Assembly: GCF_900100255.1 (NCBI RefSeq)
Contig: NZ_FMTS01000004.1
Location: 1 to 64,000 of the forward strand
Reading direction: 5' to 3'
DNA from: Asticcacaulis taihuensis
GTDB lineage: Bacteria > Pseudomonadota > Alphaproteobacteria > Caulobacterales > Caulobacteraceae
Length of the DNA stretch: 64,000 bases
Part shown: positions 1-64,000 of the stretch, in pieces
Position numbering within the stretch: the stretch's first letter is position 1
Layout of the letters: every line of letters begins with the position of its first letter
Notes under the pieces: model-generated
Seen by the model: the letters and a program-made list of their open reading frames with translations, nothing else
Told to the model about the DNA's origin: nothing
Database searches by the model: none
Position numbers and translations under genes: made by a program

Positions 1-254
1 ATCAGAAAACAGCGGCGTAATATCCACCTAAACCGAGGCCAAACCCTCCACTATTTTGCGACCGAGTTTGTCCCAATATCTTTGACGACGGACACATGGA
101 AACGCTGGGACAGAGACTGGCACAGCCTAAGGGCTGGGCCGTCACTCGCGTCACCGACGGCGACTTGGCGAGCGCTGTGCCGGAGTAACGCCTCGCCCTC
201 AAGACTAGACAAAATGCCGAATCTTGATAAAATTGGAGTTCATCCATCTCATTG
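1..254. other. Left-edge stretch with no convincing gene
   Basis: No recognisable gene is seen here. One plus-strand frame is open from the window edge to about position 252, but its translation is rich in Arg, Ser and Trp and resembles no family I know. A 30-codon ORF starting with ATG at 96 and ending at 188 has no clear ribosome binding site. The stretch could be decayed coding sequence at the end of the island or the tail of a gene that begins outside the window. Confidence 0.4.
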
Positions 255-313
255 ATTGCTTCGGCCAGTAGGCGGCGCCCCGCACAGGGGCGCCGCCTAC
301 TGGCCGAAGCAAT
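255..313. repeat. 27-bp-arm perfect inverted repeat (hairpin)
   Basis: Bases 255-281 (beginning ATTGCTTCGGCCAGTAGGCG) are the exact reverse complement of 287-313, with a 5-nt loop (GCACA) at 282-286. A perfect 27-bp stem of this GC content would fold strongly as RNA or cruciform DNA. It is not followed by a T-run, so it is not a standard intrinsic terminator. It could be a mobile-element end pair, an RNA structure or a recombination site. Confidence 0.9.
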
Positions 314-333
314 ATGTGGCACCCACGACGCTA

Positions 334-620
334 ATGTCGAGATATGTCGAGATTCAAAGACGATCTCTTTTCATTTCATGCCGACAATTTCTTGAAAATC
401 GGCTATTGCCTCGCGCGTCACTTCCTTTCGTCCACACGTCAGGCACGTCGGGATAATGTCGAGATACACGAAAATCGTCACGTCTAGTATGTCGACATAA
501 AGTCGAGATTTATCCTCCCTACTCTTGAGGAAGCCGACTAAAACACCTTGCTTGCCAATGCCCGGACACCATCCAGAATGAATTGGCTATCGCATAGTCT
601 AACGACTGCGATGTCGAGAT
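334..620. repeat. Six copies of the 10-bp motif ATGTCGAGAT
   Basis: Exact copies of ATGTCGAGAT lie at 334-343, 344-353, 456-465 and 611-620. One-mismatch copies lie at 489-498 (ATGTCGACAT, inside the 12-bp palindrome TATGTCGACATA at 488-499) and 500-509 (AAGTCGAGAT). All face the same way. The offsets form two triplets: 334/344/456 and 489/500/611, displaced by 155, 156 and 155 bp. The last copy ends three bases before the stop codon of the ATPase gene. Iteron-like protein sites or an old tandem duplication are possible explanations. Confidence 0.85.
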
Positions 621-623
621 TTG

Positions 624-2003
624 TCAGCTAACGCGCCGATATACGGTTGCGCGGGCCGATCCCTCTTTCCGGACAAAACGATAGCTCACCAGTTCTGACA
701 GATCACGACTGGCCTGCCGCGGGTTCAAACCTTCAGCAAACCGCGCCCCGTATTCCGCCAACGTCATGACTTCGCCCGGTGCAACCGCGTCGAGATAGGC
801 CTTCTGGCGGACATTTAATTGCTGGTTACGGGCATCCTCTCGTCCCAGCGCCGCGAACACGGTCAACGTCACGCCGCCCTCATCATCACGCCATTTAGGC
901 GGAGGCGCCCCCAGCCTCTTGGCACTATCGGCAATACGCTCGGCGCCTCGCCCAGTTCTGTCCATCATATCATTGAGATAAAACAGATGGGCGATATCCG
1001 GATTAACCGGGTACGACTGGTGCCCGCGGGGCAAATCGGCGGCTTTGATTTCACGCGGCAGCCGACCCGAATTCCAGAATTCAATCCGATCGGGAAAGAC
1101 CGAAACCTTTACACCACCGGAATACGACGCATAGTCGCGGTGAGCCAAGGCGTTCACGATACCCTCGCGAAGCGCAAACCCTTCATAATTTTGACGCTCA
1201 TCCCGTTTGATCGAGCCTTCGCTGAACTCTGCCCGCCTGCGGATATAGCCACTCAACACTTTGAATACGCGTTCCGCAATTTCGAGCACGGACCCTTCAA
1301 ACCACTCATAATGCTCGTAACTGTCGTCCGTCTTATCTCGGCGGTATTCCACCAACTGCACCCGCACCTGCGGATGCCGCTGCTGAGGAAACCTGGCGAA
1401 TAGGATGTCAGCCGCATTCGTATACCCGCTCGCACGCCACAGCCCGACCTGCGAAAGGAACGCATTCGGTGAACCCATATCCGAAGAATGAAAGCGACCG
1501 GTCTCATTTGCCTGCGACAGCACAGCATGGACAAGCTCGTAGTCGATATCCACCTCTTCCAGGGCCGGAGAAATTCGCCGCTCCCAGCGTTCCGGCAACG
1601 GATCCGCACTAAACATGCCGCGAATGTCATCAGCCTTCGCCCGAAGAGTTTCCGTGCCCTGACGAACCCAGATCGCGCCCTCAGCGACGTACGGACGATC
1701 GCTGCCAGGCGGAACGTTGACGACGAAAACCTGCATGTCGTCGGCCTCTTCCAAATCGACCGAAAACAGGACGGACGGGGTGATCAGCTCCTTGAGTTGA
1801 CTCTCGAACGTTTCCAGCAAGCCGCGCTTCTGATCGGCCACAAGCCTGGGCTCTGGGATAACAAAGGCAGTCCCCCCTGTCACCGAATTGAGAAACCCGC
1901 ACACTTCCCGCGCCACCGCCGGCATGCTGAAGGCGCCACGCACAATACCCGTCGCTACGCCTTCACCACCAGAAATGCGTTTCAAGACAGTCGGATCAAT
2001 CAT
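624..2003 (-). CDS. Schlafen-AlbA / GHKL ATPase (HATPase_c_4) protein
   Basis: A 459-residue putative ATP-binding regulator or effector. Residues about 30-135 look like an AlbA_2 (Schlafen-type) domain: a GFLNSVTGGTAFVIPEP stretch, then RPYVAEGAIWVRQGTET. The usual N-terminal E-x-EFK signature is absent, so this domain is divergent or short. Residues about 285-390 carry the HATPase_c_4 signature REGIVNALAHRDY (N-box-like) and GRGAERI. The C-terminus looks like a winged helix. Such proteins are common in bacterial defence and mobile islands, and their biochemical role is mostly unknown. The start overlaps the stop of the DUF4062 gene by 4 bp (ATGA), which suggests translational coupling in a three-gene operon. 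Confidence 0.85.
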   Translation of the reverse strand: MIDPTVLKRISGGEGVATGIVRGAFSMPAVAREVCGFLNSVTGGTAFVIPEPRLVADQKRGLLETFESQLKELITPSVLFSVDLEEADDMQVFVVNVPPGSDRPYVAEGAIWVRQGTETLRAKADDIRGMFSADPLPERWERRISPALEEVDIDYELVHAVLSQANETGRFHSSDMGSPNAFLSQVGLWRASGYTNAADILFARFPQQRHPQVRVQLVEYRRDKTDDSYEHYEWFEGSVLEIAERVFKVLSGYIRRRAEFSEGSIKRDERQNYEGFALREGIVNALAHRDYASYSGGVKVSVFPDRIEFWNSGRLPREIKAADLPRGHQSYPVNPDIAHLFYLNDMMDRTGRGAERIADSAKRLGAPPPKWRDDEGGVTLTVFAALGREDARNQQLNVRQKAYLDAVAPGEVMTLAEYGARFAEGLNPRQASRDLSELVSYRFVRKEGSARATVYRRVS

Positions 2004-2689
2004 GATGCCTGCCCTTTCTCAGCTGTAAGGGCTTTCGCAACAGCGGGAGCGGACGCGTGGTCGGCAACCTCTTTCGTTTCCTGAATGCGGCGAAGTAGCT
2101 CGACATTATTGCCTTCGGGATCAAATTGCGTGGTCACAAAGCGCAACACATCCGCCTCGCTATCAAACGGTTGCGTCCAGTTGTTCGTCCGGTCCGCCAG
2201 TTCCTTGACATCTTCTCGATTGGCCGCCTCTAGCATATCGATGCACTTTAGGTCATGCAGAACAGACTTGCTATCGAGTGTCAGCACCGAACGCCCTTCC
2301 GCGCCTTTCAATGATTTTCCGCCAGATGACAATGTATTCAGGAGCGCACGCGCGGAGTACACATTCTTATGGCAAACCATAAACCGAGGCTTATCCAGTT
2401 CAATCGCCTTGAGTAATTCCCTGTGGGTGATCGACTGTTCGCCTTTCTGTTCAACGCCCGTACCGTAGGCAGTCGTAATAATGCCGAAAAAAATATCGCA
2501 GCGCTCGACCGCAATAAGGCAGTTCTCGAAGTTGTTCAAATCTGGATTCAGCGGGATAGTGCCTTTGTGGGACATCCAAACATCGTATCCGAAGGCAGTC
2601 AGCATCGCGAATATCTGATCGAGCATAGGCTCGATCTGATACACGGTCGACGAAACCATTATCGATACTCTTCTCGGACCTTTTGCCAT
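2000..2689 (-). CDS. DUF4062 (TIR-like) domain protein
   Basis: About 229 residues. The MVSSTVY strand near the N-terminus, then ERCDIFFGIITTAYG and SITHRELLKAI, follow the DUF4062 pattern (SST..., cD...GI...YG, S-x-T-x-x-E). DUF4062 domains are found at the N-termini of STAND-type NTPases and in conflict systems. A relationship to TIR or deoxyribosyltransferase folds is plausible, and the Glu in THREL could then be catalytic; this is inference. I chose ATG 2689 because the SST strand normally follows the start closely. A TTG at 2743 would add 18 residues and overlap the upstream gene. It is the middle gene of the operon. Confidence 0.75.
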   Translation of the reverse strand: MAKGPRRVSIMVSSTVYQIEPMLDQIFAMLTAFGYDVWMSHKGTIPLNPDLNNFENCLIAVERCDIFFGIITTAYGTGVEQKGEQSITHRELLKAIELDKPRFMVCHKNVYSARALLNTLSSGGKSLKGAEGRSVLTLDSKSVLHDLKCIDMLEAANREDVKELADRTNNWTQPFDSEADVLRFVTTQFDPEGNNVELLRRIQETKEVADHASAPAVAKALTAEKGQAS

Positions 2690-2733
2690 CACCACCGAAT
2701 CTCGCTCAAACCCAACTTGCGTCAAACGAAACC

Positions 2734-3543
2734 CTACGCGCAAGGATTAGTTGTGGATTTTTCATCGCCCGTTTGGCTACCCACAGACTCTTCAATATCC
2801 CACAGGGATCGCCCCGGACCATAGGCCAGTCGCCGATCGATCAGCATAATCTTGCGCTTGGGAGCGCCCGGATCGGTTGCTTTCTGCGACACCGACAACA
2901 CCGCCACCCTATGGTCTTCAAAGTCAGGGCGAGGCGCATCCATGACGCCACACAGCACGGTCAGGCCTTTACGCTCCAAATCCGCTACAGCCTCCAAAAT
3001 ATCTGAGTACAGCTCACGACGGCGGCCCTCCCCGCCGTGACCGCCATTCAGGGCCCCGCACATGAGGAAACCCGCCAGGTCGAACCACTCGACAAGGCCC
3101 AGCACCTCATCCTGAAACTCGGCTGGCAACTGTGGGGTCACCGGCAGGCATGCGTGGCAATTGGCGATCTGGCGAACGTCGGCCTGGGTCTTGAGCACCT
3201 TGACCTTAACAACCTCCATGTTCCCAAACTGCTCTGCCATCTCGGCATGCACGTCTTCCATCGGCCTTGGCCAGCGGGGCTCGGTGTAATGACCGACCTC
3301 ATGGCCCAGCGCTACCGCTATCTGATCCAGCGACTCGCGTGATACCGGCTCACCCCTCTCTACCCGTTCGACCGTCGATACCGAAACGCCAGCAAAATCT
3401 GCCAGCGTGCTGACCTTCCAGTTCTGCAAGCGGCGTTCCATCTGGACGACGATGGCAGTCATCTCCAGCGGAGGCGCCCGAAACCCACCTTGGTCCGCCT
3501 CGACAGCTTTAACAAACCGATCCCAAAGATCTTTGGTCGACAT
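2734..3543 (-). CDS. XRE-family HTH regulator with unknown C-terminal domain
   Basis: A 269-residue protein. Residues about 42-82 (STLADFAGVSVSTVERVERG) form a Cro/C1-type helix-turn-helix. The remaining 185 residues match no family I recognise. They contain two adjacent Cys (NCHAC) and a Gly/His-rich segment (GGHGGEG). A strong AAGGAGA lies 7 nt before the ATG at 3543. As first gene of the operon it is probably an autoregulator, or a regulator-sensor of the two downstream proteins, in the manner of XRE proteins in phage-defence operons. Confidence 0.8.
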   Translation of the reverse strand: MSTKDLWDRFVKAVEADQGGFRAPPLEMTAIVVQMERRLQNWKVSTLADFAGVSVSTVERVERGEPVSRESLDQIAVALGHEVGHYTEPRWPRPMEDVHAEMAEQFGNMEVVKVKVLKTQADVRQIANCHACLPVTPQLPAEFQDEVLGLVEWFDLAGFLMCGALNGGHGGEGRRRELYSDILEAVADLERKGLTVLCGVMDAPRPDFEDHRVAVLSVSQKATDPGAPKRKIMLIDRRLAYGPGRSLWDIEESVGSQTGDEKSTTNPCA

Positions 3544-3695
3544 CTAATGTCTCCTTCCGGCACCATCATGCGCATTCCGACTGAAATAAAACAGCCGCAA
3601 AAATCCTTCAGTTGGCATCACCGAGGAGAAGGGCCAAGATGTGCATAATATACAGAAAGCGCCCCGCTTTTTAGGGGCGGGGAACGAATCTATTC

Positions 3696-4835
3696 ATGCC
3701 ACTCAAAATGCCCGGCCGAAATGAACCCTGTTGGTGCCATTCGGGCCTCAAATATAAGAAATGTCACCTGAATCGCGTTGAACAGCCCAGAGGCAATCCC
3801 TGGGAAGTGGTCGAGATCAATAAGAAGGCCTTTCAAAAAAAGAGCTGTTTCGCCGAAGGAGGCGATTTTGGCGCCTGTGAAGGGAAGATCATCAACGCCC
3901 ATACGGTTTCGCGCGGCCCCAATCTGACGAAGATCGCTCGAAACGGCCAGGTCATTCAATATAAGGGCAATGTCACTGTTTTCGAAAAGACCGGCGGCCG
4001 GCTCAAACCCGATCTCATCGGTATCGGCCAGGCTTCAGCGTTCAACGGCTACTGCGCAAAACATGATCGTGAGCTCTTTTCTTGCATTGAAAATGAACCC
4101 TTCACCGGTCGCGTGGATCAGCTCTTGGCCGTGGCCTTCCGAACCTTGAGCCGGGAACTCCACGGCAAGGACGCATCCGGTAATATGCGTGACATGCTGC
4201 GCGACTCCGACAAGGGCCGGACCTTTGAAGAACAGCTTGCGATCCAGCATTGGCTGAAGACAATGGATGTCGGCATTAAAGCGTCTCAGCGGGAATTGAG
4301 AGCCACCTTCAGCACGTTGAAGCAAGCGCTCGCGGGGAAACAGCCGGAGGTTCTGCGCTCACTGGTTCTGAAGTGCGACGCCGCTCTGCCATTCATGGCG
4401 GCCGGCGCCTGGTCGGCTTTCACCGACCTCAACGGCAACGACATCCAAGACGGAAACTCGACTGAACAGTTGGAGCAATTGTTCATCTCGACGTTCGCCG
4501 GAGACCCGACAAGCTACATTTGCGTGTCATGGCTCGATAAGCCCGGTGCGCCCGGAAAGATTATAGCCGATCAGCTCGCCTCCATCGCACCAGATCGGCA
4601 AGTCGAGGTGTTTCTTCAGTTCGTCGTCAAACACGTCGAAAACGTATTCTTCAATCCCGACTGGTTTGAAGCCCTGGCCCCCGGTCAGCGCAAGACCCTC
4701 GATCGCCTCGCGGCCAGTGGACTCGATAGTTTCGGCAGTGTGCCCCAGGCCGCGCTTCGGGCCGACGTTACCTTCGGCATGCCTGCCGTGTCACGGAGCA
4801 CATTCGTCGGCTGCAAGTCGAAGCTTTCCGGTTGA
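3696..4835 (+). CDS. SEC-C motif zinc-binding protein
   Basis: A 379-residue protein. The N-terminus has a SEC-C motif variant (PGRNEPCWCHSGLKYKKCH, with C-x-C-x8-C-H ligands). A second likely metal site follows: GACEGKIINAHTVSR and, about 60 residues later, YCAKHDRELF, which resembles a Cys/His zinc knuckle. The helical C-terminal part is not recognised. SEC-C proteins of this shape often occur singly in accessory islands, with a suspected nucleic-acid role. It is divergently transcribed from the XRE operon over a 152-bp gap. ATG 3708, just before the motif, is an alternative start. Confidence 0.75.
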   Translation: MPLKMPGRNEPCWCHSGLKYKKCHLNRVEQPRGNPWEVVEINKKAFQKKSCFAEGGDFGACEGKIINAHTVSRGPNLTKIARNGQVIQYKGNVTVFEKTGGRLKPDLIGIGQASAFNGYCAKHDRELFSCIENEPFTGRVDQLLAVAFRTLSRELHGKDASGNMRDMLRDSDKGRTFEEQLAIQHWLKTMDVGIKASQRELRATFSTLKQALAGKQPEVLRSLVLKCDAALPFMAAGAWSAFTDLNGNDIQDGNSTEQLEQLFISTFAGDPTSYICVSWLDKPGAPGKIIADQLASIAPDRQVEVFLQFVVKHVENVFFNPDWFEALAPGQRKTLDRLAASGLDSFGSVPQAALRADVTFGMPAVSRSTFVGCKSKLSG

Positions 4836-4951
4836 TGGCGAAATGATATGTGGCCACAACATCCGTAGTCTTGAGCGGCTTCTCATAGCTAGTTCCGCTT
4901 TTTACATGCCTCGAATGTGTGCCCATGTCTCCTAAGGGCCAAGAGGCGAAA

Positions 4952-5866
4952 TTATAGTGCTAGTCTTGCTTCGCAAATTTGCTTCGTCACATTCCGCAAA
5001 AGGATGACCCGTGCGCGCAGCCATTCTAGCTCCTCGGCGGCAATCTCATATTCAGCCGAATATCGTGCTTCAACATAGGCCCTCTGCAATTTTGCAAAGC
5101 ACCGCCTGGCAAATTTATCGCTGTCCGGCCAGATGTCGCGTAGATGCTCGTCCAAGCCCTCTGCCTGCGATCTCAAGAAGCTGAGACGATGAGATTTCGG
5201 ACTGTAAAGTGTGAGGACTAGCAGGACGCAGTGGTAGAGAGCCTCTGTCACTTGATGGAAAGTGAAAGCGACATCCTTTGTCCATTGCTGATCAGTTTGC
5301 GATCTGTTCAGTAGGTAGTCGGCCGTTTCTAAACGTCGCTCTGCGTTTGCTATCCACTGATCGTAATAACCTTGTGCCTCGGCCCTGACCTCATCAGCAG
5401 ATAGTGGTTTGGCCTTTGCCAGCGGATGCCCCTCGGCCTCGAAGAGCATGATGCCGTCACGCGCTATGTCACTAAAGAACGGACGCCCCTTGGCTAATTG
5501 ATCATTCACGTCCTGAAGACTATGGACGATTAAGCTAACCGGCGTGTTCAGCTCATGTGTAAGAGTATATTCACGGACAAATGTGTCGTCGGCGCCTGAC
5601 CAATATTCTTGCAGATCGGTGAACTCGTGACCGCTGACCACGACGAGGATGTCATAGTCCGAGCGATAACCCGACAGACGGTCTTCCACCCATCCGCCGC
5701 GCGCATATGATCCAAAGAGGATCACTTTCAGGATGCGCCCGGCCTTACGCTTGCCGGAGAGCTTCGTCTTGGTCGCATTTTCGAATGTATCGAACAGCAC
5801 CTTCACCACGTGCTCAAGCTCGCGTTGTTTGGTATCGGGCAGGTGCGAGAGCTGATCGGCCAGCAT
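4952..5866 (-). CDS. Fused MNT-HEPN nucleotidyltransferase protein
   Basis: About 304 residues from ATG 5866, which has AGGAAT 7 nt upstream. A GTG at 5899 would add 11 residues. Residues 50-75 carry the minimal-nucleotidyltransferase signature GSYARGGW with acidic residues in SDYDIL. The C-terminal half is HEPN-like (FHQVTEALYHCVLL, then SPKSHRLSFL). MNT antitoxins silence HEPN RNase toxins by adding AMP near the HEPN active site. Here both are in one chain, so it could be a self-controlled toxin-antitoxin or a drug-modifying enzyme. The position inside the island favours the first. Confidence 0.75.
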   Translation of the reverse strand: MLADQLSHLPDTKQRELEHVVKVLFDTFENATKTKLSGKRKAGRILKVILFGSYARGGWVEDRLSGYRSDYDILVVVSGHEFTDLQEYWSGADDTFVREYTLTHELNTPVSLIVHSLQDVNDQLAKGRPFFSDIARDGIMLFEAEGHPLAKAKPLSADEVRAEAQGYYDQWIANAERRLETADYLLNRSQTDQQWTKDVAFTFHQVTEALYHCVLLVLTLYSPKSHRLSFLRSQAEGLDEHLRDIWPDSDKFARRCFAKLQRAYVEARYSAEYEIAAEELEWLRARVILLRNVTKQICEARLAL

Positions 5867-5956
5867 GGAGATTCCTATATCGAAATACGAGTCTAGCACC
5901 GCAACCGGGCGTGAGCTACCGCTTTTCCGCTAGGGGCAATCAAGGGCAAAATACGC

Positions 5957-6250
5957 CTATTTCTGCCCCCGCAGCGGCAATTCAAGTTGAGCCCAGCTAC
6001 CACGCTGGCCACTGGCTACCTTGGCCTCATGGGCCACGGGAGAGGTCTGTGGGGCAGGTTCTTTCACTGAACTCCCGCCGTCGATAAAGGCCAGCAAATC
6101 ACGACGTAAGATCAGCCGTCGTCCGCCAACCTTCACTGAACGCAGAGCGCCTTCGGCCATCTTCTCGTAAAGAAATGACCTGCCCAGGCCCGAAGCCTTC
6201 ACCGCCTCATCTATGCGATATGAAATCTTGTCTATACTCTCTGTCGCCAT
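5957..6250 (-). CDS. AlpA/excisionase-like HTH protein
   Basis: A 97-residue protein whose first 60 residues fit an HTH_17/AlpA fold: SYRIDEAVKASGLGRSFLYE, then a wing RSVKVGGRRLILRRDLLAFI. Such proteins act as recombination directionality factors or regulators of island excision. GGAGG lies 6 nt before the ATG. It sits between the MNT-HEPN gene and the integrase, in the usual xis-int neighbourhood, with a 465-bp leader containing several inverted repeats. Confidence 0.8.
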   Translation of the reverse strand: MATESIDKISYRIDEAVKASGLGRSFLYEKMAEGALRSVKVGGRRLILRRDLLAFIDGGSSVKEPAPQTSPVAHEAKVASGQRGSWAQLELPLRGQK

Positions 6251-6467
6251 GGTCCACCTCCAGGCCTTGAAGATACCATCGAAGACACTCTTTGAAGAGA
6301 CACCAGCGAGGGACTGGGACGGCCAAAGAACGACTCCCGACTTTGGTACGCATAACCTCTTGACGCCTCTGTACGGGCATTCCAGGCCACCTACGAGGGC
6401 TTTTAGCTTACCGGCCGTCCAGAGGCCAGGGGAGGCTAAAAACCCTCATTTTCAACAAATTTATCGC

Positions 6468-6537
6468 AACGCAAAAATGGGAATATAAATAAATAAAAAC
6501 AATGCGTTACCATGTATTAACTCCCAATTTTTGCGTT
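6468..6537. repeat. Inverted repeat with AACGCAAAAAT arms
   Basis: The left arm AACGCAAAAATGGGA (6468-6482) is the reverse complement of TCCCAATTTTTGCGTT (6522-6537) apart from one extra T. The 11-mer AACGCAAAAAT therefore occurs at 6468-6478 and inverted at 6527-6537. It occurs again inverted at 8181-8191, beside the tRNA gene. A repeated short word on both sides of a tyrosine integrase gene is typical of arm-type binding sites, but no binding data exist. Confidence 0.6.
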
Positions 6538-6648
6538 AAATCCTGAAAACCGATGTGCAGACAAAGGCTTACGCGAAACAGGAGTTGAGCCTTTATCTTG
6601 CCTTCACTCCGTACCTTTTTTGTTCCGATTTTCACACGGTAAAATGTG

Positions 6649-6665
6649 GCCGCACATTGTGCGGC
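6649..6665. promoter_or_regulatory. 17-bp perfect palindrome, candidate operator
   Basis: GCCGCACA-T-TGTGCGGC is a perfect dyad with one central base. It lies about 50 bp past the integrase stop codon and about 400 bp before the Xis-like start. It could be a dimeric regulator site or a small hairpin at the end of the integrase transcript. There is no T-run. Confidence 0.5.
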
Positions 6666-6715
6666 GCACACTTACCTGAGCAGGGTATGTGACATGACAG
6701 TTCAAACTGATGTCT

Positions 6716-8026
6716 CTAGCCATAACTCTGTCCAGGAAAACGGACAGTCATTGTCACATTAGAAGAATAGCTTCCCGTTGCCTCAGTAGGACGGGTGGCA
6801 GCCTTCTTTTTTTGAGCGAATTGCTTCGGTGTTTGGATATCAACGCCCGCTTTCAGATGATCAAGATAGTCTGACCACCACTGCGCCATTTCGACTCGCT
6901 CGTCCCAAAACTGGCTCCGCTGGTAGATACCGCGTACACTGTCGTCCACATGCGACAGGGCCAATTCGATTGTCTCGGGCGCCCATAGCCTCGATTCATT
7001 GAGAAGCGTGCTCGCCGTACTACGGAAGCCATGTGACACCATTTCCTCGTTGCTATAACCCATTGTCCGCAGAGCCTTGTTTAAGGTGACGTCGGACATG
7101 GGTTTTCGCCAACTTTTGCGCGCCGGAAACACTAGCGTATAGTTACCGAACCTGAGATGTGCTTGGTTTAAAATTGCCAGCGACTGGCGAGATAGAGGAA
7201 CGGAATGAGGTTCTCGCATCTTCATTCTTTCGGCGGGTATTTTCCACACGCAGTTGTCGCGGTCCATATCCTTCCATTCAGCACTACGAAGTTCGCCCGG
7301 TCGAACGAACACATGGGGCGCCAGCTTTAGGGCGAGCCGCGTGCCGATAAAGCCGTTATAGGCATCGATGTCCCGCAAGAGCTGACCAAATGCACTGGGA
7401 TCTACGATGGCGGCGTGGTGGCGCACCTTCGGCTTGATAAGCGCTTCGCCCAACTCCGCCGCAGGATTGGTTGCGGCTCTGCCAGTAAGGACACCGTAAC
7501 GGAACACGCGCGAGAGAAAGCCTCTGATGCGGTTGGCAGTCTCGTAATGTCCGTTTTCTTCAACCTTACGAATGGCCTGAAGTATCTCATAAGGCATTAG
7601 ATCGTTCAGCGCCTGATCGCCAAGGTCTTTTTCAACAAGGGAAAAGAACCATTCCATTTTGTATAAGGTCTTATTTGAAAAGCCGTCCTTTCGCTTTTTC
7701 TCGATAAATTCGGCCGCGACCACACGCAAGGTGCTGCTCTTTTCCAGAATTTTTGCCTTCTCCAGGCGCTTACGCTCTTGGTACGGATCGACCCCATGCG
7801 CGAGGAGCACGCGGGCGTCGTCTCGCCTTTCTCGTGCTTCTTTTAGGGTTATCTCGGGGTACGAACCCACCGATAAGGTTTTCTCAGCCGACTGCCAGCG
7901 ATATTTCACTCGCCAATACTTGCCACCGGCCGGTGAAATGAAGAGATAAAGACCGTCTTCATCATAGAGCTTGAACGGTTTAGCCTTCGGCCTCGCGTTG
8001 CGGGCCGCCATATCAGATAGTGCCAT
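6716..8026 (-). CDS. P4-type tyrosine integrase
   Basis: About 436 residues from ATG 8026. AGGAGGG lies 5 nt upstream of this ATG, so it is preferred over the in-frame ATG at 8095. The N-terminus is a DUF4102-type arm-binding domain (DEDGLYLFISPAGGKYWRVKY; KTLSVGSYPEITLKEAR). The catalytic domain shows the first Arg in FVRPGELRSAEW, HGFRSTAST (H-x-x-R), LSHVDDSVRGIY with the His, and the Tyr nucleophile. It catalyses integration and excision of the island. It is adjacent to the 3' end of tRNA-Leu, the usual attachment target for this family. Confidence 0.95.
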   Translation of the reverse strand: MALSDMAARNARPKAKPFKLYDEDGLYLFISPAGGKYWRVKYRWQSAEKTLSVGSYPEITLKEARERRDDARVLLAHGVDPYQERKRLEKAKILEKSSTLRVVAAEFIEKKRKDGFSNKTLYKMEWFFSLVEKDLGDQALNDLMPYEILQAIRKVEENGHYETANRIRGFLSRVFRYGVLTGRAATNPAAELGEALIKPKVRHHAAIVDPSAFGQLLRDIDAYNGFIGTRLALKLAPHVFVRPGELRSAEWKDMDRDNCVWKIPAERMKMREPHSVPLSRQSLAILNQAHLRFGNYTLVFPARKSWRKPMSDVTLNKALRTMGYSNEEMVSHGFRSTASTLLNESRLWAPETIELALSHVDDSVRGIYQRSQFWDERVEMAQWWSDYLDHLKAGVDIQTPKQFAQKKKAATRPTEATGSYSSNVTMTVRFPGQSYG

Positions 8027-8181
8027 GTTCCCTCCTGGAACGTATGAGCGACATACGTGCGACAGTCGGGCGGCCATACCCCCATATACCCCCAAAATCG
8101 CAGTGGATGCGAGCGGATACGGGTGGACAGCCGTGGCCTGTTACACGCATAAACTACCAGATTTTAAGAGGTTTTTCAATA

Positions 8182-8199
8182 TTTTTGCGTTTGCAAAAA
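8182..8199 (-). terminator. Small hairpin just after tRNA-Leu
   Basis: TTTTTGC (8182-8188) pairs with GCAAAAA (8193-8199) around a 4-nt loop. It lies 7 nt past the tRNA CCA end on the minus strand, a plausible tRNA terminator. It overlaps one of the three AACGCAAAAAT words. Confidence 0.5.
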
Positions 8200-8205
8200 C
8201 GTAAA

Positions 8206-8290
8206 TGGTGCCCCCGGTCGGACTCGAACCGACACACCTCTCGGTACCGGATTTTGAATCCGGCGCGTCTACCAATTCCACCACAGGGGC
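8206..8290 (-). tRNA. tRNA-Leu (CAA anticodon)
   Basis: The 85-nt minus-strand sequence begins GCCCCTGTGGTGGAATTGG and ends GGGGGCACCA. The 7-bp acceptor stem GCCCCTG/CGGGGGC has one T-G pair. The anticodon stem CCGGA/TCCGG encloses the loop TTCAAAA, which gives anticodon CAA (UUG codons). A long variable arm and GGTTCGAGTCC T-arm are present, and CCA is encoded. The 3' end faces the integrase, so the island attachment site is probably in the 3' half. I found no second copy of this 3' end to the left in the window. Confidence 0.97.
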
Positions 8291-8354
8291 GCAGGGAAGG
8301 AAGCGGGTTGATAAAGGCTTTTCACGGATGGCGCAAGAGCCAGACAGAGCGTTT

Positions 8355-9182
8355 TTATGCCAGCATATTGCGCTTGTGCGCCGGCAGCTTCCTGAGGTCC
8401 GGTTTTGGCGCAGGGGGCGGCGTCGGGTCAGGTTCGGGCGTGGCCGCAACTACAGGCGCGGCGCCCGCCTTGTCGGCATCATTCAGCGCCTCGGTCACCA
8501 CCGCCGCCGCGCCATTCTTTCGAGCCAGAGGCCAGGCCGGACGCCAGCGCACCAGTTCGGGGGAAGGCAGGTACTGGGCTTCCAACTGGCGGACATAGGC
8601 CAGGGAATCCGTCCGCGCCAATTCGTCCTGGGCGGCGCGGATCAGGCTCTTCACATAGTCCTCGTTACTCCAGAATACCCGGAAGGCATTAAGGCTTTCC
8701 CACACCGCAATCATCTGCTCCTCGGCCGACATGGCAATCTTGACCTTGTTGGGCTTTGGCTTTTCCGGCTTCGGCGGTTCCGGCGGCGGCATGGCCTTTT
8801 CGAGTTCGGCCAGGTTCTTGCCGGGCTTGTCGACCAGGGCCATGACATGGCCGAGACGGTTATGCACCTCATCCCGCACCAGGGCCGCGCGTTCGATGAT
8901 CGCCAGTCCCCGCGCCTCAAGCGCCTGATTCAGCCGATAGCGGATGCTGTCATAGATATGATCGACCGAACGGCGCTTGGCCTCGTCAAGCCGCATGGCC
9001 GCCTGACGCCGGCCGATATAGGCGCCGATGGCCACCGCGATGACCACTGTCACCATCAGCGCCAGAAAGACATAAATCAGGAACGGATCGAAATAGGCTA
9101 TGCCAACATCGGCATAATAGGGATCGGGGGGCGCGTCATTAAACGGGCCGTTGAAATCCGAATCGAGTAGAAAAAGCGCCAT
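8355..9182 (-). CDS. Single-pass membrane protein, unknown function
   Basis: A 275-residue protein not recognised as a named family. After a short acidic N-terminus there is one membrane segment (about residues 35-57). A charged, probably helical domain follows (DEAKRRSVDHIYDSIRYRL...), and then two Pro-rich linkers (PPPEPPKPEKPKP; PEPDPTPPPAPKPD). It starts 2 bp after the stop of the upstream gene (9185-9919), whose product has the same layout. The two probably form a membrane complex. Confidence 0.6.
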   Translation of the reverse strand: MALFLLDSDFNGPFNDAPPDPYYADVGIAYFDPFLIYVFLALMVTVVIAVAIGAYIGRRQAAMRLDEAKRRSVDHIYDSIRYRLNQALEARGLAIIERAALVRDEVHNRLGHVMALVDKPGKNLAELEKAMPPPEPPKPEKPKPNKVKIAMSAEEQMIAVWESLNAFRVFWSNEDYVKSLIRAAQDELARTDSLAYVRQLEAQYLPSPELVRWRPAWPLARKNGAAAVVTEALNDADKAGAAPVVAATPEPDPTPPPAPKPDLRKLPAHKRNMLA

Positions 9183-9184
9183 AT

Positions 9185-9919
9185 CTACCCCCGAACCCCA
9201 GGCTCGCCGACACGCGGCAGCAGGGGCGGCGTCCAGACGGGGGTATCGATAAGCTGGATGCGCGCATTCTCAAACAGGCCGGCCATGGAGCGCGTGCTTT
9301 TCCATTCCTCGTGCAGAGCGTTCAGGGCCTTGTATATCCGCGCCTGGTGACTGAGCGGCGGCGCCGGCGGCTGGGCGAAAGGCGCGCCAATCTGGGCGAC
9401 CGGCTGCCCGTTATGGACGCCCGTCTGTACGGCATCCGCCACCGGTTGACCGTTCGGACTGTTACTGACCGCGATATTGATGATGGTGCCTGAGTTTTCG
9501 CCTATGCCGCCTATGCCATAACCGGCCGGCGCATCGACTTCCTTCACACCGCTCAGGGCCTTTTCAAGCTTGCTGTATTCGTTACGGATTTCCTTGCCGC
9601 AGCGGCGGGTTTCACCGCTGATGGCATTGACCAGACCGACTACGTCCGGGCTGAGCGTCCCCGGCGCTTCATACGCCCTGGCCTGAGCCAGGCGCGAAGC
9701 CGTCTCAACCAGCTTCACGGTTTTGACGTGGGCGAAGAAGCTTTCCCACTGGTTGCGGCGGACAATGCGGTACACGCCCCAGACGACCAGCGCCATGATG
9801 ATGCCCCAGACCAACAACGCCAGAAGCGGCGCATCGTGGTAGAAAACGGGATCGGATGGAAAGTCGTTAGGCGGGGCAACGGGGTCCGGCCCATCGGGAG
9901 CGTCGTAATTTCCGTGCAT
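9185..9919 (-). CDS. Single-pass membrane protein, partner of the next gene
   Basis: A 244-residue protein of unknown function. The N-terminus is rich in Asp and Pro. One membrane segment at about residues 30-50 (LALLVWGIIMALVVWGVYRI) precedes a helical soluble domain, a Gly/Asn-rich stretch and a C-terminal helical segment. The shape matches the protein encoded immediately downstream (2-bp gap). The start has GGAGGG about 5 nt upstream on the minus strand. Confidence 0.6.
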   Translation of the reverse strand: MHGNYDAPDGPDPVAPPNDFPSDPVFYHDAPLLALLVWGIIMALVVWGVYRIVRRNQWESFFAHVKTVKLVETASRLAQARAYEAPGTLSPDVVGLVNAISGETRRCGKEIRNEYSKLEKALSGVKEVDAPAGYGIGGIGENSGTIINIAVSNSPNGQPVADAVQTGVHNGQPVAQIGAPFAQPPAPPLSHQARIYKALNALHEEWKSTRSMAGLFENARIQLIDTPVWTPPLLPRVGEPGVRG

Positions 9920-10014
9920 TATGAACCCTCCCTTTCACGCGCCTGTCTTCACCCCGAAAGGTTAACAGATTGCCAAAGGGGATGCGAGTCCACAACGCCT
10001 AATTTGCGAAGCGA

Positions 10015-10476
10015 TCAGCCTTCGGCGCCATTATGCGCTTTCAGCGCCGCTTCCTCGACACGGCGCAGCAGTTTCTTGAACTGCACCACCTCTTCCGGTG
10101 TGAAGCCAGCCAGCATGATGCGCTCATATTCGGCGGCGGCCGGCGCCACATCAGCATAGAGCCGCTCGCCTTCGGCCGTCAGGATCAGGTGGTGCGACCG
10201 GCCGTCATGTTCGTGGGGCGCGCGGGTGATCAGCCTGCGCTTGGCCAGGGCCTGGGCGGCGCGTGAAATCGTCACCTTGTCCATGCCGGCGCGCTTGACC
10301 AGGGCCTGCTGTGTGGTGGGACCATCTTCGCGCAGAATAAAGATCAGGCGCCATTCCGGTATCTTGAGACCATAGAGACTCTCATATGCCGTCGAGATCA
10401 GGGCACTGACGGCACTGGAGGCCACGGCCAGGCGATAGGGCATATACTCGTCGAGAGGCAGCGAATCTTGAGACAT
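10015..10476 (-). CDS. MarR-family transcriptional regulator
   Basis: A 153-residue winged-helix protein. The segment PTTQQALVKRAGMDKVTISRAAQALAKR is the MarR recognition-helix region. The wing follows: RLITRAPHEHDGRSHHLILT. MarR dimers bind short palindromes near their own promoters and respond to small ligands. AAGGAT lies about 8 nt before the ATG. The 233-bp gap upstream, shared with the divergent membrane protein gene at 10710, is the likely operator region. The ligand is unknown. Confidence 0.9.
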   Translation of the reverse strand: MSQDSLPLDEYMPYRLAVASSAVSALISTAYESLYGLKIPEWRLIFILREDGPTTQQALVKRAGMDKVTISRAAQALAKRRLITRAPHEHDGRSHHLILTAEGERLYADVAPAAAEYERIMLAGFTPEEVVQFKKLLRRVEEAALKAHNGAEG

Positions 10477-10709
10477 TAAGACGAATCCTTCGTAGGGAAG
10501 CTACTATGTGCCTTGTGACAGCACCAATTACAAATGAGTTATTGTTAAGGCATTGTCGAATTAACCTAATGCCAGAGCCTTCCGCACATTGAAAATGTCG
10601 CTTTTACGCGATGTGAGCGCGCTTTTTTGCGCCTGGCACGCGTCACGCAGGCGACAAGGCAGCGAACTCCTGATAAGGCAGTCTGCCTGACCCCATCCAA
10701 GGAGCCTCC

Positions 10710-11291
10710 GTGCTGCGTCGTCTCTATAACTGGCTGCTGAAACTGGCCGGCACCCAACACGCCGAAAAAGTCCTCGCCGTCGTCTCCTTCGCCGAAGCGT
10801 CCTTCTTCCCCATCCCGCCTGATGCCATGCTGATCCCCATGGTGCTGGCCAAGCCGGAACGCGCCTGGCGCACTGCCTTCATCTGTTCGGTCGCTTCCGT
10901 TGCGGGCGGTTTTCTGGGCTACGCCATCGGTTATTACGCCCAGCCCATCGGTCACTGGATTCTGTCCCTGTTCGGCCATCCGCAGGGCCTGGAAGAGTTC
11001 CATGCCTGGTTCGCCAAATGGGGCGTCGGCGTCATCTTCATGAAGGGACTGACGCCTATCCCCTACAAGCTGGTGACCATCGCCGCCGGCCTTGCGCAAT
11101 TCAGCCTCGTGTGGTTCTTTATCGCTTCGGCCCTGACCCGTTCCTTACGCTTCTTCGCGGTCGCGGCCCTGGTAAAGCGTTTCGGGCCTGAAATCACCGA
11201 ACTGATGGAAAAGCGCTTCTATCTGGTCGGCACCATTGTTGTCGGGCTTCTGGTGGCCGGCATACTCGCTGTCAAATTTATTCCTCATTAG
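10710..11291 (+). CDS. YqaA/DedA-family inner membrane protein
   Basis: A 193-residue multi-pass protein starting at GTG 10710, preceded by AAGGAG. The family signature is clear: SFAEASFFPIPPDAML, the Gly-rich GGFLGYAIGYYAQ and, near the middle, FMKGLTPIPYKLVTIAAG. DedA-superfamily proteins are proposed lipid-carrier scramblases linked to membrane-potential homeostasis. The YqaA branch is little studied. It is followed 12 bp later by a DsbB-like gene and then COQ7, probably one transcript of membrane-associated functions. Confidence 0.88.
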   Translation: MLRRLYNWLLKLAGTQHAEKVLAVVSFAEASFFPIPPDAMLIPMVLAKPERAWRTAFICSVASVAGGFLGYAIGYYAQPIGHWILSLFGHPQGLEEFHAWFAKWGVGVIFMKGLTPIPYKLVTIAAGLAQFSLVWFFIASALTRSLRFFAVAALVKRFGPEITELMEKRFYLVGTIVVGLLVAGILAVKFIPH

Positions 11292-11303
11292 ACACAAACC
11301 TTC

Positions 11304-11864
11304 ATGACCGCGCACAAATCAAACAGGTTCGCCAAGAAGTTCATGCTGGCCTTCGGCCGCTGGTGGAGCATCACCGCCCTGGTCGTTTCCCTGGCCATGC
11401 TGGCGACCGCCTGGTCCTTCCAGTTGTTTGGCCATCTCGCCCCCTGCCATCTGTGCCTGAAGCAACGCGACATCTACTGGATCGCCGTCGGCGTATCCAT
11501 GGTAGCGAGCATCTGGGCCCTTTTTACCGGCGCCAAGGGACCGCCACGCGTCTTTTCGTTCGTTCTCTTCGCCATCTTCCTGACCGGCGCGGCCCTGGCC
11601 TTCTTCCATGCCGGCGTCGAACTGAAATGGTGGCGCGGCCCAGAAAGCTGCACTGCCTCCGGCGCCGAAATCAGCCTCGACCAGATGGCCGCCTTCCTGG
11701 CGGGCGCCGCCTCGCGGGCCCCGATGTGCGATGTGGCGCAATGGCGCATGTTCGGCCTGTCGATGGCCGGTTATAATGCCATCGTATCCGCTGTTCTGGC
11801 TACCTTAAGTCTGCTGGCCTCGCTGCGTTTCAAGTCGAAGTACCGCTCCAGCCGGCCCTATTGA
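11304..11864 (+). CDS. dsbB: Disulfide bond formation protein B
   Basis: A 186-residue inner membrane protein with four predicted helices. APCHLCLKQRDIYW carries the quinone-linked C-x-x-C pair in the first periplasmic loop. A second Cys pair is in the other loop (ESCTASGAE and APMCDVAQW). DsbB passes electrons from DsbA to ubiquinone. COQ7, a ubiquinone-synthesis enzyme, is encoded only 4 bp downstream. The C-terminus ends in a basic, probably cytoplasmic tail. Confidence 0.88.
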   Translation: MTAHKSNRFAKKFMLAFGRWWSITALVVSLAMLATAWSFQLFGHLAPCHLCLKQRDIYWIAVGVSMVASIWALFTGAKGPPRVFSFVLFAIFLTGAALAFFHAGVELKWWRGPESCTASGAEISLDQMAAFLAGAASRAPMCDVAQWRMFGLSMAGYNAIVSAVLATLSLLASLRFKSKYRSSRPY

Positions 11865-11868
11865 GTTC

Positions 11869-12441
11869 GTGCCCATGATGTCGCCCGCCAAACCCGTCCC
11901 TCCCCGCCCCGGCCACGGTTCCACGCGGCGCCGGCTGGAGGAAATCCTGCGGGTCGATCATGCCGGCGAGCTGGCGGCCGTGCAGATCTACAAGGGCCAG
12001 AGCATGGTCTTTGCCGATACGCCGAAGCGGGAATTGAGCGAACAATTCAGCCATATGCAGGGCGAGGAACAGGTGCATCTGGATGCCTTCGAGCGCCTGC
12101 TGCGTGAGAGACAGGTCCGCCCCACGGCCATGACGCCCATCTGGCGCCTGGCGGCGCTGGGACTTGGTGTCGGCACGGCCCTGCTGGGCGAAAAGGCCGC
12201 CCATGCCTGCACCGAAGCCGTGGAAGATGTTATCGCTGATCATTATGCCGAGCAGATCGCCGAACTGGAAACCTCTGATCCGGCGCTGGCGCAGCGCCTG
12301 ACCCAGTTCCGCCAGGACGAGATCGGCCATCACGATCGTGCCGTCGACCAGGGCGCGCGGGAAGCCACCGGCTATCCTCTGCTTTCGGCGCTTATCAAAA
12401 CCGGATGCCGGGTCGCCATCAAGATCAGCGAAAAAATATAG
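11869..12441 (+). CDS. coq7: Demethoxyubiquinone hydroxylase (COQ7 family)
   Basis: A 190-residue di-iron monooxygenase that hydroxylates the quinone ring in late ubiquinone synthesis. The ligand motifs are visible: EEILRVDHAGELAAVQIY, the E-x-x-H in MQGEEQVHLDAFERLL, then EDVIADHYAEQIAEL and FRQDEIGHHDRAV. The length matches the family. The first in-frame codon is GTG 11869, and ATG 11875 or 11878 are equally possible starts; no clear Shine-Dalgarno sequence separates them. Confidence 0.92.
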   Translation: MPMMSPAKPVPPRPGHGSTRRRLEEILRVDHAGELAAVQIYKGQSMVFADTPKRELSEQFSHMQGEEQVHLDAFERLLRERQVRPTAMTPIWRLAALGLGVGTALLGEKAAHACTEAVEDVIADHYAEQIAELETSDPALAQRLTQFRQDEIGHHDRAVDQGAREATGYPLLSALIKTGCRVAIKISEKI

Positions 12442-12492
12442 GCGAACCGGCACGCTCGTGTTCGCAGCCTGTTACAGACATGCGGAGCCCTT

Positions 12493-13761
12493 ATGCCGGA
12501 TACGGATATCCAAAAGGAAAAGCCAAAAGGTCTTAAAGCCTTGTGGAACCTGCTCGGTCCCGGCCTCATCACCGGCGCCAGTGATGATGATCCCTCCGGC
12601 ATTGCCACCTATTCCCAGGCGGGGGCGCAATATGGCCTGACCACCCTGTGGACCGCCCTGATCACCTTCCCGCTGATGGCGGCGGTGCAGGAAATGTGTG
12701 CCCGCATCGGCGTGGTGACCACGCAAGGCTTGACCGGCATCCTGCGCAAAAACTATCCCGCCCCCGTCCTGTGGCTGATGGTGCTGTTCAGCTTTCCGGC
12801 CATTGTTCTCAATATCGGCGCCGATATCGCCGGCATGGGCGCCGTCGCCAACCTGATCTTTCCGGCCGTCAGTCCGCTGATTTTCAGTGTCGTTTTCACC
12901 GGCCTGCTGCTGGCCGCCATTATCGTCCTGCCCTATGCGCGCATGGCCGCGGTGCTGAAATGGCTGTGCGCCATATTGCTGGTCTACCTTGTCGTGCCCT
13001 TCCTGGTGAAAACCGACTGGCCGGGCGTGGTTCGGCATACCTTCATCCCCGCCATCCAGTTCAACAAGGACTATATCAGCGTTCTGGTCGCTATTCTCGG
13101 CACCACCATCTCGCCCTATCTCTTCTTCTGGCAGACCACCATGGAAGTGGAGACCGTCAAACACCGCCATGTCGTGGTGGACAAGCGCTATATCCAGGAG
13201 GTCGGGTTCGATGTCGACATGGGGATGCTGTTCTCCAATATCGTCATGTATTTCATTATCCTGACCACCGGCACCGTCCTTTTCAATGCTGGCATCCATC
13301 AGATCGATACGGTTGAAGAGGCCGCCAAGGCACTGGAACCCATCGCCGGACAAGGGGCCTATTACCTGTTCGCCATTGGCATTATCGGTACCGGCTTCCT
13401 GGCCATTCCGGTGCTGAGCGGGTCGCTGTCCTACATCATTTCCGAGACCTTCGGCTGGCAGGAGGGTCTGGATAAGCGCCTGCACGAAGCCCCCGCCTTC
13501 TATGGCGTGATCGTCGTGTCGTTGCTGGTGGGGCTGGGGATCAACTATATCGGCATCAGTCCGATACAGGCCCTGATCTGGTCGGCCATTCTCTATGGTC
13601 TGACTTCGCCGGTGATCATCGCCATTGTCCTGCATATCTCGAACAATCGGGCCGTCATGGGGGAATATACCAATGGCGCCTGGTCGAATATCCTGGGCGG
13701 ACTGGCTTTTCTGCTGATGATCGCCGCGGCCGGTTTTATGTTGTATTTTCAGTTTGCTTAG
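12493..13761 (+). CDS. NRAMP-related divalent metal transporter
   Basis: A 422-residue protein with about 11 membrane helices. Helix 1 reads GPGLITGASDDDPSGIATYSQ where classical Mn/Fe NRAMPs have DPGN. The helix 6 region reads GTTISPYLFFWQTTMEVE, without the MPH motif and its metal-binding Met. This variant forms a large bacterial clade of NRAMP-like proteins. The substrate could be Mg or another hard cation rather than Mn or Fe, but that is inference. The 3' end overlaps the convergent GT87-like gene by 26 bp. Confidence 0.8.
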   Translation: MPDTDIQKEKPKGLKALWNLLGPGLITGASDDDPSGIATYSQAGAQYGLTTLWTALITFPLMAAVQEMCARIGVVTTQGLTGILRKNYPAPVLWLMVLFSFPAIVLNIGADIAGMGAVANLIFPAVSPLIFSVVFTGLLLAAIIVLPYARMAAVLKWLCAILLVYLVVPFLVKTDWPGVVRHTFIPAIQFNKDYISVLVAILGTTISPYLFFWQTTMEVETVKHRHVVVDKRYIQEVGFDVDMGMLFSNIVMYFIILTTGTVLFNAGIHQIDTVEEAAKALEPIAGQGAYYLFAIGIIGTGFLAIPVLSGSLSYIISETFGWQEGLDKRLHEAPAFYGVIVVSLLVGLGINYIGISPIQALIWSAILYGLTSPVIIAIVLHISNNRAVMGEYTNGAWSNILGGLAFLLMIAAAGFMLYFQFA

Positions 13762-15007
13762 TTAACCGCGAGACGACGACACGCCCGGCCACCACCACCG
13801 TCAGGCAGCCGAACAGCAGCATGGCCATGGAGGTGCGGTGCCAGAAATCCACATCTAGGATAAAACTGAACACGCCCCAGACCAACCAGCCGACAAAGAG
13901 CCACGACAGTATAAAGCGGAATATGCCGCCGCCGATACGATAGGCCACCGCCATCAGCAGGGCAGCATAGGGGGCGATCAGGATCATATCGTAATCGAGG
14001 ATGCGCGGGATCATCAGCGGCACCAGTCCCATGCCGAACAACAGGCGTTCATCTTCTTCAAGCTTGCCCCATTGCGCGATGGCCATGCCCGCAAGTCCCA
14101 TGACGATCATGAAACCAAGCGCCAGTTGCCAGTTCAGGTCCGACTTGCCCGGCACATGGAAGACCAGATTGGTCAGTTCGAACCAGCCCATGCCGGGTTG
14201 CCGCGCCAGGGTGACGGAATGAAGCGTCCGTTGCCACGCCTTACCGAAATGACCATCCGTGATCACCATCAGGTGGTTGACGCCAACACCTGCCACCGCC
14301 CGCCACAGAAAGGCGAAACCCCGCCGCCACAAAGCCACATCATCGAGCATGAAGATCACGAAATAGGCCAGGAAGGTCGGTTTGACGCAGGAACACAGGA
14401 GCACCGTCACGGTAAAGGGCAGGCGCGCCAGAAAGACATCCGACTGACTCATATTGGCCAGCGCAACGTCTTTGCGCCGGAACAGCAGAAGGCTGGCCAG
14501 CACCAGGGCGTGCATGACGATCCCGACATTGGCGCACAGGAAGGTCATGGCGGTCAGGCCGGAAAAGGCCAGCCAGCGCCAGCGGACGTCGATATGCGTG
14601 AATGAACGGACCAGGGCGAACCATAGCAGGAACAGGGTCGCCGGATAGAGCAATACCCACTGGAACAGGGTACGAGCCCCATTGATGCCGAAATGCTCAA
14701 CGAACGGCATGAAGAGGTAAGCCACCTGCGGCGCGTAGACATAGGCCGCCGGCCGCACCCCGGCGCAAACCGGCGGATGGATAGCATAGGGCGAATGGCC
14801 GGCCGCCAGGGTCCGGGCGCCGCAGAGCACCGCGTCAATGTCCATCATCATCCAGGCATGATGGGTGATCATGTGGTACATGCCGGCCACGATCGGCCAG
14901 GCGCAGAACAGCATGAAGAGGATCAGAAGCGGCTTGAAGGCGGTCAGACGCCGCAGGACAGAAAGCGCGTCCATGTCAGGCCGTGAACTCATAAATATGT
15001 TCGTCAT
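13736..15007 (-). CDS. GT87/DUF2029-like polytopic membrane protein
   Basis: A 423-residue protein with about ten hydrophobic helices. The N-terminal loop with MMDIDAVLCGARTLAAGHSPY and a YVYAPQVAYL segment is typical of DUF2029/GT87 polyprenyl-phosphate-sugar mannosyltransferases, which act in the inner membrane with the active site in a periplasmic loop. The acceptor is unknown. ATG 14992 is an alternative start, and neither start has a strong ribosome binding site. Confidence 0.7.
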   Translation of the reverse strand: MTNIFMSSRPDMDALSVLRRLTAFKPLLILFMLFCAWPIVAGMYHMITHHAWMMMDIDAVLCGARTLAAGHSPYAIHPPVCAGVRPAAYVYAPQVAYLFMPFVEHFGINGARTLFQWVLLYPATLFLLWFALVRSFTHIDVRWRWLAFSGLTAMTFLCANVGIVMHALVLASLLLFRRKDVALANMSQSDVFLARLPFTVTVLLCSCVKPTFLAYFVIFMLDDVALWRRGFAFLWRAVAGVGVNHLMVITDGHFGKAWQRTLHSVTLARQPGMGWFELTNLVFHVPGKSDLNWQLALGFMIVMGLAGMAIAQWGKLEEDERLLFGMGLVPLMIPRILDYDMILIAPYAALLMAVAYRIGGGIFRFILSWLFVGWLVWGVFSFILDVDFWHRTSMAMLLFGCLTVVVAGRVVVSRLTKQTENTT

Positions 15008-15240
15008 GGCGGCAGAAATGGCGAGATAATGCCAGGAGATGTGCGCTGGCCGTAGCTAACCTACGACCAAGCGCATCGACGCCGCAGTATGAAGCCATTT
15101 CGCCGTCCGAAGGATGCGGCCCCTTTGCACGGACTACGGCGTCGAAAAATCTCGAAAATGTAGGCATTTCCTTCGCTTTTTCTCCTGGTATCCGCACAAA
15201 TGGTCTCGCACCATGGCGGATATATTTATGAGTTTACGGC

Positions 15241-15570
15241 CTAATGCGCCTCGAAATCGTGGCTTTGGCGCAGATGTTCCAGGATGATTTCGCGCACATC
15301 GTCATCGACCGTCGCCAGGTCAATCTGGGCGTCACCGGTTTCCAGCAGGCGGATCTTCACACGCTCGCCCATATAGATGAAACTCAATACCTTCGGCCCG
15401 AACAGACGTTCGCGCTTGATCTCAAACCGCACGCCGAGCGTGGCTTCCAGGGCACCCTGCAGGGGTTCGAGGGGGATACGGGTCCGCCCCCTGGGTCGCG
15501 GAAACGACACAAGGCCAAAACGGCGTTCATCAATGACGAAACGCACGGGTAATGGTTTTTCAGACGACAT
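15241..15570 (-). CDS. Conserved hypothetical protein, 109 aa
   Basis: A small soluble protein not assigned to a family. It has a plausible alpha/beta make-up (RFVIDERRFGLVSFPRPRG; KVLSFIYMGERVKIRLLE) and an acidic C-terminus, and the reading frame keeps the codon use of its neighbours. It lies 46 bp downstream of the HNH nuclease gene on the same strand, so the two may be cotranscribed. No transmembrane segment or signal peptide is seen. Confidence 0.65.
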   Translation of the reverse strand: MSSEKPLPVRFVIDERRFGLVSFPRPRGRTRIPLEPLQGALEATLGVRFEIKRERLFGPKVLSFIYMGERVKIRLLETGDAQIDLATVDDDVREIILEHLRQSHDFEAH

Positions 15571-15616
15571 ATCCTATGCCACGCCCAAGCCGGTATTCCC
15601 CCGGTACGCCGGAAGC

Positions 15617-16177
15617 TCAGCCCTCCAGTAGCGTATCCCAATACAGGTAGTCTATCCAACTTTCGTGAAGATAGTTAGGGGGAAAACGCCGCCCCAGTTC
15701 CTGCAACTGATACATTGTCGGCCGGTGTGGATTTTTTGCCGGCATCATGCGTGCCTGCTGGGGAGTTTTTCCCCCTTTGCGCAAGTTGCACGGAGCGCAG
15801 GCAGTCAGGATATTGGTCCAACTCGACTTGCCGCCCTGGCTGACCGGCACAACATGATCAAAAGTCAGGTCTTCGTCTATGCCGCAATACTGGCAGGAAA
15901 ATTCATCGCGCAGAAAGACATTATAGCGAGTAAATGCCGGCGGGCGGTTCTGGTCGATATAGGTCTTGAGCGCCACCACGCTCGGCAGGCGCATCTTGAT
16001 CGAAGGGGAGTGAATCTCGATGTCGTAGGTCGAGACCACGTCGACACGATCTTCAAAAACGGCCTTGACCACATCCTGCCAGGGCTTGGTGGAAAGCGGG
16101 TAATAGGACAGGGGGCGAAAATCGGCATTGAGCACAAGGGCGCGCCAATCCGACGGCGGGCTTTTCAGAACCTGCAT
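15617..16177 (-). CDS. HNH endonuclease family protein
   Basis: About 186 residues from ATG 16177; an upstream in-frame ATG at 16258 gives an unusual extension. The HNH zinc-finger core is intact: FSCQYCGIDEDLTFDHVVP, then CAPCNLRKGG. This makes a C-x2-C...C-x2-C treble-clef site with the catalytic His in FDHVVP. The preceding region (VLNADFRPLSYYPLSTKPW) is typical of a chromosomal alphaproteobacterial HNH family whose substrate is unknown. Confidence 0.85.
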   Translation of the reverse strand: MQVLKSPPSDWRALVLNADFRPLSYYPLSTKPWQDVVKAVFEDRVDVVSTYDIEIHSPSIKMRLPSVVALKTYIDQNRPPAFTRYNVFLRDEFSCQYCGIDEDLTFDHVVPVSQGGKSSWTNILTACAPCNLRKGGKTPQQARMMPAKNPHRPTMYQLQELGRRFPPNYLHESWIDYLYWDTLLEG

Positions 16178-16369
16178 GTCAGCCCCCGATTCAGGAAATG
16201 GCATGCGGCATAAAGCACGGTACAGGTAGCAAACTGTTTGAAGACGTATCCTCCTCATGAAAAGCAGGCAGTCATAAATCAGGCTGTATGCCTACTCTGA
16301 GCCCGATTCCCGCAAAAGGAAACGGCAAATTTTTATGAAATTTTTGCGGCATCGCGTTAAACCATAGCC

Positions 16370-17167
16370 ATGTACCGCACCCGCTTCGCCCCCTCCCCCA
16401 CCGGTTACCTGCACCTCGGCCATGCCTTCAGCGCCCTGACGGCGTTTGAAGCGGCGCGGGCTAACGACGGCGAATTTATCCTGCGCATCGAGGATATCGA
16501 CCATACCCGCAGCCGCCCGCACTTCGAGGCCGCCATTTATGAAGACCTGACCTGGCTGGGCATCGAGTGGGAAAAACCTGTGCTGCGCCAAAGCGAGCAT
16601 CTGGCCGATTATCAGGCGGCGCTGGACAGGCTGAAAGAGATGGGGCTGCTCTATGCCGATGCCCGCACACGCAAGGGCGAGGCCGAGGCAGCCTTAAGCG
16701 CTCCGCAGGCCGATGACGCCGCGCCTACATCAGCACCCGCCAATCCCGCCTGGCGGTTATCGCTGGAGACGGCACGCGAACACCTCGGCGCGCGTTATGA
16801 GGGCCTGTCCTTCACGGAAAAAGGTGAACATCAAAAGGCCGATCCGGCGATCAATGGCGACGTCATTCTCGGCCGCAAGGATATCGGCGTCGCCTATCAC
16901 CTCGCCGTGGTGATCGATGACGCCCGGCAGGGGATCACCGACATTATCCGCGGCCATGACCTTTACGACGCCACCCATACGCAGATCTTGCTGCAGGCCC
17001 TGCTTGACCTGCCGACTCCGCGCTACCATCATCATGCCCTGCTGGTCGACGACCAGGGCCGGCGCCTCGCCAAGCGCAAGGGCTCGAAATCCCTGCGCGA
17101 TTACCGCCATGAGGGCCTGACACTCGCCGAAATCCGGGCCATGATCACCGCATCCGCCAGGAATTGA
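16370..17167 (+). CDS. gluQRS: Glutamyl-queuosine tRNA(Asp) synthetase
   Basis: A 265-residue truncated GluRS-like enzyme that attaches glutamate to the queuosine base of tRNA-Asp. Class I signatures: APSPTGYLHLGHAFSAL (HIGH box) and RLAKRKGSKSL (KMSKS box). The anticodon-binding domain is absent, as expected. The zinc-finger cysteines found in the E. coli enzyme are missing: the region after LLYADARTRKGE has no Cys and instead a short Ala-rich insert. A bidirectional terminator follows. Confidence 0.92.
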   Translation: MYRTRFAPSPTGYLHLGHAFSALTAFEAARANDGEFILRIEDIDHTRSRPHFEAAIYEDLTWLGIEWEKPVLRQSEHLADYQAALDRLKEMGLLYADARTRKGEAEAALSAPQADDAAPTSAPANPAWRLSLETAREHLGARYEGLSFTEKGEHQKADPAINGDVILGRKDIGVAYHLAVVIDDARQGITDIIRGHDLYDATHTQILLQALLDLPTPRYHHHALLVDDQGRRLAKRKGSKSLRDYRHEGLTLAEIRAMITASARN

Positions 17168-17174
17168 CGCACAA

Positions 17175-17209
17175 AAAAGCGCAGACGGCCTGACGCCATC
17201 TGCGCTTTT
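17175..17209. terminator. Bidirectional intrinsic terminator
   Basis: AAAAGCGCAGA (17175-17185) pairs exactly with TCTGCGCTTTT (17199-17209) around a 13-nt loop. A-run and T-run flanks let it serve both gluQRS (plus) and the cold-shock gene (minus). Confidence 0.85.
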
Positions 17210-17233
17210 CTATCTCAGATAAGGATCAGGCTC

Positions 17234-17437
17234 TTACAGAAGCTGAATATCGACCGCAGCGGTCTTGCCGCGTTCGTTTTGCAGTTCGTAGGATACCTTC
17301 TGGCCGTCGGCCAGACCTTGCAGGCCGGCGCGCTGCACAGCCGAAATATGAACGAAGACGTCGTTGCCGCCTTCAGCCGGCTGGATAAAACCATAACCCT
17401 TCGTGGTATTGAACCACTTCACCGTACCTTCAGCCAT
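17234..17437 (-). CDS. Cold-shock domain protein
   Basis: A 67-residue single-domain CSD protein. EGTVKWFNTTKGYGFIQP contains RNP1 and NDVFVHISAVQ contains RNP2. These small OB-fold proteins bind single-stranded RNA and DNA as RNA chaperones. AAGGAGAG precedes the ATG at 17437; an adjacent ATG at 17440 adds one Met. The leader has a short hairpin (17473-17478 with 17487-17492), so post-transcriptional control is possible. Confidence 0.95.
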   Translation of the reverse strand: MAEGTVKWFNTTKGYGFIQPAEGGNDVFVHISAVQRAGLQGLADGQKVSYELQNERGKTAAVDIQLL

Positions 17438-17807
17438 CAATGCTCTCCTTGGGTCTCAAGCTGTTACGAGGCGTGAGGCTCTTACCCCTCACAAGACAAT
17501 CGTGTATCTCGGTAGCAGCGGGCGAGACCAAAGACTGCGGCGGATGCCGAAACTCTTCAAATCCCTTTAGCATAGGCAGCCAGACTAACGGATTGTGGGG
17601 ATATTAAGACGCAGGTTTTAAAAACGGTCAAACAAAAACACGCCGTATTTGGGGTGCCTCGCACGCATTTTACCGGAAAATTGACAAAAATATCCCGGTT
17701 TGGCGGATTTTTTATCACTACCCGCTGCGATCCGGGCGTGAAAGATGATAAATTGGGCTGTGGGGCACCCGCCTCATCCGCCCCCGCAATACCATTCCAG
17801 AGGGTCT
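17438..17807. other. Divergent intergenic region, cold-shock leader
   Basis: No gene is seen. The left part is the leader of the minus-strand cold-shock gene with the hairpin GTGAGG (17473-17478)/CCTCAC (17487-17492). On the plus strand a TTGACA at 17681-17686 is a weak promoter candidate for the hydrolase gene, without a convincing -10 box. Confidence 0.4.
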
Positions 17808-18878
17808 ATGCGCGCCTCCGATATGAACACCTGGCTGCTGAAGCGCGGCCTGACCCTGCCGGCGGCCGTGCTGCGTTTTCTCGCTGGCGGCGGCGTGGTT
17901 TATCGCCAGGGCCAGACGCTTGATGCGCAGATCCAGTTCCTGTGGCGCGGCCTGTTTACCAATCCGGCCGGACGCACGCGCCTGTCGCTTACCGGCAAGA
18001 GCCTTGAGAGCGTCCGGGGCGAATGGCAGGAAACCGTCGACCTGTTCGGCCTGCCGGATGATATCCGTGTCAGGTATGAAACTATTGAGGGTGAGGTCAG
18101 CGGACTGCTGATCCGGCCGGCGCATATATCAGAAGATGCGCCCCTGCTGGTCTTTTTCCACCAGGGCGGCGGCGTGATCGGCGGCCCCAACCTCAGCAGG
18201 GCATTCGCTGCCCTGCTGGCGCACGAAGCGCACGCCCCAGTTTTCCTGCCCGAATACCGCCTGGCGCCGCTCAACCGGTTTCCGGCGGCGCTGCAAGATG
18301 CCCGCGCGGCCTATAACTGGGCCGTGGCCAATGCGGTGCGTCTGGGTGCCGCCTCCGAACAGGTGGCAGTGGGCGGATCATTGATCGGCGCCAGCCTGGC
18401 GGCGCGGATCAGCCTTGATCTCAGGCTTGAACACAGTCCCCTCCCCGTCGGACAAATGCTGCTGACACCGCTGGTCGATCTGGCCGATCCGGCCATCAAG
18501 GCGGAGGCCGCCCTCGGCCTGTGGCCGATCAGCGTGGACGACCTGGCTATCATGATCAGCCACTATGCCGGCGCCGGCACCAGCCTGACCGATCCCCGCC
18601 TGTCTCCCGCTCTGGAAAATCTGCCCGGCGGGCTACCGAAAACCTTCATTATATCCGCAGGACTCGATCCGCTGGCCAGGCAGGGCGAAGCCTTCGCCGG
18701 GCGCCTTAAGGCTGCGGGCAACCCCACACTATACCGCCGTTACGACACCCTGCCGCTGGGTTTCGACCTGTTTGCGGGCGTGGTCGATGAAGCCCGCTCA
18801 GCGGTTCGGAATATCGCCGAAAACTGGGTCGATGTGCTGCGCAACGTTGAGCCTGAACGCGCACGGGATGCGGCCTGA
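17808..18878 (+). CDS. Alpha/beta hydrolase (HSL-like), degenerate triad
   Basis: About 356 residues from ATG 17808, which has AGAGGG upstream. The fold follows the hormone-sensitive-lipase esterase family: the oxyanion motif is HQGGGVIGG instead of HGGGW, the nucleophile region is VGGSLIGASLA instead of GDSAGG, and the Asp is in ISAGLDPLARQG. Where the catalytic His is expected (HGF) the sequence reads LPLGFDLF, so the His seems lost. It may be a weak or non-esterase member. The stop overlaps the start of the DUF1285 gene (TGATG). Confidence 0.8.
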   Translation: MRASDMNTWLLKRGLTLPAAVLRFLAGGGVVYRQGQTLDAQIQFLWRGLFTNPAGRTRLSLTGKSLESVRGEWQETVDLFGLPDDIRVRYETIEGEVSGLLIRPAHISEDAPLLVFFHQGGGVIGGPNLSRAFAALLAHEAHAPVFLPEYRLAPLNRFPAALQDARAAYNWAVANAVRLGAASEQVAVGGSLIGASLAARISLDLRLEHSPLPVGQMLLTPLVDLADPAIKAEAALGLWPISVDDLAIMISHYAGAGTSLTDPRLSPALENLPGGLPKTFIISAGLDPLARQGEAFAGRLKAAGNPTLYRRYDTLPLGFDLFAGVVDEARSAVRNIAENWVDVLRNVEPERARDAA

Positions 18879-19414
18879 TGGATCTGGCGCATCTCTATGC
18901 CGATGCGGAGGCGCAAGGCCCGCTGCCGCCGGTCTCGCAATGGAATCCGCCCTTCTGCGGCGATATCGACATGCGCATCCGGCATGACGGGGTCTGGCTC
19001 CATAACGGCACCGCCATCACCCGGCCGGCCATGGTCCGGCTTTTTTCCAGGATATTGCGCCGGGAAGACGATGCCTATTATCTGGTCACGCCGGTTGAAA
19101 AGGTCGGCATCACGGTCGAGGACGTGCCCTTCATCGCCGTGGAAATGACATCTGACAAGGGCGTCCTGACCTTCCGCACCAATGTCGGTGACCGGGTGAC
19201 GGCTGATGAGGCGCATCCTTTGCGTCTCGAGGCTGAAGCGGAGGCTTTCAGGCCGTATATATGTGTCCGCGATGGTCTTGAAGCGCGTTTGTCTCGCAGT
19301 CTGGCGCAGGAACTGGCCGCCATGGGCGAGGTGCGAGAACATGCAGGCGAACCGTGGTTTGGCATCCCCTCCGGTGCCTTATTCTTTCCTGTCATCCCGG
19401 CCGACCGTTTGTAA
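18878..19414 (+). CDS. DUF1285 family protein
   Basis: A 178-residue protein with the family layout: PFCGDIDMRIRHDGVWLHNG, then ITRPAMVRLFSRILRRED, YYLVTPVEKVGITVEDVPF and, near the end, WFGIPSGALFFPV. DUF1285 proteins are small soluble proteins of unknown function, common in proteobacteria. It is translationally coupled to the preceding hydrolase gene through a 1-bp overlap. Confidence 0.88.
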   Translation: MDLAHLYADAEAQGPLPPVSQWNPPFCGDIDMRIRHDGVWLHNGTAITRPAMVRLFSRILRREDDAYYLVTPVEKVGITVEDVPFIAVEMTSDKGVLTFRTNVGDRVTADEAHPLRLEAEAEAFRPYICVRDGLEARLSRSLAQELAAMGEVREHAGEPWFGIPSGALFFPVIPADRL

Positions 19415-19509
19415 TCGGCCCATTATTACATAACGGACATATTCATGCTGGGTTCAGGCTGAGCCCTCTAATCTGATTTCATGGGGGCGATAGAATGAGG
19501 AAAATCGCC

Positions 19510-19911
19510 ATGAAACGATTTATAATTTCCACGGCTCTGGCCGTAATGGCCGGTACATTTGCCATCGCCGGCGCGGCTTCGGCCGATTCGTGGCATCGCG
19601 GCCATGATCGTGGCTATGAACGCGGCTATGATCGCCACGATCGCTATGACCGACACGATCGGTATGACGACCGCCGTTATTATCGCGGGTACGACCGCGG
19701 CTATCATCGTGGCTGGCGCGACCGTTCTGACTGGCGCCGCGGCGGCTACGTCTCTTACAATGACTGGCATCGCGGCTACTATGTCGATTATCGCCGTCAC
19801 CATCTCCGCCGTCCGCCCTATGGCTACGAATGGCGCCGGGTCGACGACAACTACGTGCTGGCGGCCGTGGCCACCGGCCTGATCGCCTCGGTGATCATCG
19901 GCGGATATTAA
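19510..19911 (+). CDS. RcnB-like periplasmic protein
   Basis: About 133 residues with a cleavable signal peptide (ISTALAVMAGTFAIAGAASA). The body is highly rich in Arg, Tyr, Asp, His and Gly in near-repeats (RGYDRHDRYDRHDRYDD). It ends with the RcnB-type segment PPYGYEWRRVDDNYVLAAV and a hydrophobic Gly-rich tail. E. coli RcnB acts in nickel/cobalt homeostasis. Most alphaproteobacterial members are uncharacterised, so metal binding is only suggested by the His-rich body. Confidence 0.8.
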   Translation: MKRFIISTALAVMAGTFAIAGAASADSWHRGHDRGYERGYDRHDRYDRHDRYDDRRYYRGYDRGYHRGWRDRSDWRRGGYVSYNDWHRGYYVDYRRHHLRRPPYGYEWRRVDDNYVLAAVATGLIASVIIGGY

Positions 19912-19916
19912 ACCGG

Positions 19917-19945
19917 AACGGCGCCTCGCAAGGGGCGCCGTTTTT
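19917..19945. terminator. Bidirectional intrinsic terminator
   Basis: AACGGCGCC (19917-19925) pairs with GGCGCCGTT (19934-19942), followed by a T-run. It sits between the RcnB-like gene (plus) and dxs (minus). Confidence 0.85.
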
Positions 19946-19947
19946 GA

Positions 19948-21864
19948 TCAGCGGTTGATGGCCCTGGCCAGGGCGGCATCATCCAGTCCCAGCGCCTGGA
20001 GCGCCGTAAGGGTTATCCCCGCCGCGTCAAGCCCGGCCTCGGCATATTGCTGGGCCTGCGACGCCTGATCCTGATAGGTATCCGGCAGGGTCAGGGTGCG
20101 GATTTTCAGACCGGCATCGAGCGCGCCTTCACCGGCAAGATAATGCAGGACAAAGGCGCCGAAGCCGCCGACAGCGCCCTCTTCCACTGTGATCAGGCAT
20201 TCGTGGTGCTTCGCCAGTTGCCGCACCAGATCCTTGTCGATCGGCTTGGCGAAACGGGCATCGGCTACCGTGGTCGAAAGACCGCGTGCCGCCAGCATGT
20301 CGGCCGCCTTTAGCGCATCGCCCAGGCGTGTGCCCAGCGAAAGGATGGCAACCTTGGAGCCTTCGCGCAGGATACGCCCCTTGCCGATCGCCAGAGGCGC
20401 GGCCCGTTCGGGAATGGCAATGCCTGTGGCCTCACCGCGCGGATAGCGGAAGGCGGACGGACCGTCATCATAGGCCGCGGCCGTGGCGATCATCGCCGCC
20501 AGTTCGGCTTCATCGGCGGCCGCCATGATCATCATGTTCGGCAGGGCACCGAGATAACCGATATCGAAGGAACCGGCATGGGTGGCGCCATCCGCCCCCA
20601 CCAGCCCGGCGCGATCCAGCGCGAAACGCACCGGCAGGTTCTGCAAGCTGACGTCATGCGCCACCTGGTCATAGCCGCGTTGGAGGAAGGTCGAATAAAT
20701 AGTGCAGAACGGCTTCATGCCGTCCGCCGCCAGTCCGGCGGCGAAGGTGACGGCGTGCTGTTCGGCGATGCCGACATCATAGGTGCGCGCCGGAAAGACC
20801 TCGGCGAAACGGTCCAGACCGGTGCCCGACGGCATGGCGGCGGTGATGGCGACAATACGGTCATCATCGCGCGCCTGCTTGATCAATTCCGAGGCGAAGA
20901 CATCGGTATAGCTCGGCGCATTGGCCTTGGGTTTGGATTGCTCGCCGGTGATGACATCGAACTTGGCCACGCCGTGATACTTGTCGGGCGATGTCTCGGC
21001 CGGTTCATAGCCCTTGCCCTTCTGGGTCACCACATGGACCAGGACCGGGCGGTCCTTGATTTCCTTCACCCGCTTCAGAACCGCCAGCAGGTTTTCCATG
21101 TCATGGCCATCGATCGGACCGACATAATAGAAGCCCAGTTCCTCGAAGAAGGTGCCGCCGGTGAACCAGGTGCGCGAAAATTCTTCCGATTTGCGCACCA
21201 TCTCGAACAGCGGTCGCGGCAGGCGCTCGGCCACGCTCTTGCCCCAGCGGCGCAGGGACTGATAGGCCCCGCCCGACACCAGATTGGCCAGATAGGCGCT
21301 CATGCCCCCCACCGGCGGCGCGATCGACATGTCGTTGTCGTTGAGGATAACCGTCAGGTGCCTGGTCGTCTCGGCGGCATTGTTCATGGCCTCGTAGGCC
21401 ATCCCGGCGGACATGGAGCCATCACCGATCACGGCTATGACATTGTTGTCCTCGCCCTTCTGGTCGCGTGCGGCGCAGAAACCGAGCGCCGCCGAAATGG
21501 AGGTGGCGGCATGAGCCGCGCCGAACGGGTCATAGACGCTTTCGGAGCGCTTGGTGAAGCCCGACAATCCGCCGGCCTGGCGTAAGGTGCGGATACGGTC
21601 GCGCCGGCCGGTCAGAATCTTGTGCGGATAGCACTGATGACCGACATCCCAGATCAGGATATCGCGCGGCGTCTCGAAGACATGATGCAGGGCCACCGTC
21701 AGTTCGACCACGCCCAGCGAAGACCCCAGATGGCCGCCGATCTTCGACACCACGTCGATGGTTTCGCTGCGCACCTCGTCAGCCAGCGCCTTTACCTGAG
21801 AGGCAGTCAGGTCTCGAATGGATTCGGGATTGGTCAGGCTGTCGAGGATGGGGGTTTCAGGCAT
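19948..21864 (-). CDS. dxs: 1-deoxy-D-xylulose-5-phosphate synthase
   Basis: A 638-residue thiamine-diphosphate transketolase-like enzyme that condenses pyruvate and glyceraldehyde 3-phosphate, the first step of the MEP isoprenoid pathway. Visible: [15 protein letters not shown] (catalytic His region), the ThDP motif [17 protein letters not shown] ending in NDNDMSI, and [15 protein letters not shown] with the conserved Glu. The length is normal. It lies downstream of ispA on the same strand (107-bp gap), consistent with a shared isoprenoid role. Confidence 0.97.
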
Positions 21865-21971
21865 CTAAACGCAAACCGGTATCTTTTGCAATTTTGGCGT
21901 AATACAAACCTGTCTTAAGCGCATTGCAACAAAATAGCCATTGGTTTTGCAGCCCGACAGAAGAATTGGGC

Positions 21972-22883
21972 TCAGTTGCGCCGGTTGAGTACAAAGTCAA
22001 CACTATCTCGCAGGTAACGGGCTTTCCCGCCGAAAATATCCAGCCGTGATTTCGCCTGATCCGCCAGTATTTTCACCCGGCTCTTCGCCTCTTCCAGACC
22101 CAGCAGGGTGACGAAATTGGTCTTGCCCATGGCGGCGTCCTTACCGCCCGACGCCTTGCCCATTTCCTCTGGGTCGCCCTCGACATCGAGCACATCATCG
22201 GCGATCTGATAGGCCAGGCCCAGATCCTGGGCGAAGTGCGTCAGGGCCATGCCTTCCTTTTCCGAAGCGTCGGCGATGATCAGCGGTATCTGGAAGGCAT
22301 AGACGATCAGCGCGCCAGTTTTCAGGCGCTGCATCCGCGCCACGCCGCCGAGATCATCGGGCACACCAATCAGGTCGATCATCTGGCCGCCCGCCATGCC
22401 CTGCGCACCGGAAGCGATGGCCAGCATACGGATCAGTTCGACGCGGACCTGCGGATCTTCGTGGGTATCCTCATGCGCCAGAATCTCGAAAGCGACGCTT
22501 TGCAGAGCGTCTCCCGCCAGAACGGCCGTCGCCTCGTCATAGGCGCGGTGAACCGTCAGGCGGCCACGGCGGATATCGTCATCATCCATGCACGGCAGGT
22601 CGTCATGGACCAGGCTGTAGGCATGGATGCATTCCAGCGCGCAGGCGGCGCGCAGCACGGCGTTTTCATCGGCATCGAACAGACGGCCAGCTTCCAGGGC
22701 GAAGAAAGGCCGCAGGCGTTTGCCGGGCCCCAGGGCCGCATAGCGCATAGCCTCGGTCAGGCGCATCTCGGCGCCCTCGCCGCGCGGCAGCAGTTCATCC
22801 AGCGCCATCGTCACCAGATCGGCCGTTTCGGCCATGCGGGCCTGCAGGGGCGGCAGGTCGGAATTGGCGGCGACAGGCGTCAT
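21972..22883 (-). CDS. ispA: Polyprenyl (farnesyl) diphosphate synthase
   Basis: A 303-residue all-alpha prenyltransferase that condenses IPP with DMAPP/GPP. The first Asp-rich motif is [10 protein letters not shown] (DD-x4-D) and the second is [27 protein letters not shown] is the typical N-terminal signature. The start follows the xseB stop by 3 bp. The histidine phosphatase, xseB and ispA form an operon; dxs follows. Confidence 0.95.
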
Positions 22884-22886
22884 GGC

Positions 22887-23123
22887 CTAACCAAACTCAG
22901 CCGGGGTCACGCCTTCGACGGCGCCGGACTTGTTCAGGGAAATCTTCTCGACCTGCAAACGCGCCGCTTCCAGGCGGGCTTCACACAACGCCTTCAGTTC
23001 GGCACCGCGCTGATAAAGCTCCAATGACTTTTCGAGCGGCGCACTGCCGGATTCCAGTTCGGAAACGATCTTTTCCAGTTGCTTCAGGGCATCTTCAAAG
23101 GAAAGCTCAGCAGTTTCGGTCAT
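22887..23123 (-). CDS. xseB: Exodeoxyribonuclease VII small subunit
   Basis: A 78-residue helical protein with the XseB pattern: SFEDALKQLEKIVSELESG, LEKSLELYQRGAELKALCEARL. With XseA it forms the single-strand-specific exonuclease VII used in mismatch repair and recombination. The start (ATG 23123) overlaps the stop of the upstream phosphatase gene in an ATGA. XseA is not in the window. Confidence 0.95.
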   Translation of the reverse strand: MTETAELSFEDALKQLEKIVSELESGSAPLEKSLELYQRGAELKALCEARLEAARLQVEKISLNKSGAVEGVTPAEFG

Positions 23124-23737
23124 TTGCGTGTCCTTAGTTCGTAGCGGCGGCACCCCCAGTATTTAAACCCCTCCTCCAGGGTTTTTCTATAGCCCATTTT
23201 CTTCAACTCGATACTGACCATCAGATTGAAGAAACCGTGGGCCAGAACCAGCACATCCCCGCCCTCTTTGGCCTTTTCGTAAAGGAACTCGGCCACCTTG
23301 CGGGCGCGGACCTTGGCGACTTCGCGGCCTTCGGCCTCACCGTGGATATTAAGATACCACCAGCAAACCCGCGCCACAAAACCCCAGGCGTAGGAATTCG
23401 GCGTCAGCCTGATAAAGGACGGCAGATGCGGCGGCGGAAGAGGCGCCTCAATCAGGGCTTCAAGCGACGTGAACCCCTTGCCGTCACAAACAGCTTCTGC
23501 CGTTTCAATCGAGCGCGGCAGGGTCGAGGAAAAGATGTAACGGGCCTCATTGGCGAACTTGTGCAGGATTGGCGGCGGCGTCTGGCCTTCCAGCAGGCCG
23601 GCCTGATCGTACTTCGCCCACCACTCGACATAACCGCGCCAGTCGAGCTTGACGCGACGCGACAGGGCCGGTTCGCCGTGGCGGACAAGGGTGATCGCGC
23701 CGACCTTCACGGCAGCAGACTTTCCCTGTTCGATCAT
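23120..23737 (-). CDS. Histidine phosphatase family protein
   Basis: About 205 residues from ATG 23737. It has the RHG motif in ITLVRHGEPALSRR, a second Arg in SSTLPRSIETAEAV and the late catalytic His in DVLVLAHGFFNLMV. These fit the phosphoglycerate-mutase-like branch of phosphatases. The substrate is unknown. An earlier in-frame ATG (23860) gives an unlikely extension rich in Arg and Gly. It is first in the phosphatase-xseB-ispA operon. Confidence 0.85.
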   Translation of the reverse strand: MIEQGKSAAVKVGAITLVRHGEPALSRRVKLDWRGYVEWWAKYDQAGLLEGQTPPPILHKFANEARYIFSSTLPRSIETAEAVCDGKGFTSLEALIEAPLPPPHLPSFIRLTPNSYAWGFVARVCWWYLNIHGEAEGREVAKVRARKVAEFLYEKAKEGGDVLVLAHGFFNLMVSIELKKMGYRKTLEEGFKYWGCRRYELRTRK

Positions 23738-23950
23738 ATTCGTGTCGCGCAACAGACCCCCGAACCGACGAAACTCACGATGAGATTCGCCGCTGGCTAT
23801 TGGATAGAGGCCGTTGGTAACGTCCTTGCGGAGGCCCGGCAAGGCATTTTTTCCGCTCAAGTGCCGCTAGGCTCGCGCAAAGATGCGCGGCGGGCGCTTG
23901 CCCTTGCCAAGCTACGCAAAGGCTTGCTTGGAATGTACAGTAATGGCGGT

Positions 23951-25183
23951 TCAATCCGCCCGCTGCAATTCCAGATGCACGACATTTGTGCGCTGGGTGC
24001 GGAAGCCCGCTTCGCAATAGGCCAGGTAGAACAACCACAGCTTACGGAAATGAGCGTCGAAGCCCTTGATCCGCCCTTCCTTCCACGCATCCTCGAAACG
24101 CTGCCCCCACTGTTTGAGCGTCTCGGCATAGTCGCCGCCGAACCTGAAGGAGGATACCGCTTTCAGACCCGCTCCTTGCGTCTGCTCCAGCAGTTTCTGC
24201 ACCGAGGGCAACATGCCGCCGGGGAAGACATATTTCTGAATGAAATCAGCACGCGACTTGTAGTCCTCGAACATCTCGTCGGCGATGGTGATGATCTGCA
24301 AGCCGGCCTTGCCGCCCTTTTTCAGAACGTCATGCAGCTTGGTGAAATAGGTGCCCCAGTAGCTTTCACCCACCGCCTCGAACATCTCGATAGACACCAC
24401 GGCGTCGAACTGGCCCTTGATATCGCGGTAATCCATCATCACGATCTCGACCCGGTCCTCCAGCCCCAGCCGCTTCATGCGCTCGACCGCGTAGTCAGCT
24501 TGCGCCTGTGAAATGGTGACGCCGGTGACCCGCGCGCCGATGGTCTCGGCGGCATATTGCGCGAAGCCGCCCCAACCACAGCCGATTTCCAGCACATGCT
24601 GGCCAGGCTTGAGATCGACCATCTTCGCCAGCTTGGCATATTTGGCCGTCTGCGCCGCGCCGAGATCCTTATGCTCGCGGAACCGTTCGCCCTCGAACAG
24701 GGCCGACGAATAGGTCATGCTCTGATCGAGCCACTGATCGTAGAAATTGTTGCCGAGATCGTAATGGTCGAAAATATTCCGGCGGCTGCCCTTTTTGGTG
24801 TTTTTTCGCAGGGCGTGGACGATATTGTTGAACGTCCGCACCACAATATTGCCGGTGAATAACTGTCCCAGTTTCTCGCTGTTCAGGCTGAGCACCGTCA
24901 GCAGGGTCGCCAGATCGGGCGTATCCCACTCCCCTTCGCGGTAACCATCGCAGAAACCGATATCGCCGGACGCCATGACCCGCTTCATGAAATTGAAGTC
25001 CTTGACCAGCAGGGTGGCCGAAGGCCCAGGCTCCGCCCCCTCAAGCCTCATGGACCGGCCATCCGGAAAGACCACATCCATCCGGCCGAAGGTCCAAACC
25101 TTGCGCAGGGTTTCAACCCCCTTGCGCACGGCGAACGGTTGATCCTTCAAGACTGGCAAATCCTGATCGATGGCGGTGGTCAT
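23951..25183 (-). CDS. cfa: Cyclopropane-fatty-acyl-phospholipid synthase
   Basis: About 410 residues from ATG 25183 (AGGAAAGG upstream). It is a SAM-dependent methyltransferase that adds a methylene to unsaturated acyl chains of membrane lipids. The SAM motif is VLEIGCGWGGFAQYAAE. DHYDLGNNFYDQWLDQSMTYSSA and the C-terminal FRKLWLFYLAYCEAGFR are strongly diagnostic. A different in-frame ATG at 25315 would add 44 residues without a ribosome binding site. Confidence 0.96.
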   Translation of the reverse strand: MTTAIDQDLPVLKDQPFAVRKGVETLRKVWTFGRMDVVFPDGRSMRLEGAEPGPSATLLVKDFNFMKRVMASGDIGFCDGYREGEWDTPDLATLLTVLSLNSEKLGQLFTGNIVVRTFNNIVHALRKNTKKGSRRNIFDHYDLGNNFYDQWLDQSMTYSSALFEGERFREHKDLGAAQTAKYAKLAKMVDLKPGQHVLEIGCGWGGFAQYAAETIGARVTGVTISQAQADYAVERMKRLGLEDRVEIVMMDYRDIKGQFDAVVSIEMFEAVGESYWGTYFTKLHDVLKKGGKAGLQIITIADEMFEDYKSRADFIQKYVFPGGMLPSVQKLLEQTQGAGLKAVSSFRFGGDYAETLKQWGQRFEDAWKEGRIKGFDAHFRKLWLFYLAYCEAGFRTQRTNVVHLELQRAD

Positions 25184-25301
25184 GAACGGTGGCCTTTCCT
25201 CAGAGTGGGTTAACGCTCTTATACGGTACGCCGTGCCGGGCAGACCTGTCCGGCAGCACAATTCAGATGTGGACAGGTTAACAGAAAACAAGCCGAACGC
25301 A

Positions 25302-25331
25302 AAAAGGCCCGGCATGATGACCGGGCCTTTT
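25302..25331 (-). terminator. Intrinsic terminator after the GH31 gene
   Basis: AAAAGGCCCGG (25302-25312) pairs with CCGGGCCTTTT (25321-25331) around an 8-nt loop. It lies 20 bp past the GH31 stop codon on the minus strand. Confidence 0.85.
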
Positions 25332-25350
25332 CACGAAGAATTTAAGGCAG

Positions 25351-28224
25351 TTACTTTCTTACCGTCACCGCCGCGCCGGAATAGGCCACTTCCTTATCAA
25401 AGGCGTCCAGGTTTCCACTGGTCGAAGTGCCCGGCGTGATGAACCGCACGCGGAAGGTCCGGTTGGCGATCATGCCCTTATAGCTGCCCGTGCGTGCGCC
25501 GATGGTCAGTTCACCGGTCTTGTCATTATAGCTCAGCGGAATGCGGCTGAACTCCCCGCGCGTATAGCCATTGCTGACGCCGTCATCCTCATAGAGGCTG
25601 AACGTGCCGTCTGCGCCGGTATAGACCATGAAGGTCAGCGGCGCGTCGGGCTTTTCATCGACATACTGCGTCACTGGTCCCATCGGCACCACCGACCCCG
25701 CCTTGACGTAGAGCGGCATCTGGCTCAGCGGCGCATTGGCCGTGATCGTCTGGCCGCCGTTCACGTGTTCACCGGTATAGAAGTCATACCAGTCGGCGCC
25801 GGCCGGCAGATAAACACTGCGCGAGGTGGCCTTGTATTCGGATACCGGTGCCACCAGGAAGGCATGGCCGAACAGGTATTCGTCCTTGATATCCTTGACC
25901 TTCGGATCGCGGAAATCCATCACCAGACCGCGCATGATGGTGCCGGAATTATGATAGGTATCCGAGGCCGTGGCATAGATATAGGGCATGAGACGGTAGC
26001 GCAGCTTGTCATACCAAATCATGTTTTCGCGCATTTCGGAGCCTTCGGGCGCGATGATGAAGATTTCGCGCTTCACGCCTTCGCCATGCGAGCGGAACAG
26101 CGGCGAAAAGGCGCCGAACTGGAACCAGCGCTGGTTCAACTCACGCCATTCCTTCAGGTCTTCCGCCGTACCTGTGCCGCCAGCCGCACGGTTTTCCTGC
26201 AGCCCGCCGACATCCGTGCCTTGGAAGCGCGTTTCCTGGGCATAGCCGCCGATATCGTGCGTCCAGTTGGGGATGCCCGACATGGAGAAGTTCACCCCGG
26301 CGGCAATCTGGTCATATAGGTTGTTCCAGCGGCCGACCGTATCGCCCGACCAGACGGCCGCGGCATTGCGCTGCACGCCGGCAAAGCCCGAACGGGTCAG
26401 GATGAACTGACGGGTATCCGGCTGGTCCTTCTTCAGGCCGTCATACATCGCCTTGGTGTTCATCAGGGCGTAGGGGTTATGGACGATGGCGCCCGGCCCC
26501 ATCTGGGTCGGGGTGATCAGGGCGGCGAATTCTTCCGGCGAGGTATTGGAGCGCACATCCGGCTCGGTATTATCCATCCACCAGGCGTCAAAGCCCTTCA
26601 CGACCAGGGTGTCGTGAAGCTGCTTGTAGTACATGTCGCGCGCTTCCTGATTATAGGGCGAATAGTGGCTGTTGAGATAACCCTTGCCCACCCAGTCGCG
26701 CTGGCCTTCCTCGACATTCTTCGTCCACATATAGCCTTTCTTTTCAAAGGCTTTGTAGTTGTCGGTATTGGCGTAGAACTTGCCCCAGATCGAGATCATG
26801 ATGTGGGCATGTTCCTTATGCACCTCATCGACCATCTTCTGCGGATCGGGGAAGCGGACCGGATCGAAGGTGTGTGAGCCCCACTGGTCTTCCGGCCAAT
26901 AGAACCAGTCCTGCACCATATTGTCGATCGGGATCTGCATGTCGCGGTAGGTCTTGAGGACACCGAGCAACTGATCCTGAGTCTCGTAGCGCTGGCGCGA
27001 CTGCCAGAAGCCATAGGCCCATTTCGGCATCAGCGGCGCCTGGCCGGTCAGATGACGATAACCACCGATTACGCCATCCATGCTGTCGGACGCGATGAAG
27101 TAATAGTTGAGGCCGGTGCCGGCTTCCGAGGTGAATTGCAGCGAATGCTGGTCGGCGGCGGATTGCGGATTGTTATGCGTAATGGCGATCATGCCGCCCG
27201 AAGGCTGCCATTCGAGATGGAATTTCACCGGCTTGCCCTGGGTGAAATTCTGCTCGAAATTGTGATACCAGGGGTTCCAGCCCTGCCGCCAGACGCTGAG
27301 GATTTTCTTGCCGTCGATGGTCAGGTCGGCATAGTCCGAAGAATACATCTGCATCTTGTGGACGCCGGAAATGTCCGAGGTCATGGTGCCATCCCAGACG
27401 ACCAGCACCTTCTTGCCGGCGGTCGCCTCCTTGGATAGCGCCGGATCGGTGGGCCAGTTGGCGGCGACATCGCTGAGATACTGGTAGCGGATGTCGCTTT
27501 CAACGCGTGTCAGGACCAGCTTGCCATCGACATAGTATTTGGCCGTCAGGCCGGGCTTGCCGTCATCAGTGGCCAGTTTCAGGTCGCGGCTGAACAGGGC
27601 ATAGGGCGTTGGGTTGCCCCAGCGAGTGATCGAGTTGTTGTCCCACAGCAGGCCGTAATTCTGGTCCGACATCACGAACGGCACGGCCACGTCCATATTG
27701 TGCTGGGAGAGCAGCACGTCCTCACCGTTCATGTCCATCTGGGCGTTCTGGTGCTGGCCGAGACCGTAAAGTCCTTCGGTCGTGCCGCGGTTGAACTGGG
27801 CATGGGTGGCGACGTAAGGCTGGCCTTCGACAGTCACCGGCGTGATGCTGGCGGCGGCTTCGCTCAGAACCGGCTTGCCGTCTGCATTATAAAAGGTGAC
27901 CAGGCCCGTCTCCAGAGAGACAACGGCCGAAGCCTTTGCGGCCTTGAGCGTCACGTTCTTCTTCGTTTCGGAAACGGTGAAATCACCGCCCGGCGTCGCC
28001 ACGGTCATCAGGGACGGCATCTGCTGGCGGGCCGGATCGTCAGTGGCCAGCACATGAATGATGGAATCGCTCATGACTTCGAGCCGGACCTCTTTGGCCG
28101 TGCCCGTATCGGGCTTGACCACAATACCGGTAGCGGTTTTCTCGTAGGAACCGGCCATGGCCGCGCCCGCCGACATGACGAGGGCAATGGCTGATACCGA
28201 GGCCCAGATTTTCGCTGCTTTCAT
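25351..28224 (-). CDS. Exported GH31 glycosidase (alpha-xylosidase-like)
   Basis: A 957-residue enzyme with a Sec signal peptide (IALVMSAGAAMAG). The GH31 nucleophile is Asp551 in WWMDNTEPD and the acid/base is Asp628 in WSGDTVGRW. Between the N-terminal beta domain and the barrel is a PA14-like insert (about residues 225-370, with SGVHKMQMYSSDYADLTIDG). This insert is known in xyloglucan alpha-xylosidases such as Cellvibrio Xyl31A. It probably removes alpha-linked xylose (or glucose) from oligosaccharides in the periplasm. It follows the GH35 gene on the same strand, with a repeat element between them. Confidence 0.9.
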   Translation of the reverse strand: MKAAKIWASVSAIALVMSAGAAMAGSYEKTATGIVVKPDTGTAKEVRLEVMSDSIIHVLATDDPARQQMPSLMTVATPGGDFTVSETKKNVTLKAAKASAVVSLETGLVTFYNADGKPVLSEAAASITPVTVEGQPYVATHAQFNRGTTEGLYGLGQHQNAQMDMNGEDVLLSQHNMDVAVPFVMSDQNYGLLWDNNSITRWGNPTPYALFSRDLKLATDDGKPGLTAKYYVDGKLVLTRVESDIRYQYLSDVAANWPTDPALSKEATAGKKVLVVWDGTMTSDISGVHKMQMYSSDYADLTIDGKKILSVWRQGWNPWYHNFEQNFTQGKPVKFHLEWQPSGGMIAITHNNPQSAADQHSLQFTSEAGTGLNYYFIASDSMDGVIGGYRHLTGQAPLMPKWAYGFWQSRQRYETQDQLLGVLKTYRDMQIPIDNMVQDWFYWPEDQWGSHTFDPVRFPDPQKMVDEVHKEHAHIMISIWGKFYANTDNYKAFEKKGYMWTKNVEEGQRDWVGKGYLNSHYSPYNQEARDMYYKQLHDTLVVKGFDAWWMDNTEPDVRSNTSPEEFAALITPTQMGPGAIVHNPYALMNTKAMYDGLKKDQPDTRQFILTRSGFAGVQRNAAAVWSGDTVGRWNNLYDQIAAGVNFSMSGIPNWTHDIGGYAQETRFQGTDVGGLQENRAAGGTGTAEDLKEWRELNQRWFQFGAFSPLFRSHGEGVKREIFIIAPEGSEMRENMIWYDKLRYRLMPYIYATASDTYHNSGTIMRGLVMDFRDPKVKDIKDEYLFGHAFLVAPVSEYKATSRSVYLPAGADWYDFYTGEHVNGGQTITANAPLSQMPLYVKAGSVVPMGPVTQYVDEKPDAPLTFMVYTGADGTFSLYEDDGVSNGYTRGEFSRIPLSYNDKTGELTIGARTGSYKGMIANRTFRVRFITPGTSTSGNLDAFDKEVAYSGAAVTVRK

Positions 28225-28251
28225 CTCAACTCTCCCTTATTGTTTATTTTG

Positions 28252-28424
28252 AAGTAAGAAACCCCACCACCACATCTCAGCCGCTACGCGCCTTCGTGCG
28301 GTCCCCCTCCCCGGCATAGCCAGGGAGGTACAAGAAAGAGGGATGTCCTTCTCTTATACCTCCCCAACTTGTTGGGGAGGGGGACCGACGGGCTCTTGCC
28401 CGTTGGTGGTGGGGTATCTTACTT
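28252..28424. repeat. MITE-like palindromic element, copy 1 (173 bp)
   Basis: The terminal inverted repeats are 22 bp (28252-28273 and 28403-28424) with two mismatches; they begin AAGTAAGA and continue into CCCCACCACCA. The inside holds further nested hairpins (GGGAGGTA...TACCTCCCC; GCGGTCCCCC...GGGGGACCG). A related copy is at 60541-60747. It separates the GH35 and GH31 genes and contains no ORF. Confidence 0.85.
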
Positions 28425-28427
28425 TAC

Positions 28428-30110
28428 TTACTGCTCATAGGTCGCTAGGCGGACCTTCAATATCACGGGCTGTCCGGTGAAGTTCAGGCCATAATCGGTC
28501 TGGTCACCATTCCACACGCGTTCAAAAACCCACTTTCCGTCTTCAAAGTGACCTTCCTCGACGCGATCGACCAACATGCCCTTTTTGGCGTTATCCTTAC
28601 CCGCGCCAAAGGTAATCCGGGCATTCAGACCGGCCACCAGAAACTCAGTGTCGCTCAGTTTCGCCACGACGACCCCGCCGCTCGGCACGTCAGACCCCTC
28701 CGGATAGCCGTTCCTGTTTTCCGGGTCCCACTTGCGCAGACCGAACTGCCATTCGCGATAGCTGACCGTCGCGTTCCACTTCGCGCCCAGATCGAGCGTC
28801 TGGTCTGAATGATCATCAGGTTCCGATACGCCCCAGACTTGCGAGTCAAAGCTCAGCTTCGCCCATTCTCGGTCCATGCCCTCGAACAGCTTATAGACCG
28901 TAGCAAAGGGTTTGACCATTTCGATATCGGTTTTGGTCGTACCCAGCGGATGGTTGGAATAACCGGTATAATCGAAACCGAACGGATCGAAGCCAATGCC
29001 CTGACGTCCCAGCGCCGAGAAAATGTACCGGGCATAGACTGGCGAATTTCCGCTCTCGGCGACATAGAGCGCATTATCGTGTCGGGCATACAATTCGAGC
29101 GTCTTTTCGTAGCTTTGCGAAGTCGGTGTATAGAGGTCGGGCGCCAGCAGCTCGATATGCGGCGCGGCCGCCTTCCAGACATCGATCACGCTGTAAACCG
29201 GCCCGCCGGACGCATAGGCACCGGCCAAATGATTTGGATTCAGCGGATCTTTCAGCGCGGCATTGACATAGGTCGGCAGCGGATAGATGGCGTCGCCCGC
29301 CGCCACAATATCGTCGATATAGGTGGCGATTGACCAGGCATGGAAATACTCATCGGCATCCTTGCCAAAGACGGCATTCCAGTTATTTTGGCCAATTGCG
29401 GGCTTCTTGTTGTACTTTTTCAGCAGCTCCGCGGGCACCGGCTTGGCCATCAGGGCATCGGCTTTTTTGGAATAGTCGCGGGCCGCGCCATAAACACCGG
29501 TTTCATTCTCCGGCTGAAGCATGATGACCGTATGCTGGTCGCCGTCGATCGCCCTGATATGCTTCACCAGTTCAACATAGGCCTTTTTATCGGCCTCGCG
29601 TGTCGTATCGTAAAGCGGCGACAGAGCGTAAGAGGTGGTGCCGTCCTTGTTGGTCAGGCGCGGGAAACGCTTATTGTCGGTCTTGACCCAGGTCGGCGCA
29701 TAGGAGGGGCCGGTGTTCTTCCAGGTGGCGAACCACAGTATGACCAGGCGGACATTGTTCTCACGCGCCTGCCTGACCAGCGTGTCGACAAAGCTGAAGT
29801 CGAACTTCCCTTCCACCGGCTCGATCTGCTCCCAGGCCACCGGCATGGTCAGCGTATTGGCGTGCATGTCCTTTATAGCCGGCCAGACCTTTGGCAGGGC
29901 AGCTTCATAATTGCTGGAATTATTGGCCTGGCCGCCCAGAACAAGGAACGGCGCGCCATCGACCATCAGGGCATATTTGCCGTTCTTCTGCACCAATTCC
30001 GGAATGGGCGCCGCCGCCTGCGCCGATGCCGCTCCAGTAAGAGCCAGCACACTCGCTGATAGCGCTAACAAAAACTGTTGCGACGCAAAGGTCTTGAATG
30101 TCTTCTTCAA
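28428..30110 (-). CDS. Exported GH35 beta-galactosidase
   Basis: A 560-residue enzyme with a signal peptide (SASVLALTGAASAQA). The TIM barrel has the acid/base Glu203 in QPENETGVYG and the probable nucleophile Glu352 in YVAESGNSPVYA. The C-terminal part resembles the DUF5597 domain found in Cellvibrio Bgl35A, which cuts beta-galactose from xyloglucan side chains. It probably acts in the periplasm with the GH31 enzyme encoded downstream. Confidence 0.9.
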   Translation of the reverse strand: MKKTFKTFASQQFLLALSASVLALTGAASAQAAAPIPELVQKNGKYALMVDGAPFLVLGGQANNSSNYEAALPKVWPAIKDMHANTLTMPVAWEQIEPVEGKFDFSFVDTLVRQARENNVRLVILWFATWKNTGPSYAPTWVKTDNKRFPRLTNKDGTTSYALSPLYDTTREADKKAYVELVKHIRAIDGDQHTVIMLQPENETGVYGAARDYSKKADALMAKPVPAELLKKYNKKPAIGQNNWNAVFGKDADEYFHAWSIATYIDDIVAAGDAIYPLPTYVNAALKDPLNPNHLAGAYASGGPVYSVIDVWKAAAPHIELLAPDLYTPTSQSYEKTLELYARHDNALYVAESGNSPVYARYIFSALGRQGIGFDPFGFDYTGYSNHPLGTTKTDIEMVKPFATVYKLFEGMDREWAKLSFDSQVWGVSEPDDHSDQTLDLGAKWNATVSYREWQFGLRKWDPENRNGYPEGSDVPSGGVVVAKLSDTEFLVAGLNARITFGAGKDNAKKGMLVDRVEEGHFEDGKWVFERVWNGDQTDYGLNFTGQPVILKVRLATYEQ

Positions 30111-30179
30111 AGGTATCCGCTCCCATAAAATCGCCGCCCTGCTTATTTTCGCAAAGTTTTACCTGCGAAGTCGGCGCTC

Positions 30180-30201
30180 ACATATAAAATATGTCGTACA
30201 A
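30180..30201. promoter_or_regulatory. Candidate FadR/GntR operator region
   Basis: ACATAT-AAA-ATATGT (30180-30194) is a perfect dyad. It overlaps ATGTCGTACAA (30191-30201), which fits the GntR/FadR consensus TNGTNNNACNA except for its first base. It lies between the divergent GH35 gene and the FadR-like gene, as expected for a shared operator. Confidence 0.45.
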
Positions 30202-30308
30202 TATTGGCCGCCCTTTCGGCAAGCGTCAAATGACGAATCTGGTTTTAAATAGTATTTTTTTCTGTAAGCTTCTTAAGGCGAAGCGGCGAATCTCAAGGTT
30301 CTGACATC

Positions 30309-31055
30309 GTGCGACGCGCCGCAGGGACTAACAAACGCCTACCAGAAAGACACGTCATGCGCTCCGAACTCGGCGTCAGCCTCGCCTACGGGCTCCTCGC
30401 CTCCCTTGGCCAATCCATCGTCACCGGCGAGTTCGAAAAAACCGGCTTCCCAACCGAAGCAGAGCTTTGTGCCAGGTTCGGCGCCAGCCGCACCGTCATG
30501 CGCGAAGCCGTCAAGATGCTCTCCGCCAAGGGGCTGATCAGTTCGCGTCAGCGCCAGGGCACGCGCGTAGAGCCGGTCGAAAACTGGAACCTGCTTGATC
30601 CGGACGTGTTGCGCTGGCTGATGGAACGGCCCTATTCCAACAAGATTTTCCTCGAATTCGCCCAGATGCGCCTGGCCATAGAACCGGCCGCCGCAGGGCT
30701 GGCCGCCGAACTCCAGGACAAGCGCGCCATTGCCGGCATCCGCGAAGGTCTGCAGGCGATGATCGATCACGCCGGCCAGCCCGATCTGGCGCTCCAGGCC
30801 GATATCGATTTCCACGTCGCCATACTGAAGGCGTCGGGCAATCCGTTCTTCTGGCGCCTGAAGCCGCTGATTACCAACGCCCTGCACCTGTCGATCCAGC
30901 TCACCAACAAGATTTCCGGCCACATGGCCGATATCCATGCCCACGAGGCCATACTGATCGCCATCGAAAAAGGCGATGCGGCCGCCGCCCGCAAGGCGTC
31001 CGAAGACATCCTGCTGGAATCGCTGAACTTTATCGAAAAGGCCCAGGCGGAGTAG
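30309..31055 (+). CDS. FadR/DgoR-subfamily GntR regulator
   Basis: A 248-residue protein from GTG 30309; ATG 30357 is an equally possible start. It has an N-terminal winged helix (FPTEAELCARFGASRTVMREAVKML; SSRQRQGTRVEP), then NWNLLDPDVLRWLM, which is typical of the DgoR-type sugar-acid branch. An FCD ligand domain follows with metal-type residues (DIDFHVAIL; DIHAHEAIL). It probably controls the divergent glycosidase genes in answer to a sugar or sugar acid. The downstream YjbR-like gene begins 3 bp later. Confidence 0.88.
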   Translation: MRRAAGTNKRLPERHVMRSELGVSLAYGLLASLGQSIVTGEFEKTGFPTEAELCARFGASRTVMREAVKMLSAKGLISSRQRQGTRVEPVENWNLLDPDVLRWLMERPYSNKIFLEFAQMRLAIEPAAAGLAAELQDKRAIAGIREGLQAMIDHAGQPDLALQADIDFHVAILKASGNPFFWRLKPLITNALHLSIQLTNKISGHMADIHAHEAILIAIEKGDAAAARKASEDILLESLNFIEKAQAE

Positions 31056-31058
31056 GCC

Positions 31059-31430
31059 GTGGTCGACAGCGCTCTGGTTCACGAACTGGTCGCTGTCCTG
31101 CCCGGCGCAATCAATGACTCCACCCCCGAACGCCTCATTTTCTCCGTTAGAGGACGCGGCTTCGCCTGGACCTTTATGCAGCGCGATACGCCGAAGCAAA
31201 AACGCTGGCCGAACCGCGACGTACTGGCCGTAAGCTGCCCCCTCGACCATAAGGAACTGCTGATCGAAGCGGCACCGGACATCTTCTTCGATGATGCCCA
31301 TTACCGCGGCTACCCCGCCGTTCTTGTCCGCCTGCCCGCAATCAGTGCTGACGAACTGGCTAACCTGCTCGCCAGGGCCCATGCCATGCAGTTGAACAAG
31401 CCGCTCAAGCCAAAGCGACCACGACAATAA
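31059..31430 (+). CDS. MmcQ/YjbR-like protein
   Basis: A 123-residue protein of the double-wing fold, starting at GTG 31059. Diagnostic segments: RLIFSVRGRGFAWTFM, AVSCPLDHKELLIEAAPDIFFDDAHYRGYPAVLVRL cut by the usual spacing, and a basic C-terminal tail. The family is thought to bind DNA, but no role is established. It is likely cotranscribed with the FadR-like gene. Confidence 0.85.
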   Translation: MVDSALVHELVAVLPGAINDSTPERLIFSVRGRGFAWTFMQRDTPKQKRWPNRDVLAVSCPLDHKELLIEAAPDIFFDDAHYRGYPAVLVRLPAISADELANLLARAHAMQLNKPLKPKRPRQ

Positions 31431-31686
31431 ACATAGAAATGCCCAGCAATATCCGGTTTCCGCATTTCCAGTACAAATATAGAGCATATTGACTGAGTAT
31501 TCGGAAAGCAACCCGTTACCGCACAAAGAAATAACAGTTAAAATCTACAAATTATTCACACTTTAAATCTAGGCTACTCCGATCAGGGAGCGGCCAGCAC
31601 AATAAGTCCACTTTAAAAACGGACACAGCCATCTCCAGGTAAACAGTAAAGGCGTACCAGTTCCGCGTTGACACCCGGAGAGGCCA

Positions 31687-31971
31687 ATGTCCAATATTCG
31701 TGATCTGCTTGAGTACATTAAGGCGGTTGACCGCCTGCATGTCGCTGTCGGCCTGAATGGCCGTACCCAGTTAAACAAGGATTTCGAGCGCTTCCGCTCC
31801 ATGCCGGGGACAGTGACCGTTTCGGAATATCTGTCCAAACGCGTCAGGCCCTACCTGCCGGCGGGCACGACCGTGGGCATTTACGATCCGGCGGGGCGTC
31901 TGGTGGGAATGACCGCCCTGCTCGAAAATATCCGTATCCCGGAGGCCACTCCCATTACCCAAAGGCGATAG
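31687..31971 (+). CDS. Small hypothetical protein, 94 aa
   Basis: An unrecognised soluble protein, beginning MSNIRDLLEYIKAVDRLHVAV. The C-terminal half looks beta-rich (YLPAGTTVGIYDPAGRLVGM). No signal peptide, membrane segment or known motif is seen. It stands alone after a 256-bp gap, ends at a strong terminator and has a GAGAGG sequence upstream of its ATG. Codon use is like its neighbours. Confidence 0.55.
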   Translation: MSNIRDLLEYIKAVDRLHVAVGLNGRTQLNKDFERFRSMPGTVTVSEYLSKRVRPYLPAGTTVGIYDPAGRLVGMTALLENIRIPEATPITQRR

Positions 31972-31974
31972 CAA

Positions 31975-32005
31975 AAAAGCGCCGGACTTCACATCCGGCG
32001 CCTTT
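31975..32005. terminator. Bidirectional intrinsic terminator
   Basis: GCGCCGGA (31979-31986) pairs with TCCGGCGC (31994-32001) around a 7-nt loop. A-run and T-run flanks serve both the 94-aa gene and the convergent GH27 gene. Confidence 0.8.
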
Positions 32006-32024
32006 CGCAATCATTTCAAGGTAA

Positions 32025-33248
32025 TCACACTGTAGGGCTGATCCGCACCATCACCACGCCATGCGGCGCGACTTCGGCGCTGTAGCTGCCCTTGATGCTC
32101 TTTTTCACCGCCTTGGACCACAAATCCCTGACGCTGGCCTTGATACCCGGCGCCCATTGCAGCGCGTCCCAGTCCACCGAAATGGTCTTGGCCTCCGCGC
32201 CGCGATTGAACAGAACGACCGCACGGTCACCGCCGGCCAGCGGTCGCACCCAGACCTCAGTATCGCCGGATTGCGCCATACGGCGCGCCTGCTGGCCCAG
32301 TTTGTCCTGGTCGATGGCGATAACATCCTTGTTCGTCAGTATATCGAGCGTTGCCTTGTCCATGTTCGACAGGTCATTGCCAGCGATTAGCGGCGCCGCC
32401 AGCATGGCCCACAGCGAGAAGTGAGAGCGGTATTCCACATCGGTCATGCCGCCATTGCCGACCTCCAGCATGTCCGGATCGTTCCAGTGGTTCGGACCGG
32501 AATTGACCCAGAGATCAGCATTATGATCGAGAATCCACAGGAAGGAATGGCTGTAGCCTTCATCCTTGTCCCATGAATCGCGGATATCGCCGGTAGTGCG
32601 CCACAAATGCCCCAGCGGGGCCGCCCATTCCTCCGGCTTGTTGTCGCCCCATTCGCAGATGGAAAAAACGATATCGCGGCCGGATGCCCGCAGCGCCTTG
32701 GCCATGATGGTGTAGGAGGAGTTCGCTTCGCTGGAGCCGGTATAGCACCAGTCAACCTTGACATAATCGACGCCCCACGACGCCCAGGTGCGCGCGTCCT
32801 GGAATTCATAGCCGCGACTGCCGGGACGGCCACCGCAGGTCTTGGCGCCGATGTCGGAATAGAGGCCGAATTTCAGCCCTTTGGAATGGACATAATCCGC
32901 CAGGGCCTTGATACCCGAAGGGAAACGTTCCGGATCAGCTTGGATGGTACCATCGGCCGTGCGGTCCTTCTGCCAGCAGTCATCGATCACCACATACTGA
33001 TACCCCGCGTCCTTCATGCCGGAAGCCGCCATGGCATCGGCCACGCCACGAATCTTGGCTTCGTCTATGTTGCAGGCAAACTTGTTCCACGAATTCCACC
33101 CCATCGGCGGCGTCAGGGCAATGGCGGGCTTGGGGGCTTCCAGGCCAAGCGTTTCGTGTGCCATAGCCACGCCGCTCCACAGCGGCGTCAGCAGAAGTGT
33201 GGCAACCACAATCGGTCTAAGCCGGCGCAGACACTGTTCGATATCCAT
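32025..33248 (-). CDS. Exported GH27 alpha-galactosidase
   Basis: About 407 residues from ATG 33248 (GGGAGAG upstream), with a signal peptide (TLLLTPLWSGVAMA). PPMGWNSWNKFACNI opens the barrel. The nucleophile is Asp166 in YVKVDWCY and the acid/base is Asp221 in WRTTGDIRDSW. A C-terminal beta domain ends the chain. It removes terminal alpha-galactose from galactomannan or raffinose-type sugars. It belongs to the same accessory glycosidase region as the GH31 and GH35 genes. Confidence 0.94.
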   Translation of the reverse strand: MDIEQCLRRLRPIVVATLLLTPLWSGVAMAHETLGLEAPKPAIALTPPMGWNSWNKFACNIDEAKIRGVADAMAASGMKDAGYQYVVIDDCWQKDRTADGTIQADPERFPSGIKALADYVHSKGLKFGLYSDIGAKTCGGRPGSRGYEFQDARTWASWGVDYVKVDWCYTGSSEANSSYTIMAKALRASGRDIVFSICEWGDNKPEEWAAPLGHLWRTTGDIRDSWDKDEGYSHSFLWILDHNADLWVNSGPNHWNDPDMLEVGNGGMTDVEYRSHFSLWAMLAAPLIAGNDLSNMDKATLDILTNKDVIAIDQDKLGQQARRMAQSGDTEVWVRPLAGGDRAVVLFNRGAEAKTISVDWDALQWAPGIKASVRDLWSKAVKKSIKGSYSAEVAPHGVVMVRISPTV

Positions 33249-33584
33249 TCTGTCTCTCCCTTTATGGCGGTTATCTCCGCATTCGGGCCAGAATAAATAT
33301 GACAATTTTCAGATTGGCAAGCATTATGGCTCAAATAAATAAAGCAAATTTTATTATCCCGGCACACCGAATGCGGGCGTAAATTCGAGCGAGTGTATTC
33401 TTTTTTAACGCCTTTTACGTAGAGAAAGATCATCAAATTTTTATGACGGTAGGGAAATCTGCCTGACAAGACTTGCCGTAAACCGGACAGACCTCTAAAC
33501 CTGAGCGAATAGTTCGGCGCGTTGAGCCCATCATTGATTTCCAAATCCGCAATGGATTAAGCCCCCTTTCTTCCTGAGGTTCTT
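33249..33584. other. Divergent intergenic region before galU
   Basis: No gene is seen in this 336-bp gap between the GH27 and galU genes. It is AT-rich near 33300-33450 and should hold both promoters, but I see no convincing operator. Confidence 0.4.
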
Positions 33585-34460
33585 TTGACTCATAAACGTG
33601 TTCGCAAAGCTGTTATCCCCGTCGCCGGTCTGGGCACCCGCGTACTGCCCGGCACCAAGGTGGTGCCCAAGGAACTGCTGAACGTCGTCGATCGTCCGAT
33701 CCTGTCCTATGTCGTCGCCGAAGCGCGCGCTGCCGGTATCGAGCACTTTGTCTTTGTGACCGGCCGCTCGAAAGGCGCCATCGAGGACTATTTCGACCAC
33801 CAGGTCGAGCTTGAAGCGCAACTCGCTGCCAAGAAGAAAACGGCGATCCTCAATGAACTTCTTGCCGAACTGCCCAAGGCCGGCGAGATGAGCTTCGTTC
33901 GCCAGATGCAGCCGCATGGCCTCGGCCACGCGGTCTGGTGCGCCCGCGATATCATCGGCGATGAGCCTTTCGCGGTCATCCTCCCCGACATGGTGATGGA
34001 CGCCGAGGTTTCGGCGCTCAAGCAGGCGATCAATGCCTATGATGAGGTCGGTGGCAATATCATCGTCGTCGAGCCCGTGCCGCACGATCAGACGCATCAG
34101 TATGGCGTCGTCGCCGTCGAGGCCAAAGGCGGCCGGCTCAATAAAATGACCGGCATGGTCGAAAAGCCCGCACCAGGCACCGCGCCGTCCAATCTGATCG
34201 TTTCGGGCCGCTATATTCTCCAGCCGGAAATCTTCGAACTGCTGGCCTCACAGGAAAAGGGCGCCGGCGGCGAAATCCAGCTTACCGACTCGATGTTCCG
34301 CCTGATGGAGACCCAAGGTTTCCATGCGCTGGAATATGACGGCGTCACCTATGACTGTGGCGACAAGATCGGCCTGCTGCGCGCCAATGTCGCCATGGCC
34401 CTGAAACACCCCGAACTGGGTGAAGCCGCCCGCGCCGCTCTGACTCCCTTCTTCCAATAA
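33585..34460 (+). CDS. galU: UTP-glucose-1-phosphate uridylyltransferase
   Basis: A 291-residue nucleotidyltransferase that makes UDP-glucose for polysaccharides and lipids. The N-terminal signature is KAVIPVAGLGTRVLPGTKVVPKELL, with the activating Lys pair. GLGHAVWCARDIIGDEPFAV and DKIGLLRANVAMALKHPELG are also typical. The start codon seems to be TTG 33585, with CTGAGG 5 nt upstream, because no ATG lies before the signature. Confidence 0.94.
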   Translation: MTHKRVRKAVIPVAGLGTRVLPGTKVVPKELLNVVDRPILSYVVAEARAAGIEHFVFVTGRSKGAIEDYFDHQVELEAQLAAKKKTAILNELLAELPKAGEMSFVRQMQPHGLGHAVWCARDIIGDEPFAVILPDMVMDAEVSALKQAINAYDEVGGNIIVVEPVPHDQTHQYGVVAVEAKGGRLNKMTGMVEKPAPGTAPSNLIVSGRYILQPEIFELLASQEKGAGGEIQLTDSMFRLMETQGFHALEYDGVTYDCGDKIGLLRANVAMALKHPELGEAARAALTPFFQ

Positions 34461-34555
34461 TAGCGTTCGCCTTAATCAAGGCACTTTGAATTTTTACTTC
34501 TTCATGTGGCATAGGAGCGCTCTCCCCTGCCGACATATCCGAGGACACGCCTGAA

Positions 34556-36058
34556 ATGACCCTGTTGCCCAAGCCTGATATCGCCGAGAATACCTATGAA
34601 TACGAGACCCAGGCCAAGGTGAAGGCGACCGGTTTCCGCGAATACGACGCACGCTGGGTCTTCGGCAAGGAAATCAACCTGCTCGGCATCCAGGCCCTCG
34701 GCCTCGGCCTCGGCACCTATATCCATGAGCGCGGCGTGACGCCGAAGCTGGTGACCGGCCATGACTTCCGCTCCTATTCGACCAATATCAAGAATGCCCT
34801 GATCCTCGGCCTGATGCAGGCCGGCATCGAGGTCATCGATATCGGCCTGTGCCTGTCGCCGATCGCCTATTTCGCCCAGTTCGACCAGGACGCGCCCTGT
34901 GTCGCCATGGTCACCGCCTCGCACAATGACAATGGCTGGACCGGCGTGAAGATGGGCTGCCAGGCACCGCTGACCTTCGGCCCGGAGGAAATGGGTCGCC
35001 TGAAGGAAATCGTACTGGGCGGGCTCGGCGTCGAGCGTCCCGGTGGCAGCCTGAAGCGTGTCGAAGGCGTGCAGCAGCGCTATATGGACGACATCTCCTC
35101 CAAGCTGCAATTGAAGCGCAAGCTGAAGGTCATCTGCGCCTGCGGCAATGGTACGGCCGGCGCCTTCGCCCCGCAGACGCTTCGCGCCATGGGCGCCGAG
35201 GTCATCGAACTCGACACCAATCTCGACTCGACCTTCCCGAAGTACAATCCGAACCCTGAAGACCACGAAATGCTGGTCGACATGGCCAAGGCCGTGAAAG
35301 AGCATAATGCCGACGTGGCCCTGGGCTTTGATGGGGATGGCGACCGCTGCGGCGTGGTAGATAATGAGGGCAATGAGATTTTCGCCGACAAGATCGGCCT
35401 GATGCTGGCCCGCGACCTGTCGGAAATCTACAAGAACGCCACCTTCGTCGTCGATGTGAAATCGACCGGCCTCTATGCCACCGACGAGGTACTTAAGAAG
35501 AACGGCGCCAAGACCGTCTACTGGAAGACCGGCCACTCCTATATCAAGCGCAAGACCGATGAACTGAAGGCCCTGGCCGGGTTCGAGAAGTCGGGTCACT
35601 TCTTCCTGGCCCCGCCGATCGGCCGCGGCTATGACGACGGCCTGAAGGCGGCAGAGGCCATCCTGGCCATGCTCGACCGCAATCCGGGCAAATCGCTGTC
35701 GGAACTGAAAAACGCCCTGCCGGTGGCCTATACCTCACTCACCATGTCGCCGCACTGCGCCGACGAGATCAAGTACCAGATCCTGGAAAAGATCGTGAAG
35801 GAATATGAGGATCTGCTGGCCGCCGGCGGTTCGATCCTCGGCCGCAAGGTGACGGAAGTCATCACCGTCAACGGCGCCCGCGTCCATCTCGAAGACGGTT
35901 CCTGGGTGCTGGTCCGCGCCTCCTCCAACAAGCCGGAACTGGTGGTCGTAGTCGAAAGCCTGCGCTCGGAAGACGATATGCGCGACCTGTTCCGCAAGGA
36001 AGTGAAGCCGCGCCTGGCCAAGTATCCGGAAATCACCGACTACAACCAGGAAATCTAG
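34556..36058 (+). CDS. Phosphomannomutase/phosphoglucomutase
   Basis: A 500-residue alpha-D-phosphohexomutase that interconverts hexose 1- and 6-phosphates. The phosphoserine loop is TASHNDNGWTGVKMG, the metal loop is FDGDGDRCGVVD and the sugar-binding loop GHSYIKRK with EKSGHFFLAP. It lies 95 bp after galU, so the two supply nucleotide-sugar precursors. Whether mannose or glucose is favoured cannot be told from sequence alone. Confidence 0.93.
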   Translation: MTLLPKPDIAENTYEYETQAKVKATGFREYDARWVFGKEINLLGIQALGLGLGTYIHERGVTPKLVTGHDFRSYSTNIKNALILGLMQAGIEVIDIGLCLSPIAYFAQFDQDAPCVAMVTASHNDNGWTGVKMGCQAPLTFGPEEMGRLKEIVLGGLGVERPGGSLKRVEGVQQRYMDDISSKLQLKRKLKVICACGNGTAGAFAPQTLRAMGAEVIELDTNLDSTFPKYNPNPEDHEMLVDMAKAVKEHNADVALGFDGDGDRCGVVDNEGNEIFADKIGLMLARDLSEIYKNATFVVDVKSTGLYATDEVLKKNGAKTVYWKTGHSYIKRKTDELKALAGFEKSGHFFLAPPIGRGYDDGLKAAEAILAMLDRNPGKSLSELKNALPVAYTSLTMSPHCADEIKYQILEKIVKEYEDLLAAGGSILGRKVTEVITVNGARVHLEDGSWVLVRASSNKPELVVVVESLRSEDDMRDLFRKEVKPRLAKYPEITDYNQEI

Positions 36059-36109
36059 CAGGGACACGGTCCCTGCACCATAACTCGATAGCGCCAGGAA
36101 CGAGCAGTT

Positions 36110-36349
36110 ATGCCCAAAGTCATCTACAAGGTTGTTCAGCACGATGGTGGTTGGGCCTATACGGTCGACGGCACTTTCTCGGAGACCTTCGCCAGCCATG
36201 ATCTGGCACTGCAAGCCGCCCGCAAGGCCGCGCGTGAACAGACCGCGCCCGGCAGCGACACCAGCATCTCCTACGAAGGCACGGATGGTGTCTGGCATGA
36301 CGAACTGGCCCATGGTGGGGATCGCCCGGAGACCTCGGTCGAAGGCTGA
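36110..36349 (+). CDS. DUF2188 domain protein
   Basis: A 79-residue protein with the DUF2188 pattern: [34 protein letters not shown] cut to its key parts, i.e. a Trp-centred strand pair and an Ala-rich helix. Function is unknown. Its stop overlaps the ATG of the pncB gene by one base, so the two are probably coupled. Confidence 0.8.
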
Positions 36350-37653
36350 TGGCGGTCACCGATATCGCTACCCGCACCTATGACCACAACTGGCGGCTCG
36401 ACCCGATCGTCCGCAGTCTGCTCGATACCGATTTCTACAAACTATTAATGTTGCAGATGATCCGGCACCTCTATCCCGAGGTGCCGGTGACCTTCTCCGT
36501 GATCAATCGCAATCACAGTATCCGCCTGGCCGAAGAGATCGATGAGGCCGAACTGCGCGCCCAGCTCGATCATGCCCGCACAGTGCGTTTTACCCCCAAG
36601 GAACTGATCTGGCTGGCCGGCAACACCTTTTATGGCAAGACTCAGATGTTCAGCCCGGACTTCATCGCCTGGCTGAAGGACTTCCAACTGCCGGAATACG
36701 ACCTGCATAAGGTCAATGGCCAGTACGAACTGCATTTCCATGGTCCGTGGACGCATACCACCTTGTGGGAAATCCCCGCGCTTACCATCATCAACGAACT
36801 GCGCTCACGCGCCGCCATGCGTGGCCAGGGCCGCTTCGCGCTCGATGTGCTCTATGCCCGCGCCAAGGCGAAGCTGTGGGGCAAGGTCGAGCGCCTGCAA
36901 GCCTTGCCAGACCTCGTCATTTCCGATTTCGGCACCCGCCGCCGTCACTCCTTCCTGTGGCAGCGCTGGTGCGTCGAGGCGCTGAAGGAGGGCCTCGGCA
37001 AGCGCTTTATCGGCACGTCGAACGTGCTACTGGCCATGGATAATGACCTGGAAGCCATCGGCACCAACGCTCATGAGCTGCCGATGGTGCTGGCGGCCCT
37101 GGCCAAAACGGACGACGAACTCGCTACTGCCCCCTATCGCGTGCTGGAAGACTGGCGCGCCCACTATGACGGCAATCTGCTGATCGCCCTGCCTGATGCC
37201 TTCGGCACCACGGCTTTCTTGGAGCGCGCGCCCGATTGGCTGGCGGAGTGGACCGGTTTCCGCCCGGACAGTGCCCCGCCAATCGAAGGCGGAGAGCAAA
37301 TCATCCGCTGGTGGCAATCCAAGGGCGTCGATCCGAAATCAAAGCTGCTGATCTTTTCCGACGGCATGGACGTGAACAGCATCGAGGCCACCTACCGCCA
37401 TTTCCACGGCCGGGTGCGGATGAGCTTCGGCTGGGGCACCAACCTGACCAATGACTTCCGCGACTGCGCCCCGTTTGAAACCGACCGGCTGGATGCCATT
37501 TCTCTGGTCTGCAAGGTAACGGAAGCGGATGGTCGGCCGGCGGTCAAGCTGTCTGACAATCCCGAAAAAGCGACGGGCGAACCCGCAGAAATCGCCCGTT
37601 ACCTGCGTATCTTCGGCAATGAAGGGCGCCATGCCGCAGCGGTCCGCGTTTAA
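36349..37653 (+). CDS. pncB: Nicotinate phosphoribosyltransferase
   Basis: A 434-residue enzyme of NAD salvage that joins nicotinate and PRPP with ATP use. Diagnostic parts: [15 protein letters not shown] near the N-terminus, [32 protein letters not shown], and [16 protein letters not shown] with [11 protein letters not shown]. The length is normal. It converges on the toxin-antitoxin pair with a 16-bp gap. Confidence 0.96.
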
Positions 37654-37669
37654 GCTCCGGGATCGGCCG

Positions 37670-37981
37670 TCAATCCAGCCGATCCGTAATGCGAGCGACT
37701 AAATCCATTCTCTCGTGCAAAATCGCAACGATAAGCGATGGCGCATCTTCACGCCTCAGACAGAAAATATAATGGTGTTCGCAGCGCACCGCTCGCAACG
37801 ATGGGTGAATGTCATCCAGAATTTTAAATTTGCCCTCGCCGTTTACCAGTCGTTGAATACCGTTACGCAATATCTCGGCATAGGTGCGCGCCTGCGTCTC
37901 ACCCCAGGTTTTTCGTGTATATCGGACAATTGAGCGAAGATCGTCGGCTGCCCCATCCGTAAGAATGAATGACACCGTCAA
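37670..37981 (-). CDS. RelE/ParE-family toxin
   Basis: A 103-residue toxin of the ParE branch: ADDLRSIVRYTRKTWGETQARTYAEIL cut at its helices, then a beta core with the basic RAVRCEHHYIFCLRR. ParE toxins inhibit gyrase and RelE toxins cut ribosome-bound mRNA; the WGxxQAxxY helix favours ParE. The start overlaps the antitoxin stop by 4 bp, the standard antitoxin-first order. Confidence 0.88.
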   Translation of the reverse strand: MTVSFILTDGAADDLRSIVRYTRKTWGETQARTYAEILRNGIQRLVNGEGKFKILDDIHPSLRAVRCEHHYIFCLRREDAPSLIVAILHERMDLVARITDRLD

Positions 37982-38244
37982 GAAGCGTCGCCTTCTCCGA
38001 GTTCTTCTTCCACAACCTGATCAAACGACTGAGGCGTTACATTGCCGCTCAAGCCTTGCTTGATGCGCTTGTCGAGAAAGTCTTTCAATTCGGACCATGC
38101 CTGTTCCCCGTCGCCTGACGCTGGCAACAGGCGCTCAAGGGCATATTGCTTAATGGTCTTTCCCTGTAAAGCGGCAAGTGCTTTCAGGCTTTGATGCTGC
38201 TTATCGGTCATATCAATTGTCAGGCGGCTCATTGTCGACTCCAT
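37978..38244 (-). CDS. Antitoxin (ParD-like) of the RelE/ParE pair
   Basis: About 88 residues from ATG 38244 (GGGAGG 5 nt upstream). A short N-terminal beta strand, RLTIDMT, followed by a helix is a ribbon-helix-helix DNA-binding layout. The C-terminal acidic tail (DQVVEEELGEGDAS) is the usual toxin-neutralising part. A perfect dyad lies just upstream of its start, so it probably represses its own operon. Confidence 0.8.
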   Translation of the reverse strand: MESTMSRLTIDMTDKQHQSLKALAALQGKTIKQYALERLLPASGDGEQAWSELKDFLDKRIKQGLSGNVTPQSFDQVVEEELGEGDAS

Positions 38245-38251
38245 TACACCT

Positions 38252-38273
38252 CCCACATTATCACAAATGTGGG
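38252..38273. promoter_or_regulatory. Toxin-antitoxin autoregulatory operator
   Basis: CCCACATT (38252-38259) and AATGTGGG (38266-38273) form an 8-bp perfect dyad with a 6-bp spacer. It ends 8 bp before the antitoxin ATG and overlaps its ribosome binding site, the expected position for a ribbon-helix-helix autorepressor. Confidence 0.7.
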
Positions 38274-38317
38274 GCGTCAAAAAGCTTTACGTTTATCCGC
38301 GGCTGATCACTTTCCTT

Positions 38318-38361
38318 ATTGTTATTACGTGCTAATGTGAGCGCTAACACATAATAACAAT
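38318..38361. promoter_or_regulatory. LacI-type operator within a longer dyad
   Basis: TGTGAGCGCTAACA (38336-38349) is a near-perfect palindrome centred on AGCGCT, the hallmark of LacI/GalR-family sites. It is enclosed by a second perfect dyad, ATTGTTATTA (38318-38327) and TAATAACAAT (38352-38361). It lies 15-58 bp upstream of the VOC gene start and should control that transcript. No LacI-family gene is in the window. Confidence 0.7.
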
Positions 38362-38375
38362 ATGAGGAAATGCAC

Positions 38376-39296
38376 ATGAGGGCCTTATCCTGCCTGATCG
38401 CGTGCCTGCTATCGGCCTCGTCCGTCGTGGAGGCTGAACCGGCTCGGCCGCCGATTACCGGCATCTCCCATATCGCGCTCTATGCCGCTGATCCCGCCAA
38501 CAGCGACGCCTTTTATGCCCACGATCTGGGTGCCGCCAAGGGCAGCGATCCGGAAAATCCCGACGGCACGCGCTATTATTTCTCTCCGGCGCAGTTCGTC
38601 GAAATCCTGCCCCTGCCAGCCGGTGTCTCGAAAAACCGGCTCGACCATGTGGCCTTCGCCACCCCGGATGCGGAAGCCTTGCGCAAATACCTGGCCAGCC
38701 GCAAGATAGCCGTCCCGGCAAAGGTCACCAAAGGCAGCGACGGCGGCCTGTGGTTTGCCGTCAGCGACCCGGAAGGCAACCGCATCGAATTCGTGCAGGC
38801 CCCGGCTGCTCTGGCCGACGTGCCTGTCAACCTTTTGTCAAACCACATCATCCATGTCGGCTTTATCGTTCATGACCGGTCGCGCGAGGATGCCTTCTAC
38901 CGCGACATTCTTGGCTTCCGTCCTTACTGGTTCGGCGGCACCAAGGCCGATCAGCCGTCCTGGGTCAGCCAGCAAGTGCCCGACGGTACCGACTGGCTGG
39001 AATATATGCTGGTCGATGGCCCGGAAACCACCGGCATCCCTGCTGATATGAGCCAGCAAACCGCCGGCGTGCTCAACCACTTTTCGCTTGGCGTGCCTAA
39101 TACGCGCGATACCTATACGGTTTTGTGGAATGGCGACCGCCTGAAAGATCAGGACGGCACGCCGAAGATCGGCCTAGACGCCAAGTGGCAGCTCAACCTG
39201 ATCGATCCGGATGGTACGCGCGCCGAGATCATGGAATTCCACGCCATCGGCAAACCGTGCTGCTCGCCTTTTACAGCTCCCGATCCAGAAAAATAA
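38376..39296 (+). CDS. Exported VOC (glyoxalase-like) protein
   Basis: About 306 residues from ATG 38376 (GAGGAAA upstream); ATG 38370 is also possible. A signal peptide (LSCLIACLLSASSVVEA) precedes two VOC modules, about residues 28-145 (ISHIALYAADPANSDAFY; NRIEFVQ) and 155-290 (IIHVGFIVHDRSREDAFYRDILGF cut at its start; RAEIMEFH). His and Glu ligands of VOC metal sites are in both. The reaction is unknown. It is followed 13 bp later by a Tat-exported sugar-type oxidoreductase. Confidence 0.82.
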   Translation: MRALSCLIACLLSASSVVEAEPARPPITGISHIALYAADPANSDAFYAHDLGAAKGSDPENPDGTRYYFSPAQFVEILPLPAGVSKNRLDHVAFATPDAEALRKYLASRKIAVPAKVTKGSDGGLWFAVSDPEGNRIEFVQAPAALADVPVNLLSNHIIHVGFIVHDRSREDAFYRDILGFRPYWFGGTKADQPSWVSQQVPDGTDWLEYMLVDGPETTGIPADMSQQTAGVLNHFSLGVPNTRDTYTVLWNGDRLKDQDGTPKIGLDAKWQLNLIDPDGTRAEIMEFHAIGKPCCSPFTAPDPEK

Positions 39297-39309
39297 AGGA
39301 GGTCCGGCC

Positions 39310-40470
39310 ATGACCGGTTTTCGCATTGATCGCCGCAGTCTGCTCGTTGCCGCCGGCGGTCTGCCGCTGATGGCGTCGGCCGCCAGTGCGGCGACACCGA
39401 AGGCGCAAGGCCAACCGCTGGCCGGCAAGTTCAACCTGCCAGATCCGCCGAAAGAACGAATGCGCTGGGCTGTGGTCGGTCTGGGCAGCTTTGCGGTCGG
39501 CCAGATGATGCCGGGCTTCGTCGCTTCCAGCCACGCCCGGATGACGGCCTTTGTTTCGGGCAGTCCGGATAAGGCGCATGACCTCGGCGCGCGTTATGGC
39601 GTCAGCAAATTCTATGATTACAGCACTTTCGACCGGATCGCCGACGACAAGGAGATAGACGCCGTCTATATCGCCCTGCCGGTAGCGTTGCACGCCGAAT
39701 ATACCATCCGCGCCTTCAAGGCCGGTAAGCATGTGCTGTGCGAAAAGCCTATGGCGTCCACGGTCGCCGAATGCGAAGCCATGATCGCCGCCGCCCGTGC
39801 CGCCAATCGTCAACTTGGTATCGCCTACCGCGTCCATTTTGAACCAAACAATATGGACGCCATCAAACGTCTGCGCGCCGGCGAGATCGGCGACCTGCGC
39901 TACTTTTCCGGCGAAGCGGGTTTTGTCGCCAACCCGGACTATCCGCCGCACAAATGGCGCCTGCGAAAGGCTCTGGCCGGCGGCGGATCGATGTACGATA
40001 TCGGCATCTATGCGCTGAATGCGGCGCTCTGGGCCGTCGATGAGGCGCCGGTCTCCGTCAGTGCCGTCTATTCGACGCCCGCCAATGATCCGCGATTTAA
40101 AGAGGTCGAAGGTGGCGTCGAGTGGCGCCTGCGTTTTCCTTCGGGCATCAGCGCGCAAGGGGCCTCTTCCTATTGCTGGACCTACGCCACCCGCCAGCGC
40201 TTCTTTGGCGCTGAGGGCAGCATCAGCATGGACCCGGCCTCCGATTACAACCAGATCAACACAACGATGCAGCACGCTGACCTGACGCCGGTAACGCTTC
40301 GCGCCGGCAATCCGGCGGTTCAGTTCAGTGCCCAGATAGACGCCTTCTGCATGGCCGCGGCGGCCAACCAGCCGCACCAGACGCCCGGCGAGATGGGCCT
40401 GCGCGATATCCGCATCATTCAGGCGATTTATCAAAGCGCCGATGCCGATGGTCAGATCGTCAGGCTATAG
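39310..40470 (+). CDS. Tat-exported Gfo/Idh/MocA oxidoreductase
   Basis: About 386 residues from ATG 39310 (AAGGAGG upstream). The N-terminus has a twin-arginine signal (DRRSLLVAAGGLPLMASAASA). The NAD(P) fold follows with RWAVVGLGSFAVGQMMPG, and the family motif is HVLCEKPMASTVAECEAM. It resembles glucose-fructose oxidoreductase, which keeps its NADP cofactor tightly bound in the periplasm. Substrate unknown; the LacI-type operator upstream suggests a sugar. The end overlaps the convergent methyltransferase gene by 6 bp. Confidence 0.88.
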   Translation: MTGFRIDRRSLLVAAGGLPLMASAASAATPKAQGQPLAGKFNLPDPPKERMRWAVVGLGSFAVGQMMPGFVASSHARMTAFVSGSPDKAHDLGARYGVSKFYDYSTFDRIADDKEIDAVYIALPVALHAEYTIRAFKAGKHVLCEKPMASTVAECEAMIAAARAANRQLGIAYRVHFEPNNMDAIKRLRAGEIGDLRYFSGEAGFVANPDYPPHKWRLRKALAGGGSMYDIGIYALNAALWAVDEAPVSVSAVYSTPANDPRFKEVEGGVEWRLRFPSGISAQGASSYCWTYATRQRFFGAEGSISMDPASDYNQINTTMQHADLTPVTLRAGNPAVQFSAQIDAFCMAAAANQPHQTPGEMGLRDIRIIQAIYQSADADGQIVRL

Positions 40471-41229
40471 ACGGCACATCTGGTAAAGCACGATCCCCGA
40501 GGTCGTCGCCACGTTCAGGCTGTCGAACCCGCCGTGCATATCGATCCGCACCGTGGTGCAGGCGGCCATGATATCATCGCAAAGTCCCGGCCCTTCGGCG
40601 CCGAACAGCAGGGCCGAGCGCGCGGCCGGCTGTACCTGATCAAGCGTCACGGTGCCTGACGGACTGAGGGCATAGGGCGTCAGGTCGAACCGGTGCAAGG
40701 CGCCGATCAAATCATTGACGCGGTAGTGAGGCATCTCCAGCACGCCGCCGACACTGACGCGGATTGCCTTGCGATAGAGCGGATCGCAGCAGGTCGCGTC
40801 CAGAATCACGGCATCGACGCCAAAGGCCGCCGCATTGCGCATCAGCCCGCCCATATTGTCGGTATTGGCGATGCCGGAAAGCACCAACACGCGCGCACGT
40901 TCCCCCGTTACCGCCTCTTCGAGCGACAAAGGCGGCGCATAGCGGCCGAGCGCCAGATAACCGCGATGGATCGGAAAACCAGCCACCGCGTCCATAACGC
41001 TCTGCGGCACCACATAAACCGGCACGTCCGGCAGATGCGCCAGTCCATCCAACCGTTCCGGCGTGGTCAGGACGCTGATCGTTTCCGCCAGCCTTGAGGT
41101 AAACAACCGCTCCAGCACCACCTTGCCCTCGGCCATGAACAGGCCGTCGCGGCCGGTCAGGTCGCGGTCCTTGACGTTACGATACAGGTTGAGGCGTGAA
41201 TCCTGCGGATCGTTGATCTCTATAATCAT
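40465..41229 (-). CDS. SpoU/TrmH-family RNA 2'-O-methyltransferase
   Basis: A 254-residue methyltransferase of the SPOUT class. LSGIANTDNMGGLMRNAAAFG is motif 1 cut at one end, LLFGAEGPGL is motif 2 and LNVATTSGIVLYQ is motif 3, which together form the trefoil knot binding SAM. The N-terminal part (RNVKDRDLTGRDGLFMAEG) is the RNA-binding domain. The target could be rRNA or tRNA. The start lies inside the 3' end of the MscS gene (53-bp overlap). Confidence 0.9.
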   Translation of the reverse strand: MIIEINDPQDSRLNLYRNVKDRDLTGRDGLFMAEGKVVLERLFTSRLAETISVLTTPERLDGLAHLPDVPVYVVPQSVMDAVAGFPIHRGYLALGRYAPPLSLEEAVTGERARVLVLSGIANTDNMGGLMRNAAAFGVDAVILDATCCDPLYRKAIRVSVGGVLEMPHYRVNDLIGALHRFDLTPYALSPSGTVTLDQVQPAARSALLFGAEGPGLCDDIMAACTTVRIDMHGGFDSLNVATTSGIVLYQMCRL

Positions 41230-42280
41230 CTGGGCTTTCGAGCGCGGCGCGGGTCTTGGGCAGGCATTGCGGATAGGTATCCTGAATGAAGCGGATCATC
41301 TGCTCGCGGACGAAACAGCGCAGATCCCAGGCGGTCGGCGAATTGGCGGCACTGACCAGGATGCGTATCTTGATGACATCCTTGTCGCAGTCTGTCACCT
41401 GCACGACCTGAACCTGCTTATCCCATAGCCTGGTCGTCTCCAGCAAGGCCACCAGTTTCTCGCGCAAGGGGTCGATCGGCAGGGTGTAGTCGGCATAAAG
41501 CTCGACCGTGCCGATGATGCTGGCCGAGGTCCGGGTCCAGTTCTGGAAGGGCTTTTCGATGAAATAGCTGATCGGCAGTACCAGCCGGCGCAGATCCCAC
41601 AGCCTGATGATGACATAGGTCAGGGTGATTTCCTCCACCCAGCCCCATTCGTTTTCCACCACCACAGCATCCTCAAGCCGGATCGGCTGGGTGAAGGCAA
41701 TCTGGATGCCGGCCAGCAGATTGCCGAGCGTCTTCTGCGCCGCAAAACCGATGGCCAGACCCGCCACGCCGGCCGAGGCCAGCAGACTGACGCCCAGGCC
41801 GCGCAGGGTATCGAACATCAGGAAGACCGCCGCCAGGGCCAGCAGGAAGACGATGAAATTGGCGATGCTCTTGACCACCACGATCTGGGTGCGGATACGC
41901 CGTGCGCGCAGATTGTCAGCCACCGTTATGTCATAGCGCCGGGATACCGCCACCGTAATGATATCGATGACGCGCATGGCCAGCCAGTACAGCAGGGCCA
42001 CGCTGGCCACCTTGACGATACCGGATACAACCGGCGTCAGCATGACGTCCGACGCCACCGCCCGGACAGCGATGAAGACCGCCAGCACCGGCGTGACGAC
42101 ATAGAGCGGCGTGGCCAGGCGCGCCAGATTGATGTGACGGGATAGCTGCGGGTTACGCTTGGCCAGCCATTTTGCCAGGCTCATCAGCAGGCGTCCGGCG
42201 ACCGCACCGGCAATAACCGCCACCACAGCAATCAGCATCAGGCGTAAACCATCGGGCAGGTAAATCGGCAAATCGAACAT
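41177..42280 (-). CDS. MscS-family mechanosensitive channel
   Basis: A 367-residue inner membrane protein with four or five helices. The pore helix is in LRGLGVSLLASAGVAGLAIGFAAQ, cut at its ends, followed by the MscS beta domain (EDAVVVENEWGWVEEITLTYV; LPISYFIEKPFQNWT). Such channels release solutes on hypo-osmotic shock. The last 17 codons overlap the start of the SpoU methyltransferase gene in another frame. Confidence 0.92.
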   Translation of the reverse strand: MFDLPIYLPDGLRLMLIAVVAVIAGAVAGRLLMSLAKWLAKRNPQLSRHINLARLATPLYVVTPVLAVFIAVRAVASDVMLTPVVSGIVKVASVALLYWLAMRVIDIITVAVSRRYDITVADNLRARRIRTQIVVVKSIANFIVFLLALAAVFLMFDTLRGLGVSLLASAGVAGLAIGFAAQKTLGNLLAGIQIAFTQPIRLEDAVVVENEWGWVEEITLTYVIIRLWDLRRLVLPISYFIEKPFQNWTRTSASIIGTVELYADYTLPIDPLREKLVALLETTRLWDKQVQVVQVTDCDKDVIKIRILVSAANSPTAWDLRCFVREQMIRFIQDTYPQCLPKTRAALESPDDYRDQRSAGFTPQPVS

Positions 42281-42420
42281 GGAGGCTCCTTTTTGTGCAT
42301 TGTCCTCCGCCCGTCCCCCTTTAAGTCAACAAGCCGGTGGCCGCCGGGTCAACCCCGCAGCCTTCACGATTGCCCTCACCCCTGCGTGAACACGGCTTGC
42401 CTTTGGCCGGAATCCGGCAT

Positions 42421-42434
42421 ATTGTGATCACAAT
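42421..42434. promoter_or_regulatory. GntR-type operator, site 1 (before puuA)
   Basis: ATTGTGATCACAAT is a perfect 14-bp palindrome, 127 bp before the plus-strand puuA start. It is one of five copies in this locus. Confidence 0.8.
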
Positions 42435-42561
42435 TCGTCAGAATACCCCGGCAGCCGCGTAGAGTACTGGCTGTGGACCTCGTCGCGCTTTTGTCATTTC
42501 CATTCGCGCTCTGGCCGGTGTCTGATCCCGACTGAACAATAAGCCATAAAGACGATTCAAC

Positions 42562-43980
42562 ATGTCACACGACAGCTATATGAAGTCCAAGAACAAGCGC
42601 AAGATCGTGTTTGCCAAACGCGGCGCCAAGGATCTTGAGGAAGCCACCGCCTGGCTGGCCAGCCAGAATATCGAGGAAATCGAGTGCATGGTGCCCGATC
42701 TCGCCGGCGTGGCCCGTGGCAAGATCATGCCCTCGAAGAAGTTCCTCAATACCCCTTACATGAACCTGCCTCTGGCCGTCTTCTACCAGACCATCACCGG
42801 TGACTATCCCGATCTCGAAGGCGTGGTGGGCACGGTGCAATCCGATACCGACATTTTCCTTAAGCCCGATTTTCGGACGCTTGCCGCCGTGCCCTGGGCG
42901 CATGACCCGACCGCTCAGGTCATCCATGACGCCTTCCATCCCGATGGCCGCCCGGTCGAGGAAAGCCCGCGCCAGGTGTTGCGCCGCGTCCTCGGCTTTT
43001 ATGAGGCCAAGGGCTGGAAGCCGGTCATCGCCCCGGAACTGGAATTCTATCTCGTCGAGAAAAACACCGATCCCGATTATCCGCTCAAGCCGCCCATCGG
43101 TCGCTCCGGCCGTCCGGAAACCGGCCGCCAGGGCTATTCGATTTCCGCGGTCAATGAATTTGATGCGCTGTTCGAGGACATGTACGAATATTCGGAAAGC
43201 CAGGGGCTGGAAATCGATACCCTGATCCACGAATCCGGCGTGGCGCAGATGGAAATCAACCTGCTGCACGGCGATCCGCTCGAACTGGCCGACCAGGTGC
43301 TGATGTTTAAACGCACCATCAAGGAGACCTCGCTGGAGCACGACATCTACGCCACCTTCATGGCCAAGCCGATGGCCAATGAACCGGGCTCCGCCATGCA
43401 CATCCACCAATCGATCGTCGATGCGGAAACTGGTCAGAACCTGTTCTCCAATCCGGAAACCGGTGAGCCGACCCCGGCCTTCTTCCACTTCATCGCCGGC
43501 CAGCAGAAATACATGCCCGCCATCACCTCCCTGCTGGCGCCCTATGTCAATTCCTACCGCCGCCTGGCCAAGGGGTCCGGCGCCCCGGTCAATACGCAAT
43601 GGGGGTATGATAACCGCACGGCCGGCCTGCGTGTGCCGCCGTCCAACCCCGCCAATCGCCGCCTGGAAAACCGCATCCCGTCTTCCGATGCCAATCCCTA
43701 TCTGGCCATAGCCGCGGTGCTGGCCTCCGGCTATCTCGGCATGATCGAAAAACTGACCCCCGCCGATCCGGTGGACAAGGACGCCTCCACCCTGCCGCAG
43801 GGCGACCTGCCCTATTCGCTGGTCCAGGCCATCATCAAGCTGGAACGCGCCCAGCCGATCATCGACATCATGGGGCCGCAGTTCGTCACCGCCTATTCGC
43901 GCGTCAAGCTGCACGAATATGAGACCTTCATGCAGACCATCAGCCCGTGGGAACGCGAATTCCTGCTGCTGAACGTGTAA
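42562..43980 (+). CDS. puuA: Gamma-glutamylputrescine synthetase-like ligase
   Basis: A 472-residue glutamine-synthetase-fold ligase. Signatures: IECMVPDLAGVARGKIMP, APELEFYLVEK (metal ligands), MHIHQSIVD, and NRRLENRIPSSDANPYLAIA. In the Puu pathway it joins glutamate to putrescine with ATP. The puuB homologue follows on the same strand after a palindromic repeat. A second ligase of this class is at 54542-55984. The operator upstream suggests control by the GntR-type regulator. Confidence 0.9.
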   Translation: MSHDSYMKSKNKRKIVFAKRGAKDLEEATAWLASQNIEEIECMVPDLAGVARGKIMPSKKFLNTPYMNLPLAVFYQTITGDYPDLEGVVGTVQSDTDIFLKPDFRTLAAVPWAHDPTAQVIHDAFHPDGRPVEESPRQVLRRVLGFYEAKGWKPVIAPELEFYLVEKNTDPDYPLKPPIGRSGRPETGRQGYSISAVNEFDALFEDMYEYSESQGLEIDTLIHESGVAQMEINLLHGDPLELADQVLMFKRTIKETSLEHDIYATFMAKPMANEPGSAMHIHQSIVDAETGQNLFSNPETGEPTPAFFHFIAGQQKYMPAITSLLAPYVNSYRRLAKGSGAPVNTQWGYDNRTAGLRVPPSNPANRRLENRIPSSDANPYLAIAAVLASGYLGMIEKLTPADPVDKDASTLPQGDLPYSLVQAIIKLERAQPIIDIMGPQFVTAYSRVKLHEYETFMQTISPWEREFLLLNV

Positions 43981-43986
43981 CAGAGG

Positions 43987-44088
43987 CCCCTCACCCCAGC
44001 CCTCTCCCCGTTAACACGGGAGAGAGGGGGCATACAGCGCCATACTGCCCCCTCTCCCGGCTTGCGGGGAGAGGGCTGGGGTGAGGGG
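43987..44088. repeat. Palindromic intergenic element (23-bp perfect arms)
   Basis: Bases 43987-44009 (starting CCCCTCACCCCAGCCC) are the exact reverse complement of 44066-44088. An inner pair, GGGAGAGAGGGGGCA and TGCCCCCTCTCCCG, makes a second hairpin. The 102-bp element lies between puuA and puuB and ends before the puuB start. Confidence 0.88.
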
Positions 44089-44119
44089 CAAAACGGCTGA
44101 ACCACGAGCCGAATATCCC

Positions 44120-45394
44120 ATGAAAAACAACGGTCACCCTTCCGATTCCTGGTATGTCGCCACGGCTGAAGACACTTCCTATCCGGTGCTTGATGGCGCG
44201 CATCATACCGATGTCTGCATTATAGGCGGCGGCTATACCGGCCTGGGCGCCGCCATCGAACTGTCGCGGCAGAGCATTCATGTCACCGTGCTGGACTCCG
44301 CCCGGATCGGTTCCGGTGCTTCAGGCCGAAATGGCGGGCAGATCCACACCGGCCAGCGCATCGATCCTGAAAAAATGGCAAACATCCTTGGCGCTGATGC
44401 CGCGCGCCAGCTCTGGGATATGTCGGAGGATGCCAAGGCCAGCCTCCACACCCTCATAAGCGAACACCATATCGACTGCGAACTGAAACCCGGCCTGGTT
44501 CACGCCTGGCACAAGCCGGGCTATGAAGCGGATGACCGCGCCTATGTCGATTTCGTCGCCCGATACGGCTATGACAAACTCCGGCTGCTCGATAAGGCGC
44601 AGGTGGCGGTCGAACTTGGCACGGATGTCTATCATGGCGGCTCGTTCGATGCCGGCGGCGGCCACCTGCATCCGCTGAAACTGGCTCAGGGCATGGCGCG
44701 TGCCTCCGCCGGGCAGGGCGCGCAGATTTTCGAGAACAGCCATGTCCTCAGCTATCGCAGGATCGCCAAGGGCATACATATCCATCTCGAAAATGGCGCC
44801 ACCGTCACCTGCCAGCGTCTGCTCATCTGCGGCAATGGCTATATGGAAGGGCTGTCGGAAGAGATCGACAGCCATGTCATGCCGATCAACAACTTTATCC
44901 TGACCACCGAACCGCTCGATGACCCGGCTATCCTGCCACATGACTACGCCGCTGCGGATTCGCGCTTTGTCGTCAATTACTGGCGCAAGACACCGGATAA
45001 CCGACTGTTGTTTGGCGGCGGCGAGAACTATGTGCCGTGGTTCCCGAAGGACATCCGCGCCTTCGTCCGCCGCAACATGCTCAAGGTCTATCCGCAACTG
45101 GCTGACGTTAAAATCTCGCACGGCTGGGGCGGGACGCTGGCCATCACCATGAGCCGCGCGCCCTTCGTCCGCAACCTCGCGCCGAATGTCTGGACCGCCG
45201 CCGGCTACAGCGGCCAGGGCGTGGTTCTGGCGCCCTATTTCGGCAGGCTGCTCGCCCGGGCCATCACCGGCAATGCGCGCGATGTTGAACTTCTGGGCCG
45301 CCTGCCAACCCCGGCCTTCTTCGGTGGACGCGCCCTGCGCTGGCCGGCCCTGGTGGCGGGCCTGAGCTATTACGCCCTGCGCGACCGACTGTAA
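44120..45394 (+). CDS. puuB: Gamma-glutamylputrescine oxidase-like FAD enzyme
   Basis: About 424 residues from ATG 44120; an earlier ATG at 44081 lies inside the repeat element. The FAD-binding fold is clear: TDVCIIGGGYTGLGAAIELS, and GSGASGRNGGQIHTGQ, typical of DAO/PuuB oxidases. The C-terminal segment WTAAGYSGQGVVLAPYFG binds the isoalloxazine. It oxidises gamma-glutamylputrescine to the aldehyde, with hydrogen peroxide as a side product. It follows puuA on the same strand. Confidence 0.9.
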   Translation: MKNNGHPSDSWYVATAEDTSYPVLDGAHHTDVCIIGGGYTGLGAAIELSRQSIHVTVLDSARIGSGASGRNGGQIHTGQRIDPEKMANILGADAARQLWDMSEDAKASLHTLISEHHIDCELKPGLVHAWHKPGYEADDRAYVDFVARYGYDKLRLLDKAQVAVELGTDVYHGGSFDAGGGHLHPLKLAQGMARASAGQGAQIFENSHVLSYRRIAKGIHIHLENGATVTCQRLLICGNGYMEGLSEEIDSHVMPINNFILTTEPLDDPAILPHDYAAADSRFVVNYWRKTPDNRLLFGGGENYVPWFPKDIRAFVRRNMLKVYPQLADVKISHGWGGTLAITMSRAPFVRNLAPNVWTAAGYSGQGVVLAPYFGRLLARAITGNARDVELLGRLPTPAFFGGRALRWPALVAGLSYYALRDRL

Positions 45395-45555
45395 TATATG
45401 ACCAATCAAGGCCCTGTGTCGCGCTTTGCGTCACGAAGGTTTCATTTGCCATCAAACGGCTGAAACACTCTGAAACAATGCGGCATAATTAACGCAACAT
45501 TAACCATCGTAGCTCCATCCAAAGTGTCTGAAAAGCGTGACAAAATGGGGCATTC

Positions 45556-46620
45556 ATGCAAGCGGCCGCAGAAACGGGCAACACACGGACGGTCAGCGTT
45601 CGTGATATTATTGAACATACTGCCAAGGCCAAATCCGTCACCTCGGACAATCTGCGCGATATCAAAGGCGTCACCAGCCTGCTGCGCATCCTGGCGCTCA
45701 ATGCCCTGATCGAGGCCAAACGCGCCGGCGACATGGGCGCGGGTTTCGCCGTGGTCGCCGATGAAGTCCGCCAGATTTCCACCCAAGTCGAATCCATCTC
45801 TAATATCATGGCCGAAGACCTCGGCCGCGAAATCGCTTCGCTGGAACAACTGACAGAGGACATGGCGCGGCAGAACCAGGGGGCGCGGCTCGTCGACCTG
45901 GCGCATAATGCCATCGAACTGATCGACCGCAATCTCTATGAACGCACCTGCGATGTCCGCTGGTGGGCCACCGATGCCGCCCTGGTCGAGGCCGCCGCCA
46001 CACCCGATCCCGGTCTTCGCAGCCATGCGTCCGCCCGCCTCGGCGTGATCCTTGACGCCTATACCGTCTACCTCGATCTGTGGTTGTGCGATCTGGACGG
46101 GCACATCATCGCCAATGGTCGGCCAGACCGCTATCCGGTCAGCGGCGCCAATGTCGCGGCCGCAGACTGGTTCCGTCAGGCCCGGCAACTGCCCAGCGGC
46201 AATGACTTCGCCGTTGCCGACATCACGACCGAGCCCCTGCTGAAAGGCGCCCAGGTCGCCACCTATGCCACGGGCGTGCGCGAAGGCGGCCGCGCCGAAG
46301 GCCGCCTGCTTGGCGTTCTGGGCGTGCATTTCGACTGGCAGCCCCAGGCGAAGGCCATCACCGAAGGCGTGCGCCTCTCTGACGAAGAGCGCAAGCGCAC
46401 CCGTGCCCTGCTGGTCGATGCCAAGGGCCTGGTGATCGCCGCCTCGGATGGCCGCGGCATACTGACCGAACGCGTGACACTCAAGACGGACGGCCGGGCC
46501 AACGGCCACTACGCCTCCGGGCGCGGCGAGGTGACCGCCTTCCATCGCACGCCGGGCTATGAAACCTATGACGGCCTCGGCTGGTATGGTGTCATACAAC
46601 AAAAAACCGACCTTGGCTAA
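45556..46620 (+). CDS. Soluble MCP-like signalling tip fused to Cache-like sensor
   Basis: A 354-residue protein with an unusual order. Residues about 30-115 hold the chemoreceptor signalling hairpin (LRILALNALIEAKRAGDMGA; FAVVADEVRQISTQVESI). The C-terminal 220 residues resemble a dCache sensor (RTCDVRWWATDAALV; DLWLCDLDGHIIANG). There is no membrane segment or signal peptide, so both parts should be cytosolic, and the sensor comes after the signalling part instead of before. Its place within the putrescine locus hints at sensing a polyamine-related ligand. A broken copy follows at 46851. Confidence 0.8.
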   Translation: MQAAAETGNTRTVSVRDIIEHTAKAKSVTSDNLRDIKGVTSLLRILALNALIEAKRAGDMGAGFAVVADEVRQISTQVESISNIMAEDLGREIASLEQLTEDMARQNQGARLVDLAHNAIELIDRNLYERTCDVRWWATDAALVEAAATPDPGLRSHASARLGVILDAYTVYLDLWLCDLDGHIIANGRPDRYPVSGANVAAADWFRQARQLPSGNDFAVADITTEPLLKGAQVATYATGVREGGRAEGRLLGVLGVHFDWQPQAKAITEGVRLSDEERKRTRALLVDAKGLVIAASDGRGILTERVTLKTDGRANGHYASGRGEVTAFHRTPGYETYDGLGWYGVIQQKTDLG

Positions 46621-46850
46621 ACGATACAATTCCAGATTGCCGCCTCTGAAAAGCGTGTAAATATATAATATACAATAATTTTTTCAGAAATAGTTTCAAA
46701 ACCGACCTTGCGTCACAATTGTGCGACACTGACACAGCGACAATACCAATTTGCGATCCAGATGGGGAAAGGGGCATTCCTTTTAAGAACTGATTAACCC
46801 TCCCCGGCTGACGAATACCTTTTTATTGCAACGCAAAAAGGTAGCTCTCC

Positions 46851-47928
46851 ATGTCTCTCCCCAGCATGACTGCCCCTTGTACCCGTAGCGTAACCGATAG
46901 CATATCCCCTGCCGAAGTGACCCTTTCCGATATCATCGCCCAAACCACCCGCGCCAAGACGGTTACCGCCGGCAAGGTGCGCGATATCCGCCAGGTCACC
47001 TCCAAGCTCCGCATTCTCGCCCTGAATGCCCTGATCGAGGCCAAGCACGCCGGCGACAAGGGCGCCGGGTTTTCCGTGGTGGCGGACGAGGTGCGCAGCA
47101 ATTTCCGGCGAGGTCGAAAGCCTGGCCAAGGATCTCGGCAACGAGATCGTAACGCTGGAGAGCCTTACCCAGAGCATGGCGCAGGAATCGATCGGCGCCC
47201 GCATGACCGATCTGGCACTGAATGCCATCGAAATCATCGACCGCAATCTGTACGAACGCACCTGCGATGTGCGCTGGTGGGCCACCGATTCCGCCCTGGT
47301 CAACCAGGCGGCCGAACCTTCACCGCAAAAGGCCGCCTATGCCAGCGAGCGCCTCGGCGTCATTCTCGATTCCTACACCGTCTATATCGATCTGTGGCTT
47401 TGTGATTTATCCGGAAATGTTATCGCTAACGGCCGGCCGGGCAAACATCCGGTGATCGGCCAGAATGTATCGGACCGCCTGTGATTCGGCCGCGCCGCCG
47501 CCCTGAAAAGCGGCAGCGATTTTGCCGTGGCCGATATCACCACCGAGCCCCTTCTGGGTCATGCCCAGATCGCCACCTACGCCACTGGCGTGCGCCGCAA
47601 TGGTGATGCCGATGGCGAACTGATCGGCATTCTGGGCATCCATTTCGACTGGGCGCCACAGGCTGCAGCGATCACACAGGGCGTTCGACTGGCGCATGAT
47701 GAACGGCTGCGCACCCGCGTGCTGCTGACCGATGCGCAGGGGCTGATTATCGCCTCATCGGACGGCAAGGGCATCCTGTCGGAACACGTCCGCCTGCGCA
47801 CGGAAGGCAAGGCCTCCGGCAACTATACCGACGCCTCAGGTACCCTGATCGCCTTTCATCGTACCCCCGGCTACGAGACCTATGCCGGGCTCGGCTGGTA
47901 TGGCATCATTATCCAGAAGCCGGATTAG
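46851..47928 (+). pseudogene. Broken copy of the MCP/Cache protein gene
   Basis: The sequence matches the 45556-46620 protein along its length (NALIEAKHAGDKGAGFSVVA; RTCDVRWWATDSALV; ADITTEPLLGHAQIATYA). Around 47097, after codons for DEVR, one extra base moves the frame (the correct continuation ISGEVESLAKDLGNEI is in the next frame). A TGA at 47482-47484 then sits where the intact copy has Trp of ADWFRQA. The last part, up to the stop at 47926-47928, is open. Two separate lesions favour a true pseudogene rather than a single read error. Its end touches the convergent aminotransferase gene. Confidence 0.85.
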
Positions 47929-49331
47929 AGCGCGCGCAGGACCGGCTCGGCCTCATTCAGCGACTTTTCGATCGTATCGACAAGTTGGTCAATCTCGGCT
48001 TCGGTGATGATCAGCGGCGGACACATGACGATACTGTCGCGGATGCCGCGCACCATCAGCCCGTTCTTGATGCACAGATCGCGCACGATTGGCCCGGCGG
48101 TGCCTTCCGCCCCCTTGAAGCGTTTGTTCGTGCCTTTTTCAGATACGATTTCGACCGCGCCGATCAGGCCCAGCGACCGCGCCTCGCCCACCAGCGGATG
48201 GGCATCGAGGCGTTTCAATGCCTTAGCGAGATAAGGACCGGTGACTGTGCGCGTGCGCTCGATCAGGTTCTCGTTTTCCATGATCTCGATATTGGCCAGG
48301 GCCACGGCGGCGCAGGTCGGGTGACCGGAATAGGTGTAGCCGTGTACAAAATCGCCCCCCTTCTCAATCAGGACATCGACGATCTTTTTGGAAACGCCAA
48401 CCGCCGAAATCGGCAGATAGCCGGAGGACAAACCTTTGGCCATGGCAACCAGATCCGGCTTGATGCCCCACTGCTGGTGACCGAACCAGTGGCCGAGGCG
48501 GCCGAACCCGCAGATCACTTCGTCGGCGATCAGCAGGATACCGTATTTGCGGCAGATGGCCTCGACCTTCGGCCAATAGCTGTCGGGCGGAATGATCACA
48601 CCGCCGGCGCCCTGCACCGGCTCGCCGATAAAGGCGGCGACGTTTTCCGGGCCGACGGCCAAGATGCGGTCCTCTATCGTCTGCGCCACGCGCTCGCCGA
48701 AAGCCGCCGGGTCTTCGCCAAAGCCTTCGCCGAACGGATAGGGCTGGTCGACGTGCTCGATCCCAGGAATAGGCAGGCCACCCTGGGCGTGCATGAAGGT
48801 CATGCCGCCCAGCGAGGCACCGGCAACCGTCGAGCCATGATAGGCATTCTTGCGCGAGATGAAGACCGTACGCTTGGGTTCGCCCTTCAGTTCCCAATAA
48901 TAGCGCACCAGGCGGAAGATGGTATCGTTCGCTTCCGATCCGGACGAGTTGAAAAAGACGTGCGTCAGGTCGGGATTCGATTGCTGCAGCTTCTCGGCGA
49001 TCTTGGCGGCCAGCCTGACCGGCGGCGGCGTCGCGGTCTTGAAGAAGGTGTTGTAATAGGGCAGTTCCAGCATCTGCTCATAGGCAACGCGGGCCAGTTC
49101 CTCGCGGCCGTAACCGACATTGACGCACCACAGGCCGGCCATGCCGTCGAGCAGCGACTTGCCCTCGGCATCGGTGATCACGCAGCCCTCGGCGCGGGTG
49201 ATGATGCGCGAACCGCCCAGTTCATGCTGGAGCTTGTAATCCGACTGTGCCGGCAGATGGTGCGCCATGTCGAGCTTCTTCAGCTCGGCCATGTCGTAAT
49301 TACGCAGGGTGGGTTTGGCAGGCGCGTTCAT
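47925..49331 (-). CDS. Putrescine/polyamine-pyruvate aminotransferase-like
   Basis: About 468 residues from ATG 49331 (GAGGACA upstream). It is a class III PLP transaminase: NSSGSEANDTIFRLVRYYWE, the Asp in LLIADEVICGFGRLG and the Lys Schiff base in VAMAKGLSSGYLPISAV. The length and DLTHVFFNSSGSEAND pattern fit the SpuC-type polyamine-pyruvate group, which could provide a second, oxidase-free route from putrescine. Operator site 2 lies 92 bp upstream. Confidence 0.88.
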   Translation of the reverse strand: MNAPAKPTLRNYDMAELKKLDMAHHLPAQSDYKLQHELGGSRIITRAEGCVITDAEGKSLLDGMAGLWCVNVGYGREELARVAYEQMLELPYYNTFFKTATPPPVRLAAKIAEKLQQSNPDLTHVFFNSSGSEANDTIFRLVRYYWELKGEPKRTVFISRKNAYHGSTVAGASLGGMTFMHAQGGLPIPGIEHVDQPYPFGEGFGEDPAAFGERVAQTIEDRILAVGPENVAAFIGEPVQGAGGVIIPPDSYWPKVEAICRKYGILLIADEVICGFGRLGHWFGHQQWGIKPDLVAMAKGLSSGYLPISAVGVSKKIVDVLIEKGGDFVHGYTYSGHPTCAAVALANIEIMENENLIERTRTVTGPYLAKALKRLDAHPLVGEARSLGLIGAVEIVSEKGTNKRFKGAEGTAGPIVRDLCIKNGLMVRGIRDSIVMCPPLIITEAEIDQLVDTIEKSLNEAEPVLRAL

Positions 49332-49422
49332 GTCTGGGTGTCCTCGAAGGTCGCTCTGAATTGGGCGGCGACAGCGGATATGATTGTTGCCAATTTCGAC
49401 GATAACGCCGCAAAAGTCAAAT

Positions 49423-49436
49423 ATTGTGATCACAAT
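49423..49436. promoter_or_regulatory. GntR-type operator, site 2
   Basis: ATTGTGATCACAAT, identical to site 1, lies 92 bp upstream of the minus-strand aminotransferase start at 49331 and just past the puuD stop. Confidence 0.8.
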
Positions 49437-49458
49437 TTTACGTTAACCAACGCCCACA

Positions 49459-50208
49459 TCAACGCAAAGGCATCCCGCGCAGGGCCTGCCCCATCAGGCG
49501 AAAATAAGCCTGGCTGTCGGGATATTTGTCCGCCTGCCATTCCGGATGCCACTGCACGCCCAGCACCTGCGAACCACTGATATTGGCGCTGAAGGCCTCG
49601 ATCAGGCCATCAGGCGCCGTCGCCTCGACCGACAGCCCCTCGCCCAGCCGGTCCACGCCCTGATAATGCACGGAATTAACCCGCAAGTGATCACGGCCAT
49701 AGGCACTATCAAGCACACCACCCGCGGTCAGCACCACATCATGGCAATGCTCGAATTGCGCATGGAATTCAGTGCCATCCGGCGCATGGTGACTGATGCC
49801 GTTGGCGCCATTGGCCGCGCCGAAACCGACATCGCGCCGCAGGGAACCGCCCAGCACCACATTGATTTCCTGAAAGCCCCGGCAGATACCGAAGACCGGC
49901 TTGCCCAGATTGATCATGCACTCGATCATGCCGAGAGAGACCGCATCGCGGCCTTCATCAAACGGGCCCTCTCCGCCTTCGCTGCCGTAAAGGCTGGACT
50001 GCACATTGGAGGGTGAACCGGTGAGCATCAGCCCATCCAGCCGCGTCGTCAGAGCGGCCGACGAGAAGTTGTCGGTCAAGGGGGGTATCAGCAGCGCATG
50101 GCAATCACCATAGGTGATGGCCGCCCGGACATAGCGCTCCATCACGGCATGGGCATTTTCCACGCCGACCGTGCGATTACACGCCATGATGCCGACAACG
50201 GGTTTCAT
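49459..50208 (-). CDS. puuD: Gamma-glutamyl-GABA hydrolase
   Basis: A 249-residue class I glutamine-amidotransferase-like hydrolase (peptidase C26). The nucleophile Cys is in KPVFGICRGFQEINVVLGGS and the His in VLGVQWHPEWQAD. DGLMLTGSPSNVQSSLYG is typical of PuuD. It releases glutamate and GABA from gamma-glutamyl-GABA. It lies downstream of the importer genes, separated from potG by a repeat element. Confidence 0.92.
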   Translation of the reverse strand: MKPVVGIMACNRTVGVENAHAVMERYVRAAITYGDCHALLIPPLTDNFSSAALTTRLDGLMLTGSPSNVQSSLYGSEGGEGPFDEGRDAVSLGMIECMINLGKPVFGICRGFQEINVVLGGSLRRDVGFGAANGANGISHHAPDGTEFHAQFEHCHDVVLTAGGVLDSAYGRDHLRVNSVHYQGVDRLGEGLSVEATAPDGLIEAFSANISGSQVLGVQWHPEWQADKYPDSQAYFRLMGQALRGMPLR

Positions 50209-50296
50209 CCTCTCCCCCTGTTGCAGGGGGAGCTTGGAAAACGCGCAAAGCGTTTTTCAAGAGGGGGTAAAGGCCGCAAGCTCCCTGCCCCCCGCT
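50209..50296. repeat. Palindromic intergenic repeat, family 3, copy 1
   Basis: The gap between potG and puuD holds GGAAAACGCG (50236-50245) followed by TTTTTCAAGAGGGGG, plus CTCCCCCTG/CAGGGGGAG pairing at its right-hand edge. The same words appear in the same order at 57316-57486, so both seem to be copies of one dispersed element. No ORF is present. Confidence 0.6.
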
Positions 50297-51412
50297 TTAA
50301 CTCAGCAGAACCGCCGGTGAGCAGGCGTGGAAGCTGATCCAGACCTGTTCGCCCAGTTCGAAATCTTCCTGATCCCAGCGCGTCAGGTTGGGGCGGACCA
50401 CCTTGATCAGGCGGCCGCCGGCGATCTCGATCTCGTAATTGGTTTCCGAACCCAGATAGACCATGTGCTTCACCACGCCGGCAGCGACATTATAGCCTTC
50501 CGGTGCATCATCGACCTTCGGCGGCGTATCGGTGCGCTTGTGAAGTTCGATCTTTTCCGGACGCACCGCCGCCCACACCGTCCCCTTTTCCGGCCCTGTG
50601 ACCCCGTGGTCGAGATAGACCGGCCCCATTTCCTGGGTATTGATGATGGCGTGGTCCTTGGCGTCGACGTCGAGCGTACCCTCGAACATGTTCACGCTGC
50701 CGATGAAATCCGCCACGAAGCGCGAATTGGGAAACTCATAAAGATCCGAGGGGGTGGCCACCTGTTGCAGCAGGCCGCGGTTCATGACGGCACAGCGCGT
50801 GGCCATGGCCAGGGCCTCGTCCTGATCATGCGTCACCATGATAAAGGTGATCCCAACCTTCTGCTGAAGGCTGGTCAGTTCGCTGCGCATCTGGTCGCGC
50901 AGCTTGGCATCCAGCGCCGAGAGCGGTTCATCAAGCAGCAGCACACGCGGTTTCTTGACCAGGGCCCGCGCCAGCGCAACCCGTTGCCGCTGACCGCCGG
51001 AAAGCTGATCCGGCTTACGGACACCGTAGCCGGCCAGTTGCACCAGTTTCAACGCTTCTTCGGCGCGCTCACGGCGCTCGGCGGCCCCAACGCCATCCAT
51101 CTTCAGGCCATAGGCGACATTATCCAGCACGGTCATGTGCGGGAAGACGGCATAGGACTGAAAGACCATATTGACCGGGCGCTGGTTGGGCGGAACGGTC
51201 GAGACGTCCTTGCCGTCGATCAGGATGCGCCCCTCGGTCGGCATTTCAAAACCGGCCAGCATCCGCAGCAGGGTCGTCTTGCCGCAGCCGGAAGGGCCGA
51301 GCAGCGAGAAAAATTCGCCCTCATTGATGGTCAGGGAAACATTATCCACCGCCGTCGTCTTGCCGAAGCGCTTGGTGATGTTTTCAAAGCTGATGATCGG
51401 ATTACCGGACAT
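50297..51412 (-). CDS. potG: Polyamine ABC importer ATPase
   Basis: A 371-residue ATPase. Walker A: LLGPSGCGKTTLLRMLAG; signature: QLSGGQRQRVALARALVKKP; Walker B: VLLLDEPLSALDAKLR; switch His in IMVTHDQDEALAM. A C-terminal TOBE domain follows (TVWAAVRPEKIELH). It powers uptake of putrescine or related polyamines with the two permeases encoded just upstream (8-bp gap to potI). Confidence 0.94.
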   Translation of the reverse strand: MSGNPIISFENITKRFGKTTAVDNVSLTINEGEFFSLLGPSGCGKTTLLRMLAGFEMPTEGRILIDGKDVSTVPPNQRPVNMVFQSYAVFPHMTVLDNVAYGLKMDGVGAAERRERAEEALKLVQLAGYGVRKPDQLSGGQRQRVALARALVKKPRVLLLDEPLSALDAKLRDQMRSELTSLQQKVGITFIMVTHDQDEALAMATRCAVMNRGLLQQVATPSDLYEFPNSRFVADFIGSVNMFEGTLDVDAKDHAIINTQEMGPVYLDHGVTGPEKGTVWAAVRPEKIELHKRTDTPPKVDDAPEGYNVAAGVVKHMVYLGSETNYEIEIAGGRLIKVVRPNLTRWDQEDFELGEQVWISFHACSPAVLLS

Positions 51413-51420
51413 TTGAAACC

Positions 51421-52311
51421 CTATTTGTCGTCGGCGCCGTGACCGGCGGTGAGGGCACTGGAGCCCTGGAACTTGAGCGCAAGGAAGGTGAGCAGGACGG
51501 TGACCACGATCAGGATGGTCGAGGCCGCGTTGACTTCTGGCGTTACCGAGAAGCGCACCATGGAATAGACCTTGACCGGGAAGGTGACCGTATCGGGTCC
51601 GGCCGTGAAGAAGGTGATGACGAAATCATCGAGCGACAGGGTGAAAGCCAGCAGGCCACCGGCGATCAGCGATGGCTGAATATGGGGGATGACCACATCC
51701 ATCAGGGCGCGAAACTCCGAGGCCCCCAGGTCCTTGGCTGCCTCCTCCAGTTCGCGGTTGAACGAGCCCAGCCGCGCCCGAACCACCACGGCGACGAACG
51801 GGAAGGAGAAGGAGACGTGGGCGATGATGATATTGCCGAGATCGAGCGGCCACGGCAGGTCATGCGGCCACGGCAGCACCTTGGCGAAGAAGACCAGCAT
51901 CCCCACGCCCATGCAGATTTCCGGCACGACGATCGGGATGGCCAGGCCGGCATTGAAGGCCGTCTTGCCGACGAAACGGAACCGCCACAGAACGATGGCC
52001 GCCATGGCGCCGATGATCACGGAGATGATCGTGGAGCACAGGGCAATCGTCATCGAATTGCCAAAAGCGGTGATCAGGCTGTCATTATGCAGGGCCTTGT
52101 CATAATATTTCAGGGTGAAGCCCTGCCAGACAATATTGCGCTTCGAGTCATTGAAGCTGAAAATCATCAGGGTAATCAGAGGGATGTAGAGAAACAGCCC
52201 CACCAGAACCAGCCACAATTGCAGCGGCCAGCGGCGCAGATATTCCAGCGGGCCTGGTGGTGTCTTGGGGGCTATCTTTTTCAGTTTCACGGGTGCGGTC
52301 GTCGCGGTCAT
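51421..52311 (-). CDS. potI: Polyamine ABC importer permease (PotI-like)
   Basis: A 296-residue inner membrane protein with six helices. The EAA coupling motif is ELEEAAKDLGASEFRALMDVVIP cut at its ends, and the N-terminal segment LVGLFLYIPLITLMIFSFND is typical of PotI/PotC. Its ATG overlaps the potH stop by one base, so the two permease genes are coupled. Confidence 0.93.
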   Translation of the reverse strand: MTATTAPVKLKKIAPKTPPGPLEYLRRWPLQLWLVLVGLFLYIPLITLMIFSFNDSKRNIVWQGFTLKYYDKALHNDSLITAFGNSMTIALCSTIISVIIGAMAAIVLWRFRFVGKTAFNAGLAIPIVVPEICMGVGMLVFFAKVLPWPHDLPWPLDLGNIIIAHVSFSFPFVAVVVRARLGSFNRELEEAAKDLGASEFRALMDVVIPHIQPSLIAGGLLAFTLSLDDFVITFFTAGPDTVTFPVKVYSMVRFSVTPEVNAASTILIVVTVLLTFLALKFQGSSALTAGHGADDK

Positions 52312-53207
52312 CAGGCGGCCCTCCCCTTGTCCTTGCGTTCAATGATCCCCTGGAGGGCAATGCCGATAAAGGTCAGATAGACCAGGATAAAGCTCAGCGC
52401 CGCGCCGAAAGGCCAGTTATTGGCGCGCTTGAACTGGCTCTCGATCACATTGGCGATCATCTGCGAATCCGGGCCGCCCAGCAGGTCCGGCGTCAGGTAG
52501 GAACCGAGTGCCGGGATAAAGGTGATCAGGATGCCCGACATGATGCCCGCCCCCGCCAGCGGCACCACGACATTAAACAGGGTGCCGATATGACCGGCGC
52601 CGAGATCGAGCGAGGCTTCCAGAAGCGAGCGGTCCATGCGGTCGAGCGTCGAATAAAGCGGCAGGATCATGAAGGGCAGGTTGACGAAGACGAGGCCGAA
52701 AACGACAGCGAAATTATTATGCAGCAGGGCCAGCGGCGTGAAATCGCCGAGCGATCCCCCCAGCACCTTGTTAGTCATGTCGAACAACCAGTGATATGTC
52801 ATGTTGACGTAGCCCTCTGTCCGCAGGACGGCGATCAGGGCGTAGGTCCGGATCAGCAGATTGGTCCAGAAGGGCAGCATGACCGCCAGCAGCAGCCAGG
52901 ACTTGGCCTTTTCCGGCGCGAAGGTAATGGCCAGAGCCACCGGAAAGCCGACGACCAGACAGAGGAAGGTGGTCAGGGCCGCGATCCAGGCCGATTTCCA
53001 AAAGATGCCGGGATAGGGATCATCGAGCGCATGGGCATAGTTGGCCCAGGTGCCGGTAAAGGCAATATCGATCAGGCCGCGGTTTTCACCGAAGCTGTAC
53101 AGCCAGACAATGCCCAGGGGCAGAAAGAAGAAGAAAACCAGCCAGAACAGCGGCGCGCTGATCATGGTCAGGAAAATGCTTTTTGCCTGCCGCCAGCTCT
53201 GTTCCAT
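52311..53207 (-). CDS. potH: Polyamine ABC importer permease (PotH-like)
   Basis: About 298 residues from ATG 53207, with AAAGGGGA upstream; an ATG at 53231 gives 8 extra residues. Six membrane helices and the PotH-type EAA region (DRSLLEASLDLGAGHIGTLF) are seen, as well as LPFWTNLLIRTYALIAVL. It pairs with the PotI-like protein. It is preceded by a strong hairpin terminator that follows potF. Confidence 0.93.
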   Translation of the reverse strand: MEQSWRQAKSIFLTMISAPLFWLVFFFFLPLGIVWLYSFGENRGLIDIAFTGTWANYAHALDDPYPGIFWKSAWIAALTTFLCLVVGFPVALAITFAPEKAKSWLLLAVMLPFWTNLLIRTYALIAVLRTEGYVNMTYHWLFDMTNKVLGGSLGDFTPLALLHNNFAVVFGLVFVNLPFMILPLYSTLDRMDRSLLEASLDLGAGHIGTLFNVVVPLAGAGIMSGILITFIPALGSYLTPDLLGGPDSQMIANVIESQFKRANNWPFGAALSFILVYLTFIGIALQGIIERKDKGRAA

Positions 53208-53229
53208 TTTATCCCCTTTGATACTTAAC

Positions 53230-53259
53230 AAAAAACGCGCCCTGATCTCTCAGGGCGCG
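53230..53259 (-). terminator. Strong hairpin between potF and potH
   Basis: CGCGCCCTGA (53236-53245) pairs with TCAGGGCGCG (53250-53259) around a 4-nt loop. Read on the minus strand, a run of six Ts follows the stem. It is a canonical intrinsic terminator that may reduce read-through from potF into the permease genes. Confidence 0.85.
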
Positions 53260-53269
53260 CTCTACACTT

Positions 53270-54382
53270 TTAGCTCGCGCGCATACGCGTGACGGCTTCC
53301 TCAAACTGCGAGGCCAGTTCCTGATTGAACTTGGCATATTCGCACTTGGCCAGGACATCCGCTGGCGGGAAGATGACCGGATTGTTCTTGTAGCTGTCCG
53401 GCATCAGCGCCTTCGCGGCGGCGTTCGGCGTCGGGTACATGATGGTCTTGTAGATTTCGGCGCCGGCCTGGGCGTCCATCATGTAGTTGAGGAACTTGTG
53501 GGCATTGTCCGGACGCGGCGAATCCTTCGGGATGCACCAGGTGTCGGAATTGAGCTGGCTACCTTCCTTCGGCACGACGAAATCCATGTCGTGGTCCTTG
53601 TCCTCGGCCATGACCTGGGCGATGTCACCATTATATTCGATAACGATATCGACTTCCTTGGAGACCAGCATGTCCTGGCCATCGTCATTATGGAAGGCGT
53701 GGACATTGGGCTTCTGTTTGGTCAGCATCTTCTCGACCTGGGCGATGGTCTCAGGCGTGATGTCGTTGACACTGTGACCGAGATACTTGGCGCCGAGACG
53801 CATCAGGTCGCCGGCTTCGGAAAGGAGCGCGATCTTGCCCTTGTACAGGTCGGAATCGAACACCCACTTCCACGAATCGGGAATCTTGTTGCCGCCGCCC
53901 ATGTCCTTCATCTTGGACTTGCGATAGCCGATGCCGAGCACCAGCCAGGTGTAGGGCACCGACCACTTGCGGCCCGGATCGTAGTCCGGATTCATGAAGG
54001 CCGGGTCGATATTCTTGATGTTGGGCAGCTTGGCATGATCGAGCGGCAGCAGCAGGCCGGAATCCGCCAGGCGCGTCACGAAATCGTTCGACGGCACGAT
54101 GACATCATAACCGGAATTGCCGGTCTTCATCTTGGCGAACAGTTCGTCATTGGTGGCGAACAGGGTCATGTTGACATCGATCCCCGACGCCGTCTTGAAG
54201 TCCGCCAGGGTGGTTTCGCCGATATAGGTATCCCAGTTGTAGAAGTTCAGCGTGGGCGGCTCCGCCCCGGCTGCTGCGCCCTTGCCGGCCGGTTTGGAAC
54301 AGCCGGCCGCGCCGAAACTGATCCCCACGGCGGCAGCGCCCAGCGCGGTCAAAAGCGAGCGTCTTGAGGTTTTCGAACTCAT
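53270..54382 (-). CDS. potF: Polyamine-binding periplasmic protein (PotF-like)
   Basis: About 370 residues from ATG 54382. The N-terminus has a twin-arginine signal (SRRSLLTALGAAAVG) ending in AAGCS, a possible lipobox. The mature part is PotD/PotF-like: LNFYNWDTYIGETTLADFKTASGI cut at its ends, YDVIVPSNDFVTRLADSG, and SVPYTWLVLGIGYRKSK. It captures putrescine or spermidine for the PotGHI importer. Operator site 3 lies 85 bp upstream. Confidence 0.92.
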   Translation of the reverse strand: MSSKTSRRSLLTALGAAAVGISFGAAGCSKPAGKGAAAGAEPPTLNFYNWDTYIGETTLADFKTASGIDVNMTLFATNDELFAKMKTGNSGYDVIVPSNDFVTRLADSGLLLPLDHAKLPNIKNIDPAFMNPDYDPGRKWSVPYTWLVLGIGYRKSKMKDMGGGNKIPDSWKWVFDSDLYKGKIALLSEAGDLMRLGAKYLGHSVNDITPETIAQVEKMLTKQKPNVHAFHNDDGQDMLVSKEVDIVIEYNGDIAQVMAEDKDHDMDFVVPKEGSQLNSDTWCIPKDSPRPDNAHKFLNYMMDAQAGAEIYKTIMYPTPNAAAKALMPDSYKNNPVIFPPADVLAKCEYAKFNQELASQFEEAVTRMRAS

Positions 54383-54466
54383 AAGCCTGTCTCCTGTGAA
54401 GATGTCTTCTAATAAAAGCCCCGGAAGCTTCAGAGGAATACGGGATGGCCGACCTGTCAATCCCAA

Positions 54467-54480
54467 AATGTGATCACAAG
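54467..54480. promoter_or_regulatory. GntR-type operator, site 3 (before potF)
   Basis: AATGTGATCACAAG keeps the core TGTGATCACA. It lies 85 bp upstream of the minus-strand potF start and downstream of the second puuA-like gene. Confidence 0.7.
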
Positions 54481-54541
54481 TCGCCAATTTGTTAATAATT
54501 GGCGCTGCGTCGCACAAACGTCGCAATCCCTCGCCGGTAAT

Positions 54542-55984
54542 CTATGCGTTGCGCAGATACCAGTCGTAATCGAGTTCGGTAATTTCCTCGAAGAAGCGCG
54601 CTTGCTCGGTGCGCTTGACCTTGACGTACATGTCGATGAAGCGGTCGCCGAGATAGTCGCGCAAAACCTTTGACTTATCGAGATAATCCACGGCCGCGAA
54701 CCAGTTGGTCGGCAGGGTGGCGCCGCTTTCCGCCGCCACGGCGTACCCGTTGCCGATCACCGCCGGGCCGGGGTTGGTCTTGTGGGTAATGCCGTGGTGG
54801 GCACAGGCAAGTATTGCCGCCAGCACAAGGTACGGATTGGCGTCGGCGCCGGCCACGCGGTGCTCGACATGGCGGGTATGGGCAGGGCCGGCGGTGACGC
54901 GCAAGCTGACGGTGCGGTTATTGACGCCCCAGGTCAGGCCGACCGGCGCATAGGAATTGGCCTTGAAGCGCTTATAGCTGTTGGCGCCCGGCGCCAGTAT
55001 GCCCATGACGTCGGCCAGATGGTCCTTCATGCCGCCGATCATATTGTGCAACAGTTTGGAGCCTTGCGGGTCTTCCGAGGCGCAGAGATTGTTGCCGTCC
55101 TTGTCCGCCACCGAGATATGGACGTGGAAGCCGGAACCGGCGCGATCCGCCCATGGCTTGGCCATGAAGGTGGCCTCGATGCCGAGCGACAGCGCCACGC
55201 CCTTGGCCAGACGCTTGTACATCACAGCGTCATCGGCAGCGCGCAAGGCATCGGGCTTGTGCTTCAGGGTCAGTTCCACCTGGCCCGGCGCAAATTCCGA
55301 GATCGCGCCTTCCAGCGGGATATTCTGCGCGTCGGCAGTTTCCCAGAGTTGGCGGAAGAACGCGCCGTGGGCCTCGATTTCCGGCAGCCCATAGACCTGG
55401 ATGCCTTTCGGGTTTTCGCCGGTATTGAAGCCGGTAGCCGGCATCAACTGGCCGTCATGGCCGCGCTCGATATCGACGAGATAATATTCCAGCTCGCAGG
55501 CCACGACCGGAGTCAGGCCGTCGGCCTTGTAGCGATCGAGCACGTGCTGCAACACATGACGCGGATCGAGGTCATTGGGCGTACCGTCCAGTTCGTAGAG
55601 CGACAGCATGACCTGGCCGACATCATCGCCCAGCCACGGCGCCGGCACCAGCGTGCCTGGCACCGGCCGCGCCACGCGATCGGCGTCGCCGTCTTCCCAG
55701 ACGAGACCGGTGTCTTCGCAATCGGCGCCGAGGGTATCGACCACCAGGATCGAGCCCGGCAGGAAGCGGCCATATTCATAGATCGGCAGCAGTTCGTGAC
55801 GGCGCAGGCGCTTGCCGCGCGGCACGCCGGTCATCGAGGTGAACAGGATCTCGAAATAATTGATATGCGGATTGGCATCGAGGAAGGCCCTGGCCTCCTC
55901 GACCGTCGCCACGCGCTCGGACAGCGGCAGGCTGCGGTCTGATTTCCCCTTGGCCGGTGCGCTGGATTTGCCGAAAGTGCTCAT
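54542..55984 (-). CDS. Second glutamine-synthetase-like ligase (PuuA paralogue)
   Basis: A 480-residue GS-fold ligase only distantly similar to the protein at 42562. Signatures: FTSMTGVPRGKRLRR, VACELEYYLVDIERG, GSGFHVHISVADKDGNNLC, and RHVEHRVAGADANPYLVLAA. It may use a different amine, such as spermidine or another polyamine, or act with the aminotransferase encoded upstream, with which its start overlaps by 4 bp (ATGA). Confidence 0.88.
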   Translation of the reverse strand: MSTFGKSSAPAKGKSDRSLPLSERVATVEEARAFLDANPHINYFEILFTSMTGVPRGKRLRRHELLPIYEYGRFLPGSILVVDTLGADCEDTGLVWEDGDADRVARPVPGTLVPAPWLGDDVGQVMLSLYELDGTPNDLDPRHVLQHVLDRYKADGLTPVVACELEYYLVDIERGHDGQLMPATGFNTGENPKGIQVYGLPEIEAHGAFFRQLWETADAQNIPLEGAISEFAPGQVELTLKHKPDALRAADDAVMYKRLAKGVALSLGIEATFMAKPWADRAGSGFHVHISVADKDGNNLCASEDPQGSKLLHNMIGGMKDHLADVMGILAPGANSYKRFKANSYAPVGLTWGVNNRTVSLRVTAGPAHTRHVEHRVAGADANPYLVLAAILACAHHGITHKTNPGPAVIGNGYAVAAESGATLPTNWFAAVDYLDKSKVLRDYLGDRFIDMYVKVKRTEQARFFEEITELDYDWYLRNA

Positions 55985-57315
55985 GCGTTGAGTTCCTGTG
56001 AAAAGCTGGCTACCGCCGTGACCAGCCGGTCGATCGCGTCGAATCCGGTCTGCGGAGAGATAAGCATCATATTGTGGAAGGGCGCAATCAGTACGCCCTT
56101 ATTGATCAGATAAAGATGGAAGACTTCGAGCAGGTCATGATCGAGGTGCCGGCGCATGGCCTCGGCGTTTTTGGGCGGTTGCGGCGCAAAGATAAGCTCC
56201 GCCCGCGCCCCGACATGGACCACCGACCACGGCAGATCATAGCGCTTGATGACATCGCGCAGGCCGGCCACCAGATAGGCGGCGCCACGCAGCATGTGCT
56301 TGTAGCCTTCTTCGGTCATGACCTCGGTCAGCATGGTTTTGATCGCGGCCATCACGAGCGCATTGCCTGAAAGCGTGGTGCCGATGCCGGACTGGCCGGG
56401 GCCGATTTTCGCCTGCGCCTGATCCATACGCGCGGCGATCTCGGAGGTGACGCCCCAGACCGCCGCCGGAATGCCGCCGGCGATCGCCTTGCCAACCACG
56501 AACATGTCCGGCTTGAGGTCATGGGCGCCTGTGTAGCCCGAAGACCCGGAAGACAGGGTATGGGTCTCGTCCAGAATCAATAGTGTTCCATGCTGCGTAC
56601 AGAGATCGCGCAAGCGCTCGTTGAAGCCCTCGATCGGCTGGATCATGCCGCAGTTGGTCATCACCGGCTCGGCCAGAACGGCGGCGACATCACCTTCCGC
56701 CAGCGCCTGGCTCAGGGCCGGCAAATCATTGAACGGAATCACCTTCGTGGTGCGCGTCTGATCGACCACCTGGCCGATCAGGCCCTTTTTGTTGGCGGGC
56801 CGGCCTTCATACAGCGCCAAGAAACAGTCATCGACCATGCCGTGATAACAGCCGTCAAAGATCAGGATCTTGTCGCGTTTGGTGATGGCGCGCGCCCAGC
56901 GGATGACGGCGCGATTGGCATCGGAAGCCGTGGTCGCCACCTGCCATTGCGCCATGCCGAAACGCGCCCGCAGCAGATCGCCCACCTCATTGGCCAGAGG
57001 AGTCGGCAGCATAAAACCGACGCCTTCGCTGGCCTGTTTCGCAATCGCCGCTGCCAGTTCCGGCCTCGCATGGCCGAACATGGAGGGCGTGTCACCGAGG
57101 CAGAAGTCGTCATAGGCATGACCATCGACGTCGGTCAGGGTCGCCGCCTTCGCTGACTGCACATAGATCGGAAATGGCGCCGCCCAGTCCCGCATCCAGT
57201 GCATAGGCACGCCGCCGCGCCAGGCAGATGCGTTCCGCGCCCATGTACGAGATACGTCATGATTGGCAGTGAAAATTTCGCGCTGTTGGACAAGAAAAGA
57301 CTGGAGATCGGACAT
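55981..57315 (-). CDS. Class III aminotransferase (glutamate-semialdehyde-like)
   Basis: A 444-residue PLP enzyme resembling glutamate-1-semialdehyde aminomutase: TTASDANRAVIRWARAITKR cut at its ends, Asp in LLILDETHTLSSG and the Lys in MFVVGKAIAGGIPAAVWG. The real chlorophyll/heme HemL is unlikely in this setting; transamination of GABA or an omega-amino acid is more plausible. It is translationally coupled to the second puuA-like gene. Confidence 0.85.
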   Translation of the reverse strand: MSDLQSFLVQQREIFTANHDVSRTWARNASAWRGGVPMHWMRDWAAPFPIYVQSAKAATLTDVDGHAYDDFCLGDTPSMFGHARPELAAAIAKQASEGVGFMLPTPLANEVGDLLRARFGMAQWQVATTASDANRAVIRWARAITKRDKILIFDGCYHGMVDDCFLALYEGRPANKKGLIGQVVDQTRTTKVIPFNDLPALSQALAEGDVAAVLAEPVMTNCGMIQPIEGFNERLRDLCTQHGTLLILDETHTLSSGSSGYTGAHDLKPDMFVVGKAIAGGIPAAVWGVTSEIAARMDQAQAKIGPGQSGIGTTLSGNALVMAAIKTMLTEVMTEEGYKHMLRGAAYLVAGLRDVIKRYDLPWSVVHVGARAELIFAPQPPKNAEAMRRHLDHDLLEVFHLYLINKGVLIAPFHNMMLISPQTGFDAIDRLVTAVASFSQELNA

Positions 57316-57486
57316 TTTACCCCTCCGTCAAAGCCGCAAGCGGCTTCGCCACCTCCCCTCCAAGAGGGGAGGATCTACGAAAACACCTCCCCCTCTTGGA
57401 GGTTTGGCTTAAGCAAGCGTATAGCGCTTGCACGCCATGGCGCGGAAAACGCGTCATGCTTTTTTGAAGAGGGGGGGAAAATCGGC
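57316..57486. repeat. Palindromic intergenic repeat, family 3, copy 2
   Basis: This gap between the aminotransferase and gabD holds CCTCCCCTC with GAGGGGAGG and CCTCCCCCTCTTGGAGG-type hairpins. It also holds GGAAAACGCG (57444-57453) followed by CTTTTTTGAAGAGGGGG. The last words match copy 1 at 50209-50296. Confidence 0.6.
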
Positions 57487-58941
57487 TCAAATCGCCCCCA
57501 GACCACCATAGGAGATGTACTTCACGCTGAGATACTCCTCCATGCCCTCGATCGCGCCTTCACGGCCAATACCGGATTCCTTGACGCCGCCAAAGGGCGT
57601 GACCTCGGTCGAGATCAGCCCGTCATTCAGGCCGACCATGCCGTATTCCAGCTTGGCGGCGACGCGCATCGCCCGGCCGATATCGCGGGTATAGGCGTAA
57701 GCCGCCAGCCCGAACGGCGTGTCATTGGCCAACCGAATAGCCTCTTCCTCGGTCTCGAATTTGAACAAAGGCGCCACCGGCCCGAAGATTTCGACATCGA
57801 AAATTTCCATGTCGCGGGTCACATTGGTCAGTACCGTACCCTGATAGAACAGCGCGCCTTGCGCATCGACCTGCCCGCCGGTCACGACATGTGCGCCCTG
57901 CTTCACGGCGTCACTGACCAGATGCGCCACCTTGTCGATGGCCTTCTGGTTGATGAGCGGCCCAAGCGTTGTCTCTTCCAGCCAGCCCGGTTCAAGCTTC
58001 ATCGCCTTGACCTTGTCAGCCAGGGCCTTGGCGAAGCGATCATAAATACCGGCCTGCACCAGAATACGGTTGGCACAGACGCAGGTCTGGCCGGAATTAC
58101 GGTATTTCGAGGCCAGTGCGCCTTCGATGGCGGCGTCCAGTTCGGCGTCGTCAAATACGATGAAGGGCGCATTACCTCCCAGTTCCATCGAGACCTTCTT
58201 CATGGTCGGCGCGCAGGCCGCATAGAGCAGCTTGCCGACGGGCGTGGAGCCGGTGAAGCTCAGCTTCTTGACGCGCGTATCCGAGGTCATCACCTCACCG
58301 ACTTCCTTCGCGTGGACACTCGTGATGATGCTGATCACGCCGTCTGGCAGGCCCGCATGACGCGCCAAAGCATAGAGCGCCAGGGCCGAAAGCGGCGTCT
58401 CTTCCGACGGCTTGATGACCACCGTGCAACCGGCGGCCAGGGCCGGCGCCACCTTGCGGGTGATCATCGAGATCGGGAAGTTCCACGGCGTGATGGCGGC
58501 ACAGACCCCGACCGGCTGCTTGATGGTCTGGAGATGCTTGCCGGGCATGGTGGCCGGAATGGTGCGGCCATAGGCGCGCTTGGCTTCTTCTGAGAACCAT
58601 TCGATAAAGGAGGCGCCGTAAGCGACTTCGCCGCGCGTCTCGCGGATCGGTCGCCCCTGCTCCAGAGTCACCAGCATGGCCATGTCTTCGGCATGGGCCA
58701 GAACCAGATCATTCCATTTTTTCAGGATGATCGAGCGCGCCTTGGCTGTCAGGCCAGACCAGGCTGGAAAGGTGGCGCTGGCGGCATCGATGGCCGTCTT
58801 CGTTTCCGCCGCGCCATGCGCCTGAACGTAACAGAGGGTCGAGCCATCGGCCGGGTTTAGAACCGCGAAACGATCGGGCGCGGCCGTATCAAAAATCAGC
58901 CCGCTAAGCAGCGAGCGTTGGGAGTCACTGAGCTTCATCAT
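57487..58941 (-). CDS. gabD: Succinate-semialdehyde dehydrogenase
   Basis: A 484-residue aldehyde dehydrogenase. [20 protein letters not shown] and [15 protein letters not shown] bind NAD(P). The catalytic Glu is in [16 protein letters not shown] and the catalytic Cys in [15 protein letters not shown]. It makes succinate from succinate semialdehyde, the last step of the putrescine-GABA route. It starts right after the puuC stop (adjacent bases). The tandem Met at the start leaves 58938 possible. Confidence 0.92.
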
Positions 58942-60459
58942 CTATGCCTTGAAACTGATGGAGACCGCCTTGAGGTCGGCATATTTATATAGGGCGTGCA
59001 GGCTGCGATCACGACCGAAGCCCGACTGTTTTACACCGCCAAACGGTGACGTGATGTCGCAGGCATCCCAGCCATTGATCCACACCAGCCCGGACTTCAA
59101 AGCTTTCGCGGCGCGCATCGCCTTGCCGATATTGGCGGTCCAGACGCCAGACGCCAGGCCATAGATGGTGTCATTGGCGATGCGGTAAGCTTCCGCCTCA
59201 TCCCTGAAGGTCAGTACCGAAAGCACCGGCCCGAAGACCTCTTCCTGCGCCAGAATATTGGTCGGTGCGATATCGAGCACGGTCGGCTCGACATAGGCGC
59301 CGCCACTTTCGGCGCGGGCGCGCTCGCCGCCCATCAGCAGCTTGCCGCCCTCGGCCTGGCCCTTCTCGATATAGTCGAGCGCCGTATTCATCTGGCGCGG
59401 CGAGATCATGGCGCCGAACTGCGTGGCCGGATCGAACGGATCGCCGACCTTTATGGTCTTCGCAATCGCCATGACCTTCTCGACAAACACGTCCTTGATC
59501 GATGCCTCGACCAGCAGGCGCGAGGCGGCGGTACAGACCTGGCCCTGATTGTAGAACACACCCCAGGCGGCATTGGCGGCCGCGCCATCAAGATCGTCAC
59601 AATCGGCAAAGACAATCTGCGGCGACTTGCCGCCGAGTTCGAGCGACACGCGCTTGAGATTGCTGTCAGCCGAGGCGCGCATCAGCATCCGCCCCACCGG
59701 ACCAGAGCCGGTAAAGGCGATCATGTCGACATCCATATGATGCGCCAGGGCATCTCCCGCCTCGCCGCCCAGGCCGGGCACAACATTGAACACGCCCGCC
59801 GGCACACCGGCTTCCAGCGCCAGCATCGCGGTACAGAGCGCGGTCATCGAGGAATTTTCCGCCGGCTTGAGCACGATCGAATTGCCCATGGCAAGCGCCG
59901 GCGCCACCTTCCACATCGCCATGTGCAGCGGAAAGTTCCACGGCACGATGGCACCGATCACGCCCAGAGGCTCATGGATCACATAGGACAGGCGATCTTC
60001 CGGGGTCGGGGCCACCTCGCCATAGATCTTGTCGAGCGCTTCGGCATAGTAGCGCGTAGTATTAATCGCCGCGCCAATATCGAAACCGCGCGTATTGGCG
60101 ATCGGCTTGCCGGTATCGAGGCTTTCCAGCAGGGCCAGGTTTTCCGAATGCTCGGTCATAAGGTCGGCCAGCTTGTGCAGGATCTTCTTGCGCACCTTCG
60201 GCGCCAGCCCGCGCCAGCGGCCATCCTCAAAAGCCGTCCGCGCCGACTTGACCGCCTGATCGACATCGGCGGCATCACAGGCCGCGATCTTGTTGATCAG
60301 CTTGCCGTCGCGCGAGGAATAGTTGTCGAAGGTTCGGCCAGAAACAGACGCCACTTCCGCGCCATCGATCACCGCCCTGTCCGGCAGGTTCAGGGCCTTG
60401 AACGCGGCCAGCACGCCTTCCAGCGTATCAGCAGGGCGGAGCGGAGCGGAAATCGGCAT
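58942..60459 (-). CDS. puuC: Gamma-glutamyl-gamma-aminobutyraldehyde dehydrogenase
   Basis: A 505-residue aldehyde dehydrogenase of the PuuC type: GVIGAIVPWNFPLHMAMWKV, FTGSGPVGRMLMRASADSNL, Glu in SLELGGKSPQIVFADCDDL cut at the end, and Cys in NQGQVCTAASRLLVE. It oxidises the PuuB product to gamma-glutamyl-GABA. Operator site 4 ends 20 bp before the ATG, next to a TTTGAGG ribosome binding site. Transcription probably runs on into gabD. Confidence 0.93.
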   Translation of the reverse strand: MPISAPLRPADTLEGVLAAFKALNLPDRAVIDGAEVASVSGRTFDNYSSRDGKLINKIAACDAADVDQAVKSARTAFEDGRWRGLAPKVRKKILHKLADLMTEHSENLALLESLDTGKPIANTRGFDIGAAINTTRYYAEALDKIYGEVAPTPEDRLSYVIHEPLGVIGAIVPWNFPLHMAMWKVAPALAMGNSIVLKPAENSSMTALCTAMLALEAGVPAGVFNVVPGLGGEAGDALAHHMDVDMIAFTGSGPVGRMLMRASADSNLKRVSLELGGKSPQIVFADCDDLDGAAANAAWGVFYNQGQVCTAASRLLVEASIKDVFVEKVMAIAKTIKVGDPFDPATQFGAMISPRQMNTALDYIEKGQAEGGKLLMGGERARAESGGAYVEPTVLDIAPTNILAQEEVFGPVLSVLTFRDEAEAYRIANDTIYGLASGVWTANIGKAMRAAKALKSGLVWINGWDACDITSPFGGVKQSGFGRDRSLHALYKYADLKAVSISFKA

Positions 60460-60478
60460 GGGGCGACCTCAAAGCGGT

Positions 60479-60492
60479 TTTGTGATCACAAT
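60479..60492. promoter_or_regulatory. GntR-type operator, site 4 (before puuC)
   Basis: TTTGTGATCACAAT lies 20 bp before the puuC start, where a bound repressor would block the promoter or ribosome binding site. One base differs from sites 1 and 2. Confidence 0.78.
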
Positions 60493-60540
60493 TAGACAAT
60501 GCTACTCACAGAACTGTCAAGGCACAGTTTTGCAATCCCA

Positions 60541-60747
60541 AAAGTAAGATGCCCCACCACCACATCTCACCGCTTCGCGGCTCATGCGGTCCCCGGCACC
60601 GGCCGCCCGGCTACCCGACAAGTCGGGGAGGTACAAGAAGGGCGTCAATTGTTGTACCTCCCCACCTCTGGTGGGGAGGGGGACCGCGAGCCAACACCAA
60701 CGGACGACATACTAAGAATGGCTCGTGGTGGTGGGGTTTCTTACTTT
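60541..60747. repeat. MITE-like palindromic element, copy 2 (207 bp)
   Basis: It begins AAAGTAAGA and continues into CCCCACCACCAC (60541-60563). It ends with the inverted form GTGGTGGTGGGGTTTCTTAC (60725-60747). Internal words GCGGTCCCC, GGGAGGTACAAGAAG, TACCTCCCC and GGGGAGGGGGACCG are shared in order with copy 1 at 28252-28424. It lies between the puuC promoter and the end of the GntR gene. Confidence 0.85.
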
Positions 60748-60752
60748 ACAAA

Positions 60753-61472
60753 CTATCCCCGCCGGCGACGCTTGGGTTCCGGCGCGACATGGGCCTTGAT
60801 CGCGTCCAGCATCAGTTCCATGCCTTCATGGATATCGGCCGCCATCGAGGTCTTGACCGTCCCGGCATCGCCGGTTTCCAGCGCACGGATCATGTCCTGG
60901 TGGTGGTCCTTCGGCAGATGCACCGTGCCCATCCGACCGAAGACCACGCGCATGAAAGGCCCGACCTGCAACCACAGGGTCCGCGCCATGTCATAAAAAA
61001 GATCGGCATCGGCCAGGCGATAGATCGAGAAATGGAAGTCCTGATTGGCCTGCATATAAGCCGCCACGTCGCCCTTGCCGAGCGCCGTCATCACGGCCGC
61101 ATCGTCCTCGCGCAGGCGTTTGATCACATCCTTGGTCACATGCGGCGTGGCCAGGCGCGCCAGTTCCGGCTCGACCCACTGACGGGCCGTCATCAATTGC
61201 ATCAGGCGCTTTTCGGTGAGGTCCGGCACGCGCAGGCGCTTGTTGGAAGGCTGCAACTCCAGCGCCTTTTCGGCGATCAGACGGCGCACCGCCTCACGCA
61301 CCGGCATGGGCGACACACCGAGATTATGGGCCAGCGTGCGCAGGGAAACCGGCTTGAGCGGCGGAATCTTGCCCTGAATCAGGGCTTCGGACAGGGCCTC
61401 ATAGACCTGATCGTGAATCTTCGCCTCGTTCAGGCTGCCACCGGATACATTTTCCAGACTGACAACGACCAT
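60753..61472 (-). CDS. GntR-family (FCD) regulator, likely of the putrescine genes
   Basis: About 239 residues from ATG 61472; an ATG at 61499 is also in frame. It has a winged helix (VSLRTLAHNLGVSPMPVREAV) and an FCD ligand domain with metal-type residues (NQDFHFSIYRL; KDHHQDMIRAL; DIHEGMELM). The C-terminus is basic (PKRRRRG). An operator-like palindrome lies 43 bp upstream of its start and four more lie at the locus's other units, so autoregulation and control of the pathway are likely. Ligand inferred: putrescine or a downstream intermediate. Confidence 0.88.
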   Translation of the reverse strand: MVVVSLENVSGGSLNEAKIHDQVYEALSEALIQGKIPPLKPVSLRTLAHNLGVSPMPVREAVRRLIAEKALELQPSNKRLRVPDLTEKRLMQLMTARQWVEPELARLATPHVTKDVIKRLREDDAAVMTALGKGDVAAYMQANQDFHFSIYRLADADLFYDMARTLWLQVGPFMRVVFGRMGTVHLPKDHHQDMIRALETGDAGTVKTSMAADIHEGMELMLDAIKAHVAPEPKRRRRG

Positions 61473-61514
61473 TTTACCAAAACCTCTTCGTGGCCCCATT
61501 GCATGAAGCCCAAT

Positions 61515-61528
61515 TTTGTGATCACACT
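61515..61528. promoter_or_regulatory. GntR-type operator, site 5 (regulator/aminotransferase)
   Basis: TTTGTGATCACACT keeps the TGTGATCACA core. It lies between the regulator gene (minus) and the aminotransferase gene (plus, 61619), so it could control both. Confidence 0.7.
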
Positions 61529-61618
61529 TCAGCGATCCCTAAACCCAACCTAACACAGTTCATTCCGGATTCGTAATGAAACTGCCATACCCGCTATCGA
61601 TATCTGTGTGAACCTGAC

Positions 61619-62932
61619 ATGAACACGCCGTCCACGCTTGAAAACTTCTGGATGCCCTTCACGCCCAATCGCACGTTCAAGGCGAAACCCAAGCTGCTGG
61701 CCAGCGCCAAGGACATGCACTATACCGACGTGGACGGGCGCCAGATACTGGACGCCACCTCCGGCCTGTGGTGCGTCAATGCCGGGCACGGCCGCGCCAA
61801 GATCACCGAGGCGATCCAGAAACAGGCGGCGGTGATGGATTTCGCCCCCACCTTCAATATGGCGCATCCGCTGGCCTTTCAATTCGCTGAAAAGCTGGCT
61901 GGCATGCTGCCCGGCGACCTCAAGAAGGTCTTCTACACCAATTCGGGCTCGGAATCGGCGGATACGGCGCTGAAGATCGCCCTCGCCTACCAGCGCACGC
62001 GCGGCCATGCCTCGAAGACCCGCCTGATCGGCCGCGAACGCGCCTATCACGGTGTCGGCTTTGGCGGCATTTCGGTCGGCGGCATCGTGCGCAACCGCAT
62101 GTATTTCGGCTCGCTGCTGACCGGCGTCGATCACCTTCCGCATACGCATGGCGTCACCGGCAACCTTTTCGCCAGAGGCATTCCGGAACATGGCGCCGAT
62201 CTGGCCGATAATCTGGAACGCCTGGTCGCCCTGCATGACGCCTCGACCATCGCCGCCGTCATTGTCGAGCCCGTGGCCGGGTCCACTGGCGTGCTGGTGC
62301 CGCCAAAGGGCTACCTTCAGCGCCTGCGCGCCCTTTGCGACAAGCACGATATCCTGCTCATTTTTGATGAAGTCATAACCGGTTTCGGCCGTCTGGGCGC
62401 GGCCTTCGGCGCCGACTATTTCGGCGTTACACCCGATATCCTGACCATGGCCAAGGGCATTACCAATGCCGCCGTGCCGATGGGCGCCGTGGCTGTCTCC
62501 AACCGAATCTACGATACCTTCATGCAGACAGCCGATGCACCGATAGAGCTGTTCCACGGCTACACCTATTCCGGCCACCCGCTGGCCTGCGCCGCCGGCA
62601 TAGCCACGCTCGATGTCTATGCCGGGGAAAACCTTTTTGCCCGCGCCAACGACATGGCGCCCTACTGGCAGGAGGCCGTGCATAGCTTACGCGACGCGCC
62701 GCATATCATCGACATCCGCAATCTCGGGCTGATCGGCGGCATCGAACTGGAAAGCCGCCCCGGTGCGCCGACCGCCCGCGCGCTGGAGGTCTTCGATCGC
62801 TGCTTCGACAAGGGCCTGCTGATCCGCGTCACCGGCGACATCATCGCCCTCTCCCCGCCGCTCATCCTGGAAAAGACGCACATCGACCAGATGGTCGAAA
62901 CCATCCGCGCGGCTCTGAAAGAGACGGCTTAA
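61619..62932 (+). CDS. Omega-amino acid-pyruvate aminotransferase
   Basis: A 437-residue class III PLP enzyme: FYTNSGSESADTALKIALAY, Asp in LLIFDEVITGFGRLGAAFG and the Lys in LTMAKGITNAAVPMGAVAV. NFWMPFTPNRTFKAKPKLL near the start is typical of beta-alanine/omega-amino acid-pyruvate transaminases. It could convert GABA or beta-alanine to the semialdehyde, supplying GabD. It is divergent from the GntR gene across operator site 5. Confidence 0.9.
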   Translation: MNTPSTLENFWMPFTPNRTFKAKPKLLASAKDMHYTDVDGRQILDATSGLWCVNAGHGRAKITEAIQKQAAVMDFAPTFNMAHPLAFQFAEKLAGMLPGDLKKVFYTNSGSESADTALKIALAYQRTRGHASKTRLIGRERAYHGVGFGGISVGGIVRNRMYFGSLLTGVDHLPHTHGVTGNLFARGIPEHGADLADNLERLVALHDASTIAAVIVEPVAGSTGVLVPPKGYLQRLRALCDKHDILLIFDEVITGFGRLGAAFGADYFGVTPDILTMAKGITNAAVPMGAVAVSNRIYDTFMQTADAPIELFHGYTYSGHPLACAAGIATLDVYAGENLFARANDMAPYWQEAVHSLRDAPHIIDIRNLGLIGGIELESRPGAPTARALEVFDRCFDKGLLIRVTGDIIALSPPLILEKTHIDQMVETIRAALKETA

Positions 62933-62972
62933 CCTCATGCCCAAAAGCGGATCGCCACTTTTGGGCATGAGG
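62933..62972. terminator. 15-bp perfect hairpin between convergent genes
   Basis: CCTCATGCCCAAAAG (62933-62947) pairs exactly with 62958-62972 around a 10-nt loop. It lies directly after the aminotransferase stop and 6 bp before the end of the convergent membrane protein gene. T-rich flanks are weak, but its position suits a bidirectional terminator. Confidence 0.6.
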
Positions 62973-62978
62973 TGTCAA

Positions 62979-63257
62979 TCAAGCCACGCCAGTCAGCCCT
63001 TTTGCGTCCAGTACAACGATCAGGACAAAAAAAGCGGCCGTCGCCGCGACATTAAAAACGCCTGCCGAAACCAAGCGCTTCACCAGCACGAAGCGCAGGC
63101 ACAACAGGCAGATAACAAAGCCGATGCTGATCTGGCCGACAGCGCCGCCCTTTCCCAGTTGCATCAAGCCGCCCCACAGGAAGGCCAGGGACAACAGCCA
63201 GTAAAGACCGGCGCAGATCACCTTGGCGGAATGCCATACGGCCTGCAGAAAGAGCAT
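62979..63257 (-). CDS. Small membrane protein, 92 aa
   Basis: An unrecognised protein with three predicted membrane helices (KVICAGLYWLLSLAFLWGGL; GQISIGFVICLLCLRFVLV; VFNVAATAAFFVLIVVLD). ATG 63257 has a strong AGGGGGGG upstream, so it is preferred over the in-frame ATG at 63302. There is no known motif. Confidence 0.6.
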   Translation of the reverse strand: MLFLQAVWHSAKVICAGLYWLLSLAFLWGGLMQLGKGGAVGQISIGFVICLLCLRFVLVKRLVSAGVFNVAATAAFFVLIVVLDAKGLTGVA

Positions 63258-63393
63258 GTCCCCCCCTTGTTTTTGAACAGGAATTGTCTCTAGCACGCGC
63301 ATTGCGGCACAACAAAGGGTGCTTTATTCATATTGTGCCTTTATATGGTTGTGCCATTAATTCGGTCGTGTCGCAGATTCATACGGAAACCTG

Positions 63394-63963
63394 ATGTTTA
63401 ATTTCTCTAACCAGCTTGAAAGCCTGAAATCCTCTATCATCGGGCTGGTACTGCTGCTGGCAAGCGCTATTATCGGACTGATCTGGGTCAGTATCGGCCT
63501 CTACAGCCTGGCCGTTAAACTGCTGGGCGATCTGTGGGGGCCGCTGGCCCTGGGCGGCATCTTCCTGTTGCCGATCGTCATTTACCTGATCATCAAGGCC
63601 CTGCCGCATAACCGGGAAAAACGCCGCCAGTCGTTGATCGACGAAGCCTTCTCGAAATCGACCGTCGGCAGCATTTCCAACCTGATTGACAGCCTGTCGG
63701 CCACCTCGCCGATCCTGGCCACGGTGGCCGCCATTGTGGCCGGCTTCATGGCCACACGCTTCCCGCAGTACCTGCCGATGTTCTCTCAGATCGTCAGCGC
63801 GCTGGGTGAAGAGTTCAAGCTGCATAAGGTCCGCCGCGCCGAATCGAAGGTGCGCAAGGCCCGCGCCGAATATGAACGCACCGCCAACCCGACGCCGCCC
63901 GATGTCGAGCCGGTAGTCAAGCGTCGTCGCAAGAGGAATGACGACCCTTACGCGGACATGTAA
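63394..63963 (+). CDS. Membrane protein with phage-holin-like layout
   Basis: A 189-residue protein with two N-terminal membrane helices (IIGLVLLLASAIIGLIWVSI; GPLALGGIFLLPIVIYLII), a third hydrophobic segment near residue 110 (PILATVAAIVAGFMATRF) and a long charged C-terminal tail ending in basic residues. The order resembles holin-superfamily III proteins, but no phage genes are nearby. Function unknown. Confidence 0.6.
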   Translation: MFNFSNQLESLKSSIIGLVLLLASAIIGLIWVSIGLYSLAVKLLGDLWGPLALGGIFLLPIVIYLIIKALPHNREKRRQSLIDEAFSKSTVGSISNLIDSLSATSPILATVAAIVAGFMATRFPQYLPMFSQIVSALGEEFKLHKVRRAESKVRKARAEYERTANPTPPDVEPVVKRRRKRNDDPYADM

Positions 63964-63966
63964 AAC

Positions 63967-64000
63967 AAAAAAGCCCGGCGGTGATCCGCCGGACTTTTTT
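63967..64000 (+). terminator. Intrinsic terminator at the window end
   Basis: An AAAAAAGCCCGGCGG-type stem pairs with CCGCCGGACTTTTTT around a TGAT loop, with one mismatch, right after the last gene's stop. Confidence 0.8.

Follow-up and report, generated by a model that had tools for sequence, protein, structure and literature searches.

A DUF4062 gene paired with a Schlafen-GHKL gene across bacteria and archaea: a candidate NAD-depleting defense module in an island of Asticcacaulis taihuensis

A tight operon in an island at tRNA-Leu

The window (the whole 64,000-nucleotide stretch of the Asticcacaulis taihuensis contig NZ_FMTS01000004.1 analyzed here) carries, near its start, a tight operon on the minus strand that runs from position 3543 to position 624 and was delimited by open reading frames and Pfam matches. 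It opens with a gene for an XRE-type regulator (2734..3543, minus strand; 269 aa), in which a helix-turn-helix at residues 36-80 is followed by a C-terminal domain of about 150 aa common to the family. The second gene (2000..2689, minus strand; 229 aa from the ATG at 2689) encodes a DUF4062 protein that Pfam, a structure model and Foldseek mark as a predicted TIR-like NADase effector, and the third (624..2003, minus strand; 459 aa) encodes a Schlafen/AlbA_2 domain joined to a GHKL ATPase (HATPase_c_4), with a C-terminus that may be winged-helix-like, a predicted ATP-dependent sensor or gate. The Pfam matches were HTH_3 in the XRE protein (E 3e-5; 24.3 bits, cut-off 23), DUF4062 in the second protein (E 1.9e-15; 57.2 bits, cut-off 24.7) and both HATPase_c_4 (E 9e-16) and SLFN_AlbA_2 (E 8e-8), each exceeding its cut-off, in the third. 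The XRE stop and the DUF4062 start are 44 bp apart and the DUF4062 and AlbA-GHKL genes overlap by 4 bp (ATGA), in full agreement with a preliminary description of this DNA, which had read the locus as three tightly packed genes of these kinds.

That description had also placed the operon inside an island at tRNA-Leu, and the surroundings bear this out: a tyrosine integrase gene (6716-8026, from the first ATG) adjoins tRNA-Leu(caa) (8206-8290, minus strand), a small HTH_17/AlpA-like gene (by Pfam) lies in the same stretch, and G+C is 0.51-0.57 in positions 1-8000 vs. 0.56-0.65 in positions 8001-24000. Since base 1 of the window is the first base of the contig, the far end of the island lies outside our view. 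No second attachment site was found in the genome, in which the 24-base word from the tRNA 3' end is unique with up to three mismatches allowed. The low-G+C stretch also holds, by Pfam, a SEC-C protein gene (3696-4835, plus strand) and a nucleotidyltransferase-HEPN fusion gene (4952-5899, minus strand). Pfam identified no hsd genes next to the window's DUF4062/AlbA-GHKL pair, which does not lie beside a restriction operon.

The conserved pair and its gene neighborhoods

The preliminary description put forward the XRE, DUF4062 and AlbA-GHKL genes as one candidate defense system and proposed a genome search for the trio; once this search was run, the trio proved not to be conserved, and a two-gene core was found in its place. 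We scanned a one-genome-per-species collection with an alignment of four DUF4062 rows (one of them a fragment), a query that succeeded where an earlier scan with a single DUF4062 protein had confirmed 0 of 57 stretches. Among the 110 DUF4062 relatives found, the best 80, chosen on DUF4062 alone, were kept, and each of the 80 is followed immediately, in the same orientation, by a homologue of the window's AlbA-GHKL protein (E 5e-16 for the weakest). The window's XRE was present at 0 of these 80 loci (phmmer at E 1e-4; profile at E 1e-3). The unit conserved across bacteria and archaea is the DUF4062/AlbA-GHKL pair, not the trio.

The pair is also found on a Hymenobacter and an Acinetobacter plasmid and in one viral contig, and at 64 of the 83 loci that these three make up together with the 80 scanned, the first usable AlbA-GHKL start overlaps the DUF4062 stop by 4 bp. 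At 70% identity the 83 DUF4062 rows that include the window and omit the viral contig fall into 35 clusters, and at 80% into 50, so they do not all stem from a single event. Where an origin is named, it may be Pseudomonadota, Verrucomicrobiota, Spirochaetota, Chlorobiota, Planctomycetota, Myxococcota, Thermodesulfobacteriota or methanogenic archaea, among others, although many of these are metagenome bins. Of 100 related genomes searched, 1 had a match to the DUF4062 protein, and this was the genome of the window itself. No relatives were found in phage records, while viral contigs gave the one pair and no XRE; a weak partial match (L016, E 2.5e-7) was left out.

The pairing is a property of this DUF4062 clade rather than of the family. 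In a control search of 398 Pseudomonadota genomes, the DUF4062 family was hit at 34 places, spread over 30 genomes. Loci could be retrieved for 30 of these, the window among them, and the partner was found within about 1.5 kb at 0 of the 29 other DUF4062 loci, some of which end at contig ends. In a tree, the DUF4062 proteins of the pair form their own clade (support 100/99), apart from 27 other DUF4062 rows (L129 and L130, which were in the wrong frame, were left out of this count). Conversely, none of the 26 other Schlafen-GHKL places in the class, some of which are two pieces of one gene, has a DUF4062 gene of the pair clade, so the Schlafen-GHKL family is wider than the pair. Further, Legionella anisa carries a natural fusion of another DUF4062 domain with a GHKL ATPase and a winged-helix match (there is no AlbA_2 match); with both in one chain, this fits a DUF4062 effector run by a GHKL-type ATPase.

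The neighbors of the pair were taken from mechanical open reading frames, some of which are wrong, and their Pfam tallies are raw counts with no random-locus control. The 70 open reading frames immediately upstream include 19 N6_Mtase, 15 HsdM_N and 4 SbcC-like matches, together with single or double matches to other restriction and conflict families and with ordinary genes (best 25 of 56 families); the 65 downstream include 7 Methylase_S, 5 N6_Mtase, 3 PglZ and 3 HSDR_N, the rest including ordinary genes (best 25 of 51 families). By a local profile, an HsdM-like gene lies directly upstream of the pair at 20 of the 67 loci with at least 1.5 kb of upstream sequence (21 of 80 overall, and 11 of 35 clusters) and is not directly upstream at the other 59 of the 80. 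As an internal baseline, 42 of 1016 open reading frames of at least 150 aa were HsdM-like, and 21 loci have one right before the pair. Some loci have two hsdM-like genes, either in tandem before the pair or flanking it on both sides (L037 and L052 were checked with Pfam and PADLOC). Within type I restriction-modification (R-M) operons the pair is probably, if PrrC in EcoprrI is a fair analogy, a back-up triggered by the blocking of restriction. Other copies lie on plasmids, in the viral contig and between conjugation genes.

The DUF4062 protein, its partner and the XRE regulator

The DUF4062 protein was modeled from 45 sequences (pLDDT 88, pTM 0.83), and the fold comparison with TIR and deoxyribosyltransferase structures that had been proposed for it did return such matches: in Foldseek the model resembles plant and bacterial TIR domains and deoxyribosyltransferase-like enzymes, with 12 matches at E <= 0.001, the best of them at E 7e-5, and modest TM-scores of 0.26-0.46 by query length. 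The Glu of the motif THREL, singled out in the preliminary description as a candidate catalytic residue, is Glu91 of SITHREL (codon 2417..2419, minus strand); it sits in the helix that follows strand three of the model, is invariant across all 83 rows, and aligns by eye with the final Glu in the motif SYTEKE of other DUF4062 proteins, so that, judged by motif, it may correspond to E97 of KpSwz. A preprint of May 2026 describes, in the part available, DUF4062 proteins (named Swarozyc) as TIR-like NADases in phage defense that yield ADP-ribose and nicotinamide; a Klebsiella member protects E. coli through NAD+ depletion, requires Glu97, and is triggered by the phage portal through a C-terminal auxiliary domain (PMC13174449). 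The suggestion that the window's protein is possibly a TIR-like NADase thus gains from both the model and the published relatives, and we regard it as a predicted enzyme of this kind. Past the TIR-like core the model has only two helices (196-226), and neither length nor model indicates a C-terminal auxiliary domain in the 229-aa protein; the PADLOC (2023) models gave no match to it at E 0.1.

The partner is related to Schlafen proteins. Mammalian Schlafens are matched by a profile built from 38 members of its family (E 1.5e-10 at best), and the best PDB match of the partner's model (pLDDT 88, pTM 0.75) is 3lmm (E 2e-19). The RNase acids of SLFN13 are given as E205, E210 and D248 (PMC5862951, seen in part); in our own alignment the family motif G-E-x4-E-F-K lines up with the first two, and the third position aligns loosely. 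Both Schlafen-type acids are kept in 68 of 84 partner rows (the second is E in 77 of 84), suggesting that RNase activity is possible in most relatives. The window's copy is among the 16 that are without one of them: it keeps the first acid, has Gly19 (codon 1947..1949, minus strand) at the position of the second, and has Val where 82 of 84 rows have Gly. The GHKL motif residues are intact in all rows that reach them, except for one R. The preliminary description had called the ATPase a switch; the intact GHKL motifs favor this, but the N-terminal relationship to Schlafen nucleases had been left unweighed. From its residues, the window's partner would be a gate or sensor.

The C-terminus of the partner is modeled as helices (398-440) and strands (444-457), an order compatible with a winged helix, with no Pfam winged-helix match in the window's protein; Fic-like_C or HTH matches occur at the partner of three relatives (L004, L013 and L014). 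Among the PADLOC (2023) models, those associated with Argonaute gave partial matches to the protein (E about 1e-12). Its relatives are variously annotated as ATP-binding, RNA-binding, Fic-family or RecG-like proteins.

The XRE protein belongs to a small family and is rare. Of 384 other genomes of the class 1 carries a relative, none of the other 24 from the genus does, and plasmid records contribute 7 more (8 in all); their alignment (A8) has 7 rows that are 30-48% identical to the window's XRE, which had no match among PDB sequences at E 0.1. Five of the eight adjoin recognized defense genes: AbiJ (L099), AbiGi (L008), AbiH (L006), LmuA and LmuB of Lamassu (L010, where the XRE gene is partial or broken) and, by annotation, SLATT (L007). 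Another (L005) has a SEC-C/AAA protein and an annotated 7-cyano-7-deazaguanine synthase as its neighbors, and the last two (L009, with a partial or broken XRE gene, and L011) have no recognized defense neighbor. The XRE is a regulator found beside unrelated defense genes and borrowed by the window's pair.

The XRE gene is preceded by a conserved element (3588..3610, minus strand) that consists of a TGAAGG-N-TTTT core followed by CT and a T-rich run and that lies 67 bp before the XRE start in the window. All 7 close relatives share the core with the window; at these eight loci it stands once each, 67-72 bp ahead of the start codon, against an expectation of 0.0016 occurrences per 250 bp. The gene of the distant relative L011 is not preceded by it, and no second copy precedes the defense genes that lie upstream of XRE. 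A loose form of the pattern turned up in 25 of 298 genomes, at 29 places in total. Two of these (the window and L099) adjoin an XRE of the same family, so the other occurrences are mostly chance. The position and conservation of the element make it a candidate autoregulatory operator or promoter element.

Possible mechanism and relation to known systems

We consider it fairly probable that the operon is a regulated NAD-depleting abortive-infection module. In such a module, the XRE protein would repress the operon via the conserved element before its own gene; the DUF4062 protein would be the killer, destroying NAD+ with the help of Glu91 once it is switched on (as is in print for other DUF4062 proteins); and the Schlafen-GHKL protein, its gene joined to that of the enzyme by the 4-bp overlap, would be the ATP-dependent sensor or gate of the enzyme. 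In most relatives the Schlafen domain retains its RNase-site acids and could serve as a second weapon. The window's copy has lost one of these acids, so the NADase is likely the only effector there. A wider reading, which we offer tentatively and with more doubt than confidence, is that the pair is an ancient two-effector back-up immunity module, in which a GHKL switch runs a TIR-like NADase and a Schlafen RNase and which protects type I R-M among other systems in bacteria and archaea; the window would then hold a free-standing form of it, governed by a promiscuous XRE switch whose own operator is conserved.

Strict gene order, the gene overlap and settings such as plasmids, a viral contig and the space between conjugation genes would also suit a toxin-antitoxin or addiction module, in which the Schlafen-GHKL protein merely restrains the DUF4062 toxin and the pair maintains its mobile element. 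We find this unlikely, however, given a partner that is far larger and more conserved than the usual antitoxin and whose Schlafen-GHKL relatives occur without a pair-clade DUF4062 at all 26 other places in the class.

A different division of labor would have the DUF4062 enzyme produce an NAD-derived messenger that activates the Schlafen nuclease, much as TIR proteins act in Thoeris. TIR domains are indeed able to make messengers (PMC13174449, available part), and most partners keep both Schlafen-type acids; but the window's partner and 15 others are without one, and the products reported for the tested DUF4062 proteins are ADP-ribose and nicotinamide, which leaves signaling of this type quite unlikely. 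It is highly improbable that the genes have no part in defense and are instead cargo of the island that regulates stress responses or transcription, as the annotations of the partner's relatives might suggest, given the restriction and other defense genes nearby, the mobile settings and the DUF4062 proteins tested in print.

Our preferred reading, a regulated NAD-depleting module, joins parts that are known separately. Like Swarozyc (PMC13174449, as far as available), the window's operon has a DUF4062 TIR-like domain, a conserved candidate catalytic Glu and a patchy, mobile distribution; Swarozyc, however, is a single protein that senses the phage portal with its own C-terminal auxiliary domain, whereas the window's 229-aa protein is without such a domain, belongs to another clade and is paired with a Schlafen-GHKL gene (an arrangement shared by 80 of 80 relatives). 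Bacterial proteins that combine Schlafen, minimal histidine kinase and winged-helix parts have been linked to defense (PMC12839542, seen in part; compare the title of the Taboada et al. preprint) and resemble the partner in having AlbA_2/Schlafen, HATPase and perhaps a winged-helix-like end; the window's copy differs in being encoded with a dedicated DUF4062 gene and in being without the second Schlafen-type Glu. Some relatives of the pair lie among hsd genes just as PrrC, the nuclease of EcoprrI, is embedded in a type I R-M operon (PMC3710099, seen in part), but the protein families are others and the window's pair is outside any hsd operon.

DUF4062 defense NADases and Schlafen-kinase-winged-helix proteins are known already, and what would be new is a DUF4062 clade tightly paired with Schlafen-GHKL, here under a borrowed XRE. 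Literature searches on DUF4062, bacterial Schlafens, AlbA_2/HATPase_c_4 and HsdM, which can miss such reports, gave no account of the pair among the matches listed, and the available part of the main text of PMC13174449 names neither Schlafen, AlbA nor HATPase. If our reading is right, one microbial operon brings together DUF4062 and the Schlafens, both of them enzyme families with members in animals too (TEP1 in the case of DUF4062); it would suggest a DUF4062 NADase gated by a partner gene rather than by its own sensor domain, and the role of the pair as a guard of R-M would become directly testable.

A further lead is the XRE family, in which a single regulator and a single conserved upstream element occur with several unrelated defense systems alongside. 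In this it resembles BrxR/CapW (PMC9122601) and CapK/CapS (PMC13373217), in each of which, as far as these sources were available, one regulator family stands beside several unrelated defense systems. Among the matches listed in a literature search for this XRE family, other defense regulators were present and this one was not. Unlike BrxR/CapW and CapK/CapS, the window's regulator has an XRE-type HTH, another C-terminal domain with no Pfam WYL match, and no adjacent kinase in the window.

Other genes of the island

Besides the DUF4062 and Schlafen-GHKL gene pair and its XRE regulator, the lower-G+C island carries a gene (4952-5899, minus strand) for a protein that combines a nucleotidyltransferase and a HEPN domain in a single chain; this protein bears a weak likeness to the PADLOC candidate PDC-S09, and its gene is possibly a second defence or toxin-antitoxin gene of the island. 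A SEC-C motif protein is encoded at 3696-4835 (plus strand), divergently from the XRE gene, and the two genes share a 152-bp intergenic stretch that contains the conserved element. The AAA protein adjoining the XRE relative in locus L005 likewise ends in SEC-C.

Repeats beyond the Schlafen-GHKL gene

Immediately beyond the end of the Schlafen-GHKL gene lies a cluster (334-620) of the short repeat ATGTCGAGAT, with four exact plus-strand copies (at 334, 344, 456 and 611) and near copies at 489-509. When one mismatch was allowed, the whole window gave 23 matches vs. 3.8 expected. These copies are possibly arm-type sites for the island integrase, or sites of some regulator. A perfect inverted repeat (255-313; two 27-nt arms spaced by 5 nt) also lies close to the contig end.

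Relatives of the pair in other settings

Two hsdM-like genes were seen at each of a set of type I R-M-like loci (L037, L040, L067, L068, L071 and L073; L052, L070, L072, L078 and L081); the two either stand in tandem ahead of the pair or flank it on both sides.

Among the plasmid relatives, the Acinetobacter locus L004 has an additional ORF (1984-2484) ahead of its DUF4062 gene, with which it aligns weakly; this ORF had no Pfam match and is missing most conserved residues, and it is perhaps a degenerate paralogue. On a Legionella anisa plasmid (L013, 4494-6005), one chain of 503 aa matches DUF4062 and HATPase_c_4 as well as the winged-helix family Fic-like_C; for the same genes in L. hackeliae, the annotation gives two frames that overlap.

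The pair of an uncultured Erythrobacter bin (L048, 5136-11286) sits between a relaxase/DUF3363 gene on one side and a TraG/VirD4-type gene on the other, as if it were cargo of a conjugative element. Another copy (L017, 5944-7774) lies on an IMG/VR contig downstream of putative phage head and tail genes (ORFs judged by reading); its DUF4062 gene is split over two frames in that assembly.
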